Shown here piece after piece: positions 1 to 64,000 of a stretch of 64,000 nucleotides of DNA. Position 1 is the first letter of the stretch, and each line of letters starts with the position of its first letter. This stretch comes from an uncultured Ignavibacteria bacterium (GTDB taxonomy: Bacteria > Bacteroidota > Ignavibacteria > Tepidaquicellales > OLB5). The stretch covers positions 62,001-126,000 of the forward strand of contig CALMYL010000004.1 of NCBI GenBank assembly GCA_937873695.1, written 5' to 3'. The notes beneath the pieces were generated by a model that was given only the letters and a program-made list of their open reading frames with translations, was not told the origin of the DNA and ran no database searches. The position numbers and the translations under genes were made by a program.

Positions 1-1341
1 TGCGTTACGGACGTTGTACCAAATACTGAATCCAACGAAGAATGCCGAGAACAATACAAAGAATGCCGGCAATATCGGATAACCGAAAGCTTTGTAAGGC
101 CGCTCAGCATTAGGCATCTTTTTGCGAAGCACAAACACGCCATATGCACCCATACCGTAGAATATCCACGAAACAAATATCAGCATATCGGTCAGCTGGT
201 CAAATGTACCTGTCATAGTAATTAAGCTGGCCCAGATTCCCTGAATAATGATTGAAGTACCGGGGGTTTTATATTTATGGTGAACGTCTTCAAGCTTCCT
301 GAAGAACAAACCGTCTTTTGCCATTGCGTAATAGACTCTTGCACTGACTAAAATTGTACCGTTAGTTGTACCGAAGGTAGATACCATTACAGCAATTGCT
401 ACGAATGCGCCACCCCACTCACCCACTGAGCGCTTCATAACATCAGCCGCAAGGAAGGAAGAATCCTTCATCACATCTGCCGGAAGAACGTAGAAATAAG
501 CCAGGTTTACCAGCAGGTAAATCAGTATTACAAATGACATTCCGAAAATCATAGCCTTTGGAATATTCCGCTGAGCGTCTTTTACTTCACCCCCAAGGTA
601 AGTGATGTTATTCCACCCGTCATAAGCCCAAAACGCTCCGCTTAGAGCGAGGACGATTCCCCCTAACAGACTGCCCGATGGATACTGGAAAGCTGAATTA
701 ACGAAAGGTGAGAAGTTTGCTACAGAACCGGCTCCCATAGTAAGCGCCAGTACGACTATGAATGCAATTGCTATATTTTTTAGTATGGTAAATACATTCT
801 GCACAATGCCGCCAAATGCAACACCGAAGAAATTTACTGTTGAAAGGAACATTATCAAAGCAATGGTAAGCATCTTTAATCCAATATCTTTAAGCGGGTA
901 CAGGTCAAGAATTACCTGCTCACCCCACTGCAGTGAAAAGCCCCAGGCTTCCCATTCCGGCGAGAGATGCGGAGTTGGAAAAAAGTACTCAAAGTACCCG
1001 CTGAATACGTATGCAATCGAGGCAATTGAACCTGTCTGAATAACGGCAAATATTGCCCAGCCATAAAGGTAAGCGGTAAAGTTGCCGTACATTTCGCGGA
1101 AGTACACATACTGTCCCCCTGCCCTTGGCAGGATGCCTGCAACTTCAGCGTTGGTTAGCGCACCTATTAAGCTGATGATACCTGCTATCAGCCAGATAGC
1201 GAGAATTATCCCCGGTGCGCCAAGCTCCCCGGACATTGATGCGGATTTCTTGAAGATACCGGAGCCGATCATTGAGCCTATTACTATAGTAACGGCTGTG
1301 AAAAGTCCTAACTTCCTTATTAAAGAATGCTTTTGTTCCAT
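1..1341 (-). CDS. APC-family amino acid permease (partial, C-terminus off the left edge)
   Basis: Polytopic cytoplasmic-membrane transporter of the amino acid-polyamine-organocation superfamily, expected to move an amino acid with a coupled ion or by exchange. Translating the minus strand from the ATG at 1341 gives about 447 residues with no stop before the edge. The N-terminus has the family's glycine-rich first helix (VIGSMIGSGIF, about residues 20-30) and later ILPRAGGQYVYFREMYG, typical of the LAT/permease branch. About eleven hydrophobic helices can be traced, and the visible C-terminal end reads RPYKAFGYPILPAFF. Only a few residues should be missing. Substrate cannot be told from sequence alone. 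Upstream is a 600-nt repeat-containing gap, so it is probably its own transcription unit. Confidence 0.88.
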   Translation of the reverse strand, partial: MEQKHSLIRKLGLFTAVTIVIGSMIGSGIFKKSASMSGELGAPGIILAIWLIAGIISLIGALTNAEVAGILPRAGGQYVYFREMYGNFTAYLYGWAIFAVIQTGSIASIAYVFSGYFEYFFPTPHLSPEWEAWGFSLQWGEQVILDLYPLKDIGLKMLTIALIMFLSTVNFFGVAFGGIVQNVFTILKNIAIAFIVVLALTMGAGSVANFSPFVNSAFQYPSGSLLGGIVLALSGAFWAYDGWNNITYLGGEVKDAQRNIPKAMIFGMSFVILIYLLVNLAYFYVLPADVMKDSSFLAADVMKRSVGEWGGAFVAIAVMVSTFGTTNGTILVSARVYYAMAKDGLFFRKLEDVHHKYKTPGTSIIIQGIWASLITMTGTFDQLTDMLIFVSWIFYGMGAYGVFVLRKKMPNAERPYKAFGYPILPAFFVLFSAFFVGFSIWYNVRNA

Positions 1342-1937
1342 ATTTTGTGCATTAATTTTAACCCCGCAAAATACAAATGTTTGAATTTAATAGCAATTTT
1401 GAAGCTACGCCACCTAAATCCTCCCCGCAAGGGAGGACTATCATTCAAATTATTCTAGCCGGGCTATGATTTTGGATATACAATATTTCATTTAAGATAT
1501 GCTAATTACTAAATTATACTTGTTACCTTACGTAGAGAAACCTTGCGTTCTTATTGACTTTTTGTATAACTAATTGGTTGCCATCGAAAAACTTCCTTCA
1601 GGGCTAAAGCCCACACGCTGGAGATTTAAAATACCCCGTCATAAATGACGGGGTTAATAGATTTGAATTTTCTATTAATTTATTCAACGGTACACGATTC
1701 TCTTTGCGAAACTTTGTGTTCTTTGAGCCTTTGTGTCTAATAGAGAATTCATTTGTGCAAACACCAGGTAGGGCAAAACTGAGCAATTTTAGGATTTTTC
1801 GCATAAGAAACCCGAAACAACAGGATAAATTTTTCCTGAAACAAAACGTTAAAATGCAGGTTCTATAATTGTATTTAAATATGCAAATGATTAATTTTAC
1901 AAAAATAAAACAATCAATATAGAAGGAAACAAGTAAA
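1342..1937. other. Intergenic region with several palindromes, no gene seen
   Basis: No convincing coding region. It holds three separate hairpin-forming palindromes: CCTCCCC/GGGAGG at 1419-1437, GGGCTAAAGCCC at 1601-1612, and a perfect 10-bp-arm palindrome at 1633-1654 (ACCCCGTCAT, two-base loop, then its complement). It also has degenerate CTTTGTG-like short repeats around 1700-1740. It separates the divergently transcribed permease and SPFH genes, so promoters for both should lie here, but no full -33/-7 pair was found. Confidence 0.6.
1633..1654. repeat. Perfect palindrome, 10-bp arms
   Basis: The arms ACCCCGTCAT and ATGACGGGGT are exact reverse complements separated by two bases. A single copy is present in this window. 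There is no T-run on either side, so it does not look like a rho-independent terminator. It fits the same palindrome-rich intergenic style seen elsewhere in the window. Confidence 0.6.
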
Positions 1938-2951
1938 ATGGGTAATGCATTAGAAATAATCCAATTTTTTGATGAATCAGGCAAAGAGCTGGTTCACCGC
2001 GAACCGCAGGCCGGTTCAACGGATATTAAAATGGGTGCGCAGCTTATTGTGCAGGACACTCAAACAGCGGTATTTTACAAGGACGGAAAAGCCCTTGATG
2101 TATTCAGCGCAGGACGCCATACATTAACAACGGCTAATATCCCGTTCTTAACAAAGCTGCTTTCACTGCCTTTCGGGTTTAACTCACCCTTCCAGGCACA
2201 GGTGTATTATGTATCAATGAAGAAATTCATTGATCTTAAATGGGGAACCAAATCACCTATTAACTTCCGTGATACTGAATTATCATTCGTTCAGTTAAGG
2301 GCATCGGGTAAATTCTCCATGAGGGTTAAAGATCCGCAGCTCTTTATCAACGAAATAGTTGGTACTCAGGGTAAATACACTACCAATGAAATTGAAGATT
2401 ACTTAAGGGATTCAATTGTATCGAAGCTCAACACAGTACTTGGCAAGAATCTTAAGACCGTATTTGATCTTGGACAATACTATCCGCAGATTGAGACCGG
2501 CATAAAAGCAGAAGTTACCGATTTCTTCAATTCAATGGGAATTGAGCTTACCGATCTTATCATAGTTGGTATAGTTCCGCCGGATGAAGTACAGGAAAAG
2601 ATCAACGAAAGAAGCTCAATGGGCGCTATCGGAAATCTGGATAACTACATGAAGTTCAAAACCGCTATGGCAATGGAAAAAGCCGCGGAAAATGAAGGCG
2701 CAGGCGGCACAGCCGGTTTGGGTGTTGGCCTGGGAGCCGGGATGACAATGGCTAACATGATGATGGGTTCAATGCAGCAGAATCAGCAGAATCCCCAGAA
2801 CCAGCAGCAGAACAACCAGCAGGCTCCTGTTCAGCAGTCACAGGATGATGTACTTGCAACCATAGAAAAGCTTGCAAAGCTTAAGGATGCAGGCGCATTG
2901 ACCCAGGAGGAATTTGATACAAAGAAAAAAGATCTGCTTTCAAAACTGTAA
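1938..2951 (+). CDS. SPFH-domain protein with C-terminal SHOCT motif (YdjI-like)
   Basis: The first ~230 residues match the SPFH/Band-7-like virion core family typified by Bacillus YdjI: start [11 protein letters not shown], central region [20 protein letters not shown], then [22 protein letters not shown] Gly/Met/Gln-rich linker follows (about 250-300), and the last ~30 residues form a SHOCT motif ([19 protein letters not shown]). SPFH proteins assemble at membranes and organise lipid microdomains; SHOCT is a short oligomerisation or recruitment module. There is no signal peptide, so it is probably cytosolic and membrane-peripheral. Three zinc-ribbon proteins follow on the same strand, as in the Bacillus ydj locus, but no PspA gene is seen here. 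The start has a GAAGGAAAC purine stretch upstream. Family assignment is confident; role is inferred. Confidence 0.85.
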
Positions 2952-3110
2952 TTTGTAACCTCACCCCTTCCCCTATTCTGATCCCGCCAGGGCGGGACTT
3001 CGAAATTGCTCCTCAATTTCTTGAAGGAGAGGGGGAATAGACCGAAGAATTTTGGTACAACTCTCCCCTCTCCCTCCGGGAGAGGGGCTGGGGGGTGAGG
3101 GTAATAGAAG
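2951..3110. repeat. Nested palindromic element of about 150 bp
   Basis: Outer arms run CCTCACCCC near 2957 and GGGGTGAGG near 3094-3102. Inside sit at least three smaller palindromes: a CCCGCC/GGCGGG hairpin near 2986-2998, a self-complementary GAAATTG/CAATTTC block near 3002-3020, and a CTCCCTC/GAGAGGGG block near 3062-3087. It begins right at the stop codon of the SPFH gene. It could be a decayed non-autonomous mobile element or a transcript-processing or termination structure; the sequence cannot decide. Confidence 0.5.
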
Positions 3111-3222
3111 AGTTCATTTCATATCTACAGAACATTCACTATTTTGGATAAAAGATTTTAATCTGGGGCTTGCCAAAGGCACTCCTTCGTAGAAAGCCCC
3201 GGTTATTTTTTGGTACTTTTAT

Positions 3223-3242
3223 CCACGACCTGAAGGTCGTGG
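3223..3242. repeat. Palindrome of the CCACGACC(T/A)AAGG type
   Basis: CCACGACCTGAAGGTCGTGG is almost fully self-complementary. A second copy, differing by one loop base, lies at 23664-23683. Both copies are followed by CAAyT, so the repeat unit extends past the palindrome. It resembles REP-like elements. Confidence 0.6.
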
Positions 3243-3264
3243 CAACTCAGATTTATTTTTATAT

Positions 3265-4068
3265 ATGCAAATAAAATGTACACAATGCGGGGCTGATGTT
3301 ACAGTACAACAGGATGAAACTTTCATAGAGTGTCCGTTTTGCGCATCGGCTTTATTTTTAGATAAAAGAAAAGTAGTTTTCCATTACCTCTTAAATTCAA
3401 ATTTTAAACCAAACGAAGCCGAAGGCAACCTGAAAAGGTGGATGGCGGGCAATCACACGGTCAAGGATCTTGACCAGAAGGCCCAGATAGTAAAGACTGA
3501 GTTCTATTACTTCCCTGTGTGGTATTTCAAGACCCAGGACGCATCGGGTGATAAAATTTACCTTCAGCCTGCTGCAAGCACGTCAGTATCTGAAATAAAA
3601 AAATTGCAGATACCTGCCGGCGCGTTAAAGTTCTACGATAAGACGATTCACAATGACGACGAGATCAAAAAGCCTGATGTGCTGTATGATTCAGCGCAGG
3701 CATGGCTGCAGGGCTCCGGGGTGAGTCTTGATACCGTCAAAGAAGCTGCGCTCGTCCATATACCATTCTACCAGTTCTATTACAATTTTGGCGGTCAAAG
3801 CTACACCGCGCTGGTTGAAGCGTCATCGGGTCAAGTGTACTCGAACATTTATCCCGCAAAAAGCGAAGCTCCGTTCAGAATATTGTTCGGTCTCAGCATT
3901 GCAGCATTTGTCATTACAAGTATATTATGTTACGTAATAGGATTTGCGCTTAACAGCGGAGACATGGAAGAAGCTTTGCTGACCGCGGAGGTCTTTAAAA
4001 TTTTCGCGTTCGGACTTGTATCGGTGCCGCTGATAGTAATGGCATATGTGATAGCGAAGAAAGTTTAA
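3265..4068 (+). CDS. Zinc-ribbon protein with two C-terminal membrane helices
   Basis: A CxxC-14-CxxC zinc ribbon occupies the N-terminus (Cys5, Cys8, Cys23, Cys26). A soluble middle region of about 180 residues follows, with many aromatic residues (FYYFPVWYFKT, IPFYQFYYNF). Two hydrophobic helices sit at roughly 210-232 and 245-264. The middle region recurs in the next gene (YIPYWRVR and YYPLWVVRY there), so the two genes look like diverged paralogues. It resembles the YdjG-type partner of SPFH-SHOCT proteins. The ATG lies 313 nt after the SPFH stop, with the gap filled by palindromic repeats. Likely membrane-anchored with its zinc ribbon in the cytosol; the binding partner is unknown. Confidence 0.72.
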   Translation: MQIKCTQCGADVTVQQDETFIECPFCASALFLDKRKVVFHYLLNSNFKPNEAEGNLKRWMAGNHTVKDLDQKAQIVKTEFYYFPVWYFKTQDASGDKIYLQPAASTSVSEIKKLQIPAGALKFYDKTIHNDDEIKKPDVLYDSAQAWLQGSGVSLDTVKEAALVHIPFYQFYYNFGGQSYTALVEASSGQVYSNIYPAKSEAPFRILFGLSIAAFVITSILCYVIGFALNSGDMEEALLTAEVFKIFAFGLVSVPLIVMAYVIAKKV

Positions 4069-4070
4069 AT

Positions 4071-4104
4071 CAATTAACAATTAGCAATTAACAATTTTCA
4101 ATAG
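4071..4104. repeat. Heptamer tandem repeat (CAATTAA type)
   Basis: Consecutive units CAATTAA, CAATTAG, CAATTAA, CAATTTT and a partial CAATAG start two bases after the stop codon of the preceding gene. The same unit family recurs at 37362-37396 and 60005-60039. Confidence 0.75.
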
Positions 4105-4111
4105 ATAGAAA

Positions 4112-5197
4112 TTGGCTGAAAAAGTATTAAAAGGAATAACGTGTCCCGCTTGTGCAGGCGAGCTTGACTTAAGGGAAGGCATCAAGACCTTCAACTGTAA
4201 GTACTGCGGCACACTTTTGTTAACCAAGGGTGTTGATGGCGTTGTAAAATATTATGTTCCGCGCAAGATACAGCGTAATATTGCCATACAGAATATGTTC
4301 AACTGGCTTGGCAAGGGTCTTGCCAAAGCCCGCGGACTCAAAAACACCGCAAAACTTGATGATGCATTTCTTGTCTATATACCCTATTGGCGCGTAAGAG
4401 CCGATGTTATCGGCTGGGTATTCGGCAAAGAACGCCGCACACAAACCGTCAACGGAAGAACAACAACATATTACGTAGATGTTGAGCGCAAGATACAGAA
4501 GCCGTTTGACAGAACATTTGCGGCTTGCGATGTTGCTGAGCTTGGCGTAAGGAAAGTAAATCTAGAAGGCGATGAAATGCGCGCTGTGAATTTTGAAGAA
4601 CTGCAGTCAGAAGGAATGCTGTTCAACATAATTTCATCAGAGCGTGAAGTTACGGATATTGCCAAAGCGCAGTTTGTAGAAGAAGCTGTTAACTCCGTTA
4701 AAGTTGACCAGATAACATTCCAGCATAACGATCTAGTAAGACCCAATGTATCGATAGTCTATTACCCGTTGTGGGTAGTAAGGTATTTATTTAAGGGCAG
4801 GACCTACCAGGTTGTTGTGGATGGCGAAGACGGTTCAATTTGCTACGGCAAGGCTCCGGGAAACAATCTATACCGCGCTGTTGCGGGGATATTCGGTACG
4901 GCTGTCGGTTCATATTTGATAACATTCTTCGGTATTTTCGGTATAATTGGAGATGGCGACAGCGCAAAAGCTGCGCTTGTTGTATATGTATTCGCGCTGA
5001 TATTCGGTATTATAATTATGATGTGGGGATATAAGAAGTTCCGTTATGGCGGCGAGGTTGAAGAAGGCACGGGCATAGTTGCCCCGCCCAAGAAAGGTTT
5101 CTTCGGCGGAAAGAATACCAATACTGTGAAAAGTATGGCATCGGGCTTAAACGTTGTTGATGTTGCAAGTATTGCTTCGAGCTTTTTGAGGAGATAA
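4112..5197 (+). CDS. Zinc-ribbon membrane protein, paralogue of the preceding gene
   Basis: The zinc ribbon (Cys11, Cys14, Cys29, Cys32) is followed by a large soluble region containing YIPYWRVRADVIGWVFG and YYPLWVVRYLFKG, then two hydrophobic helices near 255-280 and 288-310. A basic, Gly-rich tail ends in a short hydrophobic stretch. The start is a TTG; no better in-frame ATG precedes the ribbon. It shares architecture with the 267-residue product upstream but is longer. In the same operon as the SPFH gene, it is plausibly a membrane anchor of one complex. The function of the middle domain is not known to me. Confidence 0.7.
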   Translation: MAEKVLKGITCPACAGELDLREGIKTFNCKYCGTLLLTKGVDGVVKYYVPRKIQRNIAIQNMFNWLGKGLAKARGLKNTAKLDDAFLVYIPYWRVRADVIGWVFGKERRTQTVNGRTTTYYVDVERKIQKPFDRTFAACDVAELGVRKVNLEGDEMRAVNFEELQSEGMLFNIISSEREVTDIAKAQFVEEAVNSVKVDQITFQHNDLVRPNVSIVYYPLWVVRYLFKGRTYQVVVDGEDGSICYGKAPGNNLYRAVAGIFGTAVGSYLITFFGIFGIIGDGDSAKAALVVYVFALIFGIIIMMWGYKKFRYGGEVEEGTGIVAPPKKGFFGGKNTNTVKSMASGLNVVDVASIASSFLRR

Positions 5198-5231
5198 TGC
5201 AGCTACAGGCTGCAAGCTGCAGGTTGCAGGT
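5198..5231. repeat. Heptamer-like tandem repeat (TGCAGGT type)
   Basis: Units TGCAGCT, ACAGGC, TGCAAGC, TGCAGGT and TGCAGGT begin at the base after the stop codon of the zinc-ribbon gene. This is a second heptamer family, distinct in sequence from CAATTAA but placed in the same way. Confidence 0.6.
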
Positions 5232-5284
5232 AAACATTTTTTATTAAATAAATTTAAATTTGGGGATCTACTGATGAGATCCTT

Positions 5285-5314
5285 CCTGCCTGCCGTAACG
5301 GCAGTTCAGGCAGG
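5285..5314. repeat. Palindrome with CCTGCCTG / CAGGCAGG arms
   Basis: An outer CCTGCCTG...CAGGCAGG pair encloses an inner TGCCGTAACGGCA hairpin. It lies just upstream of the next start codon, and an upstream in-frame ATG at 5274 would force translation through it. That is one reason for preferring the later start. Confidence 0.6.
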
Positions 5315-5336
5315 CACTACGTTCAGGATTAAGATT

Positions 5337-5945
5337 ATGGAAGATTTTAAATTAATAGCTGTAAAATGCAAATCATGCGATAGCGGTTTGACCGTTGAAA
5401 TGAATGACAGCATTGTATATTGCTCCAGCTGCGGTAACGGGTGGGAAATTGTTAACGATGAGCTGGTGCCAATGGAAGTGAACTTCGCCGCTCCCCTGGT
5501 TAAGGGTGATGGTGAGCTTGTTTACAAAGGCTTCTGGCTGGTTGACGCGTTTGTGAAGATTCACTCCCGCGATTCATCCGGCGGCTGGATATCAAATCTT
5601 TTTGGCGGAGCCAATAAGACTGAAGGTGACGTTAAATTCTACGTACCCGCATTCTGGATGCCGATTGAATCAGCAAAGAATATTGGGGTGAATTACACTA
5701 TAAAGAACGCAGTGCCTTCACCTCAAAAGTATAATGTTAAGCTAACCGGATTCAATTTCTCAAAGGAAGATGCCAAAAAGATTGCAGAGTTCCTTTTCCT
5801 TTCAATTGAAGCGGAAAAGAACGATACTATCAGGAACATCAATTACGATATCAATGTGAAAAGTTACCAGGTACTTGGCGTACCGTTCTACAAACAGCCT
5901 AACGGCAGGCTGAAAGATGCCGTGTTAGGGATAGAGGTGGCATAA
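5337..5945 (+). CDS. Soluble zinc-ribbon protein, third of the operon
   Basis: From the ATG at 5337 the product is 202 residues, with a zinc ribbon at Cys11, Cys14, Cys29 and Cys32, exactly the spacing of the preceding gene. An earlier in-frame ATG at 5274 exists, but the extra 21 residues are translated palindromic repeat, so it is rejected. The rest is a soluble alpha/beta-looking domain with WGFW-like aromatic patches (VYKGFWLVDAF, FYVPAFWMPI). The FYVPxW segment echoes the YIPYW segments of the two upstream genes. No membrane helix is seen. Probably the cytosolic member of the SPFH/zinc-ribbon set. Confidence 0.68.
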   Translation: MEDFKLIAVKCKSCDSGLTVEMNDSIVYCSSCGNGWEIVNDELVPMEVNFAAPLVKGDGELVYKGFWLVDAFVKIHSRDSSGGWISNLFGGANKTEGDVKFYVPAFWMPIESAKNIGVNYTIKNAVPSPQKYNVKLTGFNFSKEDAKKIAEFLFLSIEAEKNDTIRNINYDINVKSYQVLGVPFYKQPNGRLKDAVLGIEVA

Positions 5946-5984
5946 GGAGAATAGTCTACGGTTTAAAAATTTAATTTTTCCGTA

Positions 5985-6275
5985 ATGAAATCGAATATCC
6001 TGATATTTATTTTAACTGTATATTCTCTGATTGTATTTGTTGTTTCAAGGAAACCCGACACTTTTTCTCTTCTGACCATAATCGCTGCATATTGTTTTGC
6101 ATCTTTGTTTTTTTCAGTATTATACAGTTTAGTTTGCATAGTTATTTACCCTTATTCAATAAACAAATTCAATCAATTTCCCGCTAGTTTCTTTAAAATG
6201 GCAGCATTGCTATTATTCTCAATTTATACTTTGAGTTATACTTTTTTTGCATTATCAACTTTACTGCTGAATTAA
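5985..6275 (+). CDS. Small three-helix membrane protein
   Basis: The 96-residue product is almost wholly hydrophobic, with three predicted membrane helices at about 5-22, 28-55 and 68-94. I recognise no family. It lies 39 nt after the zinc-ribbon gene and one base before the next start, so it is probably co-transcribed with both. The tight coupling to the following gene suggests the two products work together. Confidence 0.55.
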   Translation: MKSNILIFILTVYSLIVFVVSRKPDTFSLLTIIAAYCFASLFFSVLYSLVCIVIYPYSINKFNQFPASFFKMAALLLFSIYTLSYTFFALSTLLLN

Positions 6276-6276
6276 C

Positions 6277-6687
6277 ATGAATAAAGAAAAACTTATTTTT
6301 TTGTACAAATTGATAGCAATCCCTTCATTTTTAATTTTAATTTATGTTATAGTTTCTTTTGCCAGGTTTTCGGTTGGAGAAAGTTATAATATTTTTGCAC
6401 CATATGCAGACACCAGGATGGCAGCAGGGTATTCACCCGATAAATTTGACTCAATAAAGCCAGGTATGCATATGATGGAAGTACAAAGTATTATTGGTAA
6501 ACCCTTAACAGACAATTTTGATACATATACTTTATCAACAAAACATGAATATACAGGTGACGGAAAGCTGTTACATAAATCAAGCAGTTTTTGGATTCCT
6601 GATGACCTTGCGTGGTACTATTCAGAAGTGTATTACAATAATGATAGTGCAGTTGTCAGAATACTAAAAGGCTGGAGATTTGATTAA
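6277..6687 (+). CDS. Membrane-anchored protein with SmpA/BamE-like fold
   Basis: An N-terminal hydrophobic helix (about 8-28) is followed by FDSIKPGMHMMEVQSIIGKP, which matches the start of the SmpA/OmlA (BamE-like) repeat: a residue run of the form I-x-x-G-M-x-x-x-x-V-x-x-x-x-G-x-P. The C-terminal half ends in a beta strand-like VRILKGWRFD. No lipobox Cys is visible, so it is probably anchored by its helix. It starts one base after the preceding stop. In this setting it may be a small envelope partner of the SPFH module, but that is inference. Confidence 0.5.
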   Translation: MNKEKLIFLYKLIAIPSFLILIYVIVSFARFSVGESYNIFAPYADTRMAAGYSPDKFDSIKPGMHMMEVQSIIGKPLTDNFDTYTLSTKHEYTGDGKLLHKSSSFWIPDDLAWYYSEVYYNNDSAVVRILKGWRFD

Positions 6688-6827
6688 GGTAGTCAAATGT
6701 ATCGTCAATTTATATTATATTGAATTAATCGAAAAATGATGTTTAATTAGTTCAAATTTTAAACATAAACATGCAGTAGAACTGTTCTGAGATTTAAAAC
6801 AAAACTGACTGTATAATTATTACTTAA

Positions 6828-7187
6828 ATGGAAGCGAAGACCAAAAAACAGCTTAAAGAAGACTACAAACAGATGAAGTTCAAAGCGGGAGTCTTTGGCA
6901 TCAGGAATACGGTAAATAATAAATTATACCTGGGCTCAAGCGTGAACATGGACGCTATGTGGAACAGGAGCCGTGTACAACTTGATTTCGGGTCACACCC
7001 AAATGCTGAACTTCAGGCTGACTGGAAGTCTATGGGTAAAGATAAATTTACATTTGAGATAATTTCAGAAATAAAGCAAAAAGATGACTGTACGCAGGAT
7101 CTTGCCAAAGAAGTGAAAGAACTGGAATTATTATATCTTGAGGAATTGAAGCCTTACGGCGATAAAGGATACAATAAGCAATCATAA
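6828..7187 (+). CDS. GIY-YIG nuclease-domain protein
   Basis: The 119-residue protein has the GIY-YIG core in degenerate form: AGVFGIRN for GIY, then KLYLGSSVNM for YIG about 12 residues later, an Arg about 12 residues on, and a C-terminal Glu-rich helix (KELELLYLEEL). Stand-alone GIY-YIG proteins of this size are common in Bacteroidota and generally lack an assigned substrate. No DNA-binding domain is attached. The TMEM175-type gene follows 21 nt later. The fold is well supported; nuclease activity is not, because the first Tyr of GIY is replaced by Phe. Confidence 0.65.
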   Translation: MEAKTKKQLKEDYKQMKFKAGVFGIRNTVNNKLYLGSSVNMDAMWNRSRVQLDFGSHPNAELQADWKSMGKDKFTFEIISEIKQKDDCTQDLAKEVKELELLYLEELKPYGDKGYNKQS

Positions 7188-7208
7188 ATAACTTAAATCA
7201 GATATCAT

Positions 7209-7799
7209 TTGACTAAAAACCGATTAGAAGCATTCAGTGACGGAGTACTTGCGATAATTATTACTATTATGGTACTTGAACTAAAAGTACCGCATGGCAC
7301 TGAGCTAAAAGACCTGGCACCCCTTTATCCGTATTTTTCAAGCTATGTATTGAGCTTTATTTACCTTGGAATATACTGGAACAATCACCACCATATGCTG
7401 CACACAGTAAAAAATGTAAGCGGCGGAATTCTGTGGGCAAATATGCATCTACTGTTCTGGCTTAGCCTTGTTCCATTCACAACCGGCTGGATGGCTGAAA
7501 ATCATTTCGCGCCATTGACATTAACTCTATATGGTGTAAATTTATTAATGGCGGCTATTGCGTATTTTGTTCTGCAAAGGATGATACTTAAACTGCATGG
7601 CAGCGAATCGCTGCTTAAAAAAGCCATAGGAAATGATCTAAAGGGCAAAGCATCACCAATATTGTATGTTACCGCAATCATTTTATCATATTTTGATATA
7701 AGCCAATGGGCAGCCGGAGGTTTATATGTACTTGTAGCCTTGATGTGGCTTGTACCTGATAAGAGGATAGAAAAAACTATATATGGAAATATAAAATAG
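7209..7799 (+). CDS. TMEM175-family potassium channel protein (DUF1211)
   Basis: A TTG start gives KNRLEAFSDGVLAIIITIMV, carrying the RxxxFSD signature of TMEM175 channels in helix 1. Further helices lie near 45-62, 80-97, 105-125 and 150-180, and HHHML is found after helix 2. Bacterial members are tetrameric K+-permeable channels with one six-helix repeat, and the 196-residue length fits that. It is likely expressed with the GIY-YIG gene, 21 nt upstream, though no functional link is evident. Confidence 0.82.
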   Translation: MTKNRLEAFSDGVLAIIITIMVLELKVPHGTELKDLAPLYPYFSSYVLSFIYLGIYWNNHHHMLHTVKNVSGGILWANMHLLFWLSLVPFTTGWMAENHFAPLTLTLYGVNLLMAAIAYFVLQRMILKLHGSESLLKKAIGNDLKGKASPILYVTAIILSYFDISQWAAGGLYVLVALMWLVPDKRIEKTIYGNIK

Positions 7800-7841
7800 T
7801 AGATAACAATATAACTTCCGGTTACATACACTACCATATCA

Positions 7842-7860
7842 GCATTGACACAGTCAATGC
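7842..7860. repeat. GCATTGAC hairpin, short-loop copy
   Basis: GCATTGAC and GTCAATGC form an 8-bp stem with a three-base loop, followed by ACTCCAA. A second copy at 42055-42093 has the same arms and a nearly identical trailing sequence (AATCCAA) but a 23-base loop. Confidence 0.6.
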
Positions 7861-7957
7861 ACTCCAAAAATATAACTGCCAATTCTTTTTTGTTTATGGG
7901 AACAATATACCCAATAACTGCCTATAAAAGATAATATCTATCTAAATTCAGAGAAAA

Positions 7958-8506
7958 ATGAGAAAAATCAATCTAATTTTGCTAATTTTATCACTGTATA
8001 CATGTGCTGCGTGTTCACAGGAGAAATCACCTTTTGTTAGTTTTGAGGACTATGAAAAACTTATGGCAGAAGCTAAAGAGCACAGGCAGGCAAGACTTCT
8101 GAGTGTTGAAGATTTTACTGAACTTGCCAAACAGGAAAATGCAGTAATGCTTGACGCCAGATCAAACACAATGTACAGCAGCAAACATATTAAAGGAGCG
8201 GTCAATCTGAATTTCTCTGATTTCACCCAGGAAACTCTCGCAGAAATAATTCCTTCATTTGATACTAAAATACTTATCTACTGCAATAATAATTTCATTG
8301 ATGACAAGCAGAACTTCCCGACTAAAATATCTATGCCTGAGCTAAAAGGTATAAAAGGGGGAAGCGAAAAAGAGATCACGCTCGCTTTGAATATTCCGAC
8401 ATATTTAAATCTTTATGGATACGGTTATAAGAATGTTTACGAACTGAATGAAATACTAAGCGTGAACGATACAAGGATAGAATTTGAAGGAACATCTGTA
8501 AAATAA
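7958..8506 (+). CDS. Exported rhodanese-like protein
   Basis: A hydrophobic signal (residues 4-16) ends in CAACS, a poor lipobox, so it may be a lipoprotein or simply exported. The rhodanese domain spans about 48-130, with DARS at 66-69, HIKGAVNLNF at 77-86, and the active-site Cys109 in LIYCNNN. Rhodaneses carry a persulfide on this Cys for sulfur transfer or redox use. The active-site loop CNNNFIDD is not one of the standard sulfurtransferase loops, so substrate is unclear. A palindrome cluster follows the stop. Confidence 0.75.
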   Translation: MRKINLILLILSLYTCAACSQEKSPFVSFEDYEKLMAEAKEHRQARLLSVEDFTELAKQENAVMLDARSNTMYSSKHIKGAVNLNFSDFTQETLAEIIPSFDTKILIYCNNNFIDDKQNFPTKISMPELKGIKGGSEKEITLALNIPTYLNLYGYGYKNVYELNEILSVNDTRIEFEGTSVK

Positions 8507-8516
8507 AAAAATATCG

Positions 8517-8640
8517 GTTTCCCAAACTGGTCCGCCACGGCGGATTGTCCGAAGGACTCCCCCATACAGTATTGATTCCCAAACTGGAGTTTGGGAATCA
8601 GGGTTGAAAATATCTGCTTCCCTCCAATGGAGGGAAGCAT
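8517..8640. repeat. Cluster of three hairpin repeats
   Basis: It contains a composite TCCCAAACTGG-TCCGCCACGGCGGA unit (from about 8519), a TTCCCAAACTGGAGTTTGGGAA palindrome extended by GA/TC on its outside (about 8573-8602), and a GCTTCCCTCC/GGAGGGAAGC hairpin at 8616-8638. It sits between two convergent genes and may serve as a terminator for both, but no T-run is obvious. Confidence 0.65.
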
Positions 8641-8648
8641 TTTAATTT

Positions 8649-9029
8649 CTACTGAATAGTTACATTAAAGGTTAATGTCTTTGCAGGTGCATCTTTCTCC
8701 CATGACCTTGCGTAATAAAACATGAGTTTTACTGTTCCCGGGGCAACAGCCTTTAAGTGCCACACCTCGGCGCCGCCTTGCCCTGTTTTGGCGTTATCCG
8801 GCAGGTCATAATCCATACCCGCAACAACAACCTGCGCGTTATCAGAGACCATACCGACTGACCATGAATAACCGGTCGACTGGTTTGATTCAAGCGATAT
8901 CGTAAAATTCTCACCTACTGTTGCTGATATTTCAGCGTCTTTTTCGGTGTAGGTTTTTTCCTGTGAATAGGAAAGTGAAGCAAAGACCAGTAAAAAAACT
9001 ACTGCTGATGAGATTATTATTTTTTTCAT
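8649..9029 (-). CDS. Chagasin-family (I42) protease inhibitor, exported
   Basis: Starting at the ATG at 9029 gives a signal peptide (MKKIIISSAVVFLLVF...) cut near SYSQ. An ATG 13 codons earlier would put polar residues in front and is not preferred. The three inhibitory loops of the chagasin family are all present: NQSTGYSW, GQGGAEVWHLKAVAPG, and ARSWE in the place of the RPW loop. Chagasins are beta-sandwich inhibitors of papain-like cysteine proteases. This one is near full family length and should act in the periplasm or outside. It lies 100 nt downstream of an M14 peptidase gene. Confidence 0.85.
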   Translation of the reverse strand: MKKIIISSAVVFLLVFASLSYSQEKTYTEKDAEISATVGENFTISLESNQSTGYSWSVGMVSDNAQVVVAGMDYDLPDNAKTGQGGAEVWHLKAVAPGTVKLMFYYARSWEKDAPAKTLTFNVTIQ

Positions 9030-9129
9030 GCTGTTTAAATTAATTATATATGATTTACCCAAATCCAAATGAAAGTTTCTTCGTACTGCTAAAGCAGTAC
9101 TCAGAATGACACAATTCTGATTATAAAAT

Positions 9130-9945
9130 TTAATTATTAAACTTAGTCAGATTCTCGTTAATAGAAAACTCAAGACCGATCTCTTCCATGAATTGAAGCG
9201 ATGCGATTATCTGCAGTTTTACACGGTCTTCTATCGCGAAGCCGCGGTATGTTTCCACAGTATATGATTTAATGTTAAACTTAGTCACAAAATTATCAAG
9301 TGAACTGTATGTCCTTAATGAATAATAATGAGTATGGAAAGTAAAATCACCTTCGGGAATTTTTTTATTCATATTATCCACACTTCTTACAAGCAGCTCT
9401 TCAAACGGCTGGAGACATGAAATTACTATCTGCCCGTATGCTTTTTCAGGGTCGGTAAGCGCTTTAGGTGACCATTTTGTACGCGCTTCATGCAAATTAA
9501 TTATAAGATCGGGTTTTACACTATCAACAAGCCACATTAATTCATATGCAAGCCGGTACTCATATGTATCGCTCGTAATATCACCGGGGAAGGCATGGTT
9601 AAAATCAAAATTTACCTCCCGCGTATTCTGTTTACATGCTATAATATTTGTTCTTGGAATTACTATTAATGTGCCCGAATAAAGATTAATGTATTTCACT
9701 ATTGAATCACATGCCATATAAGAAGCAATTTCATCTCCGTGTATCCCTCCGTCAAGTATCATGACCGGACCCGGCTTCTTGCCCTTAAAAACGAAATACG
9801 GAGTTTCGTAATCATCGTTTAAGCCAAAGTAATCCTGGCGGATAAATGTATACTGACCCGGTTCGGAGTATGAAGAAGTATCACTGTACGAAAATACGAA
9901 CTGCGAGATGACAAATAATGATACGAATAATAATTTCAGCTTCAA
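9130..9945 (-). CDS. Exported M14-family metallopeptidase-like protein (AstE/AspA-type)
   Basis: Signal peptide (1-20), then a succinylglutamate desuccinylase/aspartoacylase-like M14 domain. The zinc ligands are visible as GGIHGDE (His69, Glu72) and NLHEA (His152). NFDFNHAFPG at 112-121 matches the substrate-binding NxNRxFPG motif of the family, and Glu231 in TVETYRG is the likely catalytic base. Most family members are cytosolic; this one is predicted to be exported, so the substrate is probably a peptide or amide in the periplasm. It is flanked on both sides, same strand, by chagasin-like genes (18 and 100 nt gaps). Confidence 0.75.
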   Translation of the reverse strand: MKLKLLFVSLFVISQFVFSYSDTSSYSEPGQYTFIRQDYFGLNDDYETPYFVFKGKKPGPVMILDGGIHGDEIASYMACDSIVKYINLYSGTLIVIPRTNIIACKQNTREVNFDFNHAFPGDITSDTYEYRLAYELMWLVDSVKPDLIINLHEARTKWSPKALTDPEKAYGQIVISCLQPFEELLVRSVDNMNKKIPEGDFTFHTHYYSLRTYSSLDNFVTKFNIKSYTVETYRGFAIEDRVKLQIIASLQFMEEIGLEFSINENLTKFNN

Positions 9946-9963
9946 TTAATTTACCGTTAAAAT

Positions 9964-10335
9964 TTAATATACTGTAATATTAACAGTTCTGGTTTTCTTA
10001 GCGATCAGGTCGCCCTTTTTAATGTAATTCAAAGTAATAATAGTTTTACCTTTTTTCAATCCTTTAAATTTGATAACCTGTTTTACGGGATCTGTATTTT
10101 TTTCACCGGGCTGATCTTCTTTGCCAACATATTTTGCTACTGCAGAATTGCTGTTTGATGAAACTACCCAGTCATATCCATTGTAAGTATCAGCTTCCAT
10201 TTTAACAGAGGTCGAGTCACCAATTGCCATAGCAATATTTTCACCCTTATAGTTTTCGATCTCTTTGATACCGGAGCATGAAGAGATGAGTAATAAAGTT
10301 ACAAATAATGCAAACAGGATTATTTTTGATTTCAT
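9964..10335 (-). CDS. Lipoprotein with degenerate chagasin-like domain
   Basis: The signal ends in a lipobox (LISSC, Cys about residue 20). The mature part has TYNGYDWVV in place of the NxTTGYxW loop, a KQVIKFKGLKKGKTIITLNY strand pair like the second chagasin loop, and no clear RPW loop. It therefore looks like a chagasin/I42-type beta sandwich that has drifted at two of the three inhibitory loops. It lies 18 nt upstream of the M14 peptidase gene. It may inhibit proteases or simply bind a partner. Confidence 0.6.
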   Translation of the reverse strand: MKSKIILFALFVTLLLISSCSGIKEIENYKGENIAMAIGDSTSVKMEADTYNGYDWVVSSNSNSAVAKYVGKEDQPGEKNTDPVKQVIKFKGLKKGKTIITLNYIKKGDLIAKKTRTVNITVY

Positions 10336-10406
10336 TCAGTTGTAATAAATAATAGTTATTTTCTGCAGAGTCCCTTTTTGCAGACTCTGCGAATACTGAT
10401 TCTTGT

Positions 10407-12161
10407 TTAATACCCTATTGCCGCGCCATAACCGCGGCGGTCACTATGACCGTAATACTTTTTATTCTTCCAGTCGATCAATATACCTTCAACCCTGCCG
10501 TAATCTGATATCTGTTTTACCTGGTGACCCTTTTCTGTAAGTTTAGCCATTACTTCGTCATCAATTGCGCCGATTTCATACTGCAGGTACTCCGGCTGCC
10601 ACTGGTGGTGGAAGCGGGGTCTATCTATTGCAGAATCAAGCGACATCTTATGATCAATTACATTCACAATTGTTGTATATACCGCAGTAATTATTCTTCC
10701 GCCTCCTGGTGAACCCAGCACCATGAACGGATTTCCGTCCTTTAGAATAATGGTAGGTGTCATACTGCTGAGCATTCTTTTGCCGGGCGCGATAGCATTG
10801 GCTTCATTGCCTATCAAACCGAACATATTGGGCTCACCCGGCTTTGAGGCAAAATCATCCATTTCATCATTCAGCAAAAAACCTGCCCCATCCACAACCA
10901 CACCGGAACCATATGTATTATTCAGGGTTGTTGTAACACTTACCATATTTCCGTCTTTATCAACGATGCTGTAGTGCGTTGTTTGGTCTGATTCATTTAC
11001 AAACACTCCCGGTTTAATTTCATTTGATGGTGTTGCGTTATCATCTATCTCGTTTCTTCTTTTTTTAGCGTAATCTTTACTTGTAAGCTCATTTACAGGA
11101 ACCTTCCAGAAATCAGGGTCACCAAGGTGTTCGCTTCTATCTGCGTAAACACGTTTCATGTTCTCAATTACAGTATGGTAATAATTCGCCTGATCCTTAA
11201 TACCGTAATAAACATCGTTCCTATCGGGAATTGTTTCATTCTCAACCATATTCAGCAACTGAATAAGCGCTATTCCTCCGCTGCTGGGAGGCGGCATTGA
11301 ATAAACATCGTAGCCTTTATAATTTGTATGTACGGGTTCTCTTTCAACCGGCTGGTAACTGAGCAAATCTTCCTTTGAAATAATACCCCCACCCTGCTGC
11401 ATTTCTTTTATAATAAGCTCTGCGGTGATACCGGAGTAAAACCCATCTTTGCCGTGTATGCTGATAAGTTTCAGTGTATTGGCAAGGTCCTTCTGTATAA
11501 ACTTTTCACCGGGTGCAAATTTCAAGCCTCCTTTGGTAAAGACTTTTCTTGATGATGGAAATTTGTTAAACAGATCATAATTTGAGTTTAATGATTCCGC
11601 AAGTTTCTCTTCCATTTCAAAGCCGTCTTCGGCAAGTTTGATTGATTGAGCCAGTACATCTTCACGGGTCATTGAGCCGTATTTTTCAAGGGCAAACAAC
11701 ATTCCCGCAACAGAACCCGGTACGCCCGCTGATAGATGCCCAACCTGGCTTTTTTCCGGAAGGAAATCACCCTTTTCGTTTAAGAACATATTGCGGGTTG
11801 AGCCAATTGGTGCTTTTTCACGGTAATCAATTGTGGTGATCTTTTCTTTGGTCTTAATGACCATAAATCCGCCTCCGCCTATATTACCCGCCTGCGGGTA
11901 AGTTACTGTAAGAGCAAAACCCATAGCAACCGCGGCATCAACTGCGTTTCCGCCGCTCTGGAGTATATTTATACCAACTTCAGATGCATACCTGCTTGCA
12001 GAAACGACCATTCCATTACTGCCGGTTACATCTGAAGAGTAGTTTATATCGATCTTTTTCTTTTGAGAACCTATTAAGGGGTTGTTGAACTGTGACGCAT
12101 AATACAGAAATAACACAATAAGCCCTGTTGTAACAAGAAAACCCAGGTTTTTTCTGACCAT
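10407..12161 (-). CDS. ggt: Gamma-glutamyltransferase
   Basis: Transfers or hydrolyses the gamma-glutamyl group of glutathione and related peptides; made as a proenzyme that cleaves itself. At 584 residues it has the usual length. The N-terminus starts with a hydrophobic helix (8-22), then GMVVSASRYASEVG and GGNAVDAAVA. The autoprocessing nucleophile Thr is near residue 394 in QTTHYSIVD, followed by NNTYGSG, LLNDEMDDF and MLSSMTPTI of the small subunit. All key motifs are intact. It is probably periplasmic or membrane-tethered. It lies 71 nt upstream of the chagasin/M14 group and may share its transcript. Confidence 0.95.
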   Translation of the reverse strand: MVRKNLGFLVTTGLIVLFLYYASQFNNPLIGSQKKKIDINYSSDVTGSNGMVVSASRYASEVGINILQSGGNAVDAAVAMGFALTVTYPQAGNIGGGGFMVIKTKEKITTIDYREKAPIGSTRNMFLNEKGDFLPEKSQVGHLSAGVPGSVAGMLFALEKYGSMTREDVLAQSIKLAEDGFEMEEKLAESLNSNYDLFNKFPSSRKVFTKGGLKFAPGEKFIQKDLANTLKLISIHGKDGFYSGITAELIIKEMQQGGGIISKEDLLSYQPVEREPVHTNYKGYDVYSMPPPSSGGIALIQLLNMVENETIPDRNDVYYGIKDQANYYHTVIENMKRVYADRSEHLGDPDFWKVPVNELTSKDYAKKRRNEIDDNATPSNEIKPGVFVNESDQTTHYSIVDKDGNMVSVTTTLNNTYGSGVVVDGAGFLLNDEMDDFASKPGEPNMFGLIGNEANAIAPGKRMLSSMTPTIILKDGNPFMVLGSPGGGRIITAVYTTIVNVIDHKMSLDSAIDRPRFHHQWQPEYLQYEIGAIDDEVMAKLTEKGHQVKQISDYGRVEGILIDWKNKKYYGHSDRRGYGAAIGY

Positions 12162-12194
12162 ATAACGTGAATTTTGTTTAGTTACAAATTATCC

Positions 12195-13109
12195 TTAAAA
12201 CAGTTTAAGCCTTATACCGTCTTTTTCAATCTTCTTAACAAGCTTGTTAATGTTCAGCAGCGCTTTATTGATATTATCGTACATTTCGTCTTCTGTCAAT
12301 AATTTGCCAACAGTTGAATTAGAGTCGTTTGCACCCAGTACAAGGTTGTTGAGGTTAATTGTCAGGGAATCAAGCCTTGATGTCAGTACCCTGACATCCT
12401 GCATGGTCTCTTTAAGTTCAGGTTTTGTATCGGTAACTGTGTTATCAACATTGGTCGCAATATTGTTCAGTTTGAGAGTTAATGAATTGATGCTGTTCCT
12501 TGTATCGGCAAGCATCAGGTTCAGGTTTCTGGAAGCAAGATTAAAATTGCTAGCAGCACCCTTAATGTTAGACTTCAATCCGTCATCACCGACAATTGAA
12601 TTAATATTATCAACGGTGACCGTCATTTTGGTCATAGCAGTATCAAGCTTTCTTGTTATCTGCTTCACATCAGCTCCAACTTCGTTCATAGTGCCAATAA
12701 GACCGACAATATCATTTGTTTTTGCGCCAACCAGCGGCTTTGTTATATCCGCGTTTTCTTTTGAAACACCGGGTTTTATATATATCTGTTTGCCGCTCAT
12801 AAGTTCTATCATAGCAACAGAAACATCATAATCTTTGCGCAGGGTAACATCTTTGGAAAGCGAGAAATCAACCCTTACTGAATCGCCGGGAGCGAGCTCA
12901 ATGCCGGTGATCTTACCTTTTGTAACTCCGTTTACGCTGACGGGATCACCTTCTTTCAGGCCGTTCACATCAGAGAAATAGACAACCAGCTCGTTGGTTT
13001 CTAAGCCGAATTTAAGATCTTTTAAAAAAGCCACTCCCCACAAAAGAATAATTATGGAAACTACAATTGTAATACCAACTTTTAAAAGAGTTCTTTTATC
13101 TTTATCCAT
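12195..13109 (-). CDS. MCE/MlaD-family lipid-transport protein
   Basis: A single N-terminal helix (about 10-30) anchors the protein. An MCE domain follows (about 37-115), with VYFSDVNGLKEGDPVSVNGV and GKITGIEL. The C-terminal half is a long coiled-coil-like region with repeated Asn/Leu/Thr heptads (NSINSLTLKLNNIATNVDN). MlaD proteins form hexameric rings that pass phospholipids between membranes with an MlaEF ABC transporter. No mlaE or mlaF gene is seen nearby. It lies 17 nt after greA. Confidence 0.85.
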   Translation of the reverse strand: MDKDKRTLLKVGITIVVSIIILLWGVAFLKDLKFGLETNELVVYFSDVNGLKEGDPVSVNGVTKGKITGIELAPGDSVRVDFSLSKDVTLRKDYDVSVAMIELMSGKQIYIKPGVSKENADITKPLVGAKTNDIVGLIGTMNEVGADVKQITRKLDTAMTKMTVTVDNINSIVGDDGLKSNIKGAASNFNLASRNLNLMLADTRNSINSLTLKLNNIATNVDNTVTDTKPELKETMQDVRVLTSRLDSLTINLNNLVLGANDSNSTVGKLLTEDEMYDNINKALLNINKLVKKIEKDGIRLKLF

Positions 13110-13126
13110 TATTAGAAGTCTGACTG

Positions 13127-13612
13127 TTACTTTGTGAAATCAACAATTTTATATTTTAGTTTACCTGCCGGAACAATAATCTCAACTTCCTCATTTTTCT
13201 TTTTTCCCAACAGAGATTTACCAATTGGCGAAGTTACAGATATTTTATCCTGCTCAAGATCCGCTTCTTCAGGGGAAACGAGTTTATATGTGAATTCTTC
13301 CTTGGTTTTAAGGTCTTTTAGCTTTACATTATGGAGAATATATATTTTATCATTAGGAAGTTCATCAGCCGAAATGATCTTAACCCTTGAAAGGGTTTCC
13401 TCAAACTTGGCTATACGCATTTCAAGCTGCTCCTGCTGATGCTTTGCAGCATCATATTCAGCGTTCTCACTAAGGTCACCGTGTGCCCTTGCTTCAGCAA
13501 TCTTTTCTGCGATATCTTTTCTGCCCTGAATTTTGAGGCTGTTCAGTTCGGTTTCCAGCTCATGCAGCCTGTCTTTGGTTAAATACACAAAACTTTTGTT
13601 ATTTGAATCCAT
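13127..13612 (-). CDS. greA: Transcription elongation factor GreA
   Basis: A cleavage factor that rescues backtracked RNA polymerase. At 161 residues, it has the N-terminal coiled-coil hairpin with the acidic tip (ARAHGDLSENAEYDAAKHQQ) and the C-terminal FKBP-like domain ending in SPIGKSLLGKKKNEEVEI and VPAGKLKYKI. The paired acidic residues of the tip (Asp and Glu of GDLSENAEY) are present. It sits 6 nt after ribBA and 17 nt before the MlaD gene. Confidence 0.96.
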   Translation of the reverse strand: MDSNNKSFVYLTKDRLHELETELNSLKIQGRKDIAEKIAEARAHGDLSENAEYDAAKHQQEQLEMRIAKFEETLSRVKIISADELPNDKIYILHNVKLKDLKTKEEFTYKLVSPEEADLEQDKISVTSPIGKSLLGKKKNEEVEIIVPAGKLKYKIVDFTK

Positions 13613-13618
13613 AATAAA

Positions 13619-14974
13619 TTAATTCTCCTGATTTTTGTTGATTATCAATAAGTGTCCCAGTTTATCTCGTTTAGTTTTTAAATATCTCTCGTTAACTGAA
13701 TTAGCGGGTATTTCAATAGGAATACGTTTTACTATTTCAAGTCCGTATCCTTTTAAGCCTACTACTTTTTTGGGGTTATTGGTAAGAAGCACCATCTTCT
13801 TAACACCCAGGTTCCTTAAAATCTGCGCTCCGATACCATAATCACGCAGATCAGCTTTAAATCCCAATGCTTCGTTAGCTTCAACTGTATCAGCTCCTTC
13901 ATCCTGAAGCTTATAAGCTTTTAGTTTGTTTGCAAGACCTATACCTCTGCCTTCCTGCCTCATATAAAGCAGGATCCCGTTCTTTTCATGTTCAATTATT
14001 TTCAGTGATTTTATCAGCTGGTCCTGGCAGTCACACCTCAATGAACCAAGCAGGTCACCTGTAAAACACTCTGAATGTACACGAACCAAAATAGGTTTTG
14101 CAGGATCTATTTCACCTTTAACCAGAGCGAGGTGCTCTTTGTTATCTATAAGATTTCTGAACATATGTATTCTGAACACACCGTGTCTTGTAGGAAGATT
14201 GACATCTACAATCTTTTCAATCAGTACTTCGCGTTCAAGCCTGTAATTGATAAGATCTTTTATTGTGATGATCTTGAGCTTATGTTTTCTGGCAAGCTCA
14301 AAAAGCTGCGGAACTCTAGCCATTTCACCGTCTTTTTTTATTATCTCGCAAAGTACTCCGGCAGGATAGTGCCCTGCAAGTTTTGCCAGGTCAACAGCAG
14401 CCTCGGTATGCCCTGCTCTTCGCAAAACACCACCGGGGAAAGCTTTAAGAGGAAAAACGTGACCGGGCCTGCCAAGGTCTTCCGGCTTTGTCTTCTTATT
14501 AACAAGTGATAATATTGTTTTGTTTCTGTCAGAAGCTGAAATTCCGGTTGAAGTTCCATGGACGTAATCAACACTGATTGTGAACGCAGTTTCATGTAGC
14601 GCGGTATTATGACTTGTCATCATATCAAGCTTAAGCGCTTTTAAGCGTTCATCTTCCATAGGAACGCATATAACACCGCTTGTATACTTTATGAGAAAAT
14701 TAACAAGCTCAGGGGTTGATTTTTCGGCGGAATAAATGAGATCGCCCTCATTTTCACGGTCTTCATCATCAATTACAATTACACATTTGCCTTTTTTAAA
14801 ATCAGCAATAGCCGACTCAATTGAACTGAACCTGAATTTTCCATTTCCTCTATCGTTCCCGGCAGGAACTGACGCCGGATTTTTGCTTTTCAATGCAGAG
14901 CTTCTGCTTTTTGAAACTGCGCCTTTGCTGTTCTGCGATCTGTTACTATTTGTTTTCGTGTTCTGTGTTTTCAT
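13619..14974 (-). CDS. ribBA: Bifunctional DHBP synthase / GTP cyclohydrolase II
   Basis: Catalyses the two entry reactions of riboflavin synthesis. The N-terminal RibB half has DDEDRENEGDLIY, the Mg/Arg-binding loop, and RRAGHTEAAVDLAKLAG. The C-terminal RibA half has the zinc cysteines in RVHSECFTGDLLGSLRCDC and the catalytic RQEGRGIGL. A Ser/Lys/Asn-rich extension of about 45 residues precedes the RibB core; no later Met would start the domain cleanly, so it is kept. The extension is unusual and probably disordered. No other rib genes are nearby. Confidence 0.95.
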   Translation of the reverse strand: MKTQNTKTNSNRSQNSKGAVSKSRSSALKSKNPASVPAGNDRGNGKFRFSSIESAIADFKKGKCVIVIDDEDRENEGDLIYSAEKSTPELVNFLIKYTSGVICVPMEDERLKALKLDMMTSHNTALHETAFTISVDYVHGTSTGISASDRNKTILSLVNKKTKPEDLGRPGHVFPLKAFPGGVLRRAGHTEAAVDLAKLAGHYPAGVLCEIIKKDGEMARVPQLFELARKHKLKIITIKDLINYRLEREVLIEKIVDVNLPTRHGVFRIHMFRNLIDNKEHLALVKGEIDPAKPILVRVHSECFTGDLLGSLRCDCQDQLIKSLKIIEHEKNGILLYMRQEGRGIGLANKLKAYKLQDEGADTVEANEALGFKADLRDYGIGAQILRNLGVKKMVLLTNNPKKVVGLKGYGLEIVKRIPIEIPANSVNERYLKTKRDKLGHLLIINKNQEN

Positions 14975-15035
14975 AAATAAAATGTGGCGATCATTTCAAA
15001 CGCCACAATTACTTCCCTTAATTTAAAGGATAAAA

Positions 15036-15362
15036 TTATTTCTTTTTAACCTGGTCTGTTAAGCCAACAATAGTACCTATCGCGCCCTTATCCATCTTAA
15101 CTTTCACGTTATCTGCAATTTTAACCAGCACAGAATCATCTTCCACGCCTTCAACCGTTCCGTGAATACCGCCTGATGTGATGATCTTGTCCCCTTTTTT
15201 AACTCCTTCAAGAAGTTTAGCGCGCTCTTTCTGGCGTTTCTGCTGCGGCCTCAATATCAGAAAATAAAATACCGCGATGATCAGGATAAACGGCAGCAAT
15301 GAGCTTACCAGACTTGCAATGCCATCCTGCTGTGCCTGTAATAACATAAATAAATATGTCAA
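15036..15362 (-). CDS. yajC: Preprotein translocase accessory subunit YajC
   Basis: Single N-terminal membrane helix (SLLPFILIIAVFYFLILRPQ) followed by the QQKRQKERAKLLEGVKKGDK basic motif and a small beta domain (ITSGGIHGTVEGVEDDSV). YajC joins SecDF to assist SecYEG-dependent export. The 108-residue length is normal. It is downstream of tgt, an order (tgt-yajC) conserved in many bacteria, though secD and secF do not follow here; ribBA does. Confidence 0.93.
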   Translation of the reverse strand: MTYLFMLLQAQQDGIASLVSSLLPFILIIAVFYFLILRPQQKRQKERAKLLEGVKKGDKIITSGGIHGTVEGVEDDSVLVKIADNVKVKMDKGAIGTIVGLTDQVKKK

Positions 15363-15423
15363 TTTAATATACCTTCCTTAATTTTACTGATTTAAAAACT
15401 ATGAATACTTCTTTAACCTGTTT

Positions 15424-16560
15424 CTATACTGATTTCGTTCCTGAATTATATTTTCCAAGAAACCTATTTTTAAATTCCAAAAAGCTGTTATTTGTGATAG
15501 CTTCCCTTGCTTTTTCAACAAGGTTAAGGTAAAACCTTAAATTATGAATTGTTGCCAATTGTGCCGCAAGCATCTCATCACACATGAATAAATGCCTTAA
15601 GTATGACGGCGAAAAATTCTTTGACGTGTAACTTTCAACTTCTTCATCAACGCTGCCGAAATTGAACTTATGCTCCAGATTACGCAGTCTTAATTTACCT
15701 TTTGAAGTGAATACTGTAGCATTCCTTGCATTACGCGTTGGCATTACACAGTCAAACATATCAACACCGCGCTCAATTGCGTTCAGCAGGTCTTCGGGAG
15801 TGCCGACACCCATCAAATAACGGGGCTTATCCCGGGGCATGAACTCTGTGGTATATTCAACAACATCATACATCACATTATTTTCTTCGCCTACTGCAAG
15901 CCCGCCAATTGCATAACCTTCAAAATCAAGTTCAGCAAGCTCCAGCGCAGAGCGTTTGCGAAGCTCATTGTATGTTGAGCCCTGAATTATACCGAACTGA
16001 AACTGTTCATTACCGTAAAGCGGTTCGGTATTTTTGAATTCCACCCGGCTTTTTTTTGCCCAGTCAGTAGTAAGCTTAATTGAGTTTTCAACTTTGGCAT
16101 ATTCAGCAGGATTTTCGAGGCATTCATCAAGCACCATCATAATATCGGAGCCAATCATTCGTTGTATGTTCACGACTTTTTCGGGGGTAAACATGTGATA
16201 ACTGCCATCAAGGTGTGATTTAAATTCAGCGCCAGCGGCGGTAATTTTCCTTAAGGCTGATAAACTAAAAACCTGAAACCCGCCCGAATCTGTTAAAATT
16301 GGCTTGTTCCAGTTCATGAATTTATGCAGTCCCCCTGCTTTATTTAAAACCTCAGTTCCGGGTCTTAAATACAAATGATAAGTGTTGCCGAGAATTATCC
16401 GCGCGCCTATTTCTTCAAGCTCCCTTTGCTCAATGGCCTTCACAGTTGCCTGTGTGCCAACGGGCATAAAAATAGGAGTTTGAAAAGTACCGTGCGGGGT
16501 TGTAATTTCCGAAACTCTTGCTTTACAGCTGCTATCCTGAGAAAGAACTTTAAAGAACAT
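15424..16560 (-). CDS. tgt: tRNA-guanine transglycosylase, lacking the usual zinc cysteines
   Basis: Exchanges guanine-34 for preQ1 in tRNAs with GUN anticodons, the queuosine pathway. The active-site residues are in place: Asp91 in TDSGGFQ, GGLAVGE at 219-225, and the nucleophile Asp270 in FDCVMPTRNARN. The zinc site normally reads CxCxxC followed by a His; here the segment at about 304-316 reads DEEVESYTSKNF with no Cys, while the His (339, TIHN) is kept. The structure may be held without metal. A -7 promoter element lies 18 nt upstream of the ATG, so it probably starts its own transcript. Confidence 0.93.
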   Translation of the reverse strand: MFFKVLSQDSSCKARVSEITTPHGTFQTPIFMPVGTQATVKAIEQRELEEIGARIILGNTYHLYLRPGTEVLNKAGGLHKFMNWNKPILTDSGGFQVFSLSALRKITAAGAEFKSHLDGSYHMFTPEKVVNIQRMIGSDIMMVLDECLENPAEYAKVENSIKLTTDWAKKSRVEFKNTEPLYGNEQFQFGIIQGSTYNELRKRSALELAELDFEGYAIGGLAVGEENNVMYDVVEYTTEFMPRDKPRYLMGVGTPEDLLNAIERGVDMFDCVMPTRNARNATVFTSKGKLRLRNLEHKFNFGSVDEEVESYTSKNFSPSYLRHLFMCDEMLAAQLATIHNLRFYLNLVEKAREAITNNSFLEFKNRFLGKYNSGTKSV

Positions 16561-16578
16561 TAAATGTCCTCATATTTA

Positions 16579-16609
16579 CAAAAATACTCAATTTTGTTAA
16601 GATAATCAA
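16579..16609 (-). promoter_or_regulatory. Bacteroidota-type promoter for tgt
   Basis: Read on the minus strand, TTG (16609-16607), 20 nt, then TATTTTTG (16586-16579), ending 18 nt before the tgt ATG. This matches the TTTG / TAnnTTTG consensus of Bacteroidota housekeeping promoters. It lies in the 65-nt gap after the VOC gene. Confidence 0.5.
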
Positions 16610-16625
16610 TTTATTTCGTGATTAA

Positions 16626-16997
16626 TTAAACAGGTTCTTTGTGATATTCCGCCAAAAAGAACACATTTCCGTCAGGATCTTCATATTCCAGAAATTTATG
16701 GAAATTAGGGATATCAATTACATCGCCGAACGGCTTAATTCCTTTGGATTCAAGCTCCTTAGCGGCATTTTCAAGGTTATCCACACGGAATATCAACGAT
16801 ACGCCGGTTTTTGGATCATCAGTTGCTTCGGGTTTATCATACCCTGCAAAGAATGAAAGTCTGATACCCCCCGCTTTTGCGGCAAAAAAATTACCGGAAT
16901 CCTCAAGTAATTCAAGTCCAAGTTTGTTAAGATAAAAATCCCTAGCCGTTTCAATTGACGTTACCCTTATAACTGAATGCTGAAGTTTGAGTTCCAT
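16626..16997 (-). CDS. VOC-superfamily (glyoxalase-like) protein
   Basis: A single vicinal-oxygen-chelate domain of 123 residues. It begins LKLQHSVIRVTSIETARDFY and ends FLEYEDPDGNVFFLAEY, the usual beta-alpha-beta-beta-beta pairs. His7 and the C-terminal Glu are at the positions that bind metal in active members. Substrate cannot be assigned. Its ATG abuts the stop of the VanZ gene, so the two are co-transcribed. Confidence 0.8.
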   Translation of the reverse strand: MELKLQHSVIRVTSIETARDFYLNKLGLELLEDSGNFFAAKAGGIRLSFFAGYDKPEATDDPKTGVSLIFRVDNLENAAKELESKGIKPFGDVIDIPNFHKFLEYEDPDGNVFFLAEYHKEPV

Positions 16998-17393
16998 TTA
17001 GCTTATCCTTTGGAATAATCTATATCGTTTTGAAAGAAAAAATCTTATTATCAGAAGCATAATAATAGTGCCCGTAATATCAGCAATCCAGTCCTGAACT
17101 TCAGAAGAACGGTTCGGAACAAAGTACTGGTGAAATTCATCAGATGCGCCGTATAAAATTGTAATTATAGCAGACCATAGAATAGCATTACGCGTGAAAG
17201 TATTTTCACTGTTTAAATGTATCAATGATAAATAACACAATCCCGCAAGCAGCCCGAATACACCCATATGCACGATCTTATCAAAGCTGATTATTTCGAC
17301 TTTGGGAAGCTCAACAGCCGGGAAACTTGATTGAATAAATATTATCAAAGCCCATAGTATAAACGGGAAGTGATATTTAAAAAAGTTTTTCAG
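16998..17393 (-). CDS. VanZ-family membrane protein with a non-ATG start
   Basis: VanZ-like proteins are small polytopic membrane proteins. The conserved end of the family, YGASDEFHQYFVPNRSSEVQDW, is intact, with four helices in total. The first in-frame conventional start (TTG at 17348) would cut into the first helix. Reading upstream to the stop at 17406-17408 restores the full helix, KNFFKYHFPFILWALIIFIQ, preceded by CTG at 17393 and ATA at 17396. CTG is chosen here, giving 131 residues. The TTG start is the conservative alternative. The role in this organism is unknown. Confidence 0.75.
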   Translation of the reverse strand: MKNFFKYHFPFILWALIIFIQSSFPAVELPKVEIISFDKIVHMGVFGLLAGLCYLSLIHLNSENTFTRNAILWSAIITILYGASDEFHQYFVPNRSSEVQDWIADITGTIIMLLIIRFFLSKRYRLFQRIS

Positions 17394-17420
17394 TATTAGA
17401 TATTTCTAAAATTATTTTCT

Positions 17421-17579
17421 TGCTTCCCAAACTGGAGTTTGGGAAGCAGAGGTTCTTGACTTATTCCGAATCCGCCACAGCGGTCCAGTCAACCCCTCAT
17501 TCCCTCCAAAGGAGTTAAATTGACAATCCGGCACGGTTGACCAGTTTATCCCTCATTCCCAAACTCCAGTTTGGGAATG
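17421..17579. repeat. Palindrome cluster (CCCAAACT family)
   Basis: Two copies of the CCCAAACT(GG/CC)AGTTTGGG palindrome, at 17421-17448 with TGCTT/AAGCA outer bases and at 17554-17579 with CATT/AATG outer bases. Between them lie two decayed copies with CCGCCACAGCGG and CCGGCACGG cores. The cluster fills the gap between the VanZ and nnr genes. Confidence 0.7.
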
Positions 17580-17609
17580 TTGAAGCACAAGTTCTTATTG
17601 CATACAGAA

Positions 17610-19199
17610 TTAACCTAAAATCTCTGTAATAGCAGTGGGAATGAGCTTGATCAGATCCTGCTGCGAAGCAGATTGCTTGTTGCCGTACTTATCGTAGTAA
17701 ATATCAGCAAGCATACCGTGTACGTAATTGCCGCATATCATAGCGGTATTTACATTTCCTGATTGCGCCAGCAATGATACAATGATACCAGAAAGCACAT
17801 CGCCAGAACCGGCTGACCCTAACAGCTCATTGCCTGTATTATTGATATAAATATTTCCGTCACTTGTGCAGCTCAGCGATGTTTCTGATTTCAGCACAAC
17901 ATTAAGGTTATACTCTTTGGCAAATTCTCGTACAATTTCAAATCTGTTAGTGTTAATCTCGTCTGTAGTTTTACCTGTAAGCCGCGAGAACTCACCAACA
18001 TGCGGAGTAAGTATAATTTCACTCTCATTTTTTCTTTGTTTCAGTACTTCAATATTTCCTGCCAGCAATGTTAATGCATCAGCATCTATAACAAGCGGCC
18101 TGGGTGAATTGATTATCACATCAAAAAGAAAATTTGCGGTATCTTTATTGAGCGATAACCCCGGTCCGATAAGCACTGCATCAGCTTTGGATAGTTGCTT
18201 GAGTATTTTGGTGTAAGAATCACCTGCTATGGACCCATCAGGGGTTTCATCAAGCTCAGTTTTAATTACTTCATTCAGTTTCCTGCTGAAATGTGCGGTG
18301 ATTGACCGCGGATAAGCCGCAAGTACAGCTCCGCTGCCTACTTTTAAAGCTGCAAGTGAACTCATAATCACCGCACCTGAAAGTCCTTTTGAACCACCTA
18401 TTACAAGTGACTTACCATTAGAATATTTATACGAAGTCTTTTTCCTTTTTGGAAACAGACTCCTAACATCACTATCTTCAACTAAAAATTTATTGTAAAT
18501 ATTTACTCTTTCAAAACAATCATTTGTTATACCAATTGGTACAACATAAAGACTGCCTGTATTCTCTTTGCCCGCCCCGTAAAGAAGCTCAGTCTTAACT
18601 GCGCCCATTGTTACAGTGTGACAAGCATCAACTACCGCGCCGGTAGTATGACCTTCGCCTATTCCGCTTGGAACATCAACAGAAATTACATCTATATTTA
18701 TATTTTTACGCTTTAAGGTATTTATCTGTTCAATTACTTTTTCAAATATACCTGTCACGCTGCCTTTGGTTCCGCTGCCAAGCATTGCATCTATAATCAG
18801 CGCCTTGCCTTTTAGCTTTTTGAGAGAGGTATAGAGAATATCAGGATCATTTTCAGTGATCTTATGCATTCCGCAAATGCCTGATCCTAGTTTTGCAAGA
18901 ATTTCGAAATTTACAAGCGCGTCTCCTTTAAACTCACCCGGTTTGGATAAATTATATATATCAACGGGAATACCATTGATAAGGAAATGACGCGCAATTA
19001 CAAAGCCATCACCCGCATTATTGCCTTTACCGCAAACTATTACAATTGTTCTATCGGCAATATCCGGATATAACGATGTAATGACATCAAAAGTATTTTT
19101 GCCTGCATTTTCCATTAAAATTAAAGAGGGTATTCCCTCTTTTTCTATAATGGATTTTTCTGCTTCCCTGATTTCCGTGAATGTAAAGGCGGGTCTCAT
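17610..19199 (-). CDS. nnr: Bifunctional NAD(P)H-hydrate repair enzyme
   Basis: The N-terminal half (about 1-220) is an NAD(P)HX epimerase with VIVCGKGNNAGDGFVIARH and DAMLGSGTKG. The C-terminal half (about 245-529) is an ADP-dependent (S)-NAD(P)HX dehydratase with VIGGSKGLSGAVIMSS, TPHVGEFSRLTG and NELLGSAGSGDVLSGII. Together they repair hydrated NADH and NADPH. At 529 residues, it has the normal fused length. It lies 26 nt after rpe, in the GAF-PASTA-rpe-nnr run. Confidence 0.94.
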   Translation of the reverse strand: MRPAFTFTEIREAEKSIIEKEGIPSLILMENAGKNTFDVITSLYPDIADRTIVIVCGKGNNAGDGFVIARHFLINGIPVDIYNLSKPGEFKGDALVNFEILAKLGSGICGMHKITENDPDILYTSLKKLKGKALIIDAMLGSGTKGSVTGIFEKVIEQINTLKRKNINIDVISVDVPSGIGEGHTTGAVVDACHTVTMGAVKTELLYGAGKENTGSLYVVPIGITNDCFERVNIYNKFLVEDSDVRSLFPKRKKTSYKYSNGKSLVIGGSKGLSGAVIMSSLAALKVGSGAVLAAYPRSITAHFSRKLNEVIKTELDETPDGSIAGDSYTKILKQLSKADAVLIGPGLSLNKDTANFLFDVIINSPRPLVIDADALTLLAGNIEVLKQRKNESEIILTPHVGEFSRLTGKTTDEINTNRFEIVREFAKEYNLNVVLKSETSLSCTSDGNIYINNTGNELLGSAGSGDVLSGIIVSLLAQSGNVNTAMICGNYVHGMLADIYYDKYGNKQSASQQDLIKLIPTAITEILG

Positions 19200-19225
19200 A
19201 AAATTATATTTGATCTCAATTTAAT

Positions 19226-19879
19226 TCAATTAATTAATTTTTTCATTTCTGAAATTGTTGCTGCCGGATCGCTAGAACCGAACACAGCATTTCCGGCAAC
19301 GAAAACATTTACACCTGCATCGCTCAGCATTTTAATATTAGCAGTGCCTATACCGCCATCCATTTCTATGAATGTTTTACTCCCCGAAGCTTTTATCATT
19401 GCTGAGAGTTTTTTTGCTTTAGCGGTTGAGCTTTCTATGAACTTCTGTCCGCCGAAACCCGGGTTAACGGACATCAGCAGAATAAAATCAGCATATGGAA
19501 GGATCTCTTCGAGTACTTCAACAGTTGTTGCCGGATTAATAACGACTCCTGCTTTTGCACCCGCATCTTTAATTTGATTTACCAGGCGGTTCAAGTGATC
19601 TGTTGCTTCATAGTGAACGCTTATCCAGTCAGCCCCGGCTTTAGCAAATTCAACTACATACTTTTCCGGTTCGCTTATCATCAAATGCACATCCAACGGA
19701 AGCTTTGTAAGTTTGCGAATATCGGCAACCATTTTGGGTCCGAATGTTATATTCGGCACGAAGTGCCCGTCCATAACATCAAGATGCAGCAGGTCTGCAC
19801 CCGCCGCGGTGATCATTTCAATTTGTGAAGCTATCTGCGAAAAATCCGCTGAAAGTACTGAAGGAGCTATAAGTTTCAT
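19226..19879 (-). CDS. rpe: Ribulose-phosphate 3-epimerase
   Basis: A TIM-barrel enzyme that interconverts ribulose-5-phosphate and xylulose-5-phosphate in the pentose phosphate pathway. Metal and catalytic motifs are present: HLDVMDGHFVPNITFGP, VHYEA, MSVNPGFGGQKF and EMDGGIG. At 217 residues it is normal. It lies 6 nt after the PASTA gene. It supplies substrate for the split transketolase encoded at 28448-30835. Confidence 0.96.
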   Translation of the reverse strand: MKLIAPSVLSADFSQIASQIEMITAAGADLLHLDVMDGHFVPNITFGPKMVADIRKLTKLPLDVHLMISEPEKYVVEFAKAGADWISVHYEATDHLNRLVNQIKDAGAKAGVVINPATTVEVLEEILPYADFILLMSVNPGFGGQKFIESSTAKAKKLSAMIKASGSKTFIEMDGGIGTANIKMLSDAGVNVFVAGNAVFGSSDPAATISEMKKLIN

Positions 19880-19885
19880 AATTTA

Positions 19886-20887
19886 TCAGAAGTTCGTACC
19901 GCCGTCTTTTTCATTCTTAGGCTTAGGTGTGGATTTCTTCTCGTCCTTTTTATCGTTTGATTTTTTATCGTTAGATTTCTTATCCGTCGGTTTGGTTTTT
20001 ACATCTCCTTTTTTATCTTTATCAGTTGGTTTTGTTTTTACATCTTCTTTTTTATCGCTCTTCTTATCATCCTTTTTCGTATCATCTTTAAAATCATTGT
20101 TATCAGGCTGAATTTCTTCTTCCTTTTCTTTCAAACCGTCTTCTTCACCTTCGATAATAATCTTCTTTTTATTTTCCCTGTTCACAAACACATCAATTTT
20201 CTGATTTTCTTTTGCCATCGTGTTTGATTTAGGGTACTGGTCAATAACAGCATTAAGCGGTACATTTGTAGATGGCTGGTAATTCACCTTACCAAGCGTA
20301 AGCTTGTTTACAGCAAGAAGTTTTTTAGCTTCTTCGAGATTTTTTCCGGTCAAATCAGGTACTTTAATATCACCGGCATCCATACCTGTTGATACTATTA
20401 CGCCAATGCGTGTATCTTTCTTTACCTTTGAGCCTGCATTTTCGATCTGCGCCAGTACAATACCTGTAGGATACTGAGCCGAAGGCCGGTATTCAACTTC
20501 CTGCACTTCAAGATTACGCTGGTCCAGCATAAACTTTGCTTCTCTTAAAGTCCTGCCAACCAGATTGGGAACATCGTAGAGCTGTTCACCGCCGCTTATA
20601 ATGAGATATATCCTTCTGCCATCCTTAACAACCTGGTCGGCCGGGGGATTCTGATCTACAACAGTACCTATAGGTTTTGCGGGGTCATAACGGATATCGC
20701 CCTGCAGTCCTTCAAGTCCGGCATCATCAAGCTGTTTTTTAGCTTCTTCGTATGAAAGTCCCACAACTGCCGGCACTTTCACGAGTGTATCATGCCTTAC
20801 ATACCACGGCATGACAATAAAATTCATAAGCAGAACAGCAATAAATAATCCTGCAATTCCGATAAGTAATTTTTTCCAGAACTTCAT
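19886..20887 (-). CDS. Membrane-anchored PASTA-repeat protein without a kinase domain
   Basis: One N-terminal helix (about 8-30) is followed by three PASTA domains at about 36-100, 103-168 and 173-236, each opening with a VPxLxG-type strand (VPAVVGLSYEEA, VPNLVGRTLREA, VPDLTGKNLEEA). The tail from 240 to 333 is a low-complexity Lys/Asp/Thr repeat with KTKPTDK units. PASTA domains bind peptidoglycan or its precursors. Usually they hang from a Ser/Thr kinase or a penicillin-binding protein; neither is present here. The domains should face the periplasm. The tail looks disordered. It lies 2 nt after the GAF gene. Confidence 0.88.
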   Translation of the reverse strand: MKFWKKLLIGIAGLFIAVLLMNFIVMPWYVRHDTLVKVPAVVGLSYEEAKKQLDDAGLEGLQGDIRYDPAKPIGTVVDQNPPADQVVKDGRRIYLIISGGEQLYDVPNLVGRTLREAKFMLDQRNLEVQEVEYRPSAQYPTGIVLAQIENAGSKVKKDTRIGVIVSTGMDAGDIKVPDLTGKNLEEAKKLLAVNKLTLGKVNYQPSTNVPLNAVIDQYPKSNTMAKENQKIDVFVNRENKKKIIIEGEEDGLKEKEEEIQPDNNDFKDDTKKDDKKSDKKEDVKTKPTDKDKKGDVKTKPTDKKSNDKKSNDKKDEKKSTPKPKNEKDGGTNF

Positions 20888-20889
20888 GT

Positions 20890-23268
20890 TTACTCTTTAA
20901 TAAACTCTTTAATTTCGTTTTTAAAATCAACATCATTTTTGAGGGTATTTTCAAACACCCCGGAGGCAAGATCCACAGATACGCGCAGAGCCTTTAATCC
21001 ATAAACTCCCTGCAGGTCCTCAAGTTCCATAAATTCCACATCTTTTTTCAGAAAACCTTTAGACTGCAGATATTCAATGTACTGCAGGTACTCCGTTGCT
21101 TCTGACTGCTGCGTGTAAACAATAGCAATCTTGCCCGGCTGCGTCAGTCTTTCTTCTTTTCCGCGAATTTCAGCCTTATCAATGCGTTTCTTCATTATCT
21201 CATAATGCACATTATAAGTGCCGTCAACATCAAACTTCTTTTGGTCATGATGAAAGCGGATTGAAAGCGGCGCGTTCTGCACCAGAATAAGATGAGCAAG
21301 ATCGATCGGAATTTTAAGCATTGGCTTAATTTTCTCTGACATCGCCGCGACTTTACACATTAAAATGAACTGCCACAATCTCAGGTTCTTTAAATAAACG
21401 GGATGGAATCTTTCTTTTTCGGATATCTCATCACCTATATACATTGTATACTCAACGCCATCGGTTTTGTACTTTTCGAAATAATGCGGAAAAATTGACT
21501 GCGCATATTCTTCTTCATCATCTACTATAGAAGCAATATTTTCGTTCAGCAATTTGACACTCTGTTCATATTCCTTGCGTTTATCGTATAAAACACCAAG
21601 GTCGCTATCAATTGCGCTATTATAAAAATTAACCGCGTCCAGAGTTTTACCGCTGAATTCAGAAACGCTGCTGAATAGCGGCTCAATTTCTTTCTTAAGA
21701 AATGATACTATACTTGCTTCATCGCCCGAATGCAGACCTATGGCAAGTGATTTGATATGCTTATCGATCTTGTAAGTAAGGTGTTCAAACTCCGGCATCA
21801 TTTTTACCTCTGCTGCGGAATTTATTATATTTTTCGCCAATTCCAGATTTTCTGTAAGGTCCTGCTGAATAGCCCTGTTCCTTATGACAGATGAATTCCT
21901 GATATCAGAAAGAGCGTAAAGCGGATATACATCACGGAAGATTATTTCTTCCATATGCGCAAACTCATCGGAATTCTCTTTTTCTATCAGGTTCAATGCA
22001 GCCTTGCGGAAGCGCCACTCAACTGCCGGGTGTACTGCCGTACATTTTTCCTTAATGATAGCCTGAATGCGGTTTTCCATATCCTCCAGGCTGCGTTTAA
22101 GCGCAAGAGAAAACAGCGGAAGGATCTCGATAAGTTTTAATGCGTTTATTGAATTAAGCGAACCGGGCTTTGATGAACCAAGTTCTATTACACCAATAGT
22201 CTTCCCTTCAAATATTAAAGGTGCGACCATCAGGTTCTTAACTCCCAGGTTACCAATTTCCCTTTCAACCTGTGTGCATTTAGGCATCATAGTAAGGTCA
22301 TATATTATCTGCGGTTCTCCGGTTTTAACAGCAAGATCATAAATTGAGTCGTCATACTGTTTGCATTTTTCAGCGCACATATCACTCATTACAAAACTCT
22401 GGCCAACTTTGGTACCGGTACGCATAATTCTTGTCTTATCATCTGAAAATGAAACGATACCAAGTTTAAGATCGGGATTGCGGAACATTGTGCGGATACG
22501 GTTTTCAACTTTTTCAAAACCACCGTTTGTTACAAGGATATTTTTATCAAGCAGATCAAATTTCAATTTACTTAGCGCTTCCTGGTCAGTTACTTCAAAC
22601 ATATTCACAACAAGGAAGCCGTGGAACTCGATAAGATGAGCCGGGATTACCTCGTTCCAGAGATCGATATTAAAAACATTTTCGGCCAGCCTGGTTACCT
22701 GCTCTTTGGAAATTTCAGGAAGTGCGCCCTGAATATTGATATCAATGAACCTGTCATCAAGATTCATCTTAAAATATCTTTCAAGGCCTGTATCTTTATC
22801 TTTTATGGTTCTGATCAATGGAACGACTATTGTCATATCAATATTATGCACCCTTCTCAAAATGCCTGCATACACTGTAATTATTTTGCCGATATTAAAA
22901 AACTCCTCAGATACATTCAGATCATGAGTGAAATCGTCATTTTCATCAACAAACAACTCGTTAAACCGCGGAGTAGCATATATTGAAGTACTCAATAACG
23001 GCTGGCAAACTGATGTGAGATTTGTATTCCGGTACGCAGGAGTAAAAACTGCAGACATAAGTGAATCAACCAGTTTTTCATGCTTTTTGAGTACGGAATA
23101 ATCAGTAATAACCCCGTTTAATTCCGGCACTTGCTCGATATCGTGCACCAGCCTTCGTGCAAAATCAGTGCTTAAGCACTCTTCGGCTTCATTTGCGGTA
23201 TTTCTCCAGAAATCGATCAGCTTTTTCAGAGAAAACGAGGATTTAAACGGGAATTCTAAGTTTTTCAT
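20890..23268 (-). CDS. Large GAF-domain protein of unknown function
   Basis: 792 residues with no membrane helix or signal peptide. Residues about 250-392 form a GAF domain (MVAPLIFEGKTIGVIELGSS is the typical last strand pair). The N-terminal 240 and C-terminal 390 residues match no family I recognise; the latter is mainly helical and includes RFHHDQKKFDVDGTYNVHYE and a KIAIVYTQQSEATEYLQYIEYL segment. GAF domains sense small ligands or form dimers. Proteins of this overall layout occur in Bacteroidota. A -7 element lies 16 nt upstream. It heads a four-gene run with the PASTA protein 2 nt behind. Confidence 0.72.
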   Translation of the reverse strand: MKNLEFPFKSSFSLKKLIDFWRNTANEAEECLSTDFARRLVHDIEQVPELNGVITDYSVLKKHEKLVDSLMSAVFTPAYRNTNLTSVCQPLLSTSIYATPRFNELFVDENDDFTHDLNVSEEFFNIGKIITVYAGILRRVHNIDMTIVVPLIRTIKDKDTGLERYFKMNLDDRFIDINIQGALPEISKEQVTRLAENVFNIDLWNEVIPAHLIEFHGFLVVNMFEVTDQEALSKLKFDLLDKNILVTNGGFEKVENRIRTMFRNPDLKLGIVSFSDDKTRIMRTGTKVGQSFVMSDMCAEKCKQYDDSIYDLAVKTGEPQIIYDLTMMPKCTQVEREIGNLGVKNLMVAPLIFEGKTIGVIELGSSKPGSLNSINALKLIEILPLFSLALKRSLEDMENRIQAIIKEKCTAVHPAVEWRFRKAALNLIEKENSDEFAHMEEIIFRDVYPLYALSDIRNSSVIRNRAIQQDLTENLELAKNIINSAAEVKMMPEFEHLTYKIDKHIKSLAIGLHSGDEASIVSFLKKEIEPLFSSVSEFSGKTLDAVNFYNSAIDSDLGVLYDKRKEYEQSVKLLNENIASIVDDEEEYAQSIFPHYFEKYKTDGVEYTMYIGDEISEKERFHPVYLKNLRLWQFILMCKVAAMSEKIKPMLKIPIDLAHLILVQNAPLSIRFHHDQKKFDVDGTYNVHYEIMKKRIDKAEIRGKEERLTQPGKIAIVYTQQSEATEYLQYIEYLQSKGFLKKDVEFMELEDLQGVYGLKALRVSVDLASGVFENTLKNDVDFKNEIKEFIKE

Positions 23269-23284
23269 ATATTTTATGACGCCC

Positions 23285-23292
23285 CAAATATA
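23285..23292 (-). promoter_or_regulatory. -7 element upstream of the GAF gene
   Basis: On the minus strand this reads TATATTTG, an exact TAnnTTTG, ending 16 nt before the ATG at 23268. No TTTG was found at the expected -33 distance, so the call is tentative. Confidence 0.35.
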
Positions 23293-23842
23293 AGGTTTAT
23301 TGTATAATTATATGACATAAAAAACCGGTATGTAGTTTCAGGGCTATTATCATGTTCAATTTTTGATAAGTGTTAAGACTGATAAAATCTTTAACCACGA
23401 ATTTCACACTTGCCTTACTGAACGGAGAGAAGGAAGGAATTGCACGAAATGAATGTATTTTTTTCCAATATATTACATTTTGAACATTCTATTGTTTACA
23501 TACAGTCTAAAAAATGCAATGGACATCACTTTGTAGAAAGATTCTGATTCTCTGTCTCTCAGTTGTTATATTCTTTCAGAACACCACCATTGGATTTTAT
23601 TGCGAGAAATATCATTTGATTTCTTTTAGGGGCTAAAGCCCGTATGTCCGTTGTTCAATATTCCACGACCTAAAGGTCGTGGCAATTACATTAGAAAAAA
23701 ACTCTGATGCTCTGTTTCTCTGTTGTAAGTTGCATTAGACTCTTCATAATCTTTGAGTCTTTGAGTCTTTGCCACGACTTTCGTTTTTTGAAAGTTGTCC
23801 GCTTTTTGTTTTGATTTTAAAGATTTTAAAATCATTTTTCCG
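23293..23842. other. Repeat-rich intergenic region, no gene seen
   Basis: No credible coding region. It contains a CCACGAATT/TTGCACGAA-type repeat fragment near 23395-23450, GGGCTAAAGCCC near 23631-23642, a CCACGACCTAAAGGTCGTGG palindrome at 23664-23683, CTCTG-type 8-mers near 23702-23727 and a triplicated CTTTGAGT motif near 23748-23772. The mosaic of unrelated short repeats separates the divergent GAF and deaminase genes. Confidence 0.55.
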
Positions 23843-23850
23843 TATTTTTG
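23843..23850 (+). promoter_or_regulatory. -7 element for the deaminase gene
   Basis: TATTTTTG, an exact TAnnTTTG, ends 20 nt before the ATG at 23871. No convincing -33 TTTG lies 17-21 nt upstream. Confidence 0.35.
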
Positions 23851-23870
23851 TATATTAATCATTATAAATT

Positions 23871-24344
23871 ATGACAAGTGACGAAAAGTACATGCAGATG
23901 GCAATCGATAAATGCCGCGAAGGTGTTGATGCGGGTCAGACCCCTTTTGCTGCATGCATTGTTAAGAACAATGAAGTGATAGCATGTGACCATAACATCG
24001 TATGGGAAAGCACTGATATTACCGCTCACGGTGAAATTCACGCTATACGAAATGCATGCAGACATATTAATGATATTGATCTTAGCGGCTGCACGATATA
24101 CTCAACATGCGAGCCGTGTCCAATGTGCTTTACTGCAATTCACTGGGCAAGGATAGATAAAATTTTCTATGGCGCTGATATTGCCGATGCGGAGCGGTTT
24201 GGATTCAATGAGCTGAAGGTTTCTAACCAGATGCTTAAGGAAATGGGATTGAGCAATGTGCAGATAATCGGGGATTTTATGAAGAAGGAATGTGTTGAAG
24301 TATTTGAATACTGGGCTCAGAAGAAGGATAAACGAGTCTATTGA
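23871..24344 (+). CDS. Nucleoside/guanine deaminase
   Basis: Zinc-dependent hydrolytic deaminase of the cytidine/deoxycytidylate deaminase superfamily. The active site is complete: His53 and Glu55 in TAHGEIHAIR, and Cys83 and Cys86 in STCEPCPMC. Length (157), the AIHWARIDKIFYGAD segment and a C-terminus ending in an aromatic residue (KKDKRVY) fit the GuaD-type guanine deaminases better than TadA. It converts guanine to xanthine if that reading is right. It is a single-gene unit with its own -7 element. Confidence 0.85.
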   Translation: MTSDEKYMQMAIDKCREGVDAGQTPFAACIVKNNEVIACDHNIVWESTDITAHGEIHAIRNACRHINDIDLSGCTIYSTCEPCPMCFTAIHWARIDKIFYGADIADAERFGFNELKVSNQMLKEMGLSNVQIIGDFMKKECVEVFEYWAQKKDKRVY

Positions 24345-24422
24345 GCCTATAAAATTGTTCAATTTTGCATTAATCAGGCAAAAATAGTGATTTACGTTAA
24401 CTGAAATAGCCTGTTATTTAAG

Positions 24423-24453
24423 TTGATTTTGGATTAGAATTCATATAAATTTG
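24423..24453 (+). promoter_or_regulatory. Promoter for the first T9SS cargo gene
   Basis: TTG at 24423-24425, a 20-nt spacer, then TAAATTTG at 24446-24453, which ends 20 nt before the ATG. Both elements match the Bacteroidota consensus. Confidence 0.5.
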
Positions 24454-24473
24454 TTAAAATTATCAATCAAAAA

Positions 24474-25217
24474 ATGAAAAAAATCTTTTTAGCTTTTGCA
24501 TTAATTTTAGTTTCAAGCTACACATTTTCACAGGGTTTTACATTTACAAGAGTTGGACCCGAAACTATTACAATCACGGATACTAATGCATTTGAGGGGT
24601 ACATAGAAGCCATTCTGAATCCCAATTCCGGATCACAGGACATAAGAGTTATCAGGATTATTGAAGATCTGACCCCAAGCTGGCAGCCGCTTGGAACAGC
24701 TATATGTAATTATCAGAGCTGCTTTCCGCCTGATACTGACACAGTGACAGCATCATACAGTTCTGCTACAAATGCTGATGATATCCTTTCATTCCATTTC
24801 TACTGCAGAACAGTTGAAAATGTATTTGTTCAAGGTGCCGGTCATATGAGAATAAGAGCAGAACTGGTTTCAAACCCTTCACAGTATATTGAACTTGATT
24901 TCAGAGCAAATACATCACAGACTATAGGTATTACAAACATAAGCAGTGTTGCAAATGAATTCAGTTTATCACAGAATTATCCGAATCCGTTTAACCCGAA
25001 TACCAAAATAAACTTTTCAATTCCAAAGAGCGATTATGTTTCATTGAGAGTTTATGATATGCTGGGACGCGAAGTAAGTGTACTTGTAAACGGGCAGTTA
25101 ACTGCCGGTGAGTACCAGGCTGATTTTAACGCTAAGGGACTTTCAAGCGGAATGTATTATTATTCACTGCGCGCAGGTGAATACGTTGATGTGAAGAAAA
25201 TGGTTTTAGTTAAATAG
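24474..25217 (+). CDS. Secreted protein with T9SS type A sorting domain
   Basis: Signal peptide of about 19 residues ending near TFSQG. The central ~140 residues are beta-rich with four Cys (CNYQSCFPP, YCRT) and match no family I know. The last ~85 residues are a T9SS C-terminal sorting domain: LSQNYPNPFNPNTKINFSIP, then YDMLGREVSVLVNG, and a basic end VKKMVLVK. The protein should cross the outer membrane through the type IX system, with the tail removed or used for anchoring. Three 9-nt tandem repeats follow the stop codon directly. Confidence 0.85.
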   Translation: MKKIFLAFALILVSSYTFSQGFTFTRVGPETITITDTNAFEGYIEAILNPNSGSQDIRVIRIIEDLTPSWQPLGTAICNYQSCFPPDTDTVTASYSSATNADDILSFHFYCRTVENVFVQGAGHMRIRAELVSNPSQYIELDFRANTSQTIGITNISSVANEFSLSQNYPNPFNPNTKINFSIPKSDYVSLRVYDMLGREVSVLVNGQLTAGEYQADFNAKGLSSGMYYYSLRAGEYVDVKKMVLVK

Positions 25218-25244
25218 ACCTTGATTACCTTGATTACCTTGATT
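25218..25244. repeat. Three perfect 9-nt tandem repeats after a stop codon
   Basis: ACCTTGATT occurs three times without a mismatch at 25218-25226, 25227-25235 and 25236-25244, beginning at the base after the TAG of the T9SS gene. Confidence 0.85.
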
Positions 25245-25261
25245 AAAGGATTGAACTAATC

Positions 25262-25310
25262 AAATTCCCCTCTTGAGAGGGGTGGCTCGAAGAGACGGGG
25301 TGTGTAAGAA
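25262..25310. repeat. Hairpin repeat with CCCCTCTTGAGAGGGG core
   Basis: The core CCCCTCTTGAGAGGGG is a perfect palindrome with no loop, followed by a GACGGGGTGTGT tail. A second small hairpin with a CCCCAAAGGGG core lies at about 25430-25441. Both are in the gap before the NuoI-like gene. Confidence 0.5.
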
Positions 25311-25460
25311 GAGCTGGAGGGATATAGATTGTAATATTGGAACAGATTGAGTTTTATTTTGTTTTAAATAATAGGATTAAATAATTTAGAAGTTAGAATA
25401 AAGATCGAAAATTGAGATTCCCGCTTTCGCCCCAAAGGGGTTAACAGGGAATAGAAAATT

Positions 25461-25964
25461 ATGGCAGAAATACCGCAGGTTAGAAGTAAAGATCTCACGT
25501 TATTAGAGAAAACATATTTACCGCAGATAGTGGGCGGGTTGTGGCTGACATTTAAACAGATGTTTCAGCCGAAAGTAACAAGGCAGTACCCCGAAGAGAA
25601 ATGGGCACCGCCAACAGCTTTCCGCGGCAGGCCCGTTCTGGTGAAAGCCGAGAACGGCATCGAAAGATGCGTTGCATGCGGTTTATGTTCAAGGGTTTGT
25701 CCCGCTTTAGCTATTGAAGTTCAGGCAAATGAAGTTGCAACTCAGGAAAAAGAAAGATACCCCGAAAAATTTGAAATTAACATGCTAAGGTGTATTTTCT
25801 GCGGCTTTTGCGAAGAGGTCTGCCCTGAAGAGGCAATTGTAATGAGCGATGAATATATACTGTCTTTCACTTCCCAGGAAGAAGCCATATTCGGCAAAGA
25901 CAGGCTTCTTATGAGCGAACGCCGCTTAAAGAAGCGTTTGGAATTTTTACATGAGAATGTATGA
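25461..25964 (+). CDS. NuoI-like 2[4Fe-4S] ferredoxin subunit, stand-alone
   Basis: Two complete [4Fe-4S] motifs are present: CVACGLCSRVCP (about 72-83) and CIFCGFCEEVCP (about 112-123). The N-terminal helix region IVGGLWLTFKQMFQPKVTRQYPEEK and the C-terminal SFTSQEEAIFGKDRLL segment match NuoI, the subunit of NADH:quinone oxidoreductase that carries clusters N6a and N6b. No other nuo gene is present in the window. The stop overlaps the start of the next gene by four bases (ATGA), so it is translationally coupled to a T9SS cargo. Confidence 0.88.
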   Translation: MAEIPQVRSKDLTLLEKTYLPQIVGGLWLTFKQMFQPKVTRQYPEEKWAPPTAFRGRPVLVKAENGIERCVACGLCSRVCPALAIEVQANEVATQEKERYPEKFEINMLRCIFCGFCEEVCPEEAIVMSDEYILSFTSQEEAIFGKDRLLMSERRLKKRLEFLHENV

Positions 25965-26698
25965 GTAAAAGCTTACTAATTTCAGCTCTCTTAATATTAT
26001 TCGTATTCAGCACAAAACTAATCTCAGGTGATAATGATATATTATCATCATTGCCAGGCGGAGATGAAGAAGAGATTTCTGCAGCAGCTGACTCAACTGA
26101 TGCCCTGACAGTATTTTCAGCAAAGATAAAGGATAAGACCGTTTATATAAACTGGAGGGTTCTTAACCCGAAAGATATTTCATATTTTGAAATATACAGG
26201 CTTGACCCGAAGAAAAAAGACTACAAAAAGATCAACGAAAGCAAAATTCAGAAGGATGATTTCTTCGAGAAGGCAGCCAACAGCACCAGCGGTTTTGTTT
26301 ATATGTACGATTTTGAAGACGAACCCGAAAGAGACGGAGTTTATTTCTACAAAATGAAGGGTTTTTCAGGCAACGGAACTGTTTTATTTGAAGCAGATGA
26401 ACTGAAAATAGGTATAACCGGAATCAAAAATTTCAAGGTTGAGCAGAATACTCCAAACCCGTTCAATCCAACCACAAATATAACATACGAGCTGTTTGAT
26501 GCATCATATGTTAAGCTTAAAGTATTTGATCTTATCGGCAAGGAAATTGCTACATTGGTTGATGCTAACCAGCAAAAAGGCACTTATACAGTAACTTTTG
26601 ATGCTTCGAAGTATGCCAATTTGACAAGCGGTATTTATTTCTATAAGCTTGAAACCGAGAAGTATTCAGAAGTTAAAAAGATGATAATGACGAAGTAG
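25961..26698 (+). CDS. Secreted protein with T9SS sorting domain, overlaps the NuoI-like gene
   Basis: Signal peptide of about 23 residues (LLISALLILFVFSTKLISG). Residues about 45-145 form a fibronectin type III-like domain (AKIKDKTVYINWRVLNP ... YFYKMKGFSGNG). The tail is a type A sorting domain: VEQNTPNPFNPTTNITYELF, then VFDLIGKEIATLVD, ending VKKMIMTK. It starts inside the last codons of the NuoI-like gene by ATGA overlap. A rho-independent terminator lies 60 nt after the stop. Confidence 0.85.
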   Translation: MSKSLLISALLILFVFSTKLISGDNDILSSLPGGDEEEISAAADSTDALTVFSAKIKDKTVYINWRVLNPKDISYFEIYRLDPKKKDYKKINESKIQKDDFFEKAANSTSGFVYMYDFEDEPERDGVYFYKMKGFSGNGTVLFEADELKIGITGIKNFKVEQNTPNPFNPTTNITYELFDASYVKLKVFDLIGKEIATLVDANQQKGTYTVTFDASKYANLTSGIYFYKLETEKYSEVKKMIMTK

Positions 26699-26722
26699 AC
26701 GAATTTGTTCAGCAAATATTCT

Positions 26723-27114
26723 GCTTCCCAAACTCCGGTTTGGGAAGCGAAAACAAAAGGCAGGTTAATTAACCTGCCTTTTTCATTTTCTACGATGCTT
26801 AAAGAGAGCAGAGTTTCATTTGCTCCCAAACTGATCCGACTTACCCTGCTTCCCAAACTCCAGTTTGGGAAGCGAAAAACTTTGAAATTGTATCCCAAAC
26901 TGGTCCGCCACGGCGGATTGGGATACAGGTTTAAAACTGGTTCGCCATGGCTGATTATCTGAAGTACTCTTTCGGAGGCTGTCAGAGTTAAAATTATCAT
27001 TTAATCCCCGCCATATGATATTGTATCCCAAACTGGAGTTTGGGATACAGGGATTAATATAACTGGGTTTGGATGTCGTCATCCAATCTGGTCCGCCATG
27101 GCTGATTGGGTGAC
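26723..27114. repeat. Cluster of five CCCAAACT-family palindromes
   Basis: Copies at 26723-26748 (GCTT/AAGC outer bases), 26848-26873 (GCTT/AAGC), 26890-26926 (GTAT/ATAC outer, TCCGCCACGGCGGA inner hairpin), 27023-27048 (GTAT/ATAC) and 27078-27114 (GTCAT/GTGAC outer, a GGTCCGCCATGG-type inner hairpin). Partial copies lie near 26822 and 26938. They fill the gap between two convergent genes, interrupted by the terminator at 26758-26783. Confidence 0.75.
26758..26783 (+). terminator. Rho-independent terminator of the NuoI-like/T9SS transcript
   Basis: AGGCAGGTTAATTAACCTGCCT is a 22-bp perfect palindrome (26758-26779) followed by TTTTT. It lies 60 nt after the stop of the + strand gene, and the A-run on its other side could let it work for both strands. 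Confidence 0.8.
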
Positions 27115-27143
27115 AGAGTTAACTCGCACGACGAGAATTGTCG

Positions 27144-28301
27144 CTACTTCACTTTCAGCTCAAACTCTTTATCAATTTCGCTGCCTGCGCGCAGGATCTT
27201 GAGCTTAACCTTCTCACCTATTTTCATATCAAGTATGAGTCCCCAGAAATCAGCATCGCTTCCTATCTTTTCACCGTTTACGGAAAGTATTATATCTTCC
27301 GGTTTAATGCCTTCATTATCGGCAGCGCTGCCCTTTTCGACATTCACAACAATTGCGCCGGATACATTTGTGAGTTTAAAATACTGCGCTATGTTTTTAT
27401 CAACTGTCTGCAGCCTGAGACCGATATCATAATTACGCTCAATTTTGCCATCCTTTTTCAGCTTATCAACTATCGCTTTAACTTTGTTCATCGGGATTGC
27501 AAATCCAAGACCGATATTACCTCCGGCCATTGAGTTACCTGTATAAATGAGTGTATTCATACCTATAACTTCGCCAATGCTGTTGACCAGCGGTCCCCCG
27601 CTGTTACCGGAATTAATTGCAGCATCGGTCTGTATCATATTCCTGTAGAACCGGTTCTCGTTGGAATTAAGCTTCATTCCCATAGCGCTTACAACACCTA
27701 CTGTAACGGTAGGTTTCTGATTCACTTCAAATAATCCAAAGGGATTGCCAAGTGCAACTACCCACTCACCAATTATTACATCATCGCTGTTACCAAGCTT
27801 AATGTATGGCAGCCCTGTTTTATTTATTTTAAGCACTGCTATATCACTGTATGAATCCTTTCCGATAATCTCAGCATCCAGGTGATCACCGTTGGTCATA
27901 GATACAGTGACCTTTGTGGCATTTCCAACTACATGGTCATTAGTAATAATATACCCGTCATCTGATATCAGGAAACCTGAACCTAAGCCCTGAACTTCCT
28001 GTTTGTAGCTTCTATCGCCGAAGAATTGCCTGAAAAACGGATCATCGCCGAAAGGGTCGCGGTATTCACGTACTTCTGTCACACTTATACCCACAACAGC
28101 TTTCGATACATCGGCTACAGTACGTGTAATGGCATTTTCGCGGGAATCAGTGATGTTCTGTATCACGCGCTCTCTGCTGATATTTTCATTGGCTTTAAGG
28201 TCGGTTGATTCACCTTTAAATACGTACCTCCCGAAGATAAATCCGGAAGCAAGTACAACCACAAATGTAATTCCCGCAAGTAAGTATTTTGATCTGTTCA
28301 T
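27144..28301 (-). CDS. HtrA/DegP-like serine protease with one PDZ domain
   Basis: Envelope protease and chaperone anchored by an N-terminal helix (about 6-26). The trypsin-like triad is complete: His123 (ITNDHVVG), Asp153 (YSDIAVL) and Ser234 (SGNSGGPL). One PDZ domain follows at about 290-382 (ADNEGIKPEDIILSVNG, GEKVKLKILR). One PDZ and a membrane anchor make it DegS-like in layout, although such proteins are often called DegQ/Do in Bacteroidota. It lies 146 nt downstream of the transketolase genes. A convergent T9SS gene is beyond the repeat cluster. Confidence 0.93.
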   Translation of the reverse strand: MNRSKYLLAGITFVVVLASGFIFGRYVFKGESTDLKANENISRERVIQNITDSRENAITRTVADVSKAVVGISVTEVREYRDPFGDDPFFRQFFGDRSYKQEVQGLGSGFLISDDGYIITNDHVVGNATKVTVSMTNGDHLDAEIIGKDSYSDIAVLKINKTGLPYIKLGNSDDVIIGEWVVALGNPFGLFEVNQKPTVTVGVVSAMGMKLNSNENRFYRNMIQTDAAINSGNSGGPLVNSIGEVIGMNTLIYTGNSMAGGNIGLGFAIPMNKVKAIVDKLKKDGKIERNYDIGLRLQTVDKNIAQYFKLTNVSGAIVVNVEKGSAADNEGIKPEDIILSVNGEKIGSDADFWGLILDMKIGEKVKLKILRAGSEIDKEFELKVK

Positions 28302-28447
28302 TTTAAAAAGTAATTATTGATTATATGTACATAATAAAACCGGCTAAGAGCTATAAAAATTCTCACAAATTTTTATCTATAGTTTACAATTTCGTAAAAT
28401 ACAGTTTTTAGTACCCTTAACCGGTTCTGTTTGAAGACTTTAAAAAA

Positions 28448-29443
28448 TTATTTTTTTCTCTTAATAGCTCTTTTTACTGCTTCAGCAATGTGACGGCTTG
28501 ATATTCCGTATTTTTCATAAAGCTCGGCTGCTTTGCCTGATTCACCGAAAGTATCACTTGCTCCGATAAACTCAACAGGTGCGGGATATTCCTGTGCCAG
28601 CACTTCCGCAACTGCGCCGCCCAGACCCCCTATTTTCTGGTGGTCCTCACAGGTTACAATGCAGCCTGTATCTTTGGCAGCTTTAACAATTGCATCACGG
28701 TCAATAGGCTTTATTGTATGCATATTGATAAGCCTTACTGATATTTTATCCTTTGCCAGCATTTCCAATGCCATCATACTTTCCCAAACCATTAAACCGC
28801 TTGCTATAATTGTACAATCGCTTCCTTCATACAATGTATCTGCTTTGCCGAATTTAAAAGGAGCATTTGGGTTTGTGTAATTTGGTGAGTTATCCCTGTA
28901 AAATCTGATATAAAACGGTTCATTAACTTTAGTGCATTCAATTATCGCGCGGTAAGTCTGATTGTAATCAACCGGCGTAATAACATTCATGTGCGGCAGG
29001 ATTCTCATAATGCCGACATCTTCCAGTGACTGGTGAGTGGCGCCATCGGGTCCTACAGTAAATCCGCAGTGCGAAGCACATATCTTCACATTCATTACAC
29101 TATATGCAATTGACTGCCTTATCTGGTCAAATGGCCTGCCTGTTGCAAACTCACCGTATGTAGAAGCAAAGGGTATCTTGCCGGCTAAAGCCAGCCCTGC
29201 CGCCGTTCCCATCATATCCTGCTCTGCAATACCAACTGAAAAAAACCTATCCGGGTAAGCATCGCGGAACATATCTGTTCTTACAGAGCCGCTAACATCG
29301 CCGCCAAGCACAACAACATCGGGGTTTGATTTGCCGAGCTCAACCAGGGCATCTCCAAATCCCCGTCTAGTTTCCTTTAATTCAGGTTTTGCAAGATCCA
29401 GGTCTTCAATTAAAAAATTCTCAAATTTATGTATGTAGTTCAT
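28448..29443 (-). CDS. Transketolase, C-terminal subunit
   Basis: Carries the pyrimidine-binding and C-terminal domains of transketolase on a separate polypeptide of 331 residues. GIAEQDMMGTAAGLALAG holds the catalytic Glu that activates thiamine diphosphate. HCGFTVGPDGATHQSLEDVG and RFYRDNSP follow, then a C-terminal domain starting near DCTIIASG. Works with the N-terminal subunit encoded at 29945-30835 in the non-oxidative pentose phosphate pathway. Its start is 12 nt after a lipoprotein gene that interrupts the pair. Confidence 0.93.
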   Translation of the reverse strand: MNYIHKFENFLIEDLDLAKPELKETRRGFGDALVELGKSNPDVVVLGGDVSGSVRTDMFRDAYPDRFFSVGIAEQDMMGTAAGLALAGKIPFASTYGEFATGRPFDQIRQSIAYSVMNVKICASHCGFTVGPDGATHQSLEDVGIMRILPHMNVITPVDYNQTYRAIIECTKVNEPFYIRFYRDNSPNYTNPNAPFKFGKADTLYEGSDCTIIASGLMVWESMMALEMLAKDKISVRLINMHTIKPIDRDAIVKAAKDTGCIVTCEDHQKIGGLGGAVAEVLAQEYPAPVEFIGASDTFGESGKAAELYEKYGISSRHIAEAVKRAIKRKK

Positions 29444-29455
29444 ATTTCAGTTTAA

Positions 29456-29932
29456 TTATTGTTGACACTCTTTAACAATTTGTTTGGTTTTAAAAACAGG
29501 CTTGGCTTCAGTCTTGGGTATTTTTACAAGTGTGAATGGTCTTGTAATTGCATCCGTAACAATACAGGTACTGCCCGGTGTTGTTTCTGTTATATTCACG
29601 GTCAGGTTTTTAGTTTCTGTAATACTATCAATAGCCACCATGAAGCCGCCGTTACTACGGTTACCTATAAAGACCGCTACAACGCTGTTCTTATTGAAAT
29701 CAACGACAGGAATCCGTGGCATTTGGTCGAGGTTTTTATAAACATCTGCCATTAATTTCTGGTAATCATCATTATTATTAAGCAGCACTTCGCGTTTATC
29801 TTCTATTGCGGAATATGTTCCGTCAAGAATGATCTCCATAGGAAGTTTTTTTTCATCATTACCCTGGGTAGAGCATCCGCCGAAAAATAACGAAATAAAA
29901 AACACGGCAGTTAACAATATATTTGCTTTCAT
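29456..29932 (-). CDS. PrcB-type lipoprotein between the transketolase halves
   Basis: Lipoprotein signal with lipobox FFGGC (Cys about 20). The mature part has a Pro/Asp-rich segment, VDFNKNSVVAVFIGNRSNGG and VNITETTPGSTCIVTDAITRPFTLVKIPK. This matches the PrcB C-terminal domain (PRTP-associated family), found in exported proteins of spirochaetes and Bacteroidota. It is separated from both transketolase genes by 12 nt, so it is almost surely co-translated from one mRNA. Its link to a cytosolic enzyme is puzzling. Confidence 0.75.
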   Translation of the reverse strand: MKANILLTAVFFISLFFGGCSTQGNDEKKLPMEIILDGTYSAIEDKREVLLNNNDDYQKLMADVYKNLDQMPRIPVVDFNKNSVVAVFIGNRSNGGFMVAIDSITETKNLTVNITETTPGSTCIVTDAITRPFTLVKIPKTEAKPVFKTKQIVKECQQ

Positions 29933-29944
29933 AGTTTTTATGAT

Positions 29945-30835
29945 CTATTTTTCTTTATAGTAATCAACAAAATCACCATACTTTGTTGCAGGTAACTCAC
30001 TCAATGCAATCTTACCCTGTTCATCATTTGGCGGAACGCCGTGCCATTTGTAGTTATCTTCCATAAATGAAACTCCCCTGCCCATTTTAGTATAAGCAAT
30101 TATACAACTTGGTTTGCCTTTAACTTTTTTTGCAGCATCAATTGTCTCAAGAACCTCTTTCATGTTATGACCGTCAATTTCAAATACTTCAAAACCAAAT
30201 GCCTTCCATTTATCGGCAAGTGGCTCGAGAACCTGCACATTTTCTGTACGGTTATCTATCTGACAATGGTTCCTGTCAACAATAACCGTCAGGTTATCAG
30301 TCTTGTGATGATGAGCAGTCATAGCCGCTTCCCAAATCTGCCCTTCGGCAAGCTCGCCATCGCCGCAAATGCAGTAAACATGATTTGGTTCCCCGGAAAG
30401 CCTTAATCCAAGCGCTGTACCAACTGCAATTGATAAGCCCTGGCCAAGTGCACCTGAAGCTATCTCAACACCGGGCAAGCCGTGAGTTTTAAGCGGTGCG
30501 GGGTGACCCTGCAGCCTGCCGTTAACTTTTCTCAATGTGGTTAATTCATCCAGCGGAAAATATCCCCGCCTTGAAAGTGTTGCGTACCACACCGGAGCCA
30601 CATGCCCTATTGAAAGGAACACAAAATCTCTTTCAGCATTATAAGGATCTTCGGGCAGCAGGTTCAGCTTATTGAAATACAGTGCTGTGAAAATATCCGC
30701 AAGCCCTAAGGGTCCGCCGGAATGACCTGATTTGGATATAAGCAGCATATTGATGATATCACGCCTTATCTGGCGCGCCATTTCGTTAAGATCATCAATA
30801 TCTGTAAAAACCGGGTTCTTTAAATTAGGAAACAT
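29945..30835 (-). CDS. Transketolase, N-terminal subunit
   Basis: The thiamine-diphosphate pyrophosphate-binding half of transketolase, 296 residues. Family motifs: SKSGHSGGPLGLADIFTALY, GHPAPLKTHGLPGVEIASGALGQGLSIAVG, and the TPP motif GDGELAEGQIWEAA followed by VDRNHCQID. Split transketolases are found in archaea and in several bacterial groups. The gene precedes the lipoprotein and C-terminal subunit genes at 12-nt spacings, and follows plsY. Confidence 0.94.
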   Translation of the reverse strand: MFPNLKNPVFTDIDDLNEMARQIRRDIINMLLISKSGHSGGPLGLADIFTALYFNKLNLLPEDPYNAERDFVFLSIGHVAPVWYATLSRRGYFPLDELTTLRKVNGRLQGHPAPLKTHGLPGVEIASGALGQGLSIAVGTALGLRLSGEPNHVYCICGDGELAEGQIWEAAMTAHHHKTDNLTVIVDRNHCQIDNRTENVQVLEPLADKWKAFGFEVFEIDGHNMKEVLETIDAAKKVKGKPSCIIAYTKMGRGVSFMEDNYKWHGVPPNDEQGKIALSELPATKYGDFVDYYKEK

Positions 30836-30869
30836 ATTTATTCTTTATGTTTATGGTTATATGAATGAA

Positions 30870-31499
30870 TTAACTGATTTTATTTTTTTTAAAAACTTCG
30901 GTGTGGCGAGAAAGGATTACTATTGTAATTATAATCGAAAAAATTGTAAAATAGTTCAGCGAAAATCCCCGGACATCACTGTTAACAACCAAAAAACCGA
31001 AGAAGTTTATCAACAGAACATAAAACGGCAGCAAAAACGTGGCTATTGTATTGGCTATTAAAACTTTTCTTTTCAGCATAAATACAACAAGCCAAACTAT
31101 ACACCAGCCGAAAAATATATAGTAATTAACCACCATAAATATTCCGGCACCTGTTGCAAGGCCCCTGCCGCCTTTGAACTTAAGCCAAACGGGATAATTG
31201 TGACCCAGTATGAGCGCACTTGCTCCCAGCATAACACTCAGGTAAGGATGCGGCATAATGAACATCATAAAATATACCGGCAGAATTCCTTTCAAAATAT
31301 CTATCATCAGTACAGCAGCCCCAATAAATTTTGACTTCGATACGGTAAATGAATTCAGTGTGCCAACATTCCCTGAGCCCTCTTTGGTGAGATCTTTATT
31401 GGTTTTATACTTAACCAGCAAGTAAGCCGTGGGAAATGAACCTATTATATAACAAAGAACAAAAATTACAAGATTATTTACTGTAAATAACTCAGTCAT
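30870..31499 (-). CDS. plsY: Glycerol-3-phosphate acyltransferase PlsY
   Basis: Membrane acyltransferase that moves the acyl group of acyl-phosphate to glycerol-3-phosphate, the first step of phospholipid synthesis. The three conserved cytoplasmic motifs are visible: GSFPTAYLL, KEGSGNVGTLNSF, and GHNYPVWLKFKGGRGLATG. Five or more membrane helices, 209 residues. It lies 9 nt after pheS. Confidence 0.95.
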   Translation of the reverse strand: MTELFTVNNLVIFVLCYIIGSFPTAYLLVKYKTNKDLTKEGSGNVGTLNSFTVSKSKFIGAAVLMIDILKGILPVYFMMFIMPHPYLSVMLGASALILGHNYPVWLKFKGGRGLATGAGIFMVVNYYIFFGWCIVWLVVFMLKRKVLIANTIATFLLPFYVLLINFFGFLVVNSDVRGFSLNYFTIFSIIITIVILSRHTEVFKKNKIS

Positions 31500-31508
31500 T
31501 TATCTTTA

Positions 31509-32528
31509 CTAAAACTGGTCAAGGAATCGCACATCATTCTGATAAAAAGTACGGATATCCTTTATACCGTACTTCATCATCGTAATTCTTTCCATACCCA
31601 TACCAAACGCATAACCTGTAAATTCTTCGGGATCAATATCAACAGAACGGAATACATTCGGGTCAACCATGCCGCAGCCTCCTATTTCAAGCCAGCCTGT
31701 ATCTTTACAGGTCTTGCAGCCTTTGCCGCCGCAGATGAAGCATGAAATATCGATCTGTCCGGAAGGTTCAGTGAACGGGAAGAAGCTTGGAATAAACCTG
31801 ATCTTTGTGCTTTCTCCGTAGAATTTCTTGAAGAAGTACGCGAGAACTCCCTTGAGATCCTGCATACTGACATTCTTATCAACATACAATCCTTCAAGCT
31901 GATGGAACATAAAATAATTCTTGTAAGTGACCGTTTCATTCCTGAAAACCTTACCCGGGCTTATTATCCTTAGCGGGGGTTTATTGGCAAGCATGGTACG
32001 TATCTGAACAGGTGAGGTATGTGTGCGAAGCACGTACTTTTTATCCTTATCAAGTTTGCTCTGTACATAAAAAGTATCCTGCATATCTCGGGCAGGATGG
32101 TGCACCGGCGTATTAAGCGCGTCAAAGTTATAGAATTCTTCTTCCAGCTCAGGTCCATCTGTGACCTTAAAGCCAATTTCACGGAAGATCTTTACCATTT
32201 CCGCAAGGGTTTGGGAAATTAAATGCTCCCTGCCTATGCTGAACTCAGCAGCAGGCAGAGTAAGATCAATATTTTCCTTTGCGGATGAAGTATCTTCAAA
32301 CTGCTCTTTAAGCGAATTATATTTGCCTTCAGCCAGTTTTTTTACTTCATTAAGTTTTTTTCCAACAACAGGTTTTTCTTCCCTGCTAACGCTTTTAAGT
32401 TCTTCAAAAAGCGTTGTAAGCAAACCGTTGCGTGAAATGAACTTAAGCCTGAAGTTTTCAAGGTCTTCCGGATTTGCGACAGGAAATGAACTAATTTCCT
32501 GTTCTATTTTTTCAAGATCAGACAGCAT
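31509..32528 (-). CDS. pheS: Phenylalanyl-tRNA synthetase alpha subunit
   Basis: Class II aminoacyl-tRNA synthetase subunit, 339 residues. An N-terminal coiled coil (1-90) precedes the catalytic core with VHHPARDMQDTFYV (motif 1 region), RTHTSPVQIRTM, FHQLEGLYVDK and GYAFGMGMERITMM (motif 3). A CxxC-like pair in CFICGGKGCKTC is seen. The beta subunit gene, pheT, does not follow; plsY is next. It completes the thrS-infC-rpmI-rplT-pheS cluster seen in many bacteria. Confidence 0.96.
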   Translation of the reverse strand: MLSDLEKIEQEISSFPVANPEDLENFRLKFISRNGLLTTLFEELKSVSREEKPVVGKKLNEVKKLAEGKYNSLKEQFEDTSSAKENIDLTLPAAEFSIGREHLISQTLAEMVKIFREIGFKVTDGPELEEEFYNFDALNTPVHHPARDMQDTFYVQSKLDKDKKYVLRTHTSPVQIRTMLANKPPLRIISPGKVFRNETVTYKNYFMFHQLEGLYVDKNVSMQDLKGVLAYFFKKFYGESTKIRFIPSFFPFTEPSGQIDISCFICGGKGCKTCKDTGWLEIGGCGMVDPNVFRSVDIDPEEFTGYAFGMGMERITMMKYGIKDIRTFYQNDVRFLDQF

Positions 32529-32558
32529 TAACTGATATACTTTTAATTAACTGCAGAA

Positions 32559-32906
32559 TTAGCTCATTGCAAATTTTACAACTTCTGTAAACGCAGCAGG
32601 ATTATCATATGCCAGCTGAGCAAGTACTTTCCTGTTGATATCAATATTCTTTTTGTGCAGTGCGCCTATTAATTTTGAATATGTTGTGTTGTTATCCCTT
32701 GCGGCAGCGTTAATTCTTACTGTCCAAATATTGCGCATAACTCTTTTTTTAAGCTTTCTGCCTGAATATGCGTGCTGACCTGCTTTTTCAACGCTGTGTT
32801 TTGCGACTGTAGTTACTTTACTTCTTCTTCCCCAGTAGCCTTTCGCTTTGGCTAGCATTCTCTTGCGTCTTTTCCTTGATGCTACTGAATTTACTGAACG
32901 AGGCAT
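32559..32906 (-). CDS. rplT: 50S ribosomal protein L20
   Basis: Primary 23S rRNA-binding protein needed early in large-subunit assembly. The 115-residue product starts [17 protein letters not shown] and contains [20 protein letters not shown] and RDLWIVRINAA-like [18 protein letters not shown] sequence lies 10 nt before the ATG. It is 43 nt after rpmI. In other bacteria, L20 represses this operon through mRNA mimicry; no such site was evaluated here. Confidence 0.97.
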
Positions 32907-32949
32907 TTTGTTATATCTCCTGTGTTATATTATTTTTATATATCATTTA

Positions 32950-33144
32950 TTAAGCTAAAAGCATTCTTTTTACTCTTTTTGCGTCTGCATCAGAAACAAT
33001 GGCATCATGTCTGAGCTGTCTTATTCTTTTTGCTGATTTTTTTGTGAGTATGTGTCTTTTTAGAGAATGTTTTCTTTTAACCTTTCCGGAAGCAGTTACC
33101 TTGAATGATTTTGCTGCGCCGCGGTTTGATTTCATCTTTGGCAT
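32950..33144 (-). CDS. rpmI: 50S ribosomal protein L35
   Basis: 64 residues, starting [20 protein letters not shown] and continuing [22 protein letters not shown]. All are typical of L35. An AAGG sequence lies seven nt upstream of the ATG. It lies between infC (45-nt gap) and rplT (43-nt gap). Confidence 0.97.
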
Positions 33145-33189
33145 ATTAATACCTTACTTTCGTTAATTATTGATTTTCTTTTTTAAATG

Positions 33190-33816
33190 TTATTTATCTG
33201 CCGGTGCTTCAGTTTCAGCCTTAGGCTGAGCTTTTGTTTCCACCGGATTATCTGCCTGTTTGCCTTTTTCCTGGTTCTTTTTGTAATCTTCAATCTTTTT
33301 CTTATCGGGAATGAGCATAACAGTAAGATACCGGCCTTCCATTTTGGGAGGCTGCTCGATCTTGCCTACAACTGTAAGCCTTTCCAGTATCTCATCCATC
33401 AGTTTCCTGCCGATATCCTGGTGAACCATCATCCTGCCGATGAAGATAATTGTAGCTTTTACTTTGTGGCCCTGCACAAGGAACTCAACAAGGTGGCGGC
33501 ATTTGAAATCCATGTCATGAGTATCAGTATTTGGATGGAAACGGATCTCCTTAAGCTGTGTAGAAGTTTTGCTCTTTTTCTGTTCTTTTTCTTTCTTCTG
33601 CTTCTCGTAATTATACTTGCCAAAATCACCTATTTTACAAACAGGCGGTTTGGCGTTTGGTGATACTTCAATGAGGTCAAGATCTTTTGATCTTGCCATT
33701 CTAAGGGCTTCCTGGGTAGGTTTTACGCCGGCCTGGTCGCCGTTCTCATCAATAACCCTTACTTCGGGAACACGAATCTGTTCATTGATGCGTGTTTTGA
33801 TCTTTCTTTCCTTAAT
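33190..33816 (-). CDS. infC: Translation initiation factor IF-3 with an ATT start
   Basis: IF-3 keeps ribosomal subunits apart and proof-reads the initiator tRNA. The conventional ATG at 33699 is too late: reading upstream in frame gives RTNEQI-type sequence RINEQIRVPEVRVIDENG and QAGVKPTQEALRMARSKDLD, the normal IF-3 N-terminal domain. The frame reaches ATT at 33816-33814, with AAGGAG six nt before it, so that rare start is chosen (208 residues). The C-terminal tail after IDYKKN is rich in Glu/Ala/Lys and looks disordered. Use of AUU is known in E. coli infC, where it supports autoregulation by IF-3. Confidence 0.94.
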   Translation of the reverse strand: MKERKIKTRINEQIRVPEVRVIDENGDQAGVKPTQEALRMARSKDLDLIEVSPNAKPPVCKIGDFGKYNYEKQKKEKEQKKSKTSTQLKEIRFHPNTDTHDMDFKCRHLVEFLVQGHKVKATIIFIGRMMVHQDIGRKLMDEILERLTVVGKIEQPPKMEGRYLTVMLIPDKKKIEDYKKNQEKGKQADNPVETKAQPKAETEAPADK

Positions 33817-33827
33817 GATTAACTCCT
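33814..33827 (-). promoter_or_regulatory. infC ribosome binding site and ATT start codon
   Basis: On the minus strand AGGAG (33827-33823) is followed by six nt and the in-frame ATT (33816-33814). A clear Shine-Dalgarno with a rare start is notable in a lineage where SD motifs are often absent; it decides the gene start. Confidence 0.8.
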
Positions 33828-33873
33828 TTAAAAGTTATAAAATTTTGATGCTTAATATATTTTTCTTTAGATC

Positions 33874-35805
33874 TTAATTGATCTTCTTTGAATTTCTTTC
33901 TTCAATCAGACTGTTTATGAATGCATCAAGCTCAAACTTGCCAAGATCACCTTTTTTATGTGCGCGTACGGTGATATTGCCTGCCTGCATTTCTTTATCG
34001 CCAAGCACTATCATATACGGTACTTTTTTGGTTTCCCAATCGCGTATCTTGTAGCCTATCTTTTCACTTCTGCTGTCAAATTCCGTCCTGAAACCTGCTG
34101 CTCTGAACTTTTCGTACACTTCTTTTGCATATTCCATTTGGTTATCGGTAATAGGAAGTACAGCAACCTGGAATGGCGAAAGCCACAGCGGGAAGTTACC
34201 GGCAAAATGTTCAATAATCATTCCGATAAATCTTTCAAAACTTCCGAATATTGCGCGATGTACCATAACCGGCCTGTGTTTCTGCCCGTCACTTCCTTCG
34301 TAAGTAAGGTCAAATCTTTCGGGTAAATTATAATCCAGCTGAATAGTTGCTATCTGCCAGTCTCTGTTCAAAGCATCCTTTATATTGACATCAATTTTAG
34401 GTCCGTAAAAAGCTCCATCTTTTTCGTTGACCTCATACTTCAGGTCATTGGCCTGAAGTGCAGCGGCAAGCGCAGCTTCGGCGTTATCCCACACTTCCTT
34501 TGTACCCATAGCATTATCAGGCCTGGTTGAAAGGCAAAACCTCGGCTCCAAACCGAACAATGCATAGAATCTCTTTATCAAGCCCATAACCCCTGTAATT
34601 TCCTGCTGAATCTGTTCAGGAGTGCAGAAAATGTGGGCGTCATCCATGGTGATCTGTCTTACACGGAACATACCGCCTAAAGCGCCGCGAAGTTCATTCC
34701 TGTGAAGTCTGCCAATCTCGCTTAGTCTTAAAGGAAGATCTTTATAACTTCTCATTTTGGATGAATATACCAGAGTAGCTTCAGGGCAGTTCATAGGCTT
34801 CAGATAATAGGTCTCATCACCATCATCAATTCTGAACATATGCTCTTTGTAGTGCTCAAGGTGACCGGACTGCTCAAACAATTTATCCTTTACCATTATT
34901 GGAGTATTGATCTCATCATAGCCATTGTTATCATGAATATCGCGCCAGTATTTTTCGAGTTCCTTAAATATTACCATGCCATTAGGCAGCCAGAATGGTG
35001 CTCCCGGGCTGTACTCGTGGAACATAAACAATTCAAGCTCTTTTCCTAATTTCCGGTGGTCACGTTTTTTTGCTTCTTCAAGTAAATACAGGTAATCATC
35101 AAGCTCTTTCTTTTTGGGGAAAGAAATGCCGTAAATCCTCTGTAATTGCTGGCGGTCTGAATCACCGCGCCAGTATGAACCGGATACGCTCAATAATTTT
35201 ACGTTCTTAAGCTTTGCGGTTGTTGGCATGTGCGGACCGCGGCAAAGATCTGTGAATCCACCCTGGTGATACAATGAAACATATTCTTCGTTCTTTGCGA
35301 TATCTTCAAGTATTTCAACTTTATACGGATCAACCCTTTTTGATTTGAAATAAGCTATCGCATCTTCGCGCTTTAATTCCTCACGCTTGGTCTTAAGATC
35401 GCGTTTGGCAATTTCAAGCATTCTTTCTTCTATCTTTACTAAATCTTCATCAGTGAAGCGGTGCTCGGAATCAACATCATAGTAGAAGCCGTTTTCAATA
35501 GGCGGACCCACGCCAAACTTAGCGCCGGGGAATAGCTCTTCTATTGCCTGCGCCATGATATGGCTTGTAGTATGCCAGTAAACTTTCCTGCCTTCTTCAT
35601 CGCCGAACTTGTAGAATCTGACCGATGAATCTTCATTAATGGGCATTACAAGATCAACAAGCTTGCCGTTCACTTCCGCTACCAATACATCTTCTGCGAG
35701 ACCTTTGCTTATCGATCTCGCTATATCAAGCGAAGTAGTCCCTTTGGGGAATTCTTTTGAATTCCCGTCAGGAAAAGTAATTTTAATATTTTCGTTATTG
35801 CTCAA
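33874..35805 (-). CDS. thrS: Threonyl-tRNA synthetase
   Basis: Class II synthetase of 643 residues with all domains: TGS (1-62), the editing domain with HTTSHIMAQA and the CRGPH motif near 190, a catalytic core (motif 2 region RIGRLHRNELRGALGGMFRVR, motif 3 HRAIFGSFERF), and an anticodon-binding domain from about 540. It heads the translation cluster, 57 nt before infC. No T-box is expected in this lineage and none was recognised in the short upstream gap. Confidence 0.97.
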   Translation of the reverse strand: MSNNENIKITFPDGNSKEFPKGTTSLDIARSISKGLAEDVLVAEVNGKLVDLVMPINEDSSVRFYKFGDEEGRKVYWHTTSHIMAQAIEELFPGAKFGVGPPIENGFYYDVDSEHRFTDEDLVKIEERMLEIAKRDLKTKREELKREDAIAYFKSKRVDPYKVEILEDIAKNEEYVSLYHQGGFTDLCRGPHMPTTAKLKNVKLLSVSGSYWRGDSDRQQLQRIYGISFPKKKELDDYLYLLEEAKKRDHRKLGKELELFMFHEYSPGAPFWLPNGMVIFKELEKYWRDIHDNNGYDEINTPIMVKDKLFEQSGHLEHYKEHMFRIDDGDETYYLKPMNCPEATLVYSSKMRSYKDLPLRLSEIGRLHRNELRGALGGMFRVRQITMDDAHIFCTPEQIQQEITGVMGLIKRFYALFGLEPRFCLSTRPDNAMGTKEVWDNAEAALAAALQANDLKYEVNEKDGAFYGPKIDVNIKDALNRDWQIATIQLDYNLPERFDLTYEGSDGQKHRPVMVHRAIFGSFERFIGMIIEHFAGNFPLWLSPFQVAVLPITDNQMEYAKEVYEKFRAAGFRTEFDSRSEKIGYKIRDWETKKVPYMIVLGDKEMQAGNITVRAHKKGDLGKFELDAFINSLIEERNSKKIN

Positions 35806-35831
35806 TTATATTTTTAAATCATAATGTTCTT

Positions 35832-35897
35832 AAAACCGTTGAAACGGTTTCAAAAATTAATTTTGGTATATTATCCCATGACTAAAGTCATGGGCTG
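35832..35897. repeat. Two palindromes between thrS and the next gene
   Basis: AAACCGTTGAAACGGTTT (about 35832-35849) and CCCATGACTAAAGTCATGGG (35876-35895). The second shares the CTAAAG centre of the GGGCTAAAGCCC and CCACGACCTAAAGG palindromes found elsewhere in the window. Confidence 0.6.
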
Positions 35898-35921
35898 TTG
35901 TTTGAATCAGCAGATTAAAGA

Positions 35922-37097
35922 TTACTTAAGCTGATAATATCTTCTTATGATATCAATTTCTTTCTGAATTGCGCCCCTGTTGACAGATGAATTTATAAAA
36001 TCATCATACAGGTACTCATTATTCAGGTTAAAATCGTTATCCTTCAGGTTTGTTTCAAAATAGTTAAGCGCTTCGCGTTCATCTGATTTCATGAAATCAG
36101 CTGTTTCTGTTGCTGTATCTGATTTAGCGCGGATACCGGCTTTTACAAAATTCATTAAGTATGTGAACTGCTTAATTGCTTCGTTATTCAGATAAACACC
36201 GGTTTTACGGCCCATAACGAGATCTTCATTTATTATCTCGTTGCAGCGCGCAATTAAACCCTCGCGTTTATTTTCATCAATTTTAGGCATATTCACTATA
36301 TCGCTGAATGCACCTTTGATCTTGTTGAAGTACGATTCACCCTGTACTATCTTTACATCAGTATACTTTGAAATAAGCAGGTTCCATACATCGGCAGCTT
36401 TATTGGAAAGTTTTGATTCAACTTTTTTCTGTCCCTGTATCAAGAGGTTAGTCCCTATAACTTTTTTAGGGTCTTCCGGTACGGCATAACTTACTTCTGT
36501 AGGATTGCCGAGATAGAATATTCCGGGTCTGGTTGATACATTCCTCTGCAGAACTTCAGCCGTAGTTAACAGGCTTGAATTAGGCTTATTGACCTCAGGT
36601 GAAGTTGCAATATACTTATAAGCCTGCTCCATGGAGCCGTACATTGAGGAGCTTGTATAAACATACCCTGTTGATAGCTGGCTCATCATTGATTCATCGC
36701 CGGCTGATATGTTTGAATAACCTTCCATCTTGATGTTTACCATACCGCCGTTATTTGCGATATTGTAAATTGCGGGTATCAGAACAATATTGTTCTTCCG
36801 TGCAGTGAAGTTGATCGCCCAATACTCATCGTTGTAGCTCTTTATGTTGTTTATCAGAAGATCATCTTTGTACAGGAATTTAATGATCTTTTCAGGTCCG
36901 ATAGTAATGGTGATGATTATCAGGAAATTGTGCTCTTTGAATTCATCATCATTTGTGTTAAGAACAAGATCACCGAAAGTAATTGTGAACGGATCGTAAA
37001 CGTTGACAATATCTTTTGGTGAATATATCTGTGAAAAAACGTTTGATGAGAACAAAAACAATAGAAGAAAAATTGATGTTTTGATAGTTCTGTTCAT
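35922..37097 (-). CDS. Exported protein of unknown function
   Basis: A 391-residue product with a signal peptide (FLLLFLFSSNVFSQ, cut near 22). The first ~130 mature residues look like beta strands (PFTITFGDLVLNT, NFLIIITITIGPEKI). The C-terminal half is helical and charged. I recognise no domain and see no T9SS tail or lipobox. It is isolated between repeat-rich gaps: thrS upstream in coordinate order on the same strand, and tRNA-Val on the other side. The signal and codon regularity make it a real gene. Confidence 0.6.
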   Translation of the reverse strand: MNRTIKTSIFLLLFLFSSNVFSQIYSPKDIVNVYDPFTITFGDLVLNTNDDEFKEHNFLIIITITIGPEKIIKFLYKDDLLINNIKSYNDEYWAINFTARKNNIVLIPAIYNIANNGGMVNIKMEGYSNISAGDESMMSQLSTGYVYTSSSMYGSMEQAYKYIATSPEVNKPNSSLLTTAEVLQRNVSTRPGIFYLGNPTEVSYAVPEDPKKVIGTNLLIQGQKKVESKLSNKAADVWNLLISKYTDVKIVQGESYFNKIKGAFSDIVNMPKIDENKREGLIARCNEIINEDLVMGRKTGVYLNNEAIKQFTYLMNFVKAGIRAKSDTATETADFMKSDEREALNYFETNLKDNDFNLNNEYLYDDFINSSVNRGAIQKEIDIIRRYYQLK

Positions 37098-37184
37098 TAA
37101 TTTATTTTATATAGATTTATAATTATCCCCAATTGCATATCCGGAAAAACATAAACAAGAAATTCTGGCCGCAAATAACGTTTA

Positions 37185-37217
37185 TCGCTTGTGGGCGATA
37201 TCCCGATTAAATCGGGA
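37185..37217 (-). repeat. Duplicate of the tRNA-Val 3' end, followed by a hairpin
   Basis: TCGCTTGTGGGCGATA at 37185-37200 is identical to 37277-37292, which covers the last nine bases of tRNA-Val plus seven beyond. Next to the copy, TCCCGATTAAATCGGGA (37201-37217) forms a hairpin that could terminate the tRNA transcript, although it has no T-run. Confidence 0.65.
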
Positions 37218-37283
37218 CGAGAATGGCAGTAAATATACCTATGCTTTTACTATATTCAACCCACAATCACTATTTCTCGCTTG

Positions 37284-37357
37284 TGGGCGATACTGGATTC
37301 GAACCGGTGACCTCCACGATGTCAACGTGGCGCTCTAACCAACTGAGCTAACCGCCC
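37284..37357 (-). tRNA. tRNA-Val (anticodon GAC)
   Basis: 74 nt on the minus strand fold into a standard cloverleaf. The acceptor arms GGGCGGT and ATCGCCC pair with one G-U, the D arm reads AGCTCAGTTGGTTAGAGC, the anticodon arm CCACG-TTGACAT-CGTGG holds GAC, and the T arm contains GGTTCGAATCC. The 3' CCA is not encoded (CAA follows the discriminator A). Confidence 0.95.
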
Positions 37358-37361
37358 TGTA

Positions 37362-37396
37362 CAATTTACAATTAACAATGAGCAATTATCAATTTG
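37362..37396. repeat. Heptamer tandem repeat (CAATTAA type)
   Basis: Five consecutive units: CAATTTA, CAATTAA, CAATGAG, CAATTAT, CAATTTG. It begins four bases from the 5' end of tRNA-Val and so lies in its promoter-side flank. Confidence 0.7.
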
Positions 37397-37397
37397 A

Positions 37398-37718
37398 ATA
37401 ATTGATAATCAGTTATGCCTGAATAAAATTAGATATTTAGTACTACAATTACGAAGCGTATTAATCAAAAACTTCCTGACTTTTAATATGATACGGTGAC
37501 ATTTACATGAAACCGGAACGGTTTTTAGCAGCCAGGCGGGCTAAAATAGTTCATTTATTAGACTACAAATTTAGTGAAAAAATGGGAGAATTTCAAGGAA
37601 TGATAAAATAGCTTAGCAGTGTTGTTGGTGAGAACACCAACAACGGGGAAGATCCAGTGAGAATGCAGGTCGAAACGCTGTTTCGACTTAACGAATCAGC
37701 GTTTCGGCCTGAATATTC
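37398..37718. other. Intergenic region with hairpin repeats, no gene seen
   Basis: No coding region is supported. A perfect hairpin GTTGTTGGTG-AGAA-CACCAACAAC (37621-37644) followed by GGGG belongs to the same family as 42002-42043. A CGAAACGCTG/CAGCGTTTCG pair spans about 37672-37705, just past the purB stop, and could act as a terminator. Confidence 0.55.
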
Positions 37719-39014
37719 CTACCTAATACCCGTATTTTTGAAGATATAATCGATATTTTTGAATACCTTTCTGGGGTCAAAAATATCTTCAATTTGTGCT
37801 TTTTTGACCTTTGATGATATAACCTTATCATTTTCAAGCAGATCGCGGAAATCCTCACCGGTCTTCCATGACCACATGGCATTATCCTGCACTGCTTTAT
37901 AAGCCTGTTCGCGGGTAAGACCCGCTTCGACCAGCTTTAACAACGCGCGCTGTGAATATATTAGTCCGTGTGTGCGGTCGAGATTTTTGGCTATGTTAGC
38001 CTTATTTACTACGAGCCCGTCAATCACTTCAATCATTTTAACCAGCATGTAATAAAGCAACATTGTGCTATCGGGAATTATCATCCTCTCAACGCTTGAA
38101 TGTGATATATCACGCTCATGCCACAGATTGACATTTTCCATTGCAGCAATGGAATTGCTGCGGATAACTCTTGCCAAACCAGCAATACGCTCACATATAA
38201 CCGGGTTCTTCTTATGCGGCATTGCCGATGAGCCCTTCTGCCCTTTTGTGAAGGGTTCTTCAAGCTCAAGAATTTCTGTTTTCTGCTGGTGGCGTATTTC
38301 CGTTGCAAATTTTTCAAGTGAGCATGCAATGATAGCAAGTGTAGCCATATATTCAGCATGAATATCACGCTGGATAATCTGTGTAGCAGCATTGGCGGGT
38401 TTTAATCCAAGCTTTTTGCATACGTATCGCTCAACAAAAGGATTCAGATGCTCATAAGTACCAACAGCTCCGGAAATTTTACCGACTGAAACAGCTTTGA
38501 TAGCGGTCTTCAATCTTGCAATATCACGGTTAACTTCATCATACCATAGGGCAAACTTGAGCCCAAGCGTAACCGCTTCGGCGTGAACGCCGTGAGTTCT
38601 GCCGACCATTGGCAGGTATTTATATTTCTTAGCTTTCCTGGCTAGCGATGACTTTAACACAACAAGCTGCTTCAGTATCAGCTCACCCGCTTCCTTCATT
38701 TGTACCGAAAGAGCTGTATCAAGTACATCACTGCTTGTCATGCCGTAGTGAATGAAGCGGGATTCGGGTCCCACGTAACTGCCGACATTGGTTAAAAAAG
38801 CTATTACATCGTGCTTTACAACAGCTTCGATATCATTTATTTTTTTTACGTTGAAGTTAGCTTTGGAACGTATTTTTTTGAGCGCTGAGGTTGGGACTAT
38901 GCCAAGCTTATTGTTGGCTTCTGATGCAAATATTTCAATTTTAAGCCAGATGGAAAATTTGTTTTCTTCTGACCAAATATTGCCAATTTGGGGCAGTGTA
39001 TATCTTTCTATCAT
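37719..39014 (-). CDS. purB: Adenylosuccinate lyase
   Basis: Catalyses two fumarate-releasing steps of purine synthesis. At 431 residues it starts MIERYTLPQIGNIWSEENKF and has the family signature GSSAMPHKKNP (around 260), the HYGMTSSDVLDTA loop and RTHGVHAEAVTLG. The catalytic His and Ser are in place. The sequence CAAATTTA (TAAATTTG on the minus strand) ends only four nt before the ATG, so either the leader is very short or the match is chance. Confidence 0.96.
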   Translation of the reverse strand: MIERYTLPQIGNIWSEENKFSIWLKIEIFASEANNKLGIVPTSALKKIRSKANFNVKKINDIEAVVKHDVIAFLTNVGSYVGPESRFIHYGMTSSDVLDTALSVQMKEAGELILKQLVVLKSSLARKAKKYKYLPMVGRTHGVHAEAVTLGLKFALWYDEVNRDIARLKTAIKAVSVGKISGAVGTYEHLNPFVERYVCKKLGLKPANAATQIIQRDIHAEYMATLAIIACSLEKFATEIRHQQKTEILELEEPFTKGQKGSSAMPHKKNPVICERIAGLARVIRSNSIAAMENVNLWHERDISHSSVERMIIPDSTMLLYYMLVKMIEVIDGLVVNKANIAKNLDRTHGLIYSQRALLKLVEAGLTREQAYKAVQDNAMWSWKTGEDFRDLLENDKVISSKVKKAQIEDIFDPRKVFKNIDYIFKNTGIR

Positions 39015-39125
39015 ACTGCAAATTTAATTATTTAATTAAAATAATTATAGGGAAAAATTGATTAATATCGCCAAACATATTGATTGTAGTTTTCACATAA
39101 AAATATTACTATATTTATTTGCTAC

Positions 39126-39386
39126 ATGCCTGAGATTTGCTGATTTTACGGAATAATAATCAAAATGTTCTTTCAGGATCATTCGCCTGCTCATTTTCAC
39201 GCAGAGCACCAGGAGTTTGAAGCTTTGTTTGATATCAACACACTTGAAATAATTAAAGGTAATTTTCCTCCACGTGCAAGGTCAATGGTAATGGAGTGGG
39301 CTGCGCTTCACAAAAATGAGTTAAATGAAGACTGGGAAAGAGCACAAAAACCTGAAACTTTATTTAAAATTGAACCATTAAAGTAA
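39126..39386 (+). pseudogene. DUF4160 gene interrupted by an in-frame TGA at codon 6
   Basis: DUF4160 proteins usually begin MPEISRFFGIIIxMFF and go on DHSPxHFHAEY. Here the ATG at 39126 opens MPEIC, then TGA at 39141-39143, then FYGIIIKMFFQDHSPAHFHAEH in the same frame. The TGA is one change from the CGA expected for the conserved Arg. Translation could restart at the ATG at 39165, giving a 73-residue protein without the first strand. Everything after it is well conserved, so the lesion is recent or tolerated. The DUF2442 partner gene follows 7 nt later. Confidence 0.75.
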
Positions 39387-39393
39387 TTACCAA

Positions 39394-39648
39394 ATGATAA
39401 AAATAACAAAAATAGAATTACTTGATAACTATTTAATTCACTTTTTCTTTGATGATAACACTGATAAGGTTATAGATCTTAATAATTTTATAAAGCCTGG
39501 TACCTTTAATGAAGAATTGAAAAATAGAAAATACTTTGAACAGGTGAAAATATATAATAATGGCAGGGGAATTTACTGGCCTAATGGGTATGATCTGTGT
39601 CCGGATACTTTAAGATATTATACTGAAACTGTGAAGGAACCTGCATAG
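39394..39648 (+). CDS. DUF2442 protein
   Basis: 84 residues with the family's layout: an N-terminal KITKIELLDNYLIHFFFDD, a mid DLNNFIKPGTFNEELKN and the ending IYWPNGYDLCPDTLRYY. DUF2442 and DUF4160 are often neighbours in mobile or toxin-antitoxin-like settings, but no biochemical activity is established for the pair as far as I know. It lies 7 nt after the DUF4160 stop. Confidence 0.85.
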   Translation: MIKITKIELLDNYLIHFFFDDNTDKVIDLNNFIKPGTFNEELKNRKYFEQVKIYNNGRGIYWPNGYDLCPDTLRYYTETVKEPA

Positions 39649-39712
39649 TTTTCGTTAATACGTTTTAACCTTTTCACTTTGAATAATTGAATATTTTTAT
39701 GCGGCTGTGCAA

Positions 39713-39741
39713 TAAAAAAGCCCCGGCTAACAATCCGGGGC
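39713..39741 (-). terminator. Rho-independent terminator for the gene at 39778-40287
   Basis: On the minus strand GCCCCGGATTGTTAGCCGGGGC folds into an eight-pair stem and is followed by TTTTTT. It lies about 40 nt after the stop of the 169-residue gene. Confidence 0.85.
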
Positions 39742-39777
39742 GACGTGAAAACAGGCTTTAAGTGGGGAAAGAATATG

Positions 39778-40287
39778 TTAATTGCCTGCGTTTTCAAACT
39801 CTATGGGGAACTTCTCAACATCCTTTGCAACAAGCTTTTCGTTAACAATTTCATAACCTGCAAAATACCAGCTGTTGTCATCCCTGCTGGTTACAAAACA
39901 CTTTCCGTCTTTCATTAAGAAAGCAACTTCAAGTGTGACTTCATACCATTTGTAATTCTTCTTTTTGATCTTTTTGTAAGTAGTATTCTCAACATTTTCA
40001 AAGAAGTACACATCCACTGATTTTTTGGGAGTTTTATCTTTTTCAATTACGGATAAAACGATATCATCTTTACCGTCCCCTGAAAAATCACCGTAACCAT
40101 AGCCCACCACTCTGATGTTCCATGGAAGTTTAAAGCTCAACTGGTCAAGCTGATCTTCAGTCATTGTTTCAGACATCATGCCCATGAACTCCTCAAAGTC
40201 CATATCATCCTGCGCAGAAATGCGGGTATTTGAGATAAAAAGCAAAACGAAAGAGAGAGCTGTTAACAGGAATATTCTGATCTTCAT
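39778..40287 (-). CDS. Exported protein with a VCBS/FG-GAP-like calcium loop
   Basis: Signal peptide of about 25 residues (FLLTALSFVLLFISNTRISAQ). The mature protein starts with an acidic, Met-rich stretch (DDMDFEEFMGMMSETM). RVVGYGYGDFSGDGKDDIVLSV is a Dx(S)GDGxxD calcium-binding loop of the FG-GAP/VCBS type. The remainder is beta-rich. A single such repeat is too few for a propeller. Role unknown. It has a clean terminator and is followed in reverse order by tRNA-Ser upstream. Confidence 0.65.
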   Translation of the reverse strand: MKIRIFLLTALSFVLLFISNTRISAQDDMDFEEFMGMMSETMTEDQLDQLSFKLPWNIRVVGYGYGDFSGDGKDDIVLSVIEKDKTPKKSVDVYFFENVENTTYKKIKKKNYKWYEVTLEVAFLMKDGKCFVTSRDDNSWYFAGYEIVNEKLVAKDVEKFPIEFENAGN

Positions 40288-40336
40288 ACTTATATAATTA
40301 AAATTTTTGAACTTCTATCTTTAAAGATTTAATCTG

Positions 40337-40423
40337 CGGAGAGGGTGGGATTCGAACCCACGGTAGCGTTGCCGCTACACCGGTTTTCGAGACCGACCGA
40401 TTCAACCACTCTCGCACCTCTCC
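40337..40423 (-). tRNA. tRNA-Ser (anticodon CGA)
   Basis: 87 nt on the minus strand. The acceptor GGAGAGG pairs with CCTCTCC, the anticodon loop CTCGAAA holds CGA, a long variable arm (GTAGCGGCAACGCTAC) marks a class II tRNA, and the T arm reads GTGGGTTCGAATCCCAC. The discriminator is G, as for serine. No CCA is encoded. Confidence 0.95.
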
Positions 40424-40512
40424 ATAACAGAAATACCCCTTAAAGTAATGGAGAAGCTCTTCAAATATAATTATATTATTTAGCGATGTCAAGAGCTAAA
40501 ACACTTAAAGTT

Positions 40513-41979
40513 CTACTTTAACTGTTTTTTAACAATATAGGTGTTTACCAAATTGATTGTTTGCTCCCCTAAAAGAACGTAATAGAGTGCTATTACACTG
40601 ACAATTTCTATCAAAACTATGTAAATATAGCTTATTTTGAAGAATTGGGGTATGTAAATATTTATAACAAAAAGTACCATAGTTATGGTTGCAGCCTTAA
40701 AAATAGCACCCCACTCATACCCAATTCTGTAAATTCTTTGTGAAAAATAATACAGGACTATGAACATTATCATATACGAAAGCATTGTAGCAATTGCTGC
40801 TCCGACAATTGAATACCACGGTATAAGAATAAAATTCAGAGCGATATTACTTACACATCCCGCAGCAGATGAAATAATAAGGTATTTGATCTTGTTCTGA
40901 AAAAATGATGCAACATTCAGGTTCAGGTACAGCCCTGAGAACAAATAAGCAAGCAGTATGTATGGTATAATTACGAGTCCACTCCAATATTTTTCGTTAA
41001 GCAGAGTGAAGCCTGCTATATTTATCTTCACCAGGTCATCTGCCAGCAGTGAGAAGAGCAGAAATACTACGAGTCCGCCGTAGCAGAAATAAGTAAACAC
41101 TTTTGAGAATATTTCTTTGTTGCCTTCTTCACCTTTGAGGTTCATAAAAAAAGGAGTCCATGCGACCTTAAAGCCTGTAATAACCAGATTCATCACAATG
41201 CCTATCCTGTAACTGGCAGAGTAAATTCCAACCTCTGCGGAGCCTCTGAAGTACTCAAGTATGAACCTATCAATAAGATCAATTGAAATGAGAAATAAAC
41301 CGTAATACAAAAATAGATGAGCATTCTTTAATAAATGCTTTACTGTTGCAGATTGGATACTCAAAGCAAAATACTTAGCTGTGCTGAAAAATGAAATTAT
41401 GAAAAGGAACGTATATGATACAAGGTATGAATAAAATATCGCTTCAATCCCCTGCTTATAATAGACTATCAGTATTATATTAACCGCGACATTCAGCACC
41501 ACGGCAATTGAATTGAGAAATGAATACAGCTTTGAACGCTGAATACTGTTGATAAGAATCATGGGGAAGCGGTACAATGAATCAGCGAGCAGAATAAAGG
41601 CTAAGAGCCTTATGAGGTAACCGTTTGATGCGCTGCCTGTAATTTTTGCTGAAATAAAATCAGATAAAAAGTAAATAATAACACTGAAAAATACCGAGGT
41701 TAAAAAGATCAAAATCAGGGTTGAGCTGTAAATCTTCTTTTTTGTGACATCATCTCCGGCTTCAAGGAACAGCTTCTGGAAAGCTGTTTCCATTCCGTAC
41801 AGGTAAAACACTGAAACAAAGAACCAGAATGAATAAACCAGTGAGAATATGCCGTACTCAGCGGGGGGAAAGTATAGAGTATATATGGGCAGCAGCAAAA
41901 AAGGCAGTAAGCGGTTGAACACACTGCCAATTGTGTAGATTATTGCATCAGAAAATATTTTTTGTATTTGTGACGGCAA
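40513..41979 (-). CDS. Oligosaccharide/polysaccharide flippase (MOP superfamily)
   Basis: A 488-residue Wzx/MATE-like protein with about 14 membrane helices that flips lipid-linked glycan units across the inner membrane. The start SDAIIYTIGSVFNRLLPFLLLPIYT is typical of the PST family (PF01943/PF13440). The start codon is TTG at 41979. It is the last gene of the long co-directional cluster that begins at 51894, and sits 130 nt after the glycosyltransferase, with palindromes in the gap. Confidence 0.88.
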   Translation of the reverse strand: MPSQIQKIFSDAIIYTIGSVFNRLLPFLLLPIYTLYFPPAEYGIFSLVYSFWFFVSVFYLYGMETAFQKLFLEAGDDVTKKKIYSSTLILIFLTSVFFSVIIYFLSDFISAKITGSASNGYLIRLLAFILLADSLYRFPMILINSIQRSKLYSFLNSIAVVLNVAVNIILIVYYKQGIEAIFYSYLVSYTFLFIISFFSTAKYFALSIQSATVKHLLKNAHLFLYYGLFLISIDLIDRFILEYFRGSAEVGIYSASYRIGIVMNLVITGFKVAWTPFFMNLKGEEGNKEIFSKVFTYFCYGGLVVFLLFSLLADDLVKINIAGFTLLNEKYWSGLVIIPYILLAYLFSGLYLNLNVASFFQNKIKYLIISSAAGCVSNIALNFILIPWYSIVGAAIATMLSYMIMFIVLYYFSQRIYRIGYEWGAIFKAATITMVLFVINIYIPQFFKISYIYIVLIEIVSVIALYYVLLGEQTINLVNTYIVKKQLK

Positions 41980-42001
41980 ATTTGCGTTCCGATTGAATTT
42001 A

Positions 42002-42093
42002 GTTGTTGGTCAACTGAAAAACCAGTCAAGCAAGACCAACAACGGGGTAGTAAAGCATTGACCGCGACATAGCCGGGCAAGCACAGTCAATGC
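42002..42093. repeat. Two hairpin repeats, long-loop copies
   Basis: GTTGTTGGTC (42002-42011) and GACCAACAAC (42034-42043), followed by GGGG, is a variant of the hairpin at 37621-37644. Next, GCATTGAC (42055-42062) and GTCAATGC (42086-42093) match the pair at 7842-7860 with a longer loop. Confidence 0.6.
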
Positions 42094-42109
42094 AATCCAA
42101 TAAATATAT

Positions 42110-43222
42110 TTATATTATCGATGCCTTTTGATAATATTCAGTTAATTTTGCGAATACTGAGCTGTAAGAATGATACTTATCAACCCATTTCCGTGATGAT
42201 TCTCTTGCAGAATTGCGAAGTTGTTCATTATCTATAAGCTCGATTAATTTTTCGGCAAGTGTTTCTTTATTAGCCACAAAAAATGGATTCTCAGGAAGCC
42301 ATGTATCCATACCGCAGTTCATATCTGTAATAGTTGGCAGCCCCATTGATAGCGTTTCGAGTGAATTTATCCCGTAACCGGTGCCGCCCCTGTTGCCGAT
42401 CTGATCTATGGCAATATGGCAAGTTCGTTTTATCTTCATTAGTTCATCGCGCGGTGTATCTTCTATCAGCAGGAACTCAATATCACGGCTCTTTTTCACT
42501 TCTTCAACTGCTGCAATAATTTCCGGGGTACCCTTTATGATCCTTTGGGTTGGAGAGTGGATAATTTTCACTTTTTCTTTAAATCCGGTGTTATACACTT
42601 CATCGTTTATGTAGTCTAATGCTGAATTATCAAACGGAAAAAAAAGGAAATTAATATCAGGGTGCCTGAGTGTATGGTCATACTCAAAGGTCAGGTTCAG
42701 GTCGCTTATCTCATCCATATCCCTGACAATCCCTCGGGTCCTGAGATCATCGCCAAAGTAGCAGTTTACAATTTTTTTGCCCTTCATTTTCAAAGCTTTC
42801 GCAAGCTGTGAATCGCTGAAAAAATCGATGCCGCCATCAAAATGTATTATATCAAATGAATCAGCCGATATCTCGTCAAGCGCTTTGAGGAATTTTGGCT
42901 TATTCCTGTTCTCGCGGAGCTTCATGTATGCCTTTTCGGCGGAATTCTTCGGCTCAAAATACGGAAGATGCGTCCATTTATCTATGTTATCTTTTTTTAT
43001 CTTGCCCTGCAGATTTGACTGCTTGAACTCACGCCATTTCATGGCGACCTTGCTGCGAGGCAGGGGCAGATTCAGGCATACATCTTCGGGGAAATCAAAC
43101 GGAATTTTGTAAAAAGTAAGCAGCCTTGAAGGCATTCCAAACATTGCCTGCATTTTCATGACATTATACGGCACACCTGCAGTATTTTCAGGTGCGATAT
43201 GTAGTACAGAATGGTTTTTCAA
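42110..43222 (-). CDS. GT-B fold glycosyltransferase
   Basis: 370 residues. The N-terminal region starts VLHIAPENTAGVPYNVMKMQ, and the C-terminal half has the GT4-type nucleotide-sugar pocket: RDELMKIKRTCHIAIDQIG, GGTGYGINSLETLSMGLPTI, then EKLIELIDNEQLRNSARES. The E-x7-E-like motif is recognisable in the second segment. The sugar donor cannot be inferred. No membrane helix. It sits between the flippase and the asparagine synthase gene (69-nt gap) in a surface-glycan cluster. Confidence 0.8.
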   Translation of the reverse strand: MKNHSVLHIAPENTAGVPYNVMKMQAMFGMPSRLLTFYKIPFDFPEDVCLNLPLPRSKVAMKWREFKQSNLQGKIKKDNIDKWTHLPYFEPKNSAEKAYMKLRENRNKPKFLKALDEISADSFDIIHFDGGIDFFSDSQLAKALKMKGKKIVNCYFGDDLRTRGIVRDMDEISDLNLTFEYDHTLRHPDINFLFFPFDNSALDYINDEVYNTGFKEKVKIIHSPTQRIIKGTPEIIAAVEEVKKSRDIEFLLIEDTPRDELMKIKRTCHIAIDQIGNRGGTGYGINSLETLSMGLPTITDMNCGMDTWLPENPFFVANKETLAEKLIELIDNEQLRNSARESSRKWVDKYHSYSSVFAKLTEYYQKASII

Positions 43223-43291
43223 TTAATATTATTAGTTTTAAAAGTAAATATAACTAATATCACAAGGATTTAAAACGAATAAAAACAATCA

Positions 43292-45118
43292 TTAATGCAG
43301 ATCAAATACCTTCATCCATTTTTCAAGCGCGAATGCGCGATAAATCACTTTATCGTTAAAATTCCCGGACCTAATCAAACTAAGAATTTTTTCTCTATCA
43401 ATATATTTCCCGCTCCTGAAGTCATTATTGAAAGTATCTTCAAGGTACCCGGGAATCTCTGTAAGCCACTTCTTCTGGGGAACAGAAAACGCAAGCTTAC
43501 CTTTACGCATTCTGATATCTTCTGGTATCTTACCTTTAAGTGATTTACGGAGAACACTTTTGGTCCAACCTTTTTGAATTAACTTATCAAGCGGAATGGT
43601 AAAAATGAATTCAACCAGCCTGTAATCAAGGAACGGTATCCTTGCCTCAACAGAAAACGCGCCGGAATTCCTGTCCTCATATCTTAAAAGAGACGGGATT
43701 GAAATATTCCACAGGTTTGAAAGGCGGTTTGCTTCGAGTCCTGTTGCCGCTATCATTTCATTAAATACATCCCTGCGGTTATGCGATGAAACAAACTCAC
43801 GCTGCGCAAAAGCAGAGCTGTTCTTTAAAACATGCCTGTACCTTACTGAGCCTGTATTGAAATAAATCAGGTTTTGCATGAACTTATTATAACCAAGGTT
43901 GGATGTTTTCACTCCATTAACAAACTCAGAAATAAATTTGAATGGATTAAGCAAATTGCGTTTTAAATGGAACGGGAAAAATGAAAAGTATCCCAGCAGA
44001 ATTTCATCGCTTCCCTGTCCGTCAAGCACAACTTTAATTCCGGTTTCATGTATCTTCTTAAAAACGCTCCACTGCGCAAAAACGGTCGCTCCCGTATAAG
44101 GCTCATCCTGGTGATAAGTCATTCTGTCAATATCGTTCAAAAATCCATTAACATCGGGGAAAAGGTAATATTTGGTTGAATTAGTCTGCCGGATAACTTC
44201 TTCTACATATGGTCTTTCATCAATCAGCGGATCATCATAGCAGGCTGTGAAGGTTTTCTGAATTTCAGGTTTTCCTTCGTTGTGTAAAATATCATGCATA
44301 ATGCAGACTATTGCCGAGGAATCGAGTCCCCCGCTTAAGCAGCTGCCTACTTCCACATCACTTCGTAAATGTATACGAACTGAATCATACAGCAGGTCAT
44401 AAAAATCTTTGTAAAGGTTAGTTGTATCCTGCATAAATCCCGTATTTGGCAGATTATACCACCTGGAAAGCTTAAATTCATTATTTTTGATGGTGAATTT
44501 ATGCCCGGCCTGTACTTTTGTGATGTTCTTGTAAAAAGTATTTTCAGTGTGGTCAATAAAATTGAATACAAGGTAATCGTATATTGTGGAATCATTCACT
44601 GACTTATCAATGCCGAAGCTTAGTATCTGCTTTATTTCAGAGCCGAAGATAAGCTTAGTATCATCTTTGTAGAAGTATAATGGTTTTATGCCGAATCTAT
44701 CCCTGGCGCAAAAAAGGGTTTTTTCCTGTTTATCCCAAATAGCGAAAGCCCACATACCATTTAGTTTGTGCAGGCAATCTTCGCCCCATTCTTTATATGC
44801 ATTTATTATGACTTCAGTATCGGAATCAGTGTGGAACCTGTATCCTTTTTTCTTCAGTTCATTGCCAACTTCTATGTAATTATAAATTTCACCGTTAAAC
44901 ACTATGACATAACGGTTATCGGTATCATATAGAGGCATGTTTGATATTTCGCGCAGATCGATAATCGCAAGGCGTGTTGAGCCAATGCCGACATTGCCTT
45001 CAACATAAACACCATTTCCGTCCGGTCCGCGGTGAAGGATAATCCTGTTCATTTCGCTTACCTGGGCTCTATCAACAGGCGCGCCGTTAAAATTGAATAT
45101 ACCGGATATTCCGCACAT
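43292..45118 (-). CDS. asnB: Asparagine synthase (glutamine-hydrolysing) family
   Basis: 608 residues. The N-terminal class II glutaminase has the nucleophile Cys2 in MCGISGIFNF, then HRGPDGNG and FNGEIYNY. The C-terminal synthetase domain has the ATP pyrophosphatase loop SCLSGGLDSSAIV and QGSDEILLGY. The family makes asparagine, but members inside surface-glycan clusters can amidate uronic acids or other sugar carboxylates. Its ATG overlaps the stop of the upstream gene (TAATG), so they are coupled. Both readings are possible here; context favours sugar amidation only weakly. Confidence 0.9.
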   Translation of the reverse strand: MCGISGIFNFNGAPVDRAQVSEMNRIILHRGPDGNGVYVEGNVGIGSTRLAIIDLREISNMPLYDTDNRYVIVFNGEIYNYIEVGNELKKKGYRFHTDSDTEVIINAYKEWGEDCLHKLNGMWAFAIWDKQEKTLFCARDRFGIKPLYFYKDDTKLIFGSEIKQILSFGIDKSVNDSTIYDYLVFNFIDHTENTFYKNITKVQAGHKFTIKNNEFKLSRWYNLPNTGFMQDTTNLYKDFYDLLYDSVRIHLRSDVEVGSCLSGGLDSSAIVCIMHDILHNEGKPEIQKTFTACYDDPLIDERPYVEEVIRQTNSTKYYLFPDVNGFLNDIDRMTYHQDEPYTGATVFAQWSVFKKIHETGIKVVLDGQGSDEILLGYFSFFPFHLKRNLLNPFKFISEFVNGVKTSNLGYNKFMQNLIYFNTGSVRYRHVLKNSSAFAQREFVSSHNRRDVFNEMIAATGLEANRLSNLWNISIPSLLRYEDRNSGAFSVEARIPFLDYRLVEFIFTIPLDKLIQKGWTKSVLRKSLKGKIPEDIRMRKGKLAFSVPQKKWLTEIPGYLEDTFNNDFRSGKYIDREKILSLIRSGNFNDKVIYRAFALEKWMKVFDLH

Positions 45119-46077
45119 TATGCCTTAACCTGCCCTTTGGTATCTTTTACATGTTGGGGAATTATAGTATACAACGCAAGCGGAATGAGTATTGTAAATA
45201 TAGTTAATGCCTTATCAATTTCTCGCAAGCGCGCTATGAAGAAGAACGCTCCGAAGTAAAATAACGGGAGCACTATTACTGCGCTGTTCTTCAGGAATTC
45301 AGGTTTACTTTTGAATCCTTTGAAAACGAAATAAATAAACGGAGCTATCATTAAGAACCAGAGCAGCATCCAGTCCTTATGCGCGATATTAAACGCAGCA
45401 TCCTTGGTAAAGTACCAGTTCACTTCGCTTCCGCCGGCGGAGCCGCCGCGCAATAAATATATCAAACCATACGCGGCAAGAAAGGTTATTGTTAATAAAA
45501 CGCTGTTTATCCAAACTGTATTATCTTTTAGGTTTGATAAATTTGAAAAGAAATAGAATGCGATGAGCAATATCAGTTGCAGCTCATTAAATGCCGCAAT
45601 AAATATCAGTGGATATAATAATTTTATCTTTGAAGTATTGATGAAGTAAAATCCTAATGCCATAATGCCCGCAGTTGTCATATCGCCAAGTACATCATAC
45701 CCTGTGAGCGAGAGCGGTACAAGTACCGCAAACAGCAGTAATGCAATTACTGCCCCTGTATCATCAAACCACAGCTTAAAAAATTTCATCAGGCATAACA
45801 ACATGAATGCGAAAATGATAATGTTCTGAAGTGTGTATGCTGCAATGAAAGCGGGTTTATCGGGAATAACTGTATTCAATGCTGAGATCCAAATCTGTGT
45901 AATGTATGGATTGAGCAGCCTGTACTTGTAAGGATATTCAATTGTATTATTAATTATCGTTGTATGGCGGGTAAGTTTAAGTTCATAGTTAGGGGCATCT
46001 GTTCTGACTGTTTGGAAATACCCGAGAATTAAAGCGGTAAAAAAAACTATGAACCAGATCTTTTTATTATCTATCAC
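45118..46077 (-). CDS. Polytopic membrane protein in the glycan cluster
   Basis: 319 residues with about nine hydrophobic helices. The short loop TVRTDAPNYELKLTRHTTI after helix 1, followed by YPYKYRLLNPYITQIW, resembles the first extracytoplasmic loop of EpsG/GT-C-type glycan membrane proteins, but I cannot assign a family with confidence. The gene overlaps asnB by one base (TAATG) and follows the GNAT-like gene by 16 nt. It may be a polymerase or a lipid-dependent glycosyltransferase for the surface polymer. Confidence 0.6.
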   Translation of the reverse strand: MIDNKKIWFIVFFTALILGYFQTVRTDAPNYELKLTRHTTIINNTIEYPYKYRLLNPYITQIWISALNTVIPDKPAFIAAYTLQNIIIFAFMLLCLMKFFKLWFDDTGAVIALLLFAVLVPLSLTGYDVLGDMTTAGIMALGFYFINTSKIKLLYPLIFIAAFNELQLILLIAFYFFSNLSNLKDNTVWINSVLLTITFLAAYGLIYLLRGGSAGGSEVNWYFTKDAAFNIAHKDWMLLWFLMIAPFIYFVFKGFKSKPEFLKNSAVIVLPLFYFGAFFFIARLREIDKALTIFTILIPLALYTIIPQHVKDTKGQVKA

Positions 46078-46093
46078 TTTAATTAATTACCGG

Positions 46094-47062
46094 TTAATAT
46101 TTCAGATCTAAAAAATATGAATCTCTCAATATTCCCCTTGCGCCAAATGACTCTTTGAACTTACCGAGTCCCCAGTTTGGATCCATATTCACTGTGAATA
46201 ACCCGAAATCCAGGAACTCAAGTCCGCGGCTGATAGCATCCTTCATTATGGTATAAAACAACAGATTCACCGCGCGGTACTGCTGGTACTCCTGGTTATG
46301 GCTGATGTAAAACACAAGCACGACTTTATCATTGCAGTAAAAATTTATAACTCCGGCTATCATTTTATTTTTCAGGTATGCCCCGAACAATTGAATCTTG
46401 TGCGGAAAAAGTTCTTTTAGCAGATACAATTCTTCCAAAGTATGCGCAGGCTGCACATTATGGCGCATTGCAAGATTGCTTTGTAATATATCGTAATACT
46501 CATCAAAATCATTAGACTTCTTAATCACTACGCCCATCTTCTCAGCTTTACGCACTGATGTGCGGGATTCAGGCTTAATGAGCTTCATCACGTTATCTTC
46601 ATCAACATCAAGCGTAATAACGCTTGTAACTTCACGTTTAAGATAGTTGAAACCGTTCTTAACAAATGCGAAATCAAGATACTGGTTATAACGTTTTTGA
46701 TAAACTACAGGCACACTTGTTACAACAATTTTTTCAAATTTTTCGCTCAGTGAATAGTCAATTAAGCTCTGAGTAAGATCAAATGACTGCTTGATGCTCA
46801 GGCTTTCATTATGCACAAATCCGCCATAGCTTGCGCCCATGTGTGACCATAGTGTTCTCGTGCCATCGCGCTTTATATCAGCCGCAGGCAGAACCGCGAT
46901 GAGTTTTTTATCCTCAAAAAAAAGCAGCGAGTTATCTTTGAATTTATCAGGTGAGTGATAAGAAAGGAATTTGCGTGTATGGAATATTGTACCGTTGGAA
47001 GAACCTGCTACCAATTCTTCCCATTTATCAAGATATTTTTTTTCGTAATGAACTACTTCCAC
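46094..47062 (-). CDS. FemAB/GNAT-like acyltransferase
   Basis: 322 residues. FHTRKFLSYH near the start and the C-terminal core (FGAYLKNKMIAGVINFYCND, FLDFGLFTVNMDPNWGLGKFKE) fit the double-GNAT-fold FemAB/Acetyltransf_6 group that transfers amino-acyl or acyl groups to sugars or peptidoglycan. Such genes often sit in exopolysaccharide and exosortase clusters. No signal peptide or helix. It lies 16 nt before the membrane protein gene and 41 nt after a PorV-like gene. Confidence 0.75.
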   Translation of the reverse strand: MEVVHYEKKYLDKWEELVAGSSNGTIFHTRKFLSYHSPDKFKDNSLLFFEDKKLIAVLPAADIKRDGTRTLWSHMGASYGGFVHNESLSIKQSFDLTQSLIDYSLSEKFEKIVVTSVPVVYQKRYNQYLDFAFVKNGFNYLKREVTSVITLDVDEDNVMKLIKPESRTSVRKAEKMGVVIKKSNDFDEYYDILQSNLAMRHNVQPAHTLEELYLLKELFPHKIQLFGAYLKNKMIAGVINFYCNDKVVLVFYISHNQEYQQYRAVNLLFYTIMKDAISRGLEFLDFGLFTVNMDPNWGLGKFKESFGARGILRDSYFLDLKY

Positions 47063-47103
47063 TCAAAAGCTCCCGTTAATATACATTGCTTAAAATGCAG
47101 GAA

Positions 47104-48009
47104 TCAGAAATTAGTGCCTAATGTTATTGTATGACTTGAGCCAAGTGAATATTTGTAGGGTACGAAAGCGTAATCAAGCGCGAATGCTTTATATTTTAAG
47201 CCAATTCCGGCGGCAATTGATTTATTTTCATAGCCTGACTGGTATCCAACTCTTAATGCAAGAAAATCTTTGTAAAGCAGCTCAGCGCCCGTGTTAGCAT
47301 GGAATTTACCGCCATCCATAACCTTGTAGCCATCGGCTGCTATTATGAGCCTGGAGCTTATACCTGCAAGATCAACATAATACGAACCGCCGAACCTTAT
47401 TGCAGAAGGAAGCTTCGTAGCTTCACTTCTGAGATCGCTCATGGAACCGAGATTTGTGATTGATGCGCCAACTGTCAGTTTATCTTTGATGTACAGCCCG
47501 CCAAGATCAAGCGCAACGCCGGAGGCGTTATCAACATAAATCTTTTCAAAAAGGAATTTACCTGTCAAGCCCACGGAAAGATTTTCGTTAACCTTGTAGC
47601 CCATAGATATACCGAGAGCAAAATTCTGTGCTGTAAATTCACCAAGTGATTCACCGGGAATTTCGCGAACCTGAATTTTATCGACAGAAGTATTGTTCAG
47701 ACTGAAACCTAGCGCAAGCTTGTTGAATTTTACTTTTCCTGCCAGAAACTCAGTGCGGACACCAAGAACCTGCTCATTATGCATAAACACCATATTTACT
47801 TTTGAGCCGTTGAAAAGCGCAGCAGGATTGTAGTGTGTTGCAGATGCATCAAATGTATTGCCAACAACAGCTTCGCCCATAGCAATAGAGCGCGATGTAA
47901 TGCCAAGCTTCAAGAATGCCAGCCCGGTATTCCCCGCCCCGTCATTTTGTGACTTTGATACGGAAACAATTGCTACAAGGATGATTATATACTTAATTAG
48001 TGATCTCAA
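47104..48009 (-). CDS. PorV/PorQ-family outer membrane protein (first copy)
   Basis: 301 residues, signal peptide ending near SKSQ. The opening GLAFLKLGITSRSIAMGEAVVG and THYNPAAL are hallmarks of the PorV/PorQ family (UPF0164), followed by alternating strands of a beta barrel ending in SHTITLGTNF. PorV shuttles T9SS cargo from the translocon to the attachment complex; PorQ-like members work with the sortase. Clustered with a second member, two lipoproteins and a T9SS cargo upstream, and glycan genes downstream. Confidence 0.85.
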   Translation of the reverse strand: MRSLIKYIIILVAIVSVSKSQNDGAGNTGLAFLKLGITSRSIAMGEAVVGNTFDASATHYNPAALFNGSKVNMVFMHNEQVLGVRTEFLAGKVKFNKLALGFSLNNTSVDKIQVREIPGESLGEFTAQNFALGISMGYKVNENLSVGLTGKFLFEKIYVDNASGVALDLGGLYIKDKLTVGASITNLGSMSDLRSEATKLPSAIRFGGSYYVDLAGISSRLIIAADGYKVMDGGKFHANTGAELLYKDFLALRVGYQSGYENKSIAAGIGLKYKAFALDYAFVPYKYSLGSSHTITLGTNF

Positions 48010-48047
48010 AAATTTATTCCGTGTTTAAAATTTAACAAAAATAAGCA

Positions 48048-49022
48048 TTATTTAAACTTAATAACAGCCGAAATCGTCTGAAACGGATTGTGAGTAAACG
48101 GCTCAAGCACAAATGAATAATCAATTCCTACTATATAACTATTGAATGCCTTTTGATAACCAATTCCCGCAGAAGGTCTTGAGCCTCCGAACTTGTCTTC
48201 TGCACTCAGGTCAAGCCTGTCGAGTCCCGCGCGGAACTTGACATCTTTAACCGGATTTATCTCAGCGCCAATCCTTATGATATTGGACTTTTTATTGCTC
48301 GTTTCATAATCAAGCGCAACTAAACCAAAGTTATTTGGCAGCAAATATGAAACACCCAGAGTATACAACTTAGGGAATTTCTCCTTTGTCTGGTTGCCGT
48401 TCTGGCCATACAGGTCAATGGTGTTCCATTCATACTGCGAATTAATATCTTTAATTGTAACACCAACATTTATTTTATCGTTCACTCTGTACAACCCGCC
48501 GATATCAAACCCGAATGAAGTTGCAGATACGCCTTCATATAGTTTTGAGTAATAAAGTTTAAATCCAACTCCAAGCGAGATATTATCTGAGACTCTTATT
48601 GAAGGAGCGAAAAGGAATTGGTTATCACTGGTTGACAGCTCGCCAATTGAAAAGCCATCAATATCCCTGCCGTCAATTTTACCAACACCGGAATTTATCC
48701 ATGAAAAAGTAATACCCGCTCCGCCTTCGGTCTGTTTGGGAAGCTTGAAGTTTTTAGTATAGCTAACAAAGTTCAGGCTTCTATCCAGCGAAAGGAAAGA
48801 ATAACTGGCATTGATCAAATGCTCATTCTGGAACGAAGACAGCGCGGGGTTGTACAGACCGTTCAGATCACCTGAGGTAATTGAGGTCATTGCATTACCC
48901 ATAGCATTACCTCGCGCGTTGAATCCCATGCGCGTGAACGCACCGGGCAGGCCGCCAAGCTGCGAAAATGATTGCGCTGTAAGGGCTGCCAGTAATAATA
49001 TTATTTTAAGATATATCTTCAT
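48048..49022 (-). CDS. PorV/PorQ-family outer membrane protein (second copy)
   Basis: 324 residues with a signal peptide (ALTAQSFSQ). GAFTRMGFNARGNAMGNAMTSI and GLYNPALSSF match the family start, and strands follow to the end PFQTISAVIKFK. It shares motifs with the neighbouring 301-residue protein (KLGITSRSIAMG and YNPAAL there) and is probably an old duplication. It is 3 nt after a small lipoprotein gene. Confidence 0.82.
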   Translation of the reverse strand: MKIYLKIILLLAALTAQSFSQLGGLPGAFTRMGFNARGNAMGNAMTSITSGDLNGLYNPALSSFQNEHLINASYSFLSLDRSLNFVSYTKNFKLPKQTEGGAGITFSWINSGVGKIDGRDIDGFSIGELSTSDNQFLFAPSIRVSDNISLGVGFKLYYSKLYEGVSATSFGFDIGGLYRVNDKINVGVTIKDINSQYEWNTIDLYGQNGNQTKEKFPKLYTLGVSYLLPNNFGLVALDYETSNKKSNIIRIGAEINPVKDVKFRAGLDRLDLSAEDKFGGSRPSAGIGYQKAFNSYIVGIDYSFVLEPFTHNPFQTISAVIKFK

Positions 49023-49025
49023 GGA

Positions 49026-49418
49026 TTATTTTTTTACTATAACTAATTCGTTTTCTGATAATTGTGATTTAAGCTTTTCTGAATATGACATTTCAAGTTC
49101 GAACTTCTTTCCGTCAATTTCAAATCCCATAGGGGCAATATCACCCATACCGGAAGACCAGCTTATTTGTTTCTTTGATGAAGATGAAGTTATGTCAAAC
49201 TCGCGGAATTTCATTTTTATATTAGTCCCGTTCGGTAAATGCTTGGTTTCTGTCCTATCGCCGGTATATGTAAGAACAAAATCAGGGAATATAAGCTGCT
49301 CATCTTTTGAGAATTTAATTACAGTATCATAATCATTCATACCGGCTTGATTTGAACAATTCAGAGTAAACAACGAAATGAAGATTAATATTAACAATTT
49401 CAAATTAATTCTATTCAT
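49026..49418 (-). CDS. Small lipoprotein in the PorV cluster
   Basis: 130 residues with a lipobox (LFTLNC, Cys about 21). The mature part is beta-rich with no recognised domain (FPDFVLTYTGDRTETKHLPNG, FEIDGKKFELEMSYSEKLKS). Gaps of 6 and 3 nt to its neighbours imply it is co-translated with the T9SS cargo and the PorV-like protein. A role in cargo delivery is possible but not shown. Confidence 0.7.
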   Translation of the reverse strand: MNRINLKLLILIFISLFTLNCSNQAGMNDYDTVIKFSKDEQLIFPDFVLTYTGDRTETKHLPNGTNIKMKFREFDITSSSSKKQISWSSGMGDIAPMGFEIDGKKFELEMSYSEKLKSQLSENELVIVKK

Positions 49419-49424
49419 ACAATT

Positions 49425-51074
49425 TTACTGTAATACCAATATCTTGCCCCACACAGTTTCATCTTTATCTATCTGTATGCGGTAAAAATAAACTCCGTTT
49501 GAGACCTGTGTGCCGTCATCACGTTTGCCGTCCCATGTTGCCCATATCACATCAGGGGATGTACGAGAAGCATTCTGTATCACTGTCCTTATCGGGAACA
49601 TCGCGAAATCAAATATCTTAATAGTGATATTTGAAGAGGTCTTCCCTGTTTTATAATATATCCTGCATACTTCATCATCCGGTGAAAACGGGTTTGGCGC
49701 GGCGTATGATTCGTTTGTGGCCGTGATGTTCTGGTATGCCCTGAAAATTTTCCATTTACCTACCCAGGGACTCGTCAGTGTATCAGTAGTGCGCGCAAGT
49801 CCGTCACCGGAGCCTACCCATACTGAATCGCCCTGAGAATCAACTGCATAGAATAGATTTGTTCTTATCTGGTCGCGTATTTCCTCATCGTAAATGATAG
49901 AAGGTCTTGACCAGCTAAAGCCGGGCGGCGTGAAATAACTGCGCCATATTCCGTCATCAGTTGCGCCGTATACAATAGAATCCTTAAAGCCGACATTATG
50001 AGTGAAAGCTACATCAAGCGTATTGCTCCATGAAGCACCAAAATTGGAGGAAAAACTGAACGCTGAAAACTCGCCCCCTTTTGTTGGGTTTGATGATGCC
50101 CATACAATAACATTATTGCCGTACTTTTGTACATCAAGTCCAACAACAAAATCACCCGATACTCCGCTGCCTGTACCTGTGCTATCAAAATTGTATTTCT
50201 TCCAGCTCATTCCCCAGTCACTTGACCTGTTTATACCGTTAGCGGTACCTACATATATAGTGGAATCATTTTCTGTGGTAACCGAAAATCCTTTATGGTT
50301 ATTATTGCCAAGCGGCGGGTCGCGGGGATTAAGCTCAAAATTATATGGACCCCCTGTTGGTGTAATTGTATTAAATGCATCCGGAGGAAGTACAACGCGC
50401 TGCCATGTAGCGCCAAAATCAGTTGATTTACGTGTACCGCCTGCCCATGATGTTATCCAGAACACCAGTGAATCAGACGAACTGTTTTTCTTTGAAATTG
50501 CGATATCGTATGAAAGATTGAATTCATCCACTACAACTGGTAAAGCAGTGATAGTACTTATTCCGTATTGTATTGTTGAATCATTCACTCCATCAATCGG
50601 CTGGGGGTATGATGCCCATGTTGCGCCGTAGTCACTTGAGACCTTTATACCTGTTCCGGTCGGGACATATTCTTCATTTATCAATTGCGAATACGCGGTA
50701 GCCACAACTACCCAATTTTTATACACTGCAAGACCCGAAACATCATCTTCACCAAATGGTTCGGTTCCGTAAAAATTCTGGAATGACAAGCCGCGGTTAG
50801 TTGTGCGGGATATACCTTTGCCGGTTCCGAACCAGATAGTATCACCGCCATCATTGCTTACCACAATAATATCAGAAATGAAATTTGAAATTATTGTCTG
50901 TGAGGATACCGGCGAGGATGAAAACCTGCCTATAAGGTTATTGCCCTTATTTTGTTTTACATCAGACTTGAATTTTTTATAAACGTCATTTGATATCTTA
51001 AAATCTTTAGGCAGCATTTGCGCAAAGCCGATATTAAATGATGCCAGTATCAGTATTAAAAGGAGTTTTTTCAT
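49425..51074 (-). CDS. Secreted beta-propeller-like protein with T9SS sorting domain
   Basis: From the ATG at 51074 (MKKLLLILILASFNIGFAQ) the product is 549 residues; an earlier in-frame ATG at 51095 would overlap the preceding gene and displace the signal peptide. The body has BNR/sortilin-like units (TTNRGLSFQNFYG, SSDYGATWASYPQ, STDFGATWQRVV, SSDWGMSWKKYN). The C-terminus is a FlgD-like, type A sorting domain: YAAPNPFSPDDE, then VSNGVYFYRIQIDKDE. It should be exported through the T9SS and displayed on the surface. It lies in the same run as two PorV-like genes. Confidence 0.85.
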   Translation of the reverse strand: MKKLLLILILASFNIGFAQMLPKDFKISNDVYKKFKSDVKQNKGNNLIGRFSSSPVSSQTIISNFISDIIVVSNDGGDTIWFGTGKGISRTTNRGLSFQNFYGTEPFGEDDVSGLAVYKNWVVVATAYSQLINEEYVPTGTGIKVSSDYGATWASYPQPIDGVNDSTIQYGISTITALPVVVDEFNLSYDIAISKKNSSSDSLVFWITSWAGGTRKSTDFGATWQRVVLPPDAFNTITPTGGPYNFELNPRDPPLGNNNHKGFSVTTENDSTIYVGTANGINRSSDWGMSWKKYNFDSTGTGSGVSGDFVVGLDVQKYGNNVIVWASSNPTKGGEFSAFSFSSNFGASWSNTLDVAFTHNVGFKDSIVYGATDDGIWRSYFTPPGFSWSRPSIIYDEEIRDQIRTNLFYAVDSQGDSVWVGSGDGLARTTDTLTSPWVGKWKIFRAYQNITATNESYAAPNPFSPDDEVCRIYYKTGKTSSNITIKIFDFAMFPIRTVIQNASRTSPDVIWATWDGKRDDGTQVSNGVYFYRIQIDKDETVWGKILVLQ

Positions 51075-51084
51075 TTTCAGAATT

Positions 51085-51894
51085 TTAATAAACATAAATA
51101 GAATCGCTTAATATATTACTTGTATCACCAGAACGGTCAACAGCACGGATATAATACCTGTAATAACCCGTTTCATTAGGCGCCCCGAAAGTCTGTCTGG
51201 TGAATTTACTGTCATTTGCCACGGTATCACCGCTTGTAACGCCGGTTGTACCTATCTGGCAGCAGCTGCCGTCATCAAACAACTCAAGAGAAGAAGTCAA
51301 AGGAACGCCGCTTGGTCTGAAACCCGTGTAAAAAACTTTTGCAATATCACAGGGACCATTGGGATCAACCGAGGTTATCATAAATGTAAAAAATGATGGT
51401 GTATTAACCTGTATGCTGTCCGGTGAGATCACTATTCCGGTAGCTACCGGAGGCTGATTAGGAGATCTGATGACATTAACATCATTTTGCACAGGATTAC
51501 TTGTCAGGCCTGATACATTTGTTGCAAGGAATTCAATTTTATGAAATCCAACCTGCCGGCATGAAAAAACATAATTCAATAAGCCTGTATATTTGCCGTC
51601 ACCTGCCGTGGTATCAGGATAAACACCGTTATCAAGCAGATTCACTGAAGCAAGTATATTGTTGCCAAGGTCGTAGAACTTAACTTCTACTTTTTCAACA
51701 GGGTCTTCAGATTCAACAGTTGCACCAGCAATTATTCCGATGGTATCGGAATTAAACACCTGTGGAGTATAATAATTACTTGTTATAGAAGGAAAATGAA
51801 GTATAGGGTCTATTACGCTGCTATCTTCCTTCTCGCAGGAATACATAAATATTCCGAGAATGACCGGGATTAAAAAATATTTTATTTTGCGCAA
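51085..51894 (-). CDS. Lipoprotein with Ig/cadherin-like domains
   Basis: 269 residues from a TTG start, with a lipobox (FMYSC, Cys about 19). Two beta domains follow: VESEDPVEKVEVKFYDLG and FSCRQVGFHKIEFLATN in the first, PPVATGIVISPDSIQV and YYRYYIRAVDRSG in the second. The DNGVYPDTTAGDGKYTG and DDGSCCQIG loops are Asp-rich, as in calcium-binding Ig-like folds. The gene begins the long co-directional run and ends 10 nt before the T9SS cargo. Confidence 0.7.
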   Translation of the reverse strand: MRKIKYFLIPVILGIFMYSCEKEDSSVIDPILHFPSITSNYYTPQVFNSDTIGIIAGATVESEDPVEKVEVKFYDLGNNILASVNLLDNGVYPDTTAGDGKYTGLLNYVFSCRQVGFHKIEFLATNVSGLTSNPVQNDVNVIRSPNQPPVATGIVISPDSIQVNTPSFFTFMITSVDPNGPCDIAKVFYTGFRPSGVPLTSSLELFDDGSCCQIGTTGVTSGDTVANDSKFTRQTFGAPNETGYYRYYIRAVDRSGDTSNILSDSIYVY

Positions 51895-52115
51895 GCTATG
51901 GATTGTTAGTTTAAAAACGATATGTAGAAATTTCGATAGGCTAAATTTAGGTTGTTATTGTGTGATTTTCAATGAATTTTGAAATATTATTAACAAATAT
52001 AGGGTATATTTTAAAAAAAGCAAGTAAGAAATGAAATTAAAAAATGATCATATTATAATGATATATTTGCCCATATTGTTAGTATACATTTCAAAACCAA
52101 CAAAACCCTTTAATT

Positions 52116-54038
52116 TCATACCAAATTCATTTTCTTCTTCAATTCCAGGTACCTTGGATCATTATGGGGCACATTGAATGCGGGATGCTCAATAATAATA
52201 GCCGCAGGACCTATTTTTTTTCCCACGCATTGGAATAAGTGATAAAACCCCTTATCCAGCTCACCCAAAGAAAGCCAGACCATGGCAAGATCAGCATCGA
52301 CAACAATTCCCGGCTCCGATGCCTGCCACTCCTCTATTTTTGCGATGCACTCCATTGCTTTGTTTGCATCCCCTGATTTTGCATAAGCGCAGCCAATGGG
52401 CGCGAATCCTTTTAACGGGTGATCTATAGAAAGGCGAACTTCTTCAAAAATTTCTGCAGATTTCTTCCAGTCGCCTTTTGCGCCAATGCACCAGCCTTTC
52501 AGTTCCTTAGCCGCGCGCATTTGCGGATACATTTCAAGCAGCATTTCAGCCTGCTTTAAGGCATCATCTACCCTGCCTGATATGAGGTAAGCATCCACAA
52601 GTGATTTATTAACTATCGGCGAGAGCGGGTCAGTTTCAAGCGCTTTTTCCATTATAGCTACTGCTTCGCTGTTTTTCCCGGTAATGAGATAATAGAACGA
52701 AAGTAATTGGTGAGCATCGGTTGCTGCAGGGTTAAGTTTTATAGCTTTCTTTAATGAATCATATGCTTCATTCCATTTCCAGTCATACAGTAAATACGCT
52801 GAGCCTTTTGCGGCATAACCCGCAGAAAGTGTGTTATCAAGCTGCAACGCTTTATCGGCATATTTGTGAACGAACCCAAAAGCCTCCCCGGGGTGCACTT
52901 GCCCTGTAGAACCAAGAAAAGCATACGCTTCGGCTGCCATGGCGTACGCGAGAGCATAACCAGGTTCAAGCGATATTGCTTCTTCAAAGAGCGATATTGC
53001 CCTTTTAAAATCATTTGGAGTTACCTTATTATAGAAATGCAGTCCTTTTAAAAACAGGGTGTACGCTTCAAGGTTTTGTACGGGCGCATTAACGAGTTTC
53101 TTATCGTGTTCTTTTGCGGTCAGATTTTCGCGGCATTTATTGACTATAATTCCGCTTATCTCATCCTGCACTTTGAAAATATCGTTTAAGTCACGGTCAA
53201 AATTTTCGCTCCAGATATGATAACCATCGGCAGCATTAATAAGCTGCGCGGTGATGCGTACGCGGTTACCTGATTTGCGAACGCTTCCTTCAAGGATTCT
53301 GTTGACATTAAGTTGTATACCAATTTCACGTATATCTGTGTTCTTTCCTTTAAACGCAAAGGCTGATGTTCTTGAAGTTACCTCGAGACCTTCTACTTTT
53401 GAAAAAACATTCAGCAGCTCCTCTGAAATTCCGTCACTGAAATATTCATTTTCAGGGTCAGCGCTCATATTTACAAACGGCAGAACAGCAAGCCGGTTGA
53501 CCGGCTGTTTGGTCTTTCCCTTAAGTTCATTTCTCGCGGGGACTACAAGACCGTCACTTTCAACAACGAACACACGCATTGGTTCAACAACATTCTTGAA
53601 TTCAAAATAACCCATTTCCCTGGCTGAAAGGTTTTGCTGGTTTTTTATTTCATCGTACACTTTTTCTGAAATCAGGATAGAACCCGGAACGGCAAGTGAT
53701 TCTATCCTTGAGGCGATATTAACGCCATCACCGTAAATGGTTTCATCTTCCATTGAAATATCACCCGAGTGCAGACCAATTCTCAGGTCAACTTTCGGTT
53801 CAATAAGCAGTGTTTGCTGAATTTCTATAGCACACTTAACACCATCAATAGCGCTGCTGAAAATGCTTAATGCGCCATCGCCGTAGTACTGCAATACCTC
53901 ACCGTTGTAAACAGCGGTCGTACTTTCAAGAACTTCTTTCAGTCTGCGCCGTTTTTCTTTTGCCAGCTGTTCATTCTGCTGCATAAGCGCAGTATACCCG
54001 GACATATCAGAAAACATTATTGCAGCTAATTTACGCAT
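52116..54038 (-). CDS. Class III nucleotide cyclase with TolB-like and TPR regions
   Basis: 640 residues. The N-terminal cyclase homology domain (1-160) has metal-binding Asp11 (FSDMSGYT) and Asp54 (YYGDGALSIF) and the transition-state pair Asn107/Arg111 (GDGVNIASR). The base-selecting Lys of adenylate cyclases is Gln50 here. The middle part (about 180-300) is a TolB-like N-terminal domain (LAVLPFVNMS, YHIWSENFDRDLNDIFKVQD). At least five TPR repeats fill 330-600. It makes cAMP or cGMP, or is a degenerate sensor. No helix, so probably cytosolic. No response regulator gene is adjacent. Confidence 0.85.
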   Translation of the reverse strand: MRKLAAIMFSDMSGYTALMQQNEQLAKEKRRRLKEVLESTTAVYNGEVLQYYGDGALSIFSSAIDGVKCAIEIQQTLLIEPKVDLRIGLHSGDISMEDETIYGDGVNIASRIESLAVPGSILISEKVYDEIKNQQNLSAREMGYFEFKNVVEPMRVFVVESDGLVVPARNELKGKTKQPVNRLAVLPFVNMSADPENEYFSDGISEELLNVFSKVEGLEVTSRTSAFAFKGKNTDIREIGIQLNVNRILEGSVRKSGNRVRITAQLINAADGYHIWSENFDRDLNDIFKVQDEISGIIVNKCRENLTAKEHDKKLVNAPVQNLEAYTLFLKGLHFYNKVTPNDFKRAISLFEEAISLEPGYALAYAMAAEAYAFLGSTGQVHPGEAFGFVHKYADKALQLDNTLSAGYAAKGSAYLLYDWKWNEAYDSLKKAIKLNPAATDAHQLLSFYYLITGKNSEAVAIMEKALETDPLSPIVNKSLVDAYLISGRVDDALKQAEMLLEMYPQMRAAKELKGWCIGAKGDWKKSAEIFEEVRLSIDHPLKGFAPIGCAYAKSGDANKAMECIAKIEEWQASEPGIVVDADLAMVWLSLGELDKGFYHLFQCVGKKIGPAAIIIEHPAFNVPHNDPRYLELKKKMNLV

Positions 54039-54163
54039 TTTAGAATTTCGGTAAAAAATCTTCAGGATAGTTAAACAATTTACAGGATAAAAATTTTATC
54101 CCGAGTGAAAAAATCACAGCAAATATTATCATTAATTACACAATATACAACTATAATACTGCA

Positions 54164-54190
54164 TAAAAAAAGCTCCCTGTTTCGGGAGCT
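54164..54190 (-). terminator. Rho-independent terminator for the 913-residue T9SS gene
   Basis: Minus strand: AGCTCCCGAAACAGGGAGCT is a hairpin with eight paired bases, followed by TTTTTTT. It lies about 35 nt after the stop at 54225. Confidence 0.85.
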
Positions 54191-54224
54191 TTAGCTATGA
54201 GAATGTGTCAACGGATGAAACGGT

Positions 54225-56966
54225 CTAACGAACCAACAGCAATTTTCTTGTCTGCCTGTACTCTCCAGCCTGTATTGTGTAGAAATATATTCCGCTTGCA
54301 AGATTGCTTGCATCAAACCTGACTGAATGATTTCCTTTTTTCCTGAATTCATTAACAAGTCCGGCAACTTCCTTACCAAGGATATCATATATCTTAATCT
54401 TTACATAAGTATCATTTGGCAATGAAAAGCTTATGTTTGTAACAGGATTAAACGGATTTGGATACGCATTTGTTGAGAAGAATTTAACCTGTTCTGTTTC
54501 CTCCTGTCCTTTTCTACGCGGGGCTGTATTGAGCTCAAAATTTTCGCCGCCGGTAATGAATTCCCGGTCTGTTCCAAGCTGAGTATACTGCTCCACCTGA
54601 AGTGTGAACCTGTCAGCACCTCTTGGAGGCTGTTCAAAAAGATCAAATTCAAATTTTATCGTGGCCATTTCTTCGGGATCCATTTTCATATCAGAAATAT
54701 ACGCATCCAGTTTAACTATTTCGATTTTTGTTCCCTCGGCCGGTTCTATTCCTTCGCCTCTTGTACCGCCATCCCTCCAGTGCGCATATAGTTTTTCACC
54801 CAGGTCAACATATATTCTTCCGTATCTCTGGAACGGGTTATCTATCTGTTTTTTGGGTGTCAAGAAACGCAGTTTTACCAATGCAACTTCGCGTTCTACA
54901 TTACGAACAGTAACCCAGCCCGCCGCAAGCGGTCCGTTTGGCCCTGAGAAGTCATCAACAACAGTGATGTTTTTCCAAACAATATTATTATTGTTTTTAA
55001 CATTCGTGTAAATACCGGCCCCTTCAGGGAAAGTCATTCCATACGGAGCAACAGGTGAGGTTTCAATTCTTGCCAGCAGGCAAAAATGCGAGCTATCAGA
55101 ACCAAATCCGGAAAAGTCAGAAGGGTTCGGGGGGAACCACGGAATTTCAAAAATGACTGAATCACCGGGAGCAAGATTTGATATTATTGGCATACTCGTA
55201 TGAATGATATTCCCGTGAAGAGTAGGGCCGATATAATAATTGATCCATTGAGTCGGCCAGCTTAAACCTGTTGAAGCCTTGGCCCAGTATGTTTTTAATT
55301 GTCCGCTGGCATAACAGCCGCCGCGGTTACGAACCATAACGTATATGTAGTTTGGATTGTACGGATAGAGTATCGAATCTCTGTACTCCGGATTCTGGTG
55401 CTGGTGCGGATTAGCGAAACCATCCTGCTGAGTTCTTACCCAAATATCCTGGCTTACCCACATGGGGCCGTTATCAGGATTTGGCTCCGTTCCGTCATCA
55501 AGCCATGTATCTTTTGACCAGAGATCGGGTCCGACATCAATTTTTGCTGTCCATACCTGGTATATTCCTGAAAAATTATCTGCCCAAAATGGCCATACTT
55601 TCGTGCCAAGAGAAGTTACCCCGATATAGTCACCCTGGTAACCCCCTGCAAGTCCTGCGATTGGCGCAGGAGTAAAACTATGGTCACTGGCTTTTATATC
55701 TGTCCAAGAAGTTCCGCCGTTAACCGAACGGGACAAATAGACTTCAGCCTGTGTGCTTGTAACGTTTCGCTGATCATAATAAACCACGTTAACTCCCCCG
55801 CATTCATCAACTCTAACGGCAGGCATATAGTTCAGTTTGCCTGAAGCATCCTGGTTCACTCTTGTCCTTGTCCATGTAGCGCCGTTATCTGTTGAGCGCA
55901 TTAATATCACATCAGAATTATCAAGTGCTGGTGTAAAATTCTTTTCAGCGGCAACAACATAAAGCCACCCGTTACGGGGTCCGCCGGTTTTATCAATATC
56001 AAGCCTGGGAAAACCATTACATCTTATTCCGTTTACCAGATTACTTGTTCTGATGCCATTCATATCTGCAACATGGTTGCTTGAAAACGCCCATGTTACT
56101 CCGCCATCGGTTGACCTGGCATATCCAAGGCTGTCTTCGGTTGAATTTTGCCCGTTTGTTGTACAGTTTGCCCACACAACATGCACAACTCCTCCGGGAC
56201 CTACTCTTACATCGCAGCCCTGGTGATGGTGACCTGCTGAAGTGGGGGGACTAACCGGTGCTGCCGTGCTCCAGGTTACTCCGCCATCAGTAGTGTAAGA
56301 TATCACTATCCTGTACGTATATGTTCCTGAAAAATTTGTCCATACAGTATATGCTCTGCCGAAATACGCGCTGCCGGTTACATCATCCACAGCAGAAAGA
56401 TTTTTATCAAAACCGCTGGCACCCGGAAAATTAACCTGCCCTGTCCACGAAGACCCGTTTGTATTGGAATAAGCCGCGCCTTGAATTACAGAGTGACCAA
56501 ACCTTCCGGCCCAAGTACTTCCCACCGGCCATATCCAGTTTGCGGGGTCACCGCTGTTGGGAGTAAATGTCTGGTGGCTTCCCGCCCATGTAACCCCGCC
56601 ATCAATCGAAGCGGTATATCCCGTACCATAGAACGAAGGGCCGAAAGAATTCCATGCGGCGAAAATAATATTACTGCTGCCGGCCTGAGTTGTAACATCA
56701 ACTTCACTTTGGGTGGCAGTATGCGGAAACGGCCTGAAACTTGGACCGATCACATAGTTACCCTGCGCGGTGCTGATGTGTCTATCCGAAGTATTCGGAT
56801 TCACAAAATACAATGATTGCGGCAGTGGCACAAAATCTCCTGTAACCCTAACCTGAGTCGAAGGGTCATAAGACCACCTGATGTCTTCATTTTGAGCAAA
56901 AACAAAAACGCAGTTGCACATAATGATAACACCTGTTAAAATTGTTAATTTTATCCTTCTCATCAT
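54225..56966 (-). CDS. Large secreted sialidase/BNR-type protein with T9SS sorting domain
   Basis: 913 residues with a signal peptide ending near FVFAQ. The N-terminal ~500 residues carry repeated Asp-box-like units (SIDGGVTWAGSH, TTDGGVTWSTAA, STDGGVTWAFSS, STDNGATWTRT, SVNGGTSWTD) as in sialidase-like six-bladed propellers. A beta-rich region follows, and the end is a type A sorting domain (YPNPFNPVTNISFSLP, YDILGKEVAGLV, RKLLLVR). The substrate is unknown. GGAGG lies 4 nt before the ATG at 56966 and 7 nt before a second ATG at 56963, so the latter may be the true start. Confidence 0.88.
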   Translation of the reverse strand: MMRRIKLTILTGVIIMCNCVFVFAQNEDIRWSYDPSTQVRVTGDFVPLPQSLYFVNPNTSDRHISTAQGNYVIGPSFRPFPHTATQSEVDVTTQAGSSNIIFAAWNSFGPSFYGTGYTASIDGGVTWAGSHQTFTPNSGDPANWIWPVGSTWAGRFGHSVIQGAAYSNTNGSSWTGQVNFPGASGFDKNLSAVDDVTGSAYFGRAYTVWTNFSGTYTYRIVISYTTDGGVTWSTAAPVSPPTSAGHHHQGCDVRVGPGGVVHVVWANCTTNGQNSTEDSLGYARSTDGGVTWAFSSNHVADMNGIRTSNLVNGIRCNGFPRLDIDKTGGPRNGWLYVVAAEKNFTPALDNSDVILMRSTDNGATWTRTRVNQDASGKLNYMPAVRVDECGGVNVVYYDQRNVTSTQAEVYLSRSVNGGTSWTDIKASDHSFTPAPIAGLAGGYQGDYIGVTSLGTKVWPFWADNFSGIYQVWTAKIDVGPDLWSKDTWLDDGTEPNPDNGPMWVSQDIWVRTQQDGFANPHQHQNPEYRDSILYPYNPNYIYVMVRNRGGCYASGQLKTYWAKASTGLSWPTQWINYYIGPTLHGNIIHTSMPIISNLAPGDSVIFEIPWFPPNPSDFSGFGSDSSHFCLLARIETSPVAPYGMTFPEGAGIYTNVKNNNNIVWKNITVVDDFSGPNGPLAAGWVTVRNVEREVALVKLRFLTPKKQIDNPFQRYGRIYVDLGEKLYAHWRDGGTRGEGIEPAEGTKIEIVKLDAYISDMKMDPEEMATIKFEFDLFEQPPRGADRFTLQVEQYTQLGTDREFITGGENFELNTAPRRKGQEETEQVKFFSTNAYPNPFNPVTNISFSLPNDTYVKIKIYDILGKEVAGLVNEFRKKGNHSVRFDASNLASGIYFYTIQAGEYRQTRKLLLVR

Positions 56967-57172
56967 AATTCCTCCAAATATTTATTTTTGAAAAAATATC
57001 TACATTTAGCCTGCCGGACAGGAACATAAAGATCGCGCATTCATGCATACCTTTGTGAACGACACAAAATTTCAAATGCATTAATTGCAGATAATGACGA
57101 TCAGTTTACTTCCCTTTTTGCCGCTATCACCTTTCATAGCCAGTTTGTAGTTCGCGGTCACAAAGCGTCTCA

Positions 57173-57220
57173 GTTAACCACTGCTGCTGTTAACCATTGC
57201 TGCTGTTACGGATTGCTGTC
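57173..57220. repeat. Three 16-nt tandem repeats across a stop codon
   Basis: Units GTTAACCACTGCTGCT (57173-57188), GTTAACCATTGCTGCT (57189-57204) and GTTACGGATTGCTGTC (57205-57220). The third contains the stop and last codons of the minus-strand gene at 57206-57412. Confidence 0.75.
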
Positions 57221-57412
57221 TAGCTCTTCGTAAACATTTACAATAGCTCCATCTAAAGTATACACAGTAACAACACATATACCGTTGCTGCACACCCGTT
57301 CTATCCTGTATTCAGGATCGGCATTAACTTTGCCTGTAAATACATTAAATGATATCATGATAAACAAAAACGGAAGAAAGAAACCCAGAATTTTCTTAGT
57401 AAATTTTTTCAT
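57206..57412 (-). CDS. Small exported peptide with one Cys pair
   Basis: 68 residues: a basic start (MKKFTKK), a hydrophobic signal (about 9-25) and cleavage near KVNADP. The mature ~37 residues hold CSNGIC, which could form a disulfide loop, then VVTVYTLDGAIVNVYEEL, probably two strands. No family recognised. The signal peptide, its separate position and the size of the mature product make it plausible as a real gene; shadow reading cannot be excluded. The 3' end lies within a 16-nt tandem repeat. Confidence 0.55.
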   Translation of the reverse strand: MKKFTKKILGFFLPFLFIMISFNVFTGKVNADPEYRIERVCSNGICVVTVYTLDGAIVNVYEELDSNP

Positions 57413-57606
57413 TTGTGGTTAGCTTTAATTATGATTAATTAATAGGTGTTATTTATATTTAACTTATAAATATTAAGAAGAATAGACAAAGAAATTATTC
57501 TCAATTTGACGCTCATAAATCAGAATCATTACTATGAAATATAGCAAAAAGTGGTTATATTTAAAAGTTTGCGGCACATTTTTGCCGTTAATTTTACCTG
57601 TTAAAT

Positions 57607-59100
57607 ATGAACTACAAAGTAAACGAAAATCTGACTGCGATAGTAGGGAGCTTAAGCAAAAAAGATTTAAAGGATTTCAGGAAATTCCTGAAATGTTCTT
57701 TTATGAATCCTTACCCAAAGACCGAAAGTCTTTTCAACTCACTTCTACTGTTCGGTCCTCAATTCAGCGGCCCCAAATTCAACCGCATTGAAGTATTCAG
57801 GAGAATGAACTCAGGGAGGAGTTACAATGACTCAACCATGCGCGACCTGCTTTCAAAACTGAAACAACTTTTAGAAAAATACTTATCATACCGCAGTTTT
57901 GATGCTGATGAATACGACAGGCTTACTCATCTGAGGAAACAGCTTTATTCGCGGAAACTTTACAGGCAGATCGAAAGGAACATTCACGAAACAGAACTTG
58001 GAATTAAGGGTTACGAAGTTGCTGACCCCGATCATTTTTACAAAAAGATCAAGATCGAAACAGAAAAGTTCAACAACTTTGTGATAAATAAAAAGCTTTA
58101 TAATGAGCAAAGCCTGAACGATTCCATCACATCACTGAATTCATCTGCAAAGAACCACCTGGCACTTTTTATACTTGAATCGATCAAGCAAAATGATAAT
58201 ATCCTTAAGATCACAAAAAGGCAGGAAAGAACAAAGACAAGGAATGTAATACCGGAGCTGCTGAAACCCGTTAACATGAAACAAATTATTGTTACCTTAA
58301 AAAAGAATAACAGCGAACTGAGCCATATTTTCCAAATATATTTTAATCTCTATCTTCTGTTTTCCGCCGGTAACAGAGAAAAATACTTTCACTTGCTTAA
58401 AAACGATATCATTGAGAACTCAGATAAGATCAATGCAGATGAACTGCATTTTCTTTTCGGGAGGCTGATAGACTATTGCGTAAATATGTGCAACGAAGGA
58501 AGATCTGAATATTACAGGGAGCTTTTTAACGCATATATGATCATGCTTGAAAAGAAATACTATACAAACAGTTCAAACAAGTATATTTCACAGGATCTTT
58601 TCAGAAACATATTTCAGACAGCGGTAAGGACAAATGATCTTATTTGGGCTGAGGAGTTCATTGTTAAATACAGAAAGGAACTGCATCCGTTAAACAGGGA
58701 TAACATGTATTACTACTGTTATGCATACATACATTTTGACAGAAAAAATTTCGAAAAGTCTCTTGATAACATACTAAAGATCAAACAAGATTACTTTGCA
58801 CTCAAGATAGATATAAAGATTCTGCAGATTAAGATATATTATGAGTTGGGAATGTATGAACAGACTTTTAACCAGCTTGACAGCTTCAAACACTTTATAA
58901 CCAATCATGAGCAAATAGCTTCAGGCAAAAGAGAAAAAATAAAGGATTTCCTGCATTATTTTGAAAGAGTTCTGAAAGCCAGAGTTAAAGAAGATGACGA
59001 ATCGGTTGTTTTTTTGTACCGTGAGCTATGCAAAAAAACCGATGCACAGTTTTATAAATGGCTCACCGAAAAAGCACTTGAATTGAAAAGAGCAAAGTAA
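57607..59100 (+). CDS. Large helical protein of unknown function
   Basis: 497 residues, no signal or membrane helix, nearly all helical and Lys-rich. It opens LTAIVGSLSKKDLKDFRKFL and FMNPYPKTESLFNSL, a pattern (LSKKExxxFxKFLxSPxxN) that I associate with a family of uncharacterised Bacteroidota proteins, often in several copies per genome. The C-terminal half looks TPR-like (YYYCYAYIHFDRKNFEKSLDN, YYELGMYEQTFNQLDSF). Possibly a scaffold. A near-match to a -7 element (CATTTTTG) ends 22 nt upstream. Confidence 0.65.
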   Translation: MNYKVNENLTAIVGSLSKKDLKDFRKFLKCSFMNPYPKTESLFNSLLLFGPQFSGPKFNRIEVFRRMNSGRSYNDSTMRDLLSKLKQLLEKYLSYRSFDADEYDRLTHLRKQLYSRKLYRQIERNIHETELGIKGYEVADPDHFYKKIKIETEKFNNFVINKKLYNEQSLNDSITSLNSSAKNHLALFILESIKQNDNILKITKRQERTKTRNVIPELLKPVNMKQIIVTLKKNNSELSHIFQIYFNLYLLFSAGNREKYFHLLKNDIIENSDKINADELHFLFGRLIDYCVNMCNEGRSEYYRELFNAYMIMLEKKYYTNSSNKYISQDLFRNIFQTAVRTNDLIWAEEFIVKYRKELHPLNRDNMYYYCYAYIHFDRKNFEKSLDNILKIKQDYFALKIDIKILQIKIYYELGMYEQTFNQLDSFKHFITNHEQIASGKREKIKDFLHYFERVLKARVKEDDESVVFLYRELCKKTDAQFYKWLTEKALELKRAK

Positions 59101-59140
59101 TGAAAAATATCATTTGCGGCAGATCATATTCAATAAAAAC

Positions 59141-59887
59141 TTAAAACTCAAAACTGAGTCCGTTTACCAGGTAATATGTGGTTTTAGGGACACCCGGGAA
59201 GGGACGTGTATCGAACCTGTAATTAAATCCGGTTTTGAACTTCAGGTTCTCGAAAATTTTAAAAAGCAGGTCTGATTGCGAAAGAACTCTGTAATCTTTA
59301 AGATCCTGCATATTGGGCTGGAAGTAGATGGTATTGATGAACTCAACCCTGTCGAAATCAAAGGTAAAAGAAAGATAACTGCTTGTGCGATGGTTTCTTT
59401 CAATAATAAGTTTATCAACTGACTCCTGGTATTCAAACATATAAAGTGATGCAATGTAAGCACGGAATTTATCTGAATCGTAAAGCTTGAAACGCGGACC
59501 CGAACCGGCAAGCACTCTCTGTCCAACTTCAAGAGCTTTGTTATACTGGTATTGCGTGAAGAATTCCCACCTCAAAAATTCCTTTGTTATTTTCCTGTTG
59601 TATCTTACGTGCGCAAAACCTGAATTGACGAATTGTGTACCTGCTCCCTTGATAATTCTCATTTCATTCAGAAATAGCCAAAGATCGTTTTTACCTTTGA
59701 ACTGAAGATGGATTAGCGCACCGAGATCGAATATCTCATCAACTGATTTTGAGAACTGGAAACTGGCTTCAGCGGTTCCAATCCAACCCGTTGTATCTGA
59801 GCGCATTCTGCGCGATTCAATATTCACCACCTGAGCCATAACTGCAGATGATGTTAATAATATCAGTAAAAATAAAATTGATCTCAA
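59141..59887 (-). CDS. DUF481-type outer membrane beta-barrel protein
   Basis: 248 residues with a signal peptide (ILLTSSAVMAQ). The mature part alternates strands in the DUF481 (YdiY-like) manner: WIGTAEASFQFSKS, ALIHLQFKG, RKITKEFLRWEFFTQYQYN, VLAGSGPRFKLYD, and the ending FKTGFNYRFDTRPFPGVPKT...GLSFEF. Such proteins are predicted 12-stranded barrels. The start is TTG at 59887, with GGAGG five nt before it. It faces the + strand gene at 57607 tail to tail. Confidence 0.8.
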   Translation of the reverse strand: MRSILFLLILLTSSAVMAQVVNIESRRMRSDTTGWIGTAEASFQFSKSVDEIFDLGALIHLQFKGKNDLWLFLNEMRIIKGAGTQFVNSGFAHVRYNRKITKEFLRWEFFTQYQYNKALEVGQRVLAGSGPRFKLYDSDKFRAYIASLYMFEYQESVDKLIIERNHRTSSYLSFTFDFDRVEFINTIYFQPNMQDLKDYRVLSQSDLLFKIFENLKFKTGFNYRFDTRPFPGVPKTTYYLVNGLSFEF

Positions 59888-60004
59888 ATCTGCCTCCGTA
59901 AAATTTTATGAACGCAATTTAGCTCTATATACCAATATTTACAACAAATAAAGCCTTAATTTACACGGAAAAATTATGCTGATTGTTGCCGGAAACTCCA
60001 TGAG

Positions 60005-60039
60005 CAATTAACAATGAGCAATGAACAATTAACAATTGG
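60005..60039. repeat. Heptamer tandem repeat (CAATTAA type)
   Basis: Five units: CAATTAA, CAATGAG, CAATGAA, CAATTAA, CAATTGG. It lies in the gap between the divergent DUF481 and acyl-CoA ligase genes. Confidence 0.75.
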
Positions 60040-60122
60040 TAAAGGGCAAAAAACAAATACCATATATCAACTGAAAAATGGAAATCCCGGAAAATTGATT
60101 AATAACTCAATCATTTTATTAG

Positions 60123-60130
60123 TAATTTTG
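60123..60130 (+). promoter_or_regulatory. -7 element for the acyl-CoA ligase gene
   Basis: TAATTTTG, an exact TAnnTTTG, ends 18 nt before the ATG. The only TTG nearby (60095-60097) is 25 nt upstream, longer than the usual spacer. Confidence 0.4.
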
Positions 60131-60148
60131 TAACAAATTTATAAAAAC

Positions 60149-61948
60149 ATGGATTTGGGTTACAATAATTTTACGGAATTCTTTCAGTCAGTATGCAAAA
60201 CTTACGGCAATGATGGCGCCATATACTGGAAAGACCCGAACGAAAACAAAAAAGAGTATAAGCACATAACCGGCAGCAAATTAAAAGAGCTCACTTACCT
60301 GCTTGCTAGAGCAATTGAGCAGTTCGGGATAAAACCCGGCGAAACTGCCGCCATCATTTCCGAAACCAGGTTTGAATGGGTTGTGACTGACTTTGCATGT
60401 ATAGCGAAACAAATAGTTACCGTGCCTGTATACCCTACAATGACATCAGAGCAGATAAGGTTCATCCTTCTGCATTCAGAAAGCAGGCTTTGTTTTGTTT
60501 CCACTCAGCTGATGGCTGAAAAAGTGAATGCAGTATTTAACGAATTACCCAAACTTGAAAAGATAATAACATTCAATAAAACAGATCATTCACATGAACA
60601 CATAATCAGCTTTGAAGAGCTGATTTATGGCGAACTGCTGGAAGAAAGAACGGCTTATAGCGATAAAATAGCTGATGAATTCTTCATTGATATGGCCGGC
60701 AAACAATCCGTTAACGATCTATTAACAATCATATATACTTCCGGCACAACGGGAATCCCAAAGGGCGTATGCCTATCGCACAAGAATGTGCTTGCAAATG
60801 TTAAGCAGTGCACTGATTCATTCCCGGTCCACCCTGATGATATTTTTCTATCATTCCTACCCTTGGCTCATACATATGAAAGAACCGGCGGCTATTATGT
60901 ACCGCTATCAAAAGGCGCGAAGATTTATTACGCAAAGAATATCGATACGCTTGCCGCGCAAATGGCGGAAGTAAAGCCCACAATAGTACTTGCAGTGCCG
61001 ATGCTCTTTACCAGAATTGCATCAAGAGTACAGAAGAATATTGAACAAATGCCGTTGCTGAAAAGAACGATCACTAAACGCGCTTTAAAGATAGGAAAAG
61101 CATTCAGGGAGAATAAAAGTAATCCGTTGTGGAAACTTGCAGACAAAAGAGTATTTTCAGTAATACGCGAAAGAACCGGAGGCAGGATAAAGTTCTTTAT
61201 TTCCGGCGGCTCTGCTTTAAGCAAAGAAACCGCCGAGTTCTTTGATTCAATTGGTGTGCTCATTCTGCAGGGTTATGGAATGACAGAAGCATCGCCGGTT
61301 ATTTCTGTAAACAGGCTAGATAATAATGAATTCGGGACAGTGGGTCCCCCGCTTGAAAACGTAAATGTAAAAATAGCCGGTGACGGCGAAATACTTGTAC
61401 AGGGTGATAATGTTATGCTGGGTTATTTTAAGAATCCCAAAGATACAGATGAAATGATAATAAGCGGCTGGCTGCACACTGGAGATATCGGCATAATAGA
61501 TGATCGCGGTATGCTGAAAATAACAGACCGCAAGAAAACACTTATCAAAACCGCCACAGGAAAATATATTTCGCTCACTCACATTGAAGAGAACCTTGAG
61601 CGCTCTGAATACATCAGCCAGGTTATTTCATTCGCTTCTGATGAGAAAGACTATGTAACTGCGCTTATTGTGCCTGATCAGGATATGCTTGAGAGTCTTG
61701 CAAAAAAACTCGGGGTGCAATACAATACGTTAAGAGATCTTACTGATAATGACGTTATTCATAATTTTTTTGAATCTGAAATTGACGTACTTCAGAAACC
61801 GCTCGCCAAATATGAACGTGTCAGGAAATTCGCATTGCTTGAAGATCCTTTTACCATTGAAAGCGGAGAACTGACTCCCACAATGAAACTGAAAAGAAAA
61901 GTAATAGAAGAAAAGCATAGGTCTGTAATAGAAGATTTCTATAATTAG
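60149..61948 (+). CDS. Long-chain fatty acid-CoA ligase (AMP-binding)
   Basis: Activates fatty acids with ATP and CoA at the membrane. At 599 residues it has the P-loop-like YTSGTTGIPKG at 196-206, the YGMTEASPVIS motif, GWLHTGDIG, and the C-terminal hinge DRKKTLIKTATGKYI. The order and length fit the FadD15-like/FACL group of Bacteroidota. No helix. A -7 element lies 18 nt upstream, and neighbours point away, so it is its own unit. Confidence 0.94.
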   Translation: MDLGYNNFTEFFQSVCKTYGNDGAIYWKDPNENKKEYKHITGSKLKELTYLLARAIEQFGIKPGETAAIISETRFEWVVTDFACIAKQIVTVPVYPTMTSEQIRFILLHSESRLCFVSTQLMAEKVNAVFNELPKLEKIITFNKTDHSHEHIISFEELIYGELLEERTAYSDKIADEFFIDMAGKQSVNDLLTIIYTSGTTGIPKGVCLSHKNVLANVKQCTDSFPVHPDDIFLSFLPLAHTYERTGGYYVPLSKGAKIYYAKNIDTLAAQMAEVKPTIVLAVPMLFTRIASRVQKNIEQMPLLKRTITKRALKIGKAFRENKSNPLWKLADKRVFSVIRERTGGRIKFFISGGSALSKETAEFFDSIGVLILQGYGMTEASPVISVNRLDNNEFGTVGPPLENVNVKIAGDGEILVQGDNVMLGYFKNPKDTDEMIISGWLHTGDIGIIDDRGMLKITDRKKTLIKTATGKYISLTHIEENLERSEYISQVISFASDEKDYVTALIVPDQDMLESLAKKLGVQYNTLRDLTDNDVIHNFFESEIDVLQKPLAKYERVRKFALLEDPFTIESGELTPTMKLKRKVIEEKHRSVIEDFYN

Positions 61949-62157
61949 TTTCTCAGATTAATTTATCAGGTTATTTTAACCGAAAAGGCTTTTTTCTGAA
62001 AACTATTAGTTTAATTTTTCTTTTAAATGTATTCAGTAAAATCAGCGAAATAGTTTCCTAAGTTAAACTTATATTTTTAACAAGCTTAAGTTTCTAAAAT
62101 ATTCTTAAATCCCTTAAAAACACTATACCAATTATGTAATTAGCGGAATTATCATTC

Positions 62158-62190
62158 TTTGAACTAAAGCATCTAATGAGGCTATTTTTG
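62158..62190 (+). promoter_or_regulatory. Promoter for the last T9SS cargo gene
   Basis: TTTG at 62158-62161, a 21-nt spacer, then TATTTTTG at 62183-62190, ending 19 nt before the ATG at 62210. Confidence 0.5.
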
Positions 62191-62209
62191 TTTGAAATAA
62201 TATAATATT

Positions 62210-63223
62210 ATGAAAACAAAAATACTGATTGCTGTACTTGTTTCAATATTTAAGATCATATACGCACAGCCTGTTACCGTCACCTTTCAGCAGGGTGTTA
62301 ACGGGTATGCAGGATGCAAGTCAGTTGATATTTCTGATCTTAATTTAGTACCGGGAAATAACGGAACGACTTTTGGCGATGGCAACAATGACTGGTGTAT
62401 TGGCAAACTACACGGCAGACCGGGATTTGGATATGATATCTCTCCCCTGCTGAGGTTTGAAGATCTGAACATACCAATCAATGCAGTTGTTACAGCGGCA
62501 TCACTTACACTGACACATGTTATGTGGGAAACGCCAAGCTCCCGGGTCAAGGGCCGGTATTTAAACGTTGACTGGACCGGATCAATTAATGATACAATTG
62601 GCGGAATGGGAAATGCACCTGTTGGCTGGGAAAGAAGAATGCCAAATACTCCATGGAGCGCGCCGGGAGGCAACGGTGAAGGGACGGACCTCATAGCAGG
62701 AAAATATTTCTGGTCACCGCCGGATAGCAGCATAATGCCTTCAAATGGAGAAGTAACCTACACAATACCGCTTGATCTTGGTGTTGTACAGAACTGGATA
62801 ACTAACCCTGCAAGTAATCACGGCTTCAAACTTCAGGTAGATGCTATTAATGTCCATATTTATTATAGACAACCTCAGCGGCCCGATGTGCTAAAAAGAC
62901 CAAAGCTCTCAATTACATATACAGTTCCCACCGGTTTAAATAATAACACAGAATTTCCAAATGAATATTACTTAGAACAAAATTATCCTAATCCGTTCAA
63001 TCCTGTTACAGTAATAAATTATGGAATGACCGGTGCAGGTAATGTTAAGCTTACAGTTTACAATTCAATTGGTGTGAAACTTGCTGAACTGGTAAACGGG
63101 TACAAAACCAGCGGGAACCATTCTGTAACCTTTAACTCAGATAATTTCCCGTCGGGTGTTTACTTCTATAAACTTGAAACAGATGAGTTTTCGGAAACAA
63201 AAAAAATGACAATAATTAAATAA
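62210..63223 (+). CDS. Secreted DNRLRE-like protein with T9SS sorting domain
   Basis: 337 residues, signal peptide ending near IYAQ. The central ~220 residues resemble the DNRLRE beta-jelly roll of secreted and wall proteins: SPLLRFEDLNIPINAVVTAASLTL at the start, VVQNWITNPASNHGFKLQ and RPKLSITYTV at the end. The C-terminus is a type A sorting domain (YPNPFNPVTVINYGM, GVYFYKLETDEFSETKK). The stop codon is in the first of three 17-nt tandem repeats that extend to the next gene. Confidence 0.83.
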   Translation: MKTKILIAVLVSIFKIIYAQPVTVTFQQGVNGYAGCKSVDISDLNLVPGNNGTTFGDGNNDWCIGKLHGRPGFGYDISPLLRFEDLNIPINAVVTAASLTLTHVMWETPSSRVKGRYLNVDWTGSINDTIGGMGNAPVGWERRMPNTPWSAPGGNGEGTDLIAGKYFWSPPDSSIMPSNGEVTYTIPLDLGVVQNWITNPASNHGFKLQVDAINVHIYYRQPQRPDVLKRPKLSITYTVPTGLNNNTEFPNEYYLEQNYPNPFNPVTVINYGMTGAGNVKLTVYNSIGVKLAELVNGYKTSGNHSVTFNSDNFPSGVYFYKLETDEFSETKKMTIIK

Positions 63224-63264
63224 TACTGCTATTTAAGTAATACTGCTAATTAAATAATACTGTT
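63214..63264. repeat. Three 17-nt tandem repeats from a stop codon to the next start
   Basis: Units AATTAAATAATACTGCT (63214-63230), ATTTAAGTAATACTGCT (63231-63247) and AATTAAATAATACTGTT (63248-63264). The first holds the TAA stop of the T9SS gene; the third ends two bases before the ATG of the RraB gene. Confidence 0.85.
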
Positions 63265-63266
63265 AA

Positions 63267-64000
63267 ATGACTACTGAATACAAACCAAGCTGGGATTTTT
63301 ATTTCACTGAACTTGAAGGCTCGCCTGCATCAATGTATCTTGATCTTGGGCTGGATAAGATTGCCCCGATACCGGAAAAGGACCATCTGCTAACTATCAT
63401 TCTTACAATGAATGACCCCCAGGAAAATGGATTTTCTTCGAAAGAAGAAAGTGAGATGCTCTTTGCTATCGAAGATAAGATCACAGAAGCAGTTACTGAA
63501 CCGTTCGGAGCGATATTTGCAGGCAGGGAAACCTGTGACGGGGCCAGGATATTTTATTATTACTCAGCAGAAAATAAGGAGATCAAAAAGGCTGTTAAGA
63601 AAGTAATGAAGGAATTCAGTGATTATGAATATGAGACCTATTTTGAAGCGGATGAAAAATGGGAAGAATATTTTGAGCATCTTTACCCGGCCGGGTACGA
63701 AATGCATACAATACTTAACAGGCGCGTTGTTGAGGGTCTTCGCTCAAAAGGCGACCTGCTGTCGGTACCCAGAGAAGTTGATCATTATGTTTATTTCAGA
63801 ACAGAAGAGACGAAAAACTCATTTATTGCTGAGGCAAAAAAACTAAAATACAAAGTAACATCAGAATGGACCGATAAAGAAGGCAAGGAATACCCGCTGA
63901 GCGTTCGCCTGACAAAAAACGATCCGGTTACATATAATGATGTACTTGATTATACTTCTGTACTATATGACCTGGCCCAACAGTTTGATGGCAATTACGA
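63267..64000 (+). CDS. DUF695-RraB protein (partial, C-terminus off the right edge)
   Basis: About 244 residues visible from the ATG at 63267. The N-terminal ~125 residues are a DUF695 domain (WDFYFTELEGSPASMYLDLGL, HLLTIILTMNDPQENG). The second part matches the RNase E inhibitor RraB (AGYEMHTILNRRVVEGLRSKGD, FRTEETKNSFIAEAKKLKYKV, DLAQQFDGNYD), which ends near here. RraB binds and inhibits RNase E in gamma-proteobacteria; in other phyla the partner is unproven. Fusion with DUF695 is common in Bacteroidota. Only a few residues are likely missing. Confidence 0.8.
   Translation, partial: MTTEYKPSWDFYFTELEGSPASMYLDLGLDKIAPIPEKDHLLTIILTMNDPQENGFSSKEESEMLFAIEDKITEAVTEPFGAIFAGRETCDGARIFYYYSAENKEIKKAVKKVMKEFSDYEYETYFEADEKWEEYFEHLYPAGYEMHTILNRRVVEGLRSKGDLLSVPREVDHYVYFRTEETKNSFIAEAKKLKYKVTSEWTDKEGKEYPLSVRLTKNDPVTYNDVLDYTSVLYDLAQQFDGNY

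Follow-up and report, generated by a model that had tools for sequence, protein, structure and literature searches.

A ten-gene locus of Ignavibacteria with a candidate T9SS attachment module beside glycan-modifying genes

Organization of the locus

The window, a stretch of 64,000 nucleotides from the genome of an uncultured Ignavibacteria bacterium, contains a run of ten minus-strand ORFs, here designated A to J, which is confirmed by the ORF calls within the window from 51894 down to 40513 (Table 1). A prior sequence-only reading had described ten co-directional genes mostly separated by 70 nt or less, and the measured spacing bears this out: A–B, 10 nt (with the conserved ATG at 51074 as the start of B); B–C, 6 nt; C–D, 3 nt; D–E, 38 nt; E–F, 41 nt; F–G, 16 nt; G–H, a 1-nt overlap; H–I, 69 nt; and, as the sole exception, 130 nt ahead of the flippase gene J. 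In a sequence scan, promoter-like and terminator-like sites occur at chance levels (50 observed versus 47.9 expected and 12 versus 11.6, respectively); the run may be co-transcribed. The same gene order, for which that reading had suggested looking in related genomes, is kept at protein identities down to about 35–57%; hence, the run is not a chance arrangement.

The run contains two modules: the first comprises the lipoprotein A, the propeller protein B, the PorQ-like D and the PorV-like E, whereas the second comprises the FemAB-like F, the glycosyltransferase I and the flippase, along with an AsnB-like amidotransferase in the window's genus. None of the run's annotated genes encodes an exosortase.

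Table 1. The ten genes of the run, with positions in the window
Gene	Product	Position	Strand	Basis
A	Lipoprotein, 269 aa, conserved Cys20; opens the A-B-D-E module	51085..51894	-	17-row alignment
B	Secreted beta-propeller with PorU/PorZ-type C-terminal domain, 549 aa; PorZ-like candidate	49425..51074	-	
C	Small lipoprotein, 130 aa, confined to the window's family	49026..49418	-	Locus comparison
D	PorQ-like outer-membrane barrel	48048..49022	-	PorQ model, Foldseek
E	PorV/PorQ-family outer-membrane protein	47104..48009	-	NF033709
F	FemAB/GNAT-fold aminoacyl or acyl transferase; VimA-like candidate	46094..47062	-	TIGR03019, 9wqw
G	Membrane protein, 8 hydrophobic stretches, weakly EpsG-like	45118..46077	-	
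H	AsnB-like glutamine amidotransferase; WbpS-like candidate	43292..45118	-	TIGR01536, TIGR03108
I	Glycosyltransferase, GT4-like, partner of F	42110..43222	-	
J	Wzx/MATE-type polysaccharide flippase	40513..41979	-	PF01943 3.6e-16

Barrels, lipoproteins and glycan enzymes

Against the PorV family model (NF033709, cut-off 90 bits), E scores 157.5 bits and D 80.6 bits. D is matched better by the PorQ model (59.1 bits) than by that of PorV (24.7 bits); its Foldseek search retrieves the FadL family, with PorV (6h3i_F) at rank 4 having TM-scores above those of the three rows before it, such that the fold of D agrees with PorV/FadL. The cysteine C20 of A is invariant throughout its alignment, and the gene adjoins B in most loci of the class. 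C is present in seven of the ten closest loci (L001–L010) and in none of L011–L040.

F belongs to the Acetyltransf_6/FemAB family, scores 81 bits against TIGR03019 (cut-off 260), and has as its closest solved relatives aminoacyl-tRNA-dependent peptide synthases (9wqw, E 7.4e-10); by these sequence likenesses it is a candidate VimA-type linking-sugar transferase, a kind of TIGR03019 relative that transfers an amino acid to the amine of a sugar. An action of F on peptidoglycan was considered and rejected, given that the FemX match is weak (E 0.19–0.3) and that the run appears to be without murein genes. Among the fetched loci, G is confined to the window's family. H combines Asn_synthase and GATase_7 domains and is nearer to a plain asparagine synthase (TIGR01536, 444 bits, above the cut-off) than to the WbpS-type model TIGR03108 (eps_aminotran_1; 371 bits, cut-off 816.9). 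J is a Polysacc_synt flippase with 12 hydrophobic stretches. F and I would be suited to modifying and transferring a sugar, in keeping with the earlier suggestion that the cluster modifies a glycan.

Linkage of the two modules across genomes

B and D co-occur in 140 of the 197 genomes of the class, and their genes are adjacent in 137 of these 140. Among the 75 genomes that encode all three of B, D and F, 62 have F on the strand of D and at most 5 kb away from it, a count in which G049 and G193 are scored as unlinked despite FemAB fragments on their B/D contigs. Some loci end shortly after F (e.g., L015), and their unlinked state may reflect the contig end. Of the 11 genomes of the window's own family, 10 show the linkage; in the remaining one (G132), the start of F is at base 683 of its contig, and the D found, on a different contig, is incomplete. 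Nevertheless, the modules can exist separately: in the class, 65 genomes carry B and D but lack F, and 45 carry F but lack both B and D. The sequence-only reading had named separation of the PorV-like and glycan parts in close relatives as the observation that would tell against it, and this is partly borne out by these genomes of the class.

Even where F is missing, glycan genes are found nearby in 14 of 14 sampled B/D loci of the class (hand-picked over families from the 65), as against 1 of 20 control windows at arbitrary coordinates. The proposed link between glycan and PorV-like genes is thus conserved far above background. Outside the class, glycan genes are near 2 of 20 sampled B loci (hand-picked from about 100), where detection is weakened by the reference set of glycan genes having been drawn from the class and its neighbors, near this very locus.

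The partners themselves vary. In other families of the class, the genes upstream encode a NodB deacetylase (of the VimE kind), GT2 and GT9 glycosyltransferases, while in the sister family f2 an epimerase/dehydratase and a formyltransferase adjoin F; the glycan sets around the common core thus differ between families. The window genome has no close copy of the NodB deacetylase clustered in these other families. Its single PF01522 protein is encoded far from the run. In a quick version of the FemAB tree, which left out rows shorter than 300 aa, deeply separate FemAB branches occupy the slot after E, and the label 'linked' needs 10 changes, at least 5 of them forced by well-supported branches. 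Elsewhere in the phylum, FemAB relatives are found in loci of the O-antigen type that show no connection to the T9SS.

One might hold that the two modules are unrelated neighbors, i.e., an O-antigen or exopolysaccharide locus that came to stand beside a T9SS module by chance and has been kept there by inheritance. Glycan loci are common, the modules are apart in many genomes, and their link is rare outside the class. However, the filling of one slot by different FemAB branches, the different glycan sets around one core, and the excess of glycan genes near the F-less loci over the control windows all speak against this explanation, which we regard as unlikely.

Protein B as a candidate PorZ equivalent

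The AF2 model of B (pLDDT 80) retrieves PorZ (5m11) at rank 1 in Foldseek, with E 1.7e-13. In VIA-align, the best-ranked matches are generic propellers and GH74 enzymes, with 5m11 absent among the 50 matches listed; profile A1 does not find 5m11 at E 1, and the broader profile A7 reaches it at only E 0.0023. The model has one propeller and a C-terminal domain within its 549 aa, as against the two seven-bladed propellers of PorZ. The window's B is not listed against the PorZ model NF052228 (cut-off 260 bits) at E 0.01. Outside the class, four orthologs of B do match this model, at 22–39 bits and over the C-terminus only; the C-terminus of B itself gives weak matches to CHU_C/FlgD_ig.

The uncleaved PorZ and PorU have a long C-terminal domain with an extra hairpin (PMC11285876). 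In the B family, the stretch from the PNPF motif to the end measures at least 90 residues in 60 of 71 proteins (versus 2 of 25 other proteins), and a WDG hairpin is found in 58 of the 71 (versus 2 of the 25); the latter resembles the hairpin in the C-terminal domain of the window genome's own PorU. The B family thus has the long domain with an added hairpin, and the WDG segment is, judging from its sequence, probably the same element as in PorZ and PorU. The type A sorting domain of ordinary T9SS cargo (TIGR04183) does not list B at E 0.01.

The earlier reading had suggested that B could be a dedicated cargo, with D and E forming a shuttle of its own and the glycan genes making its anchor. B does carry a signal peptide as well as a C-terminal domain resembling those of the T9SS, it lies beside two PorV-family genes, and cargo-shuttle gene pairs are described for SprF-type systems (PMC12618676). 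However, homologs of B are found in 142 of the 197 genomes of the class, nearly always as a single copy, and in 175 of 395 genomes of the phylum, across several families inside and outside the class and with D nearly always alongside; by comparison, a true 913-aa cargo in the window has a full-length homolog in only 3 of the 197. This single-copy, widespread and D-accompanied distribution, along with a C-terminal domain of the PorU/PorZ type, fits a machine part. A role for B as a dedicated cargo is thus unlikely; we reject it, and consider the larger scenario built on it improbable.

That B, D and E instead serve the export or assembly of a glycan through FadL-like barrels, as their constant proximity to glycan genes in the class and the FadL-fold grouping of D and E might suggest, is very improbable, given that the closest families of these barrels are PorV/PorQ, that B carries a T9SS-type C-terminal domain, and that B-D-E is kept even where no glycan genes are detected nearby.

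A proposed mechanism

We propose, with a probability of about one half, that the locus represents a T9SS attachment module coupled to the synthesis of the glycan that receives the cargo. Several observations count in its favor: the adjacency of B to D and the linkage of F to D; the separate FemAB branches in one slot and the glycan genes near F-less loci; the first rank of PorZ for B in Foldseek, the PorU/PorZ-type C-terminal domain and the matches of four orthologs to the C-terminus of the PorZ model; the aminoacyl-tRNA-dependent relatives of F; the deacetylase, GT2 and GT9 upstream elsewhere in the class, together with the epimerase/dehydratase and formyltransferase of f2; and the presence in the window genome of PorU (922 bits) and SprA (916 bits). 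Against it count the modules found apart and the low count outside the class; the shortfall of B from the PorZ model, its single propeller and its generic VIA-align matches; the score of D below the PorV family cut-off and the closeness of H to asparagine synthase; and the missing close NodB copy and the O-antigen-type setting of the FemAB relatives in the phylum.

Briefly, the coupling might work as follows. F would aminoacylate (or acylate) an amino sugar, and H may convert a uronic acid to its amide. The modified sugar would then be passed by I to a lipid carrier and flipped by J, whereupon general machinery would build the surface glycan. B would exit via the T9SS, retaining its C-terminal domain, and be held at the surface by D, as PorQ holds PorZ (PMC5562754). 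There it might offer the glycan to PorU, the sortase, whose gene lies outside the run; the PorV-like E would deliver cargo, whose C-termini would be joined to the sugar.

More tentatively, A-B-D-E could be an old and widespread T9SS attachment complex of lineages outside Bacteroidia, in which B takes the place of PorZ and beside which different lineages plugged in different sugar-acylating pathways. If so, the linking sugar would vary by lineage while the machine stays constant.

Implications and comparison with known systems

T9SS cargo anchoring is known in detail for only a few oral Bacteroidia, and, according to PMC11969387, the synthesis of the linking sugar is not known even in Prevotella intermedia. 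The locus offers a short gene list for the identity and delivery of the anchor outside Bacteroidia, naming for Ignavibacteria the likely sugar-modifying enzymes, the protein that likely presents the sugar, and the barrel with which it would pair. We found no report of a PorZ equivalent for the lineages concerned in the literature searched, and B is a candidate for that role. As the pairing of glycan and secretion genes is kept in many related genomes, the locus is suited to the study of surface-protein anchoring in Ignavibacteria.

Three known systems invite comparison. XrtA/PEP-CTERM exopolysaccharide loci likewise combine a FemAB protein (TIGR03019), an amidotransferase (TIGR03108), a glycosyltransferase and a deacetylase; however, F and H score far below the curated cut-offs of these models, and PorV-type proteins stand where the exosortase would be. 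The likeness to PorU-PorV-PorQ-PorZ of P. gingivalis lies in a propeller protein with a C-terminal domain of the retained type beside a barrel resembling PorQ, in a member of the PorV family within the run, and in a PorU encoded in the genome. The differences are the single propeller and sub-threshold family match of B, a PorU encoded outside the cluster, and attachment genes joined to glycan genes. In Porphyromonas, A-LPS is bound by PorZ (PMC8545088), and the Wbp/Vim pathway (VimA, VimE, VimF, WbpS) includes VimA, a relative of TIGR03019, and WbpS, of the AsnB type (PMC7468200). The run shares with that pathway a FemAB-type transferase, an AsnB-type amidotransferase and a glycosyltransferase, and other families of the class add the NodB deacetylase; in contrast, the window's cluster lacks Wbp genes and VimE, and the likeness is one of gene families. 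Thus, the locus is best read as a possible analog of PorZ/PorQ/PorV together with the Wbp/Vim pathway of Porphyromonas.

A ten-gene run and its surroundings

As the sequence-only reading had claimed, ten co-directional genes, A to J, follow one another on the minus strand, with successive spacings of 10, 6, 3, 38, 41, 16, -1, 69 and 130 nt; a tRNA-Ser gene comes after J, and promoter-like and terminator-like sites occurred at chance level in our scan. The locus is best read as a T9SS attachment module together with synthesis of the sugar used by that module, where we infer each of the enzyme activities, the surface placement and the coupling of module to sugar. The I–J gap holds a stable three-way junction fold (z -4.2; equalled by 0/200 shuffles), for which an Rfam search gave no match, and its length varies among relatives.

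Features of the window (positions in the window)
Feature	Description	Position	Strand
A–J	ten genes in series	51894 to 40513	minus
A	lipoprotein, first in run		minus
B	propeller protein with T9SS-like C-terminal domain		minus
C	small lipoprotein		minus
D, E	PorV/PorQ-family barrels		minus
F	FemAB/GNAT protein		minus
G	membrane protein		minus
H	AsnB-like amidotransferase		minus
I	glycosyltransferase		minus
J	flippase		minus
I–J gap	RNA fold	41980-42113	minus
Upstream gene	resembles adenylate-cyclase-type protein with repeats (by eye)	52116-54038
Cargo control	913-aa protein with sorting-type C-terminus	54225-56966
tRNA-Val	partial duplication, 39-nt repeat, 74%	37162-37292
Palindrome	22 nt, near-perfect, REP-like; six sites, 0 expected	8576, 17424, 17556, 26725, 26850, 27025

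Conservation of the locus

Among named relatives, those nearest to F share 97-98% identity with it and come from Ignavibacteria metagenome-assembled genomes. In a tblastn survey of 40 loci, themselves found by F, close relatives of the window keep A-B-(C)-D-E-F-(G-H)-I-J, and other Ignavibacteria keep A-B-D-E-F-I-J without C, G and H (F at 53-57% identity, the remaining genes mostly at 25-50%). Calditrichota, KSB1 and Kapabacteria loci of this survey often retain I beside F, and A-E were not found there. Across the class, F, B and D occur in 120, 142 and 140 of 197 genomes. Where B and D co-occur (140 genomes), they are neighbours on one strand in 137 and sit on different contigs in three; F falls no more than 5 kb from D, in the same orientation, in 62 of the 75 genomes carrying all three. 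In the window's own family F is linked in 10/11 genomes, with the two parts on different contigs in G132. Class-wide, F is missing from 65 genomes that carry B and D, and B and D are missing from 45 that carry F.

Glycan-gene homologs lay near B and D in all 14 fetched of the 65 F-less class loci, as against 1/20 arbitrary windows of class genomes and, among B loci sampled beyond the class, 2/20. The link to glycan genes thus characterises the class and not the B-D-E unit wherever it occurs.

Read gene by gene, loci of one family group run GT2-NodB deacetylase-GT2-radical SAM-DUF1207-M50 peptidase-A-B-D-E-F-I-flippase-GT4-GT9; in a second group, M50-A-B-D-E is followed by a different FemAB and a GT4, in some loci with one more protein ahead of the FemAB (in locus L096, of PMT_2 type). 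For the sister family f2, the one locus annotated by Pfam (L128) reads A-B-D-E-PMT_2-FemAB-epimerase/dehydratase-formyltransferase-amidohydrolase-I-flippase. The FemABs of these variants occupy deeply separate branches in a tree of 110 proteins, built in a quick version only, on which the linked state requires 10 changes, at least five of them forced by well-supported branches; either FemABs were recruited repeatedly or an old link was lost several times. An M50-type membrane peptidase directly precedes A in many loci (L096-L155), in and outside the class, and is absent from that place in the window.

B as a probable machine part

B had been proposed as a dedicated cargo. In its AF2 model (pLDDT 80; 18-row alignment), an Ig-like domain comes after a propeller. 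Foldseek places PorZ (5m11) first, at E 1.7e-13 but with TM 0.39 and rmsd 18; in VIA-align, GH74 enzymes and generic propellers lead, with no PorZ row among the best 50. A broader profile reached 4a2l (BT4663; 4.5e-18), reported to be PorZ-similar (PMC8545088), the PorU C-terminal domain (3.7e-6) and PorZ (0.0023). Against the NCBIfam PorZ model, four B orthologs from beyond the class match at its C-terminal end (22-39 bits) and the window's B does not match; B falls outside the curated PorZ family.

At least 90 residues follow the PNPF motif in 60 of 71 B proteins, which are orthologs and not independent, versus 2/25 other PNPF-motif proteins; a WDG hairpin is present in 58/71 versus 2/25, and the window genome's own PorU carries it. 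In Porphyromonas gingivalis, PorU and PorZ reportedly have uncleaved CTDs that are longer and bear an extra hairpin (PMC11285876), and PorZ is reported to be kept on the surface by PorQ (PMC5562754). Further, B homologs occur in 175/395 phylum genomes and B-D-E is found in that order outside the class as well, whereas the cargo control, matched at E 1e-30 in 67/197 genomes, has a full-length match in only 3/197, the other matches listed being to shared N-terminal parts. In all this B resembles a PorZ-type component of the machine and is probably not a dedicated cargo.

Of the two barrels, E exceeds the cut-off of the PorV/PorQ family, whereas D stays below it (80.6 against 90) but scores higher with the PorQ than the PorV model. 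The predicted structure of D is matched by FadL proteins and by PorV (6h3i_F, rank 4, TM 0.66/0.62). PorU is present in 187/197 class genomes, and the best PorU-PorV pair of the window genome lies elsewhere, on contig C30, making E an additional family member. This pair (L091, G000:C30:40671-45149) is itself bordered by GT2 and GT9 homologs, of the families found beside B-D-E in relatives. A second PorU-like protein (L093, G000:C8:378044-382813; 281.7 bits, 1622 aa) has its own WDG-type C-terminal domain.

Comparison with the linking-sugar pathway

Our literature searches returned no title or abstract opening describing such a T9SS attachment and sugar cluster, though reports may exist. The nearest solved relatives of F are aminoacyl-tRNA-dependent peptide synthases (E 7.4e-10), and F scores 81 bits against TIGR03019 (cut-off 260). 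In the sampled flavobacteria-like loci (our own label), FemAB relatives sit beside sugar aminotransferases and a flippase, so amino-sugar acylation may be their general role and the T9SS link not. According to Veith et al. 2020 (PMC7468200), VimA, which also matches TIGR03019, adds serine or glycine to the linking sugar, WbpS belongs to the AsnB type of amidotransferase and VimE to the CE4 type of deacetylase; VimF is assigned as the likely transferase (PMC13086638). Set against the Vim/Wbp pathway, the run has candidate enzymes of the VimA, WbpS and VimF kinds, and other families of the class add the VimE kind. The single PF01522 protein of the window genome is located away from the run.
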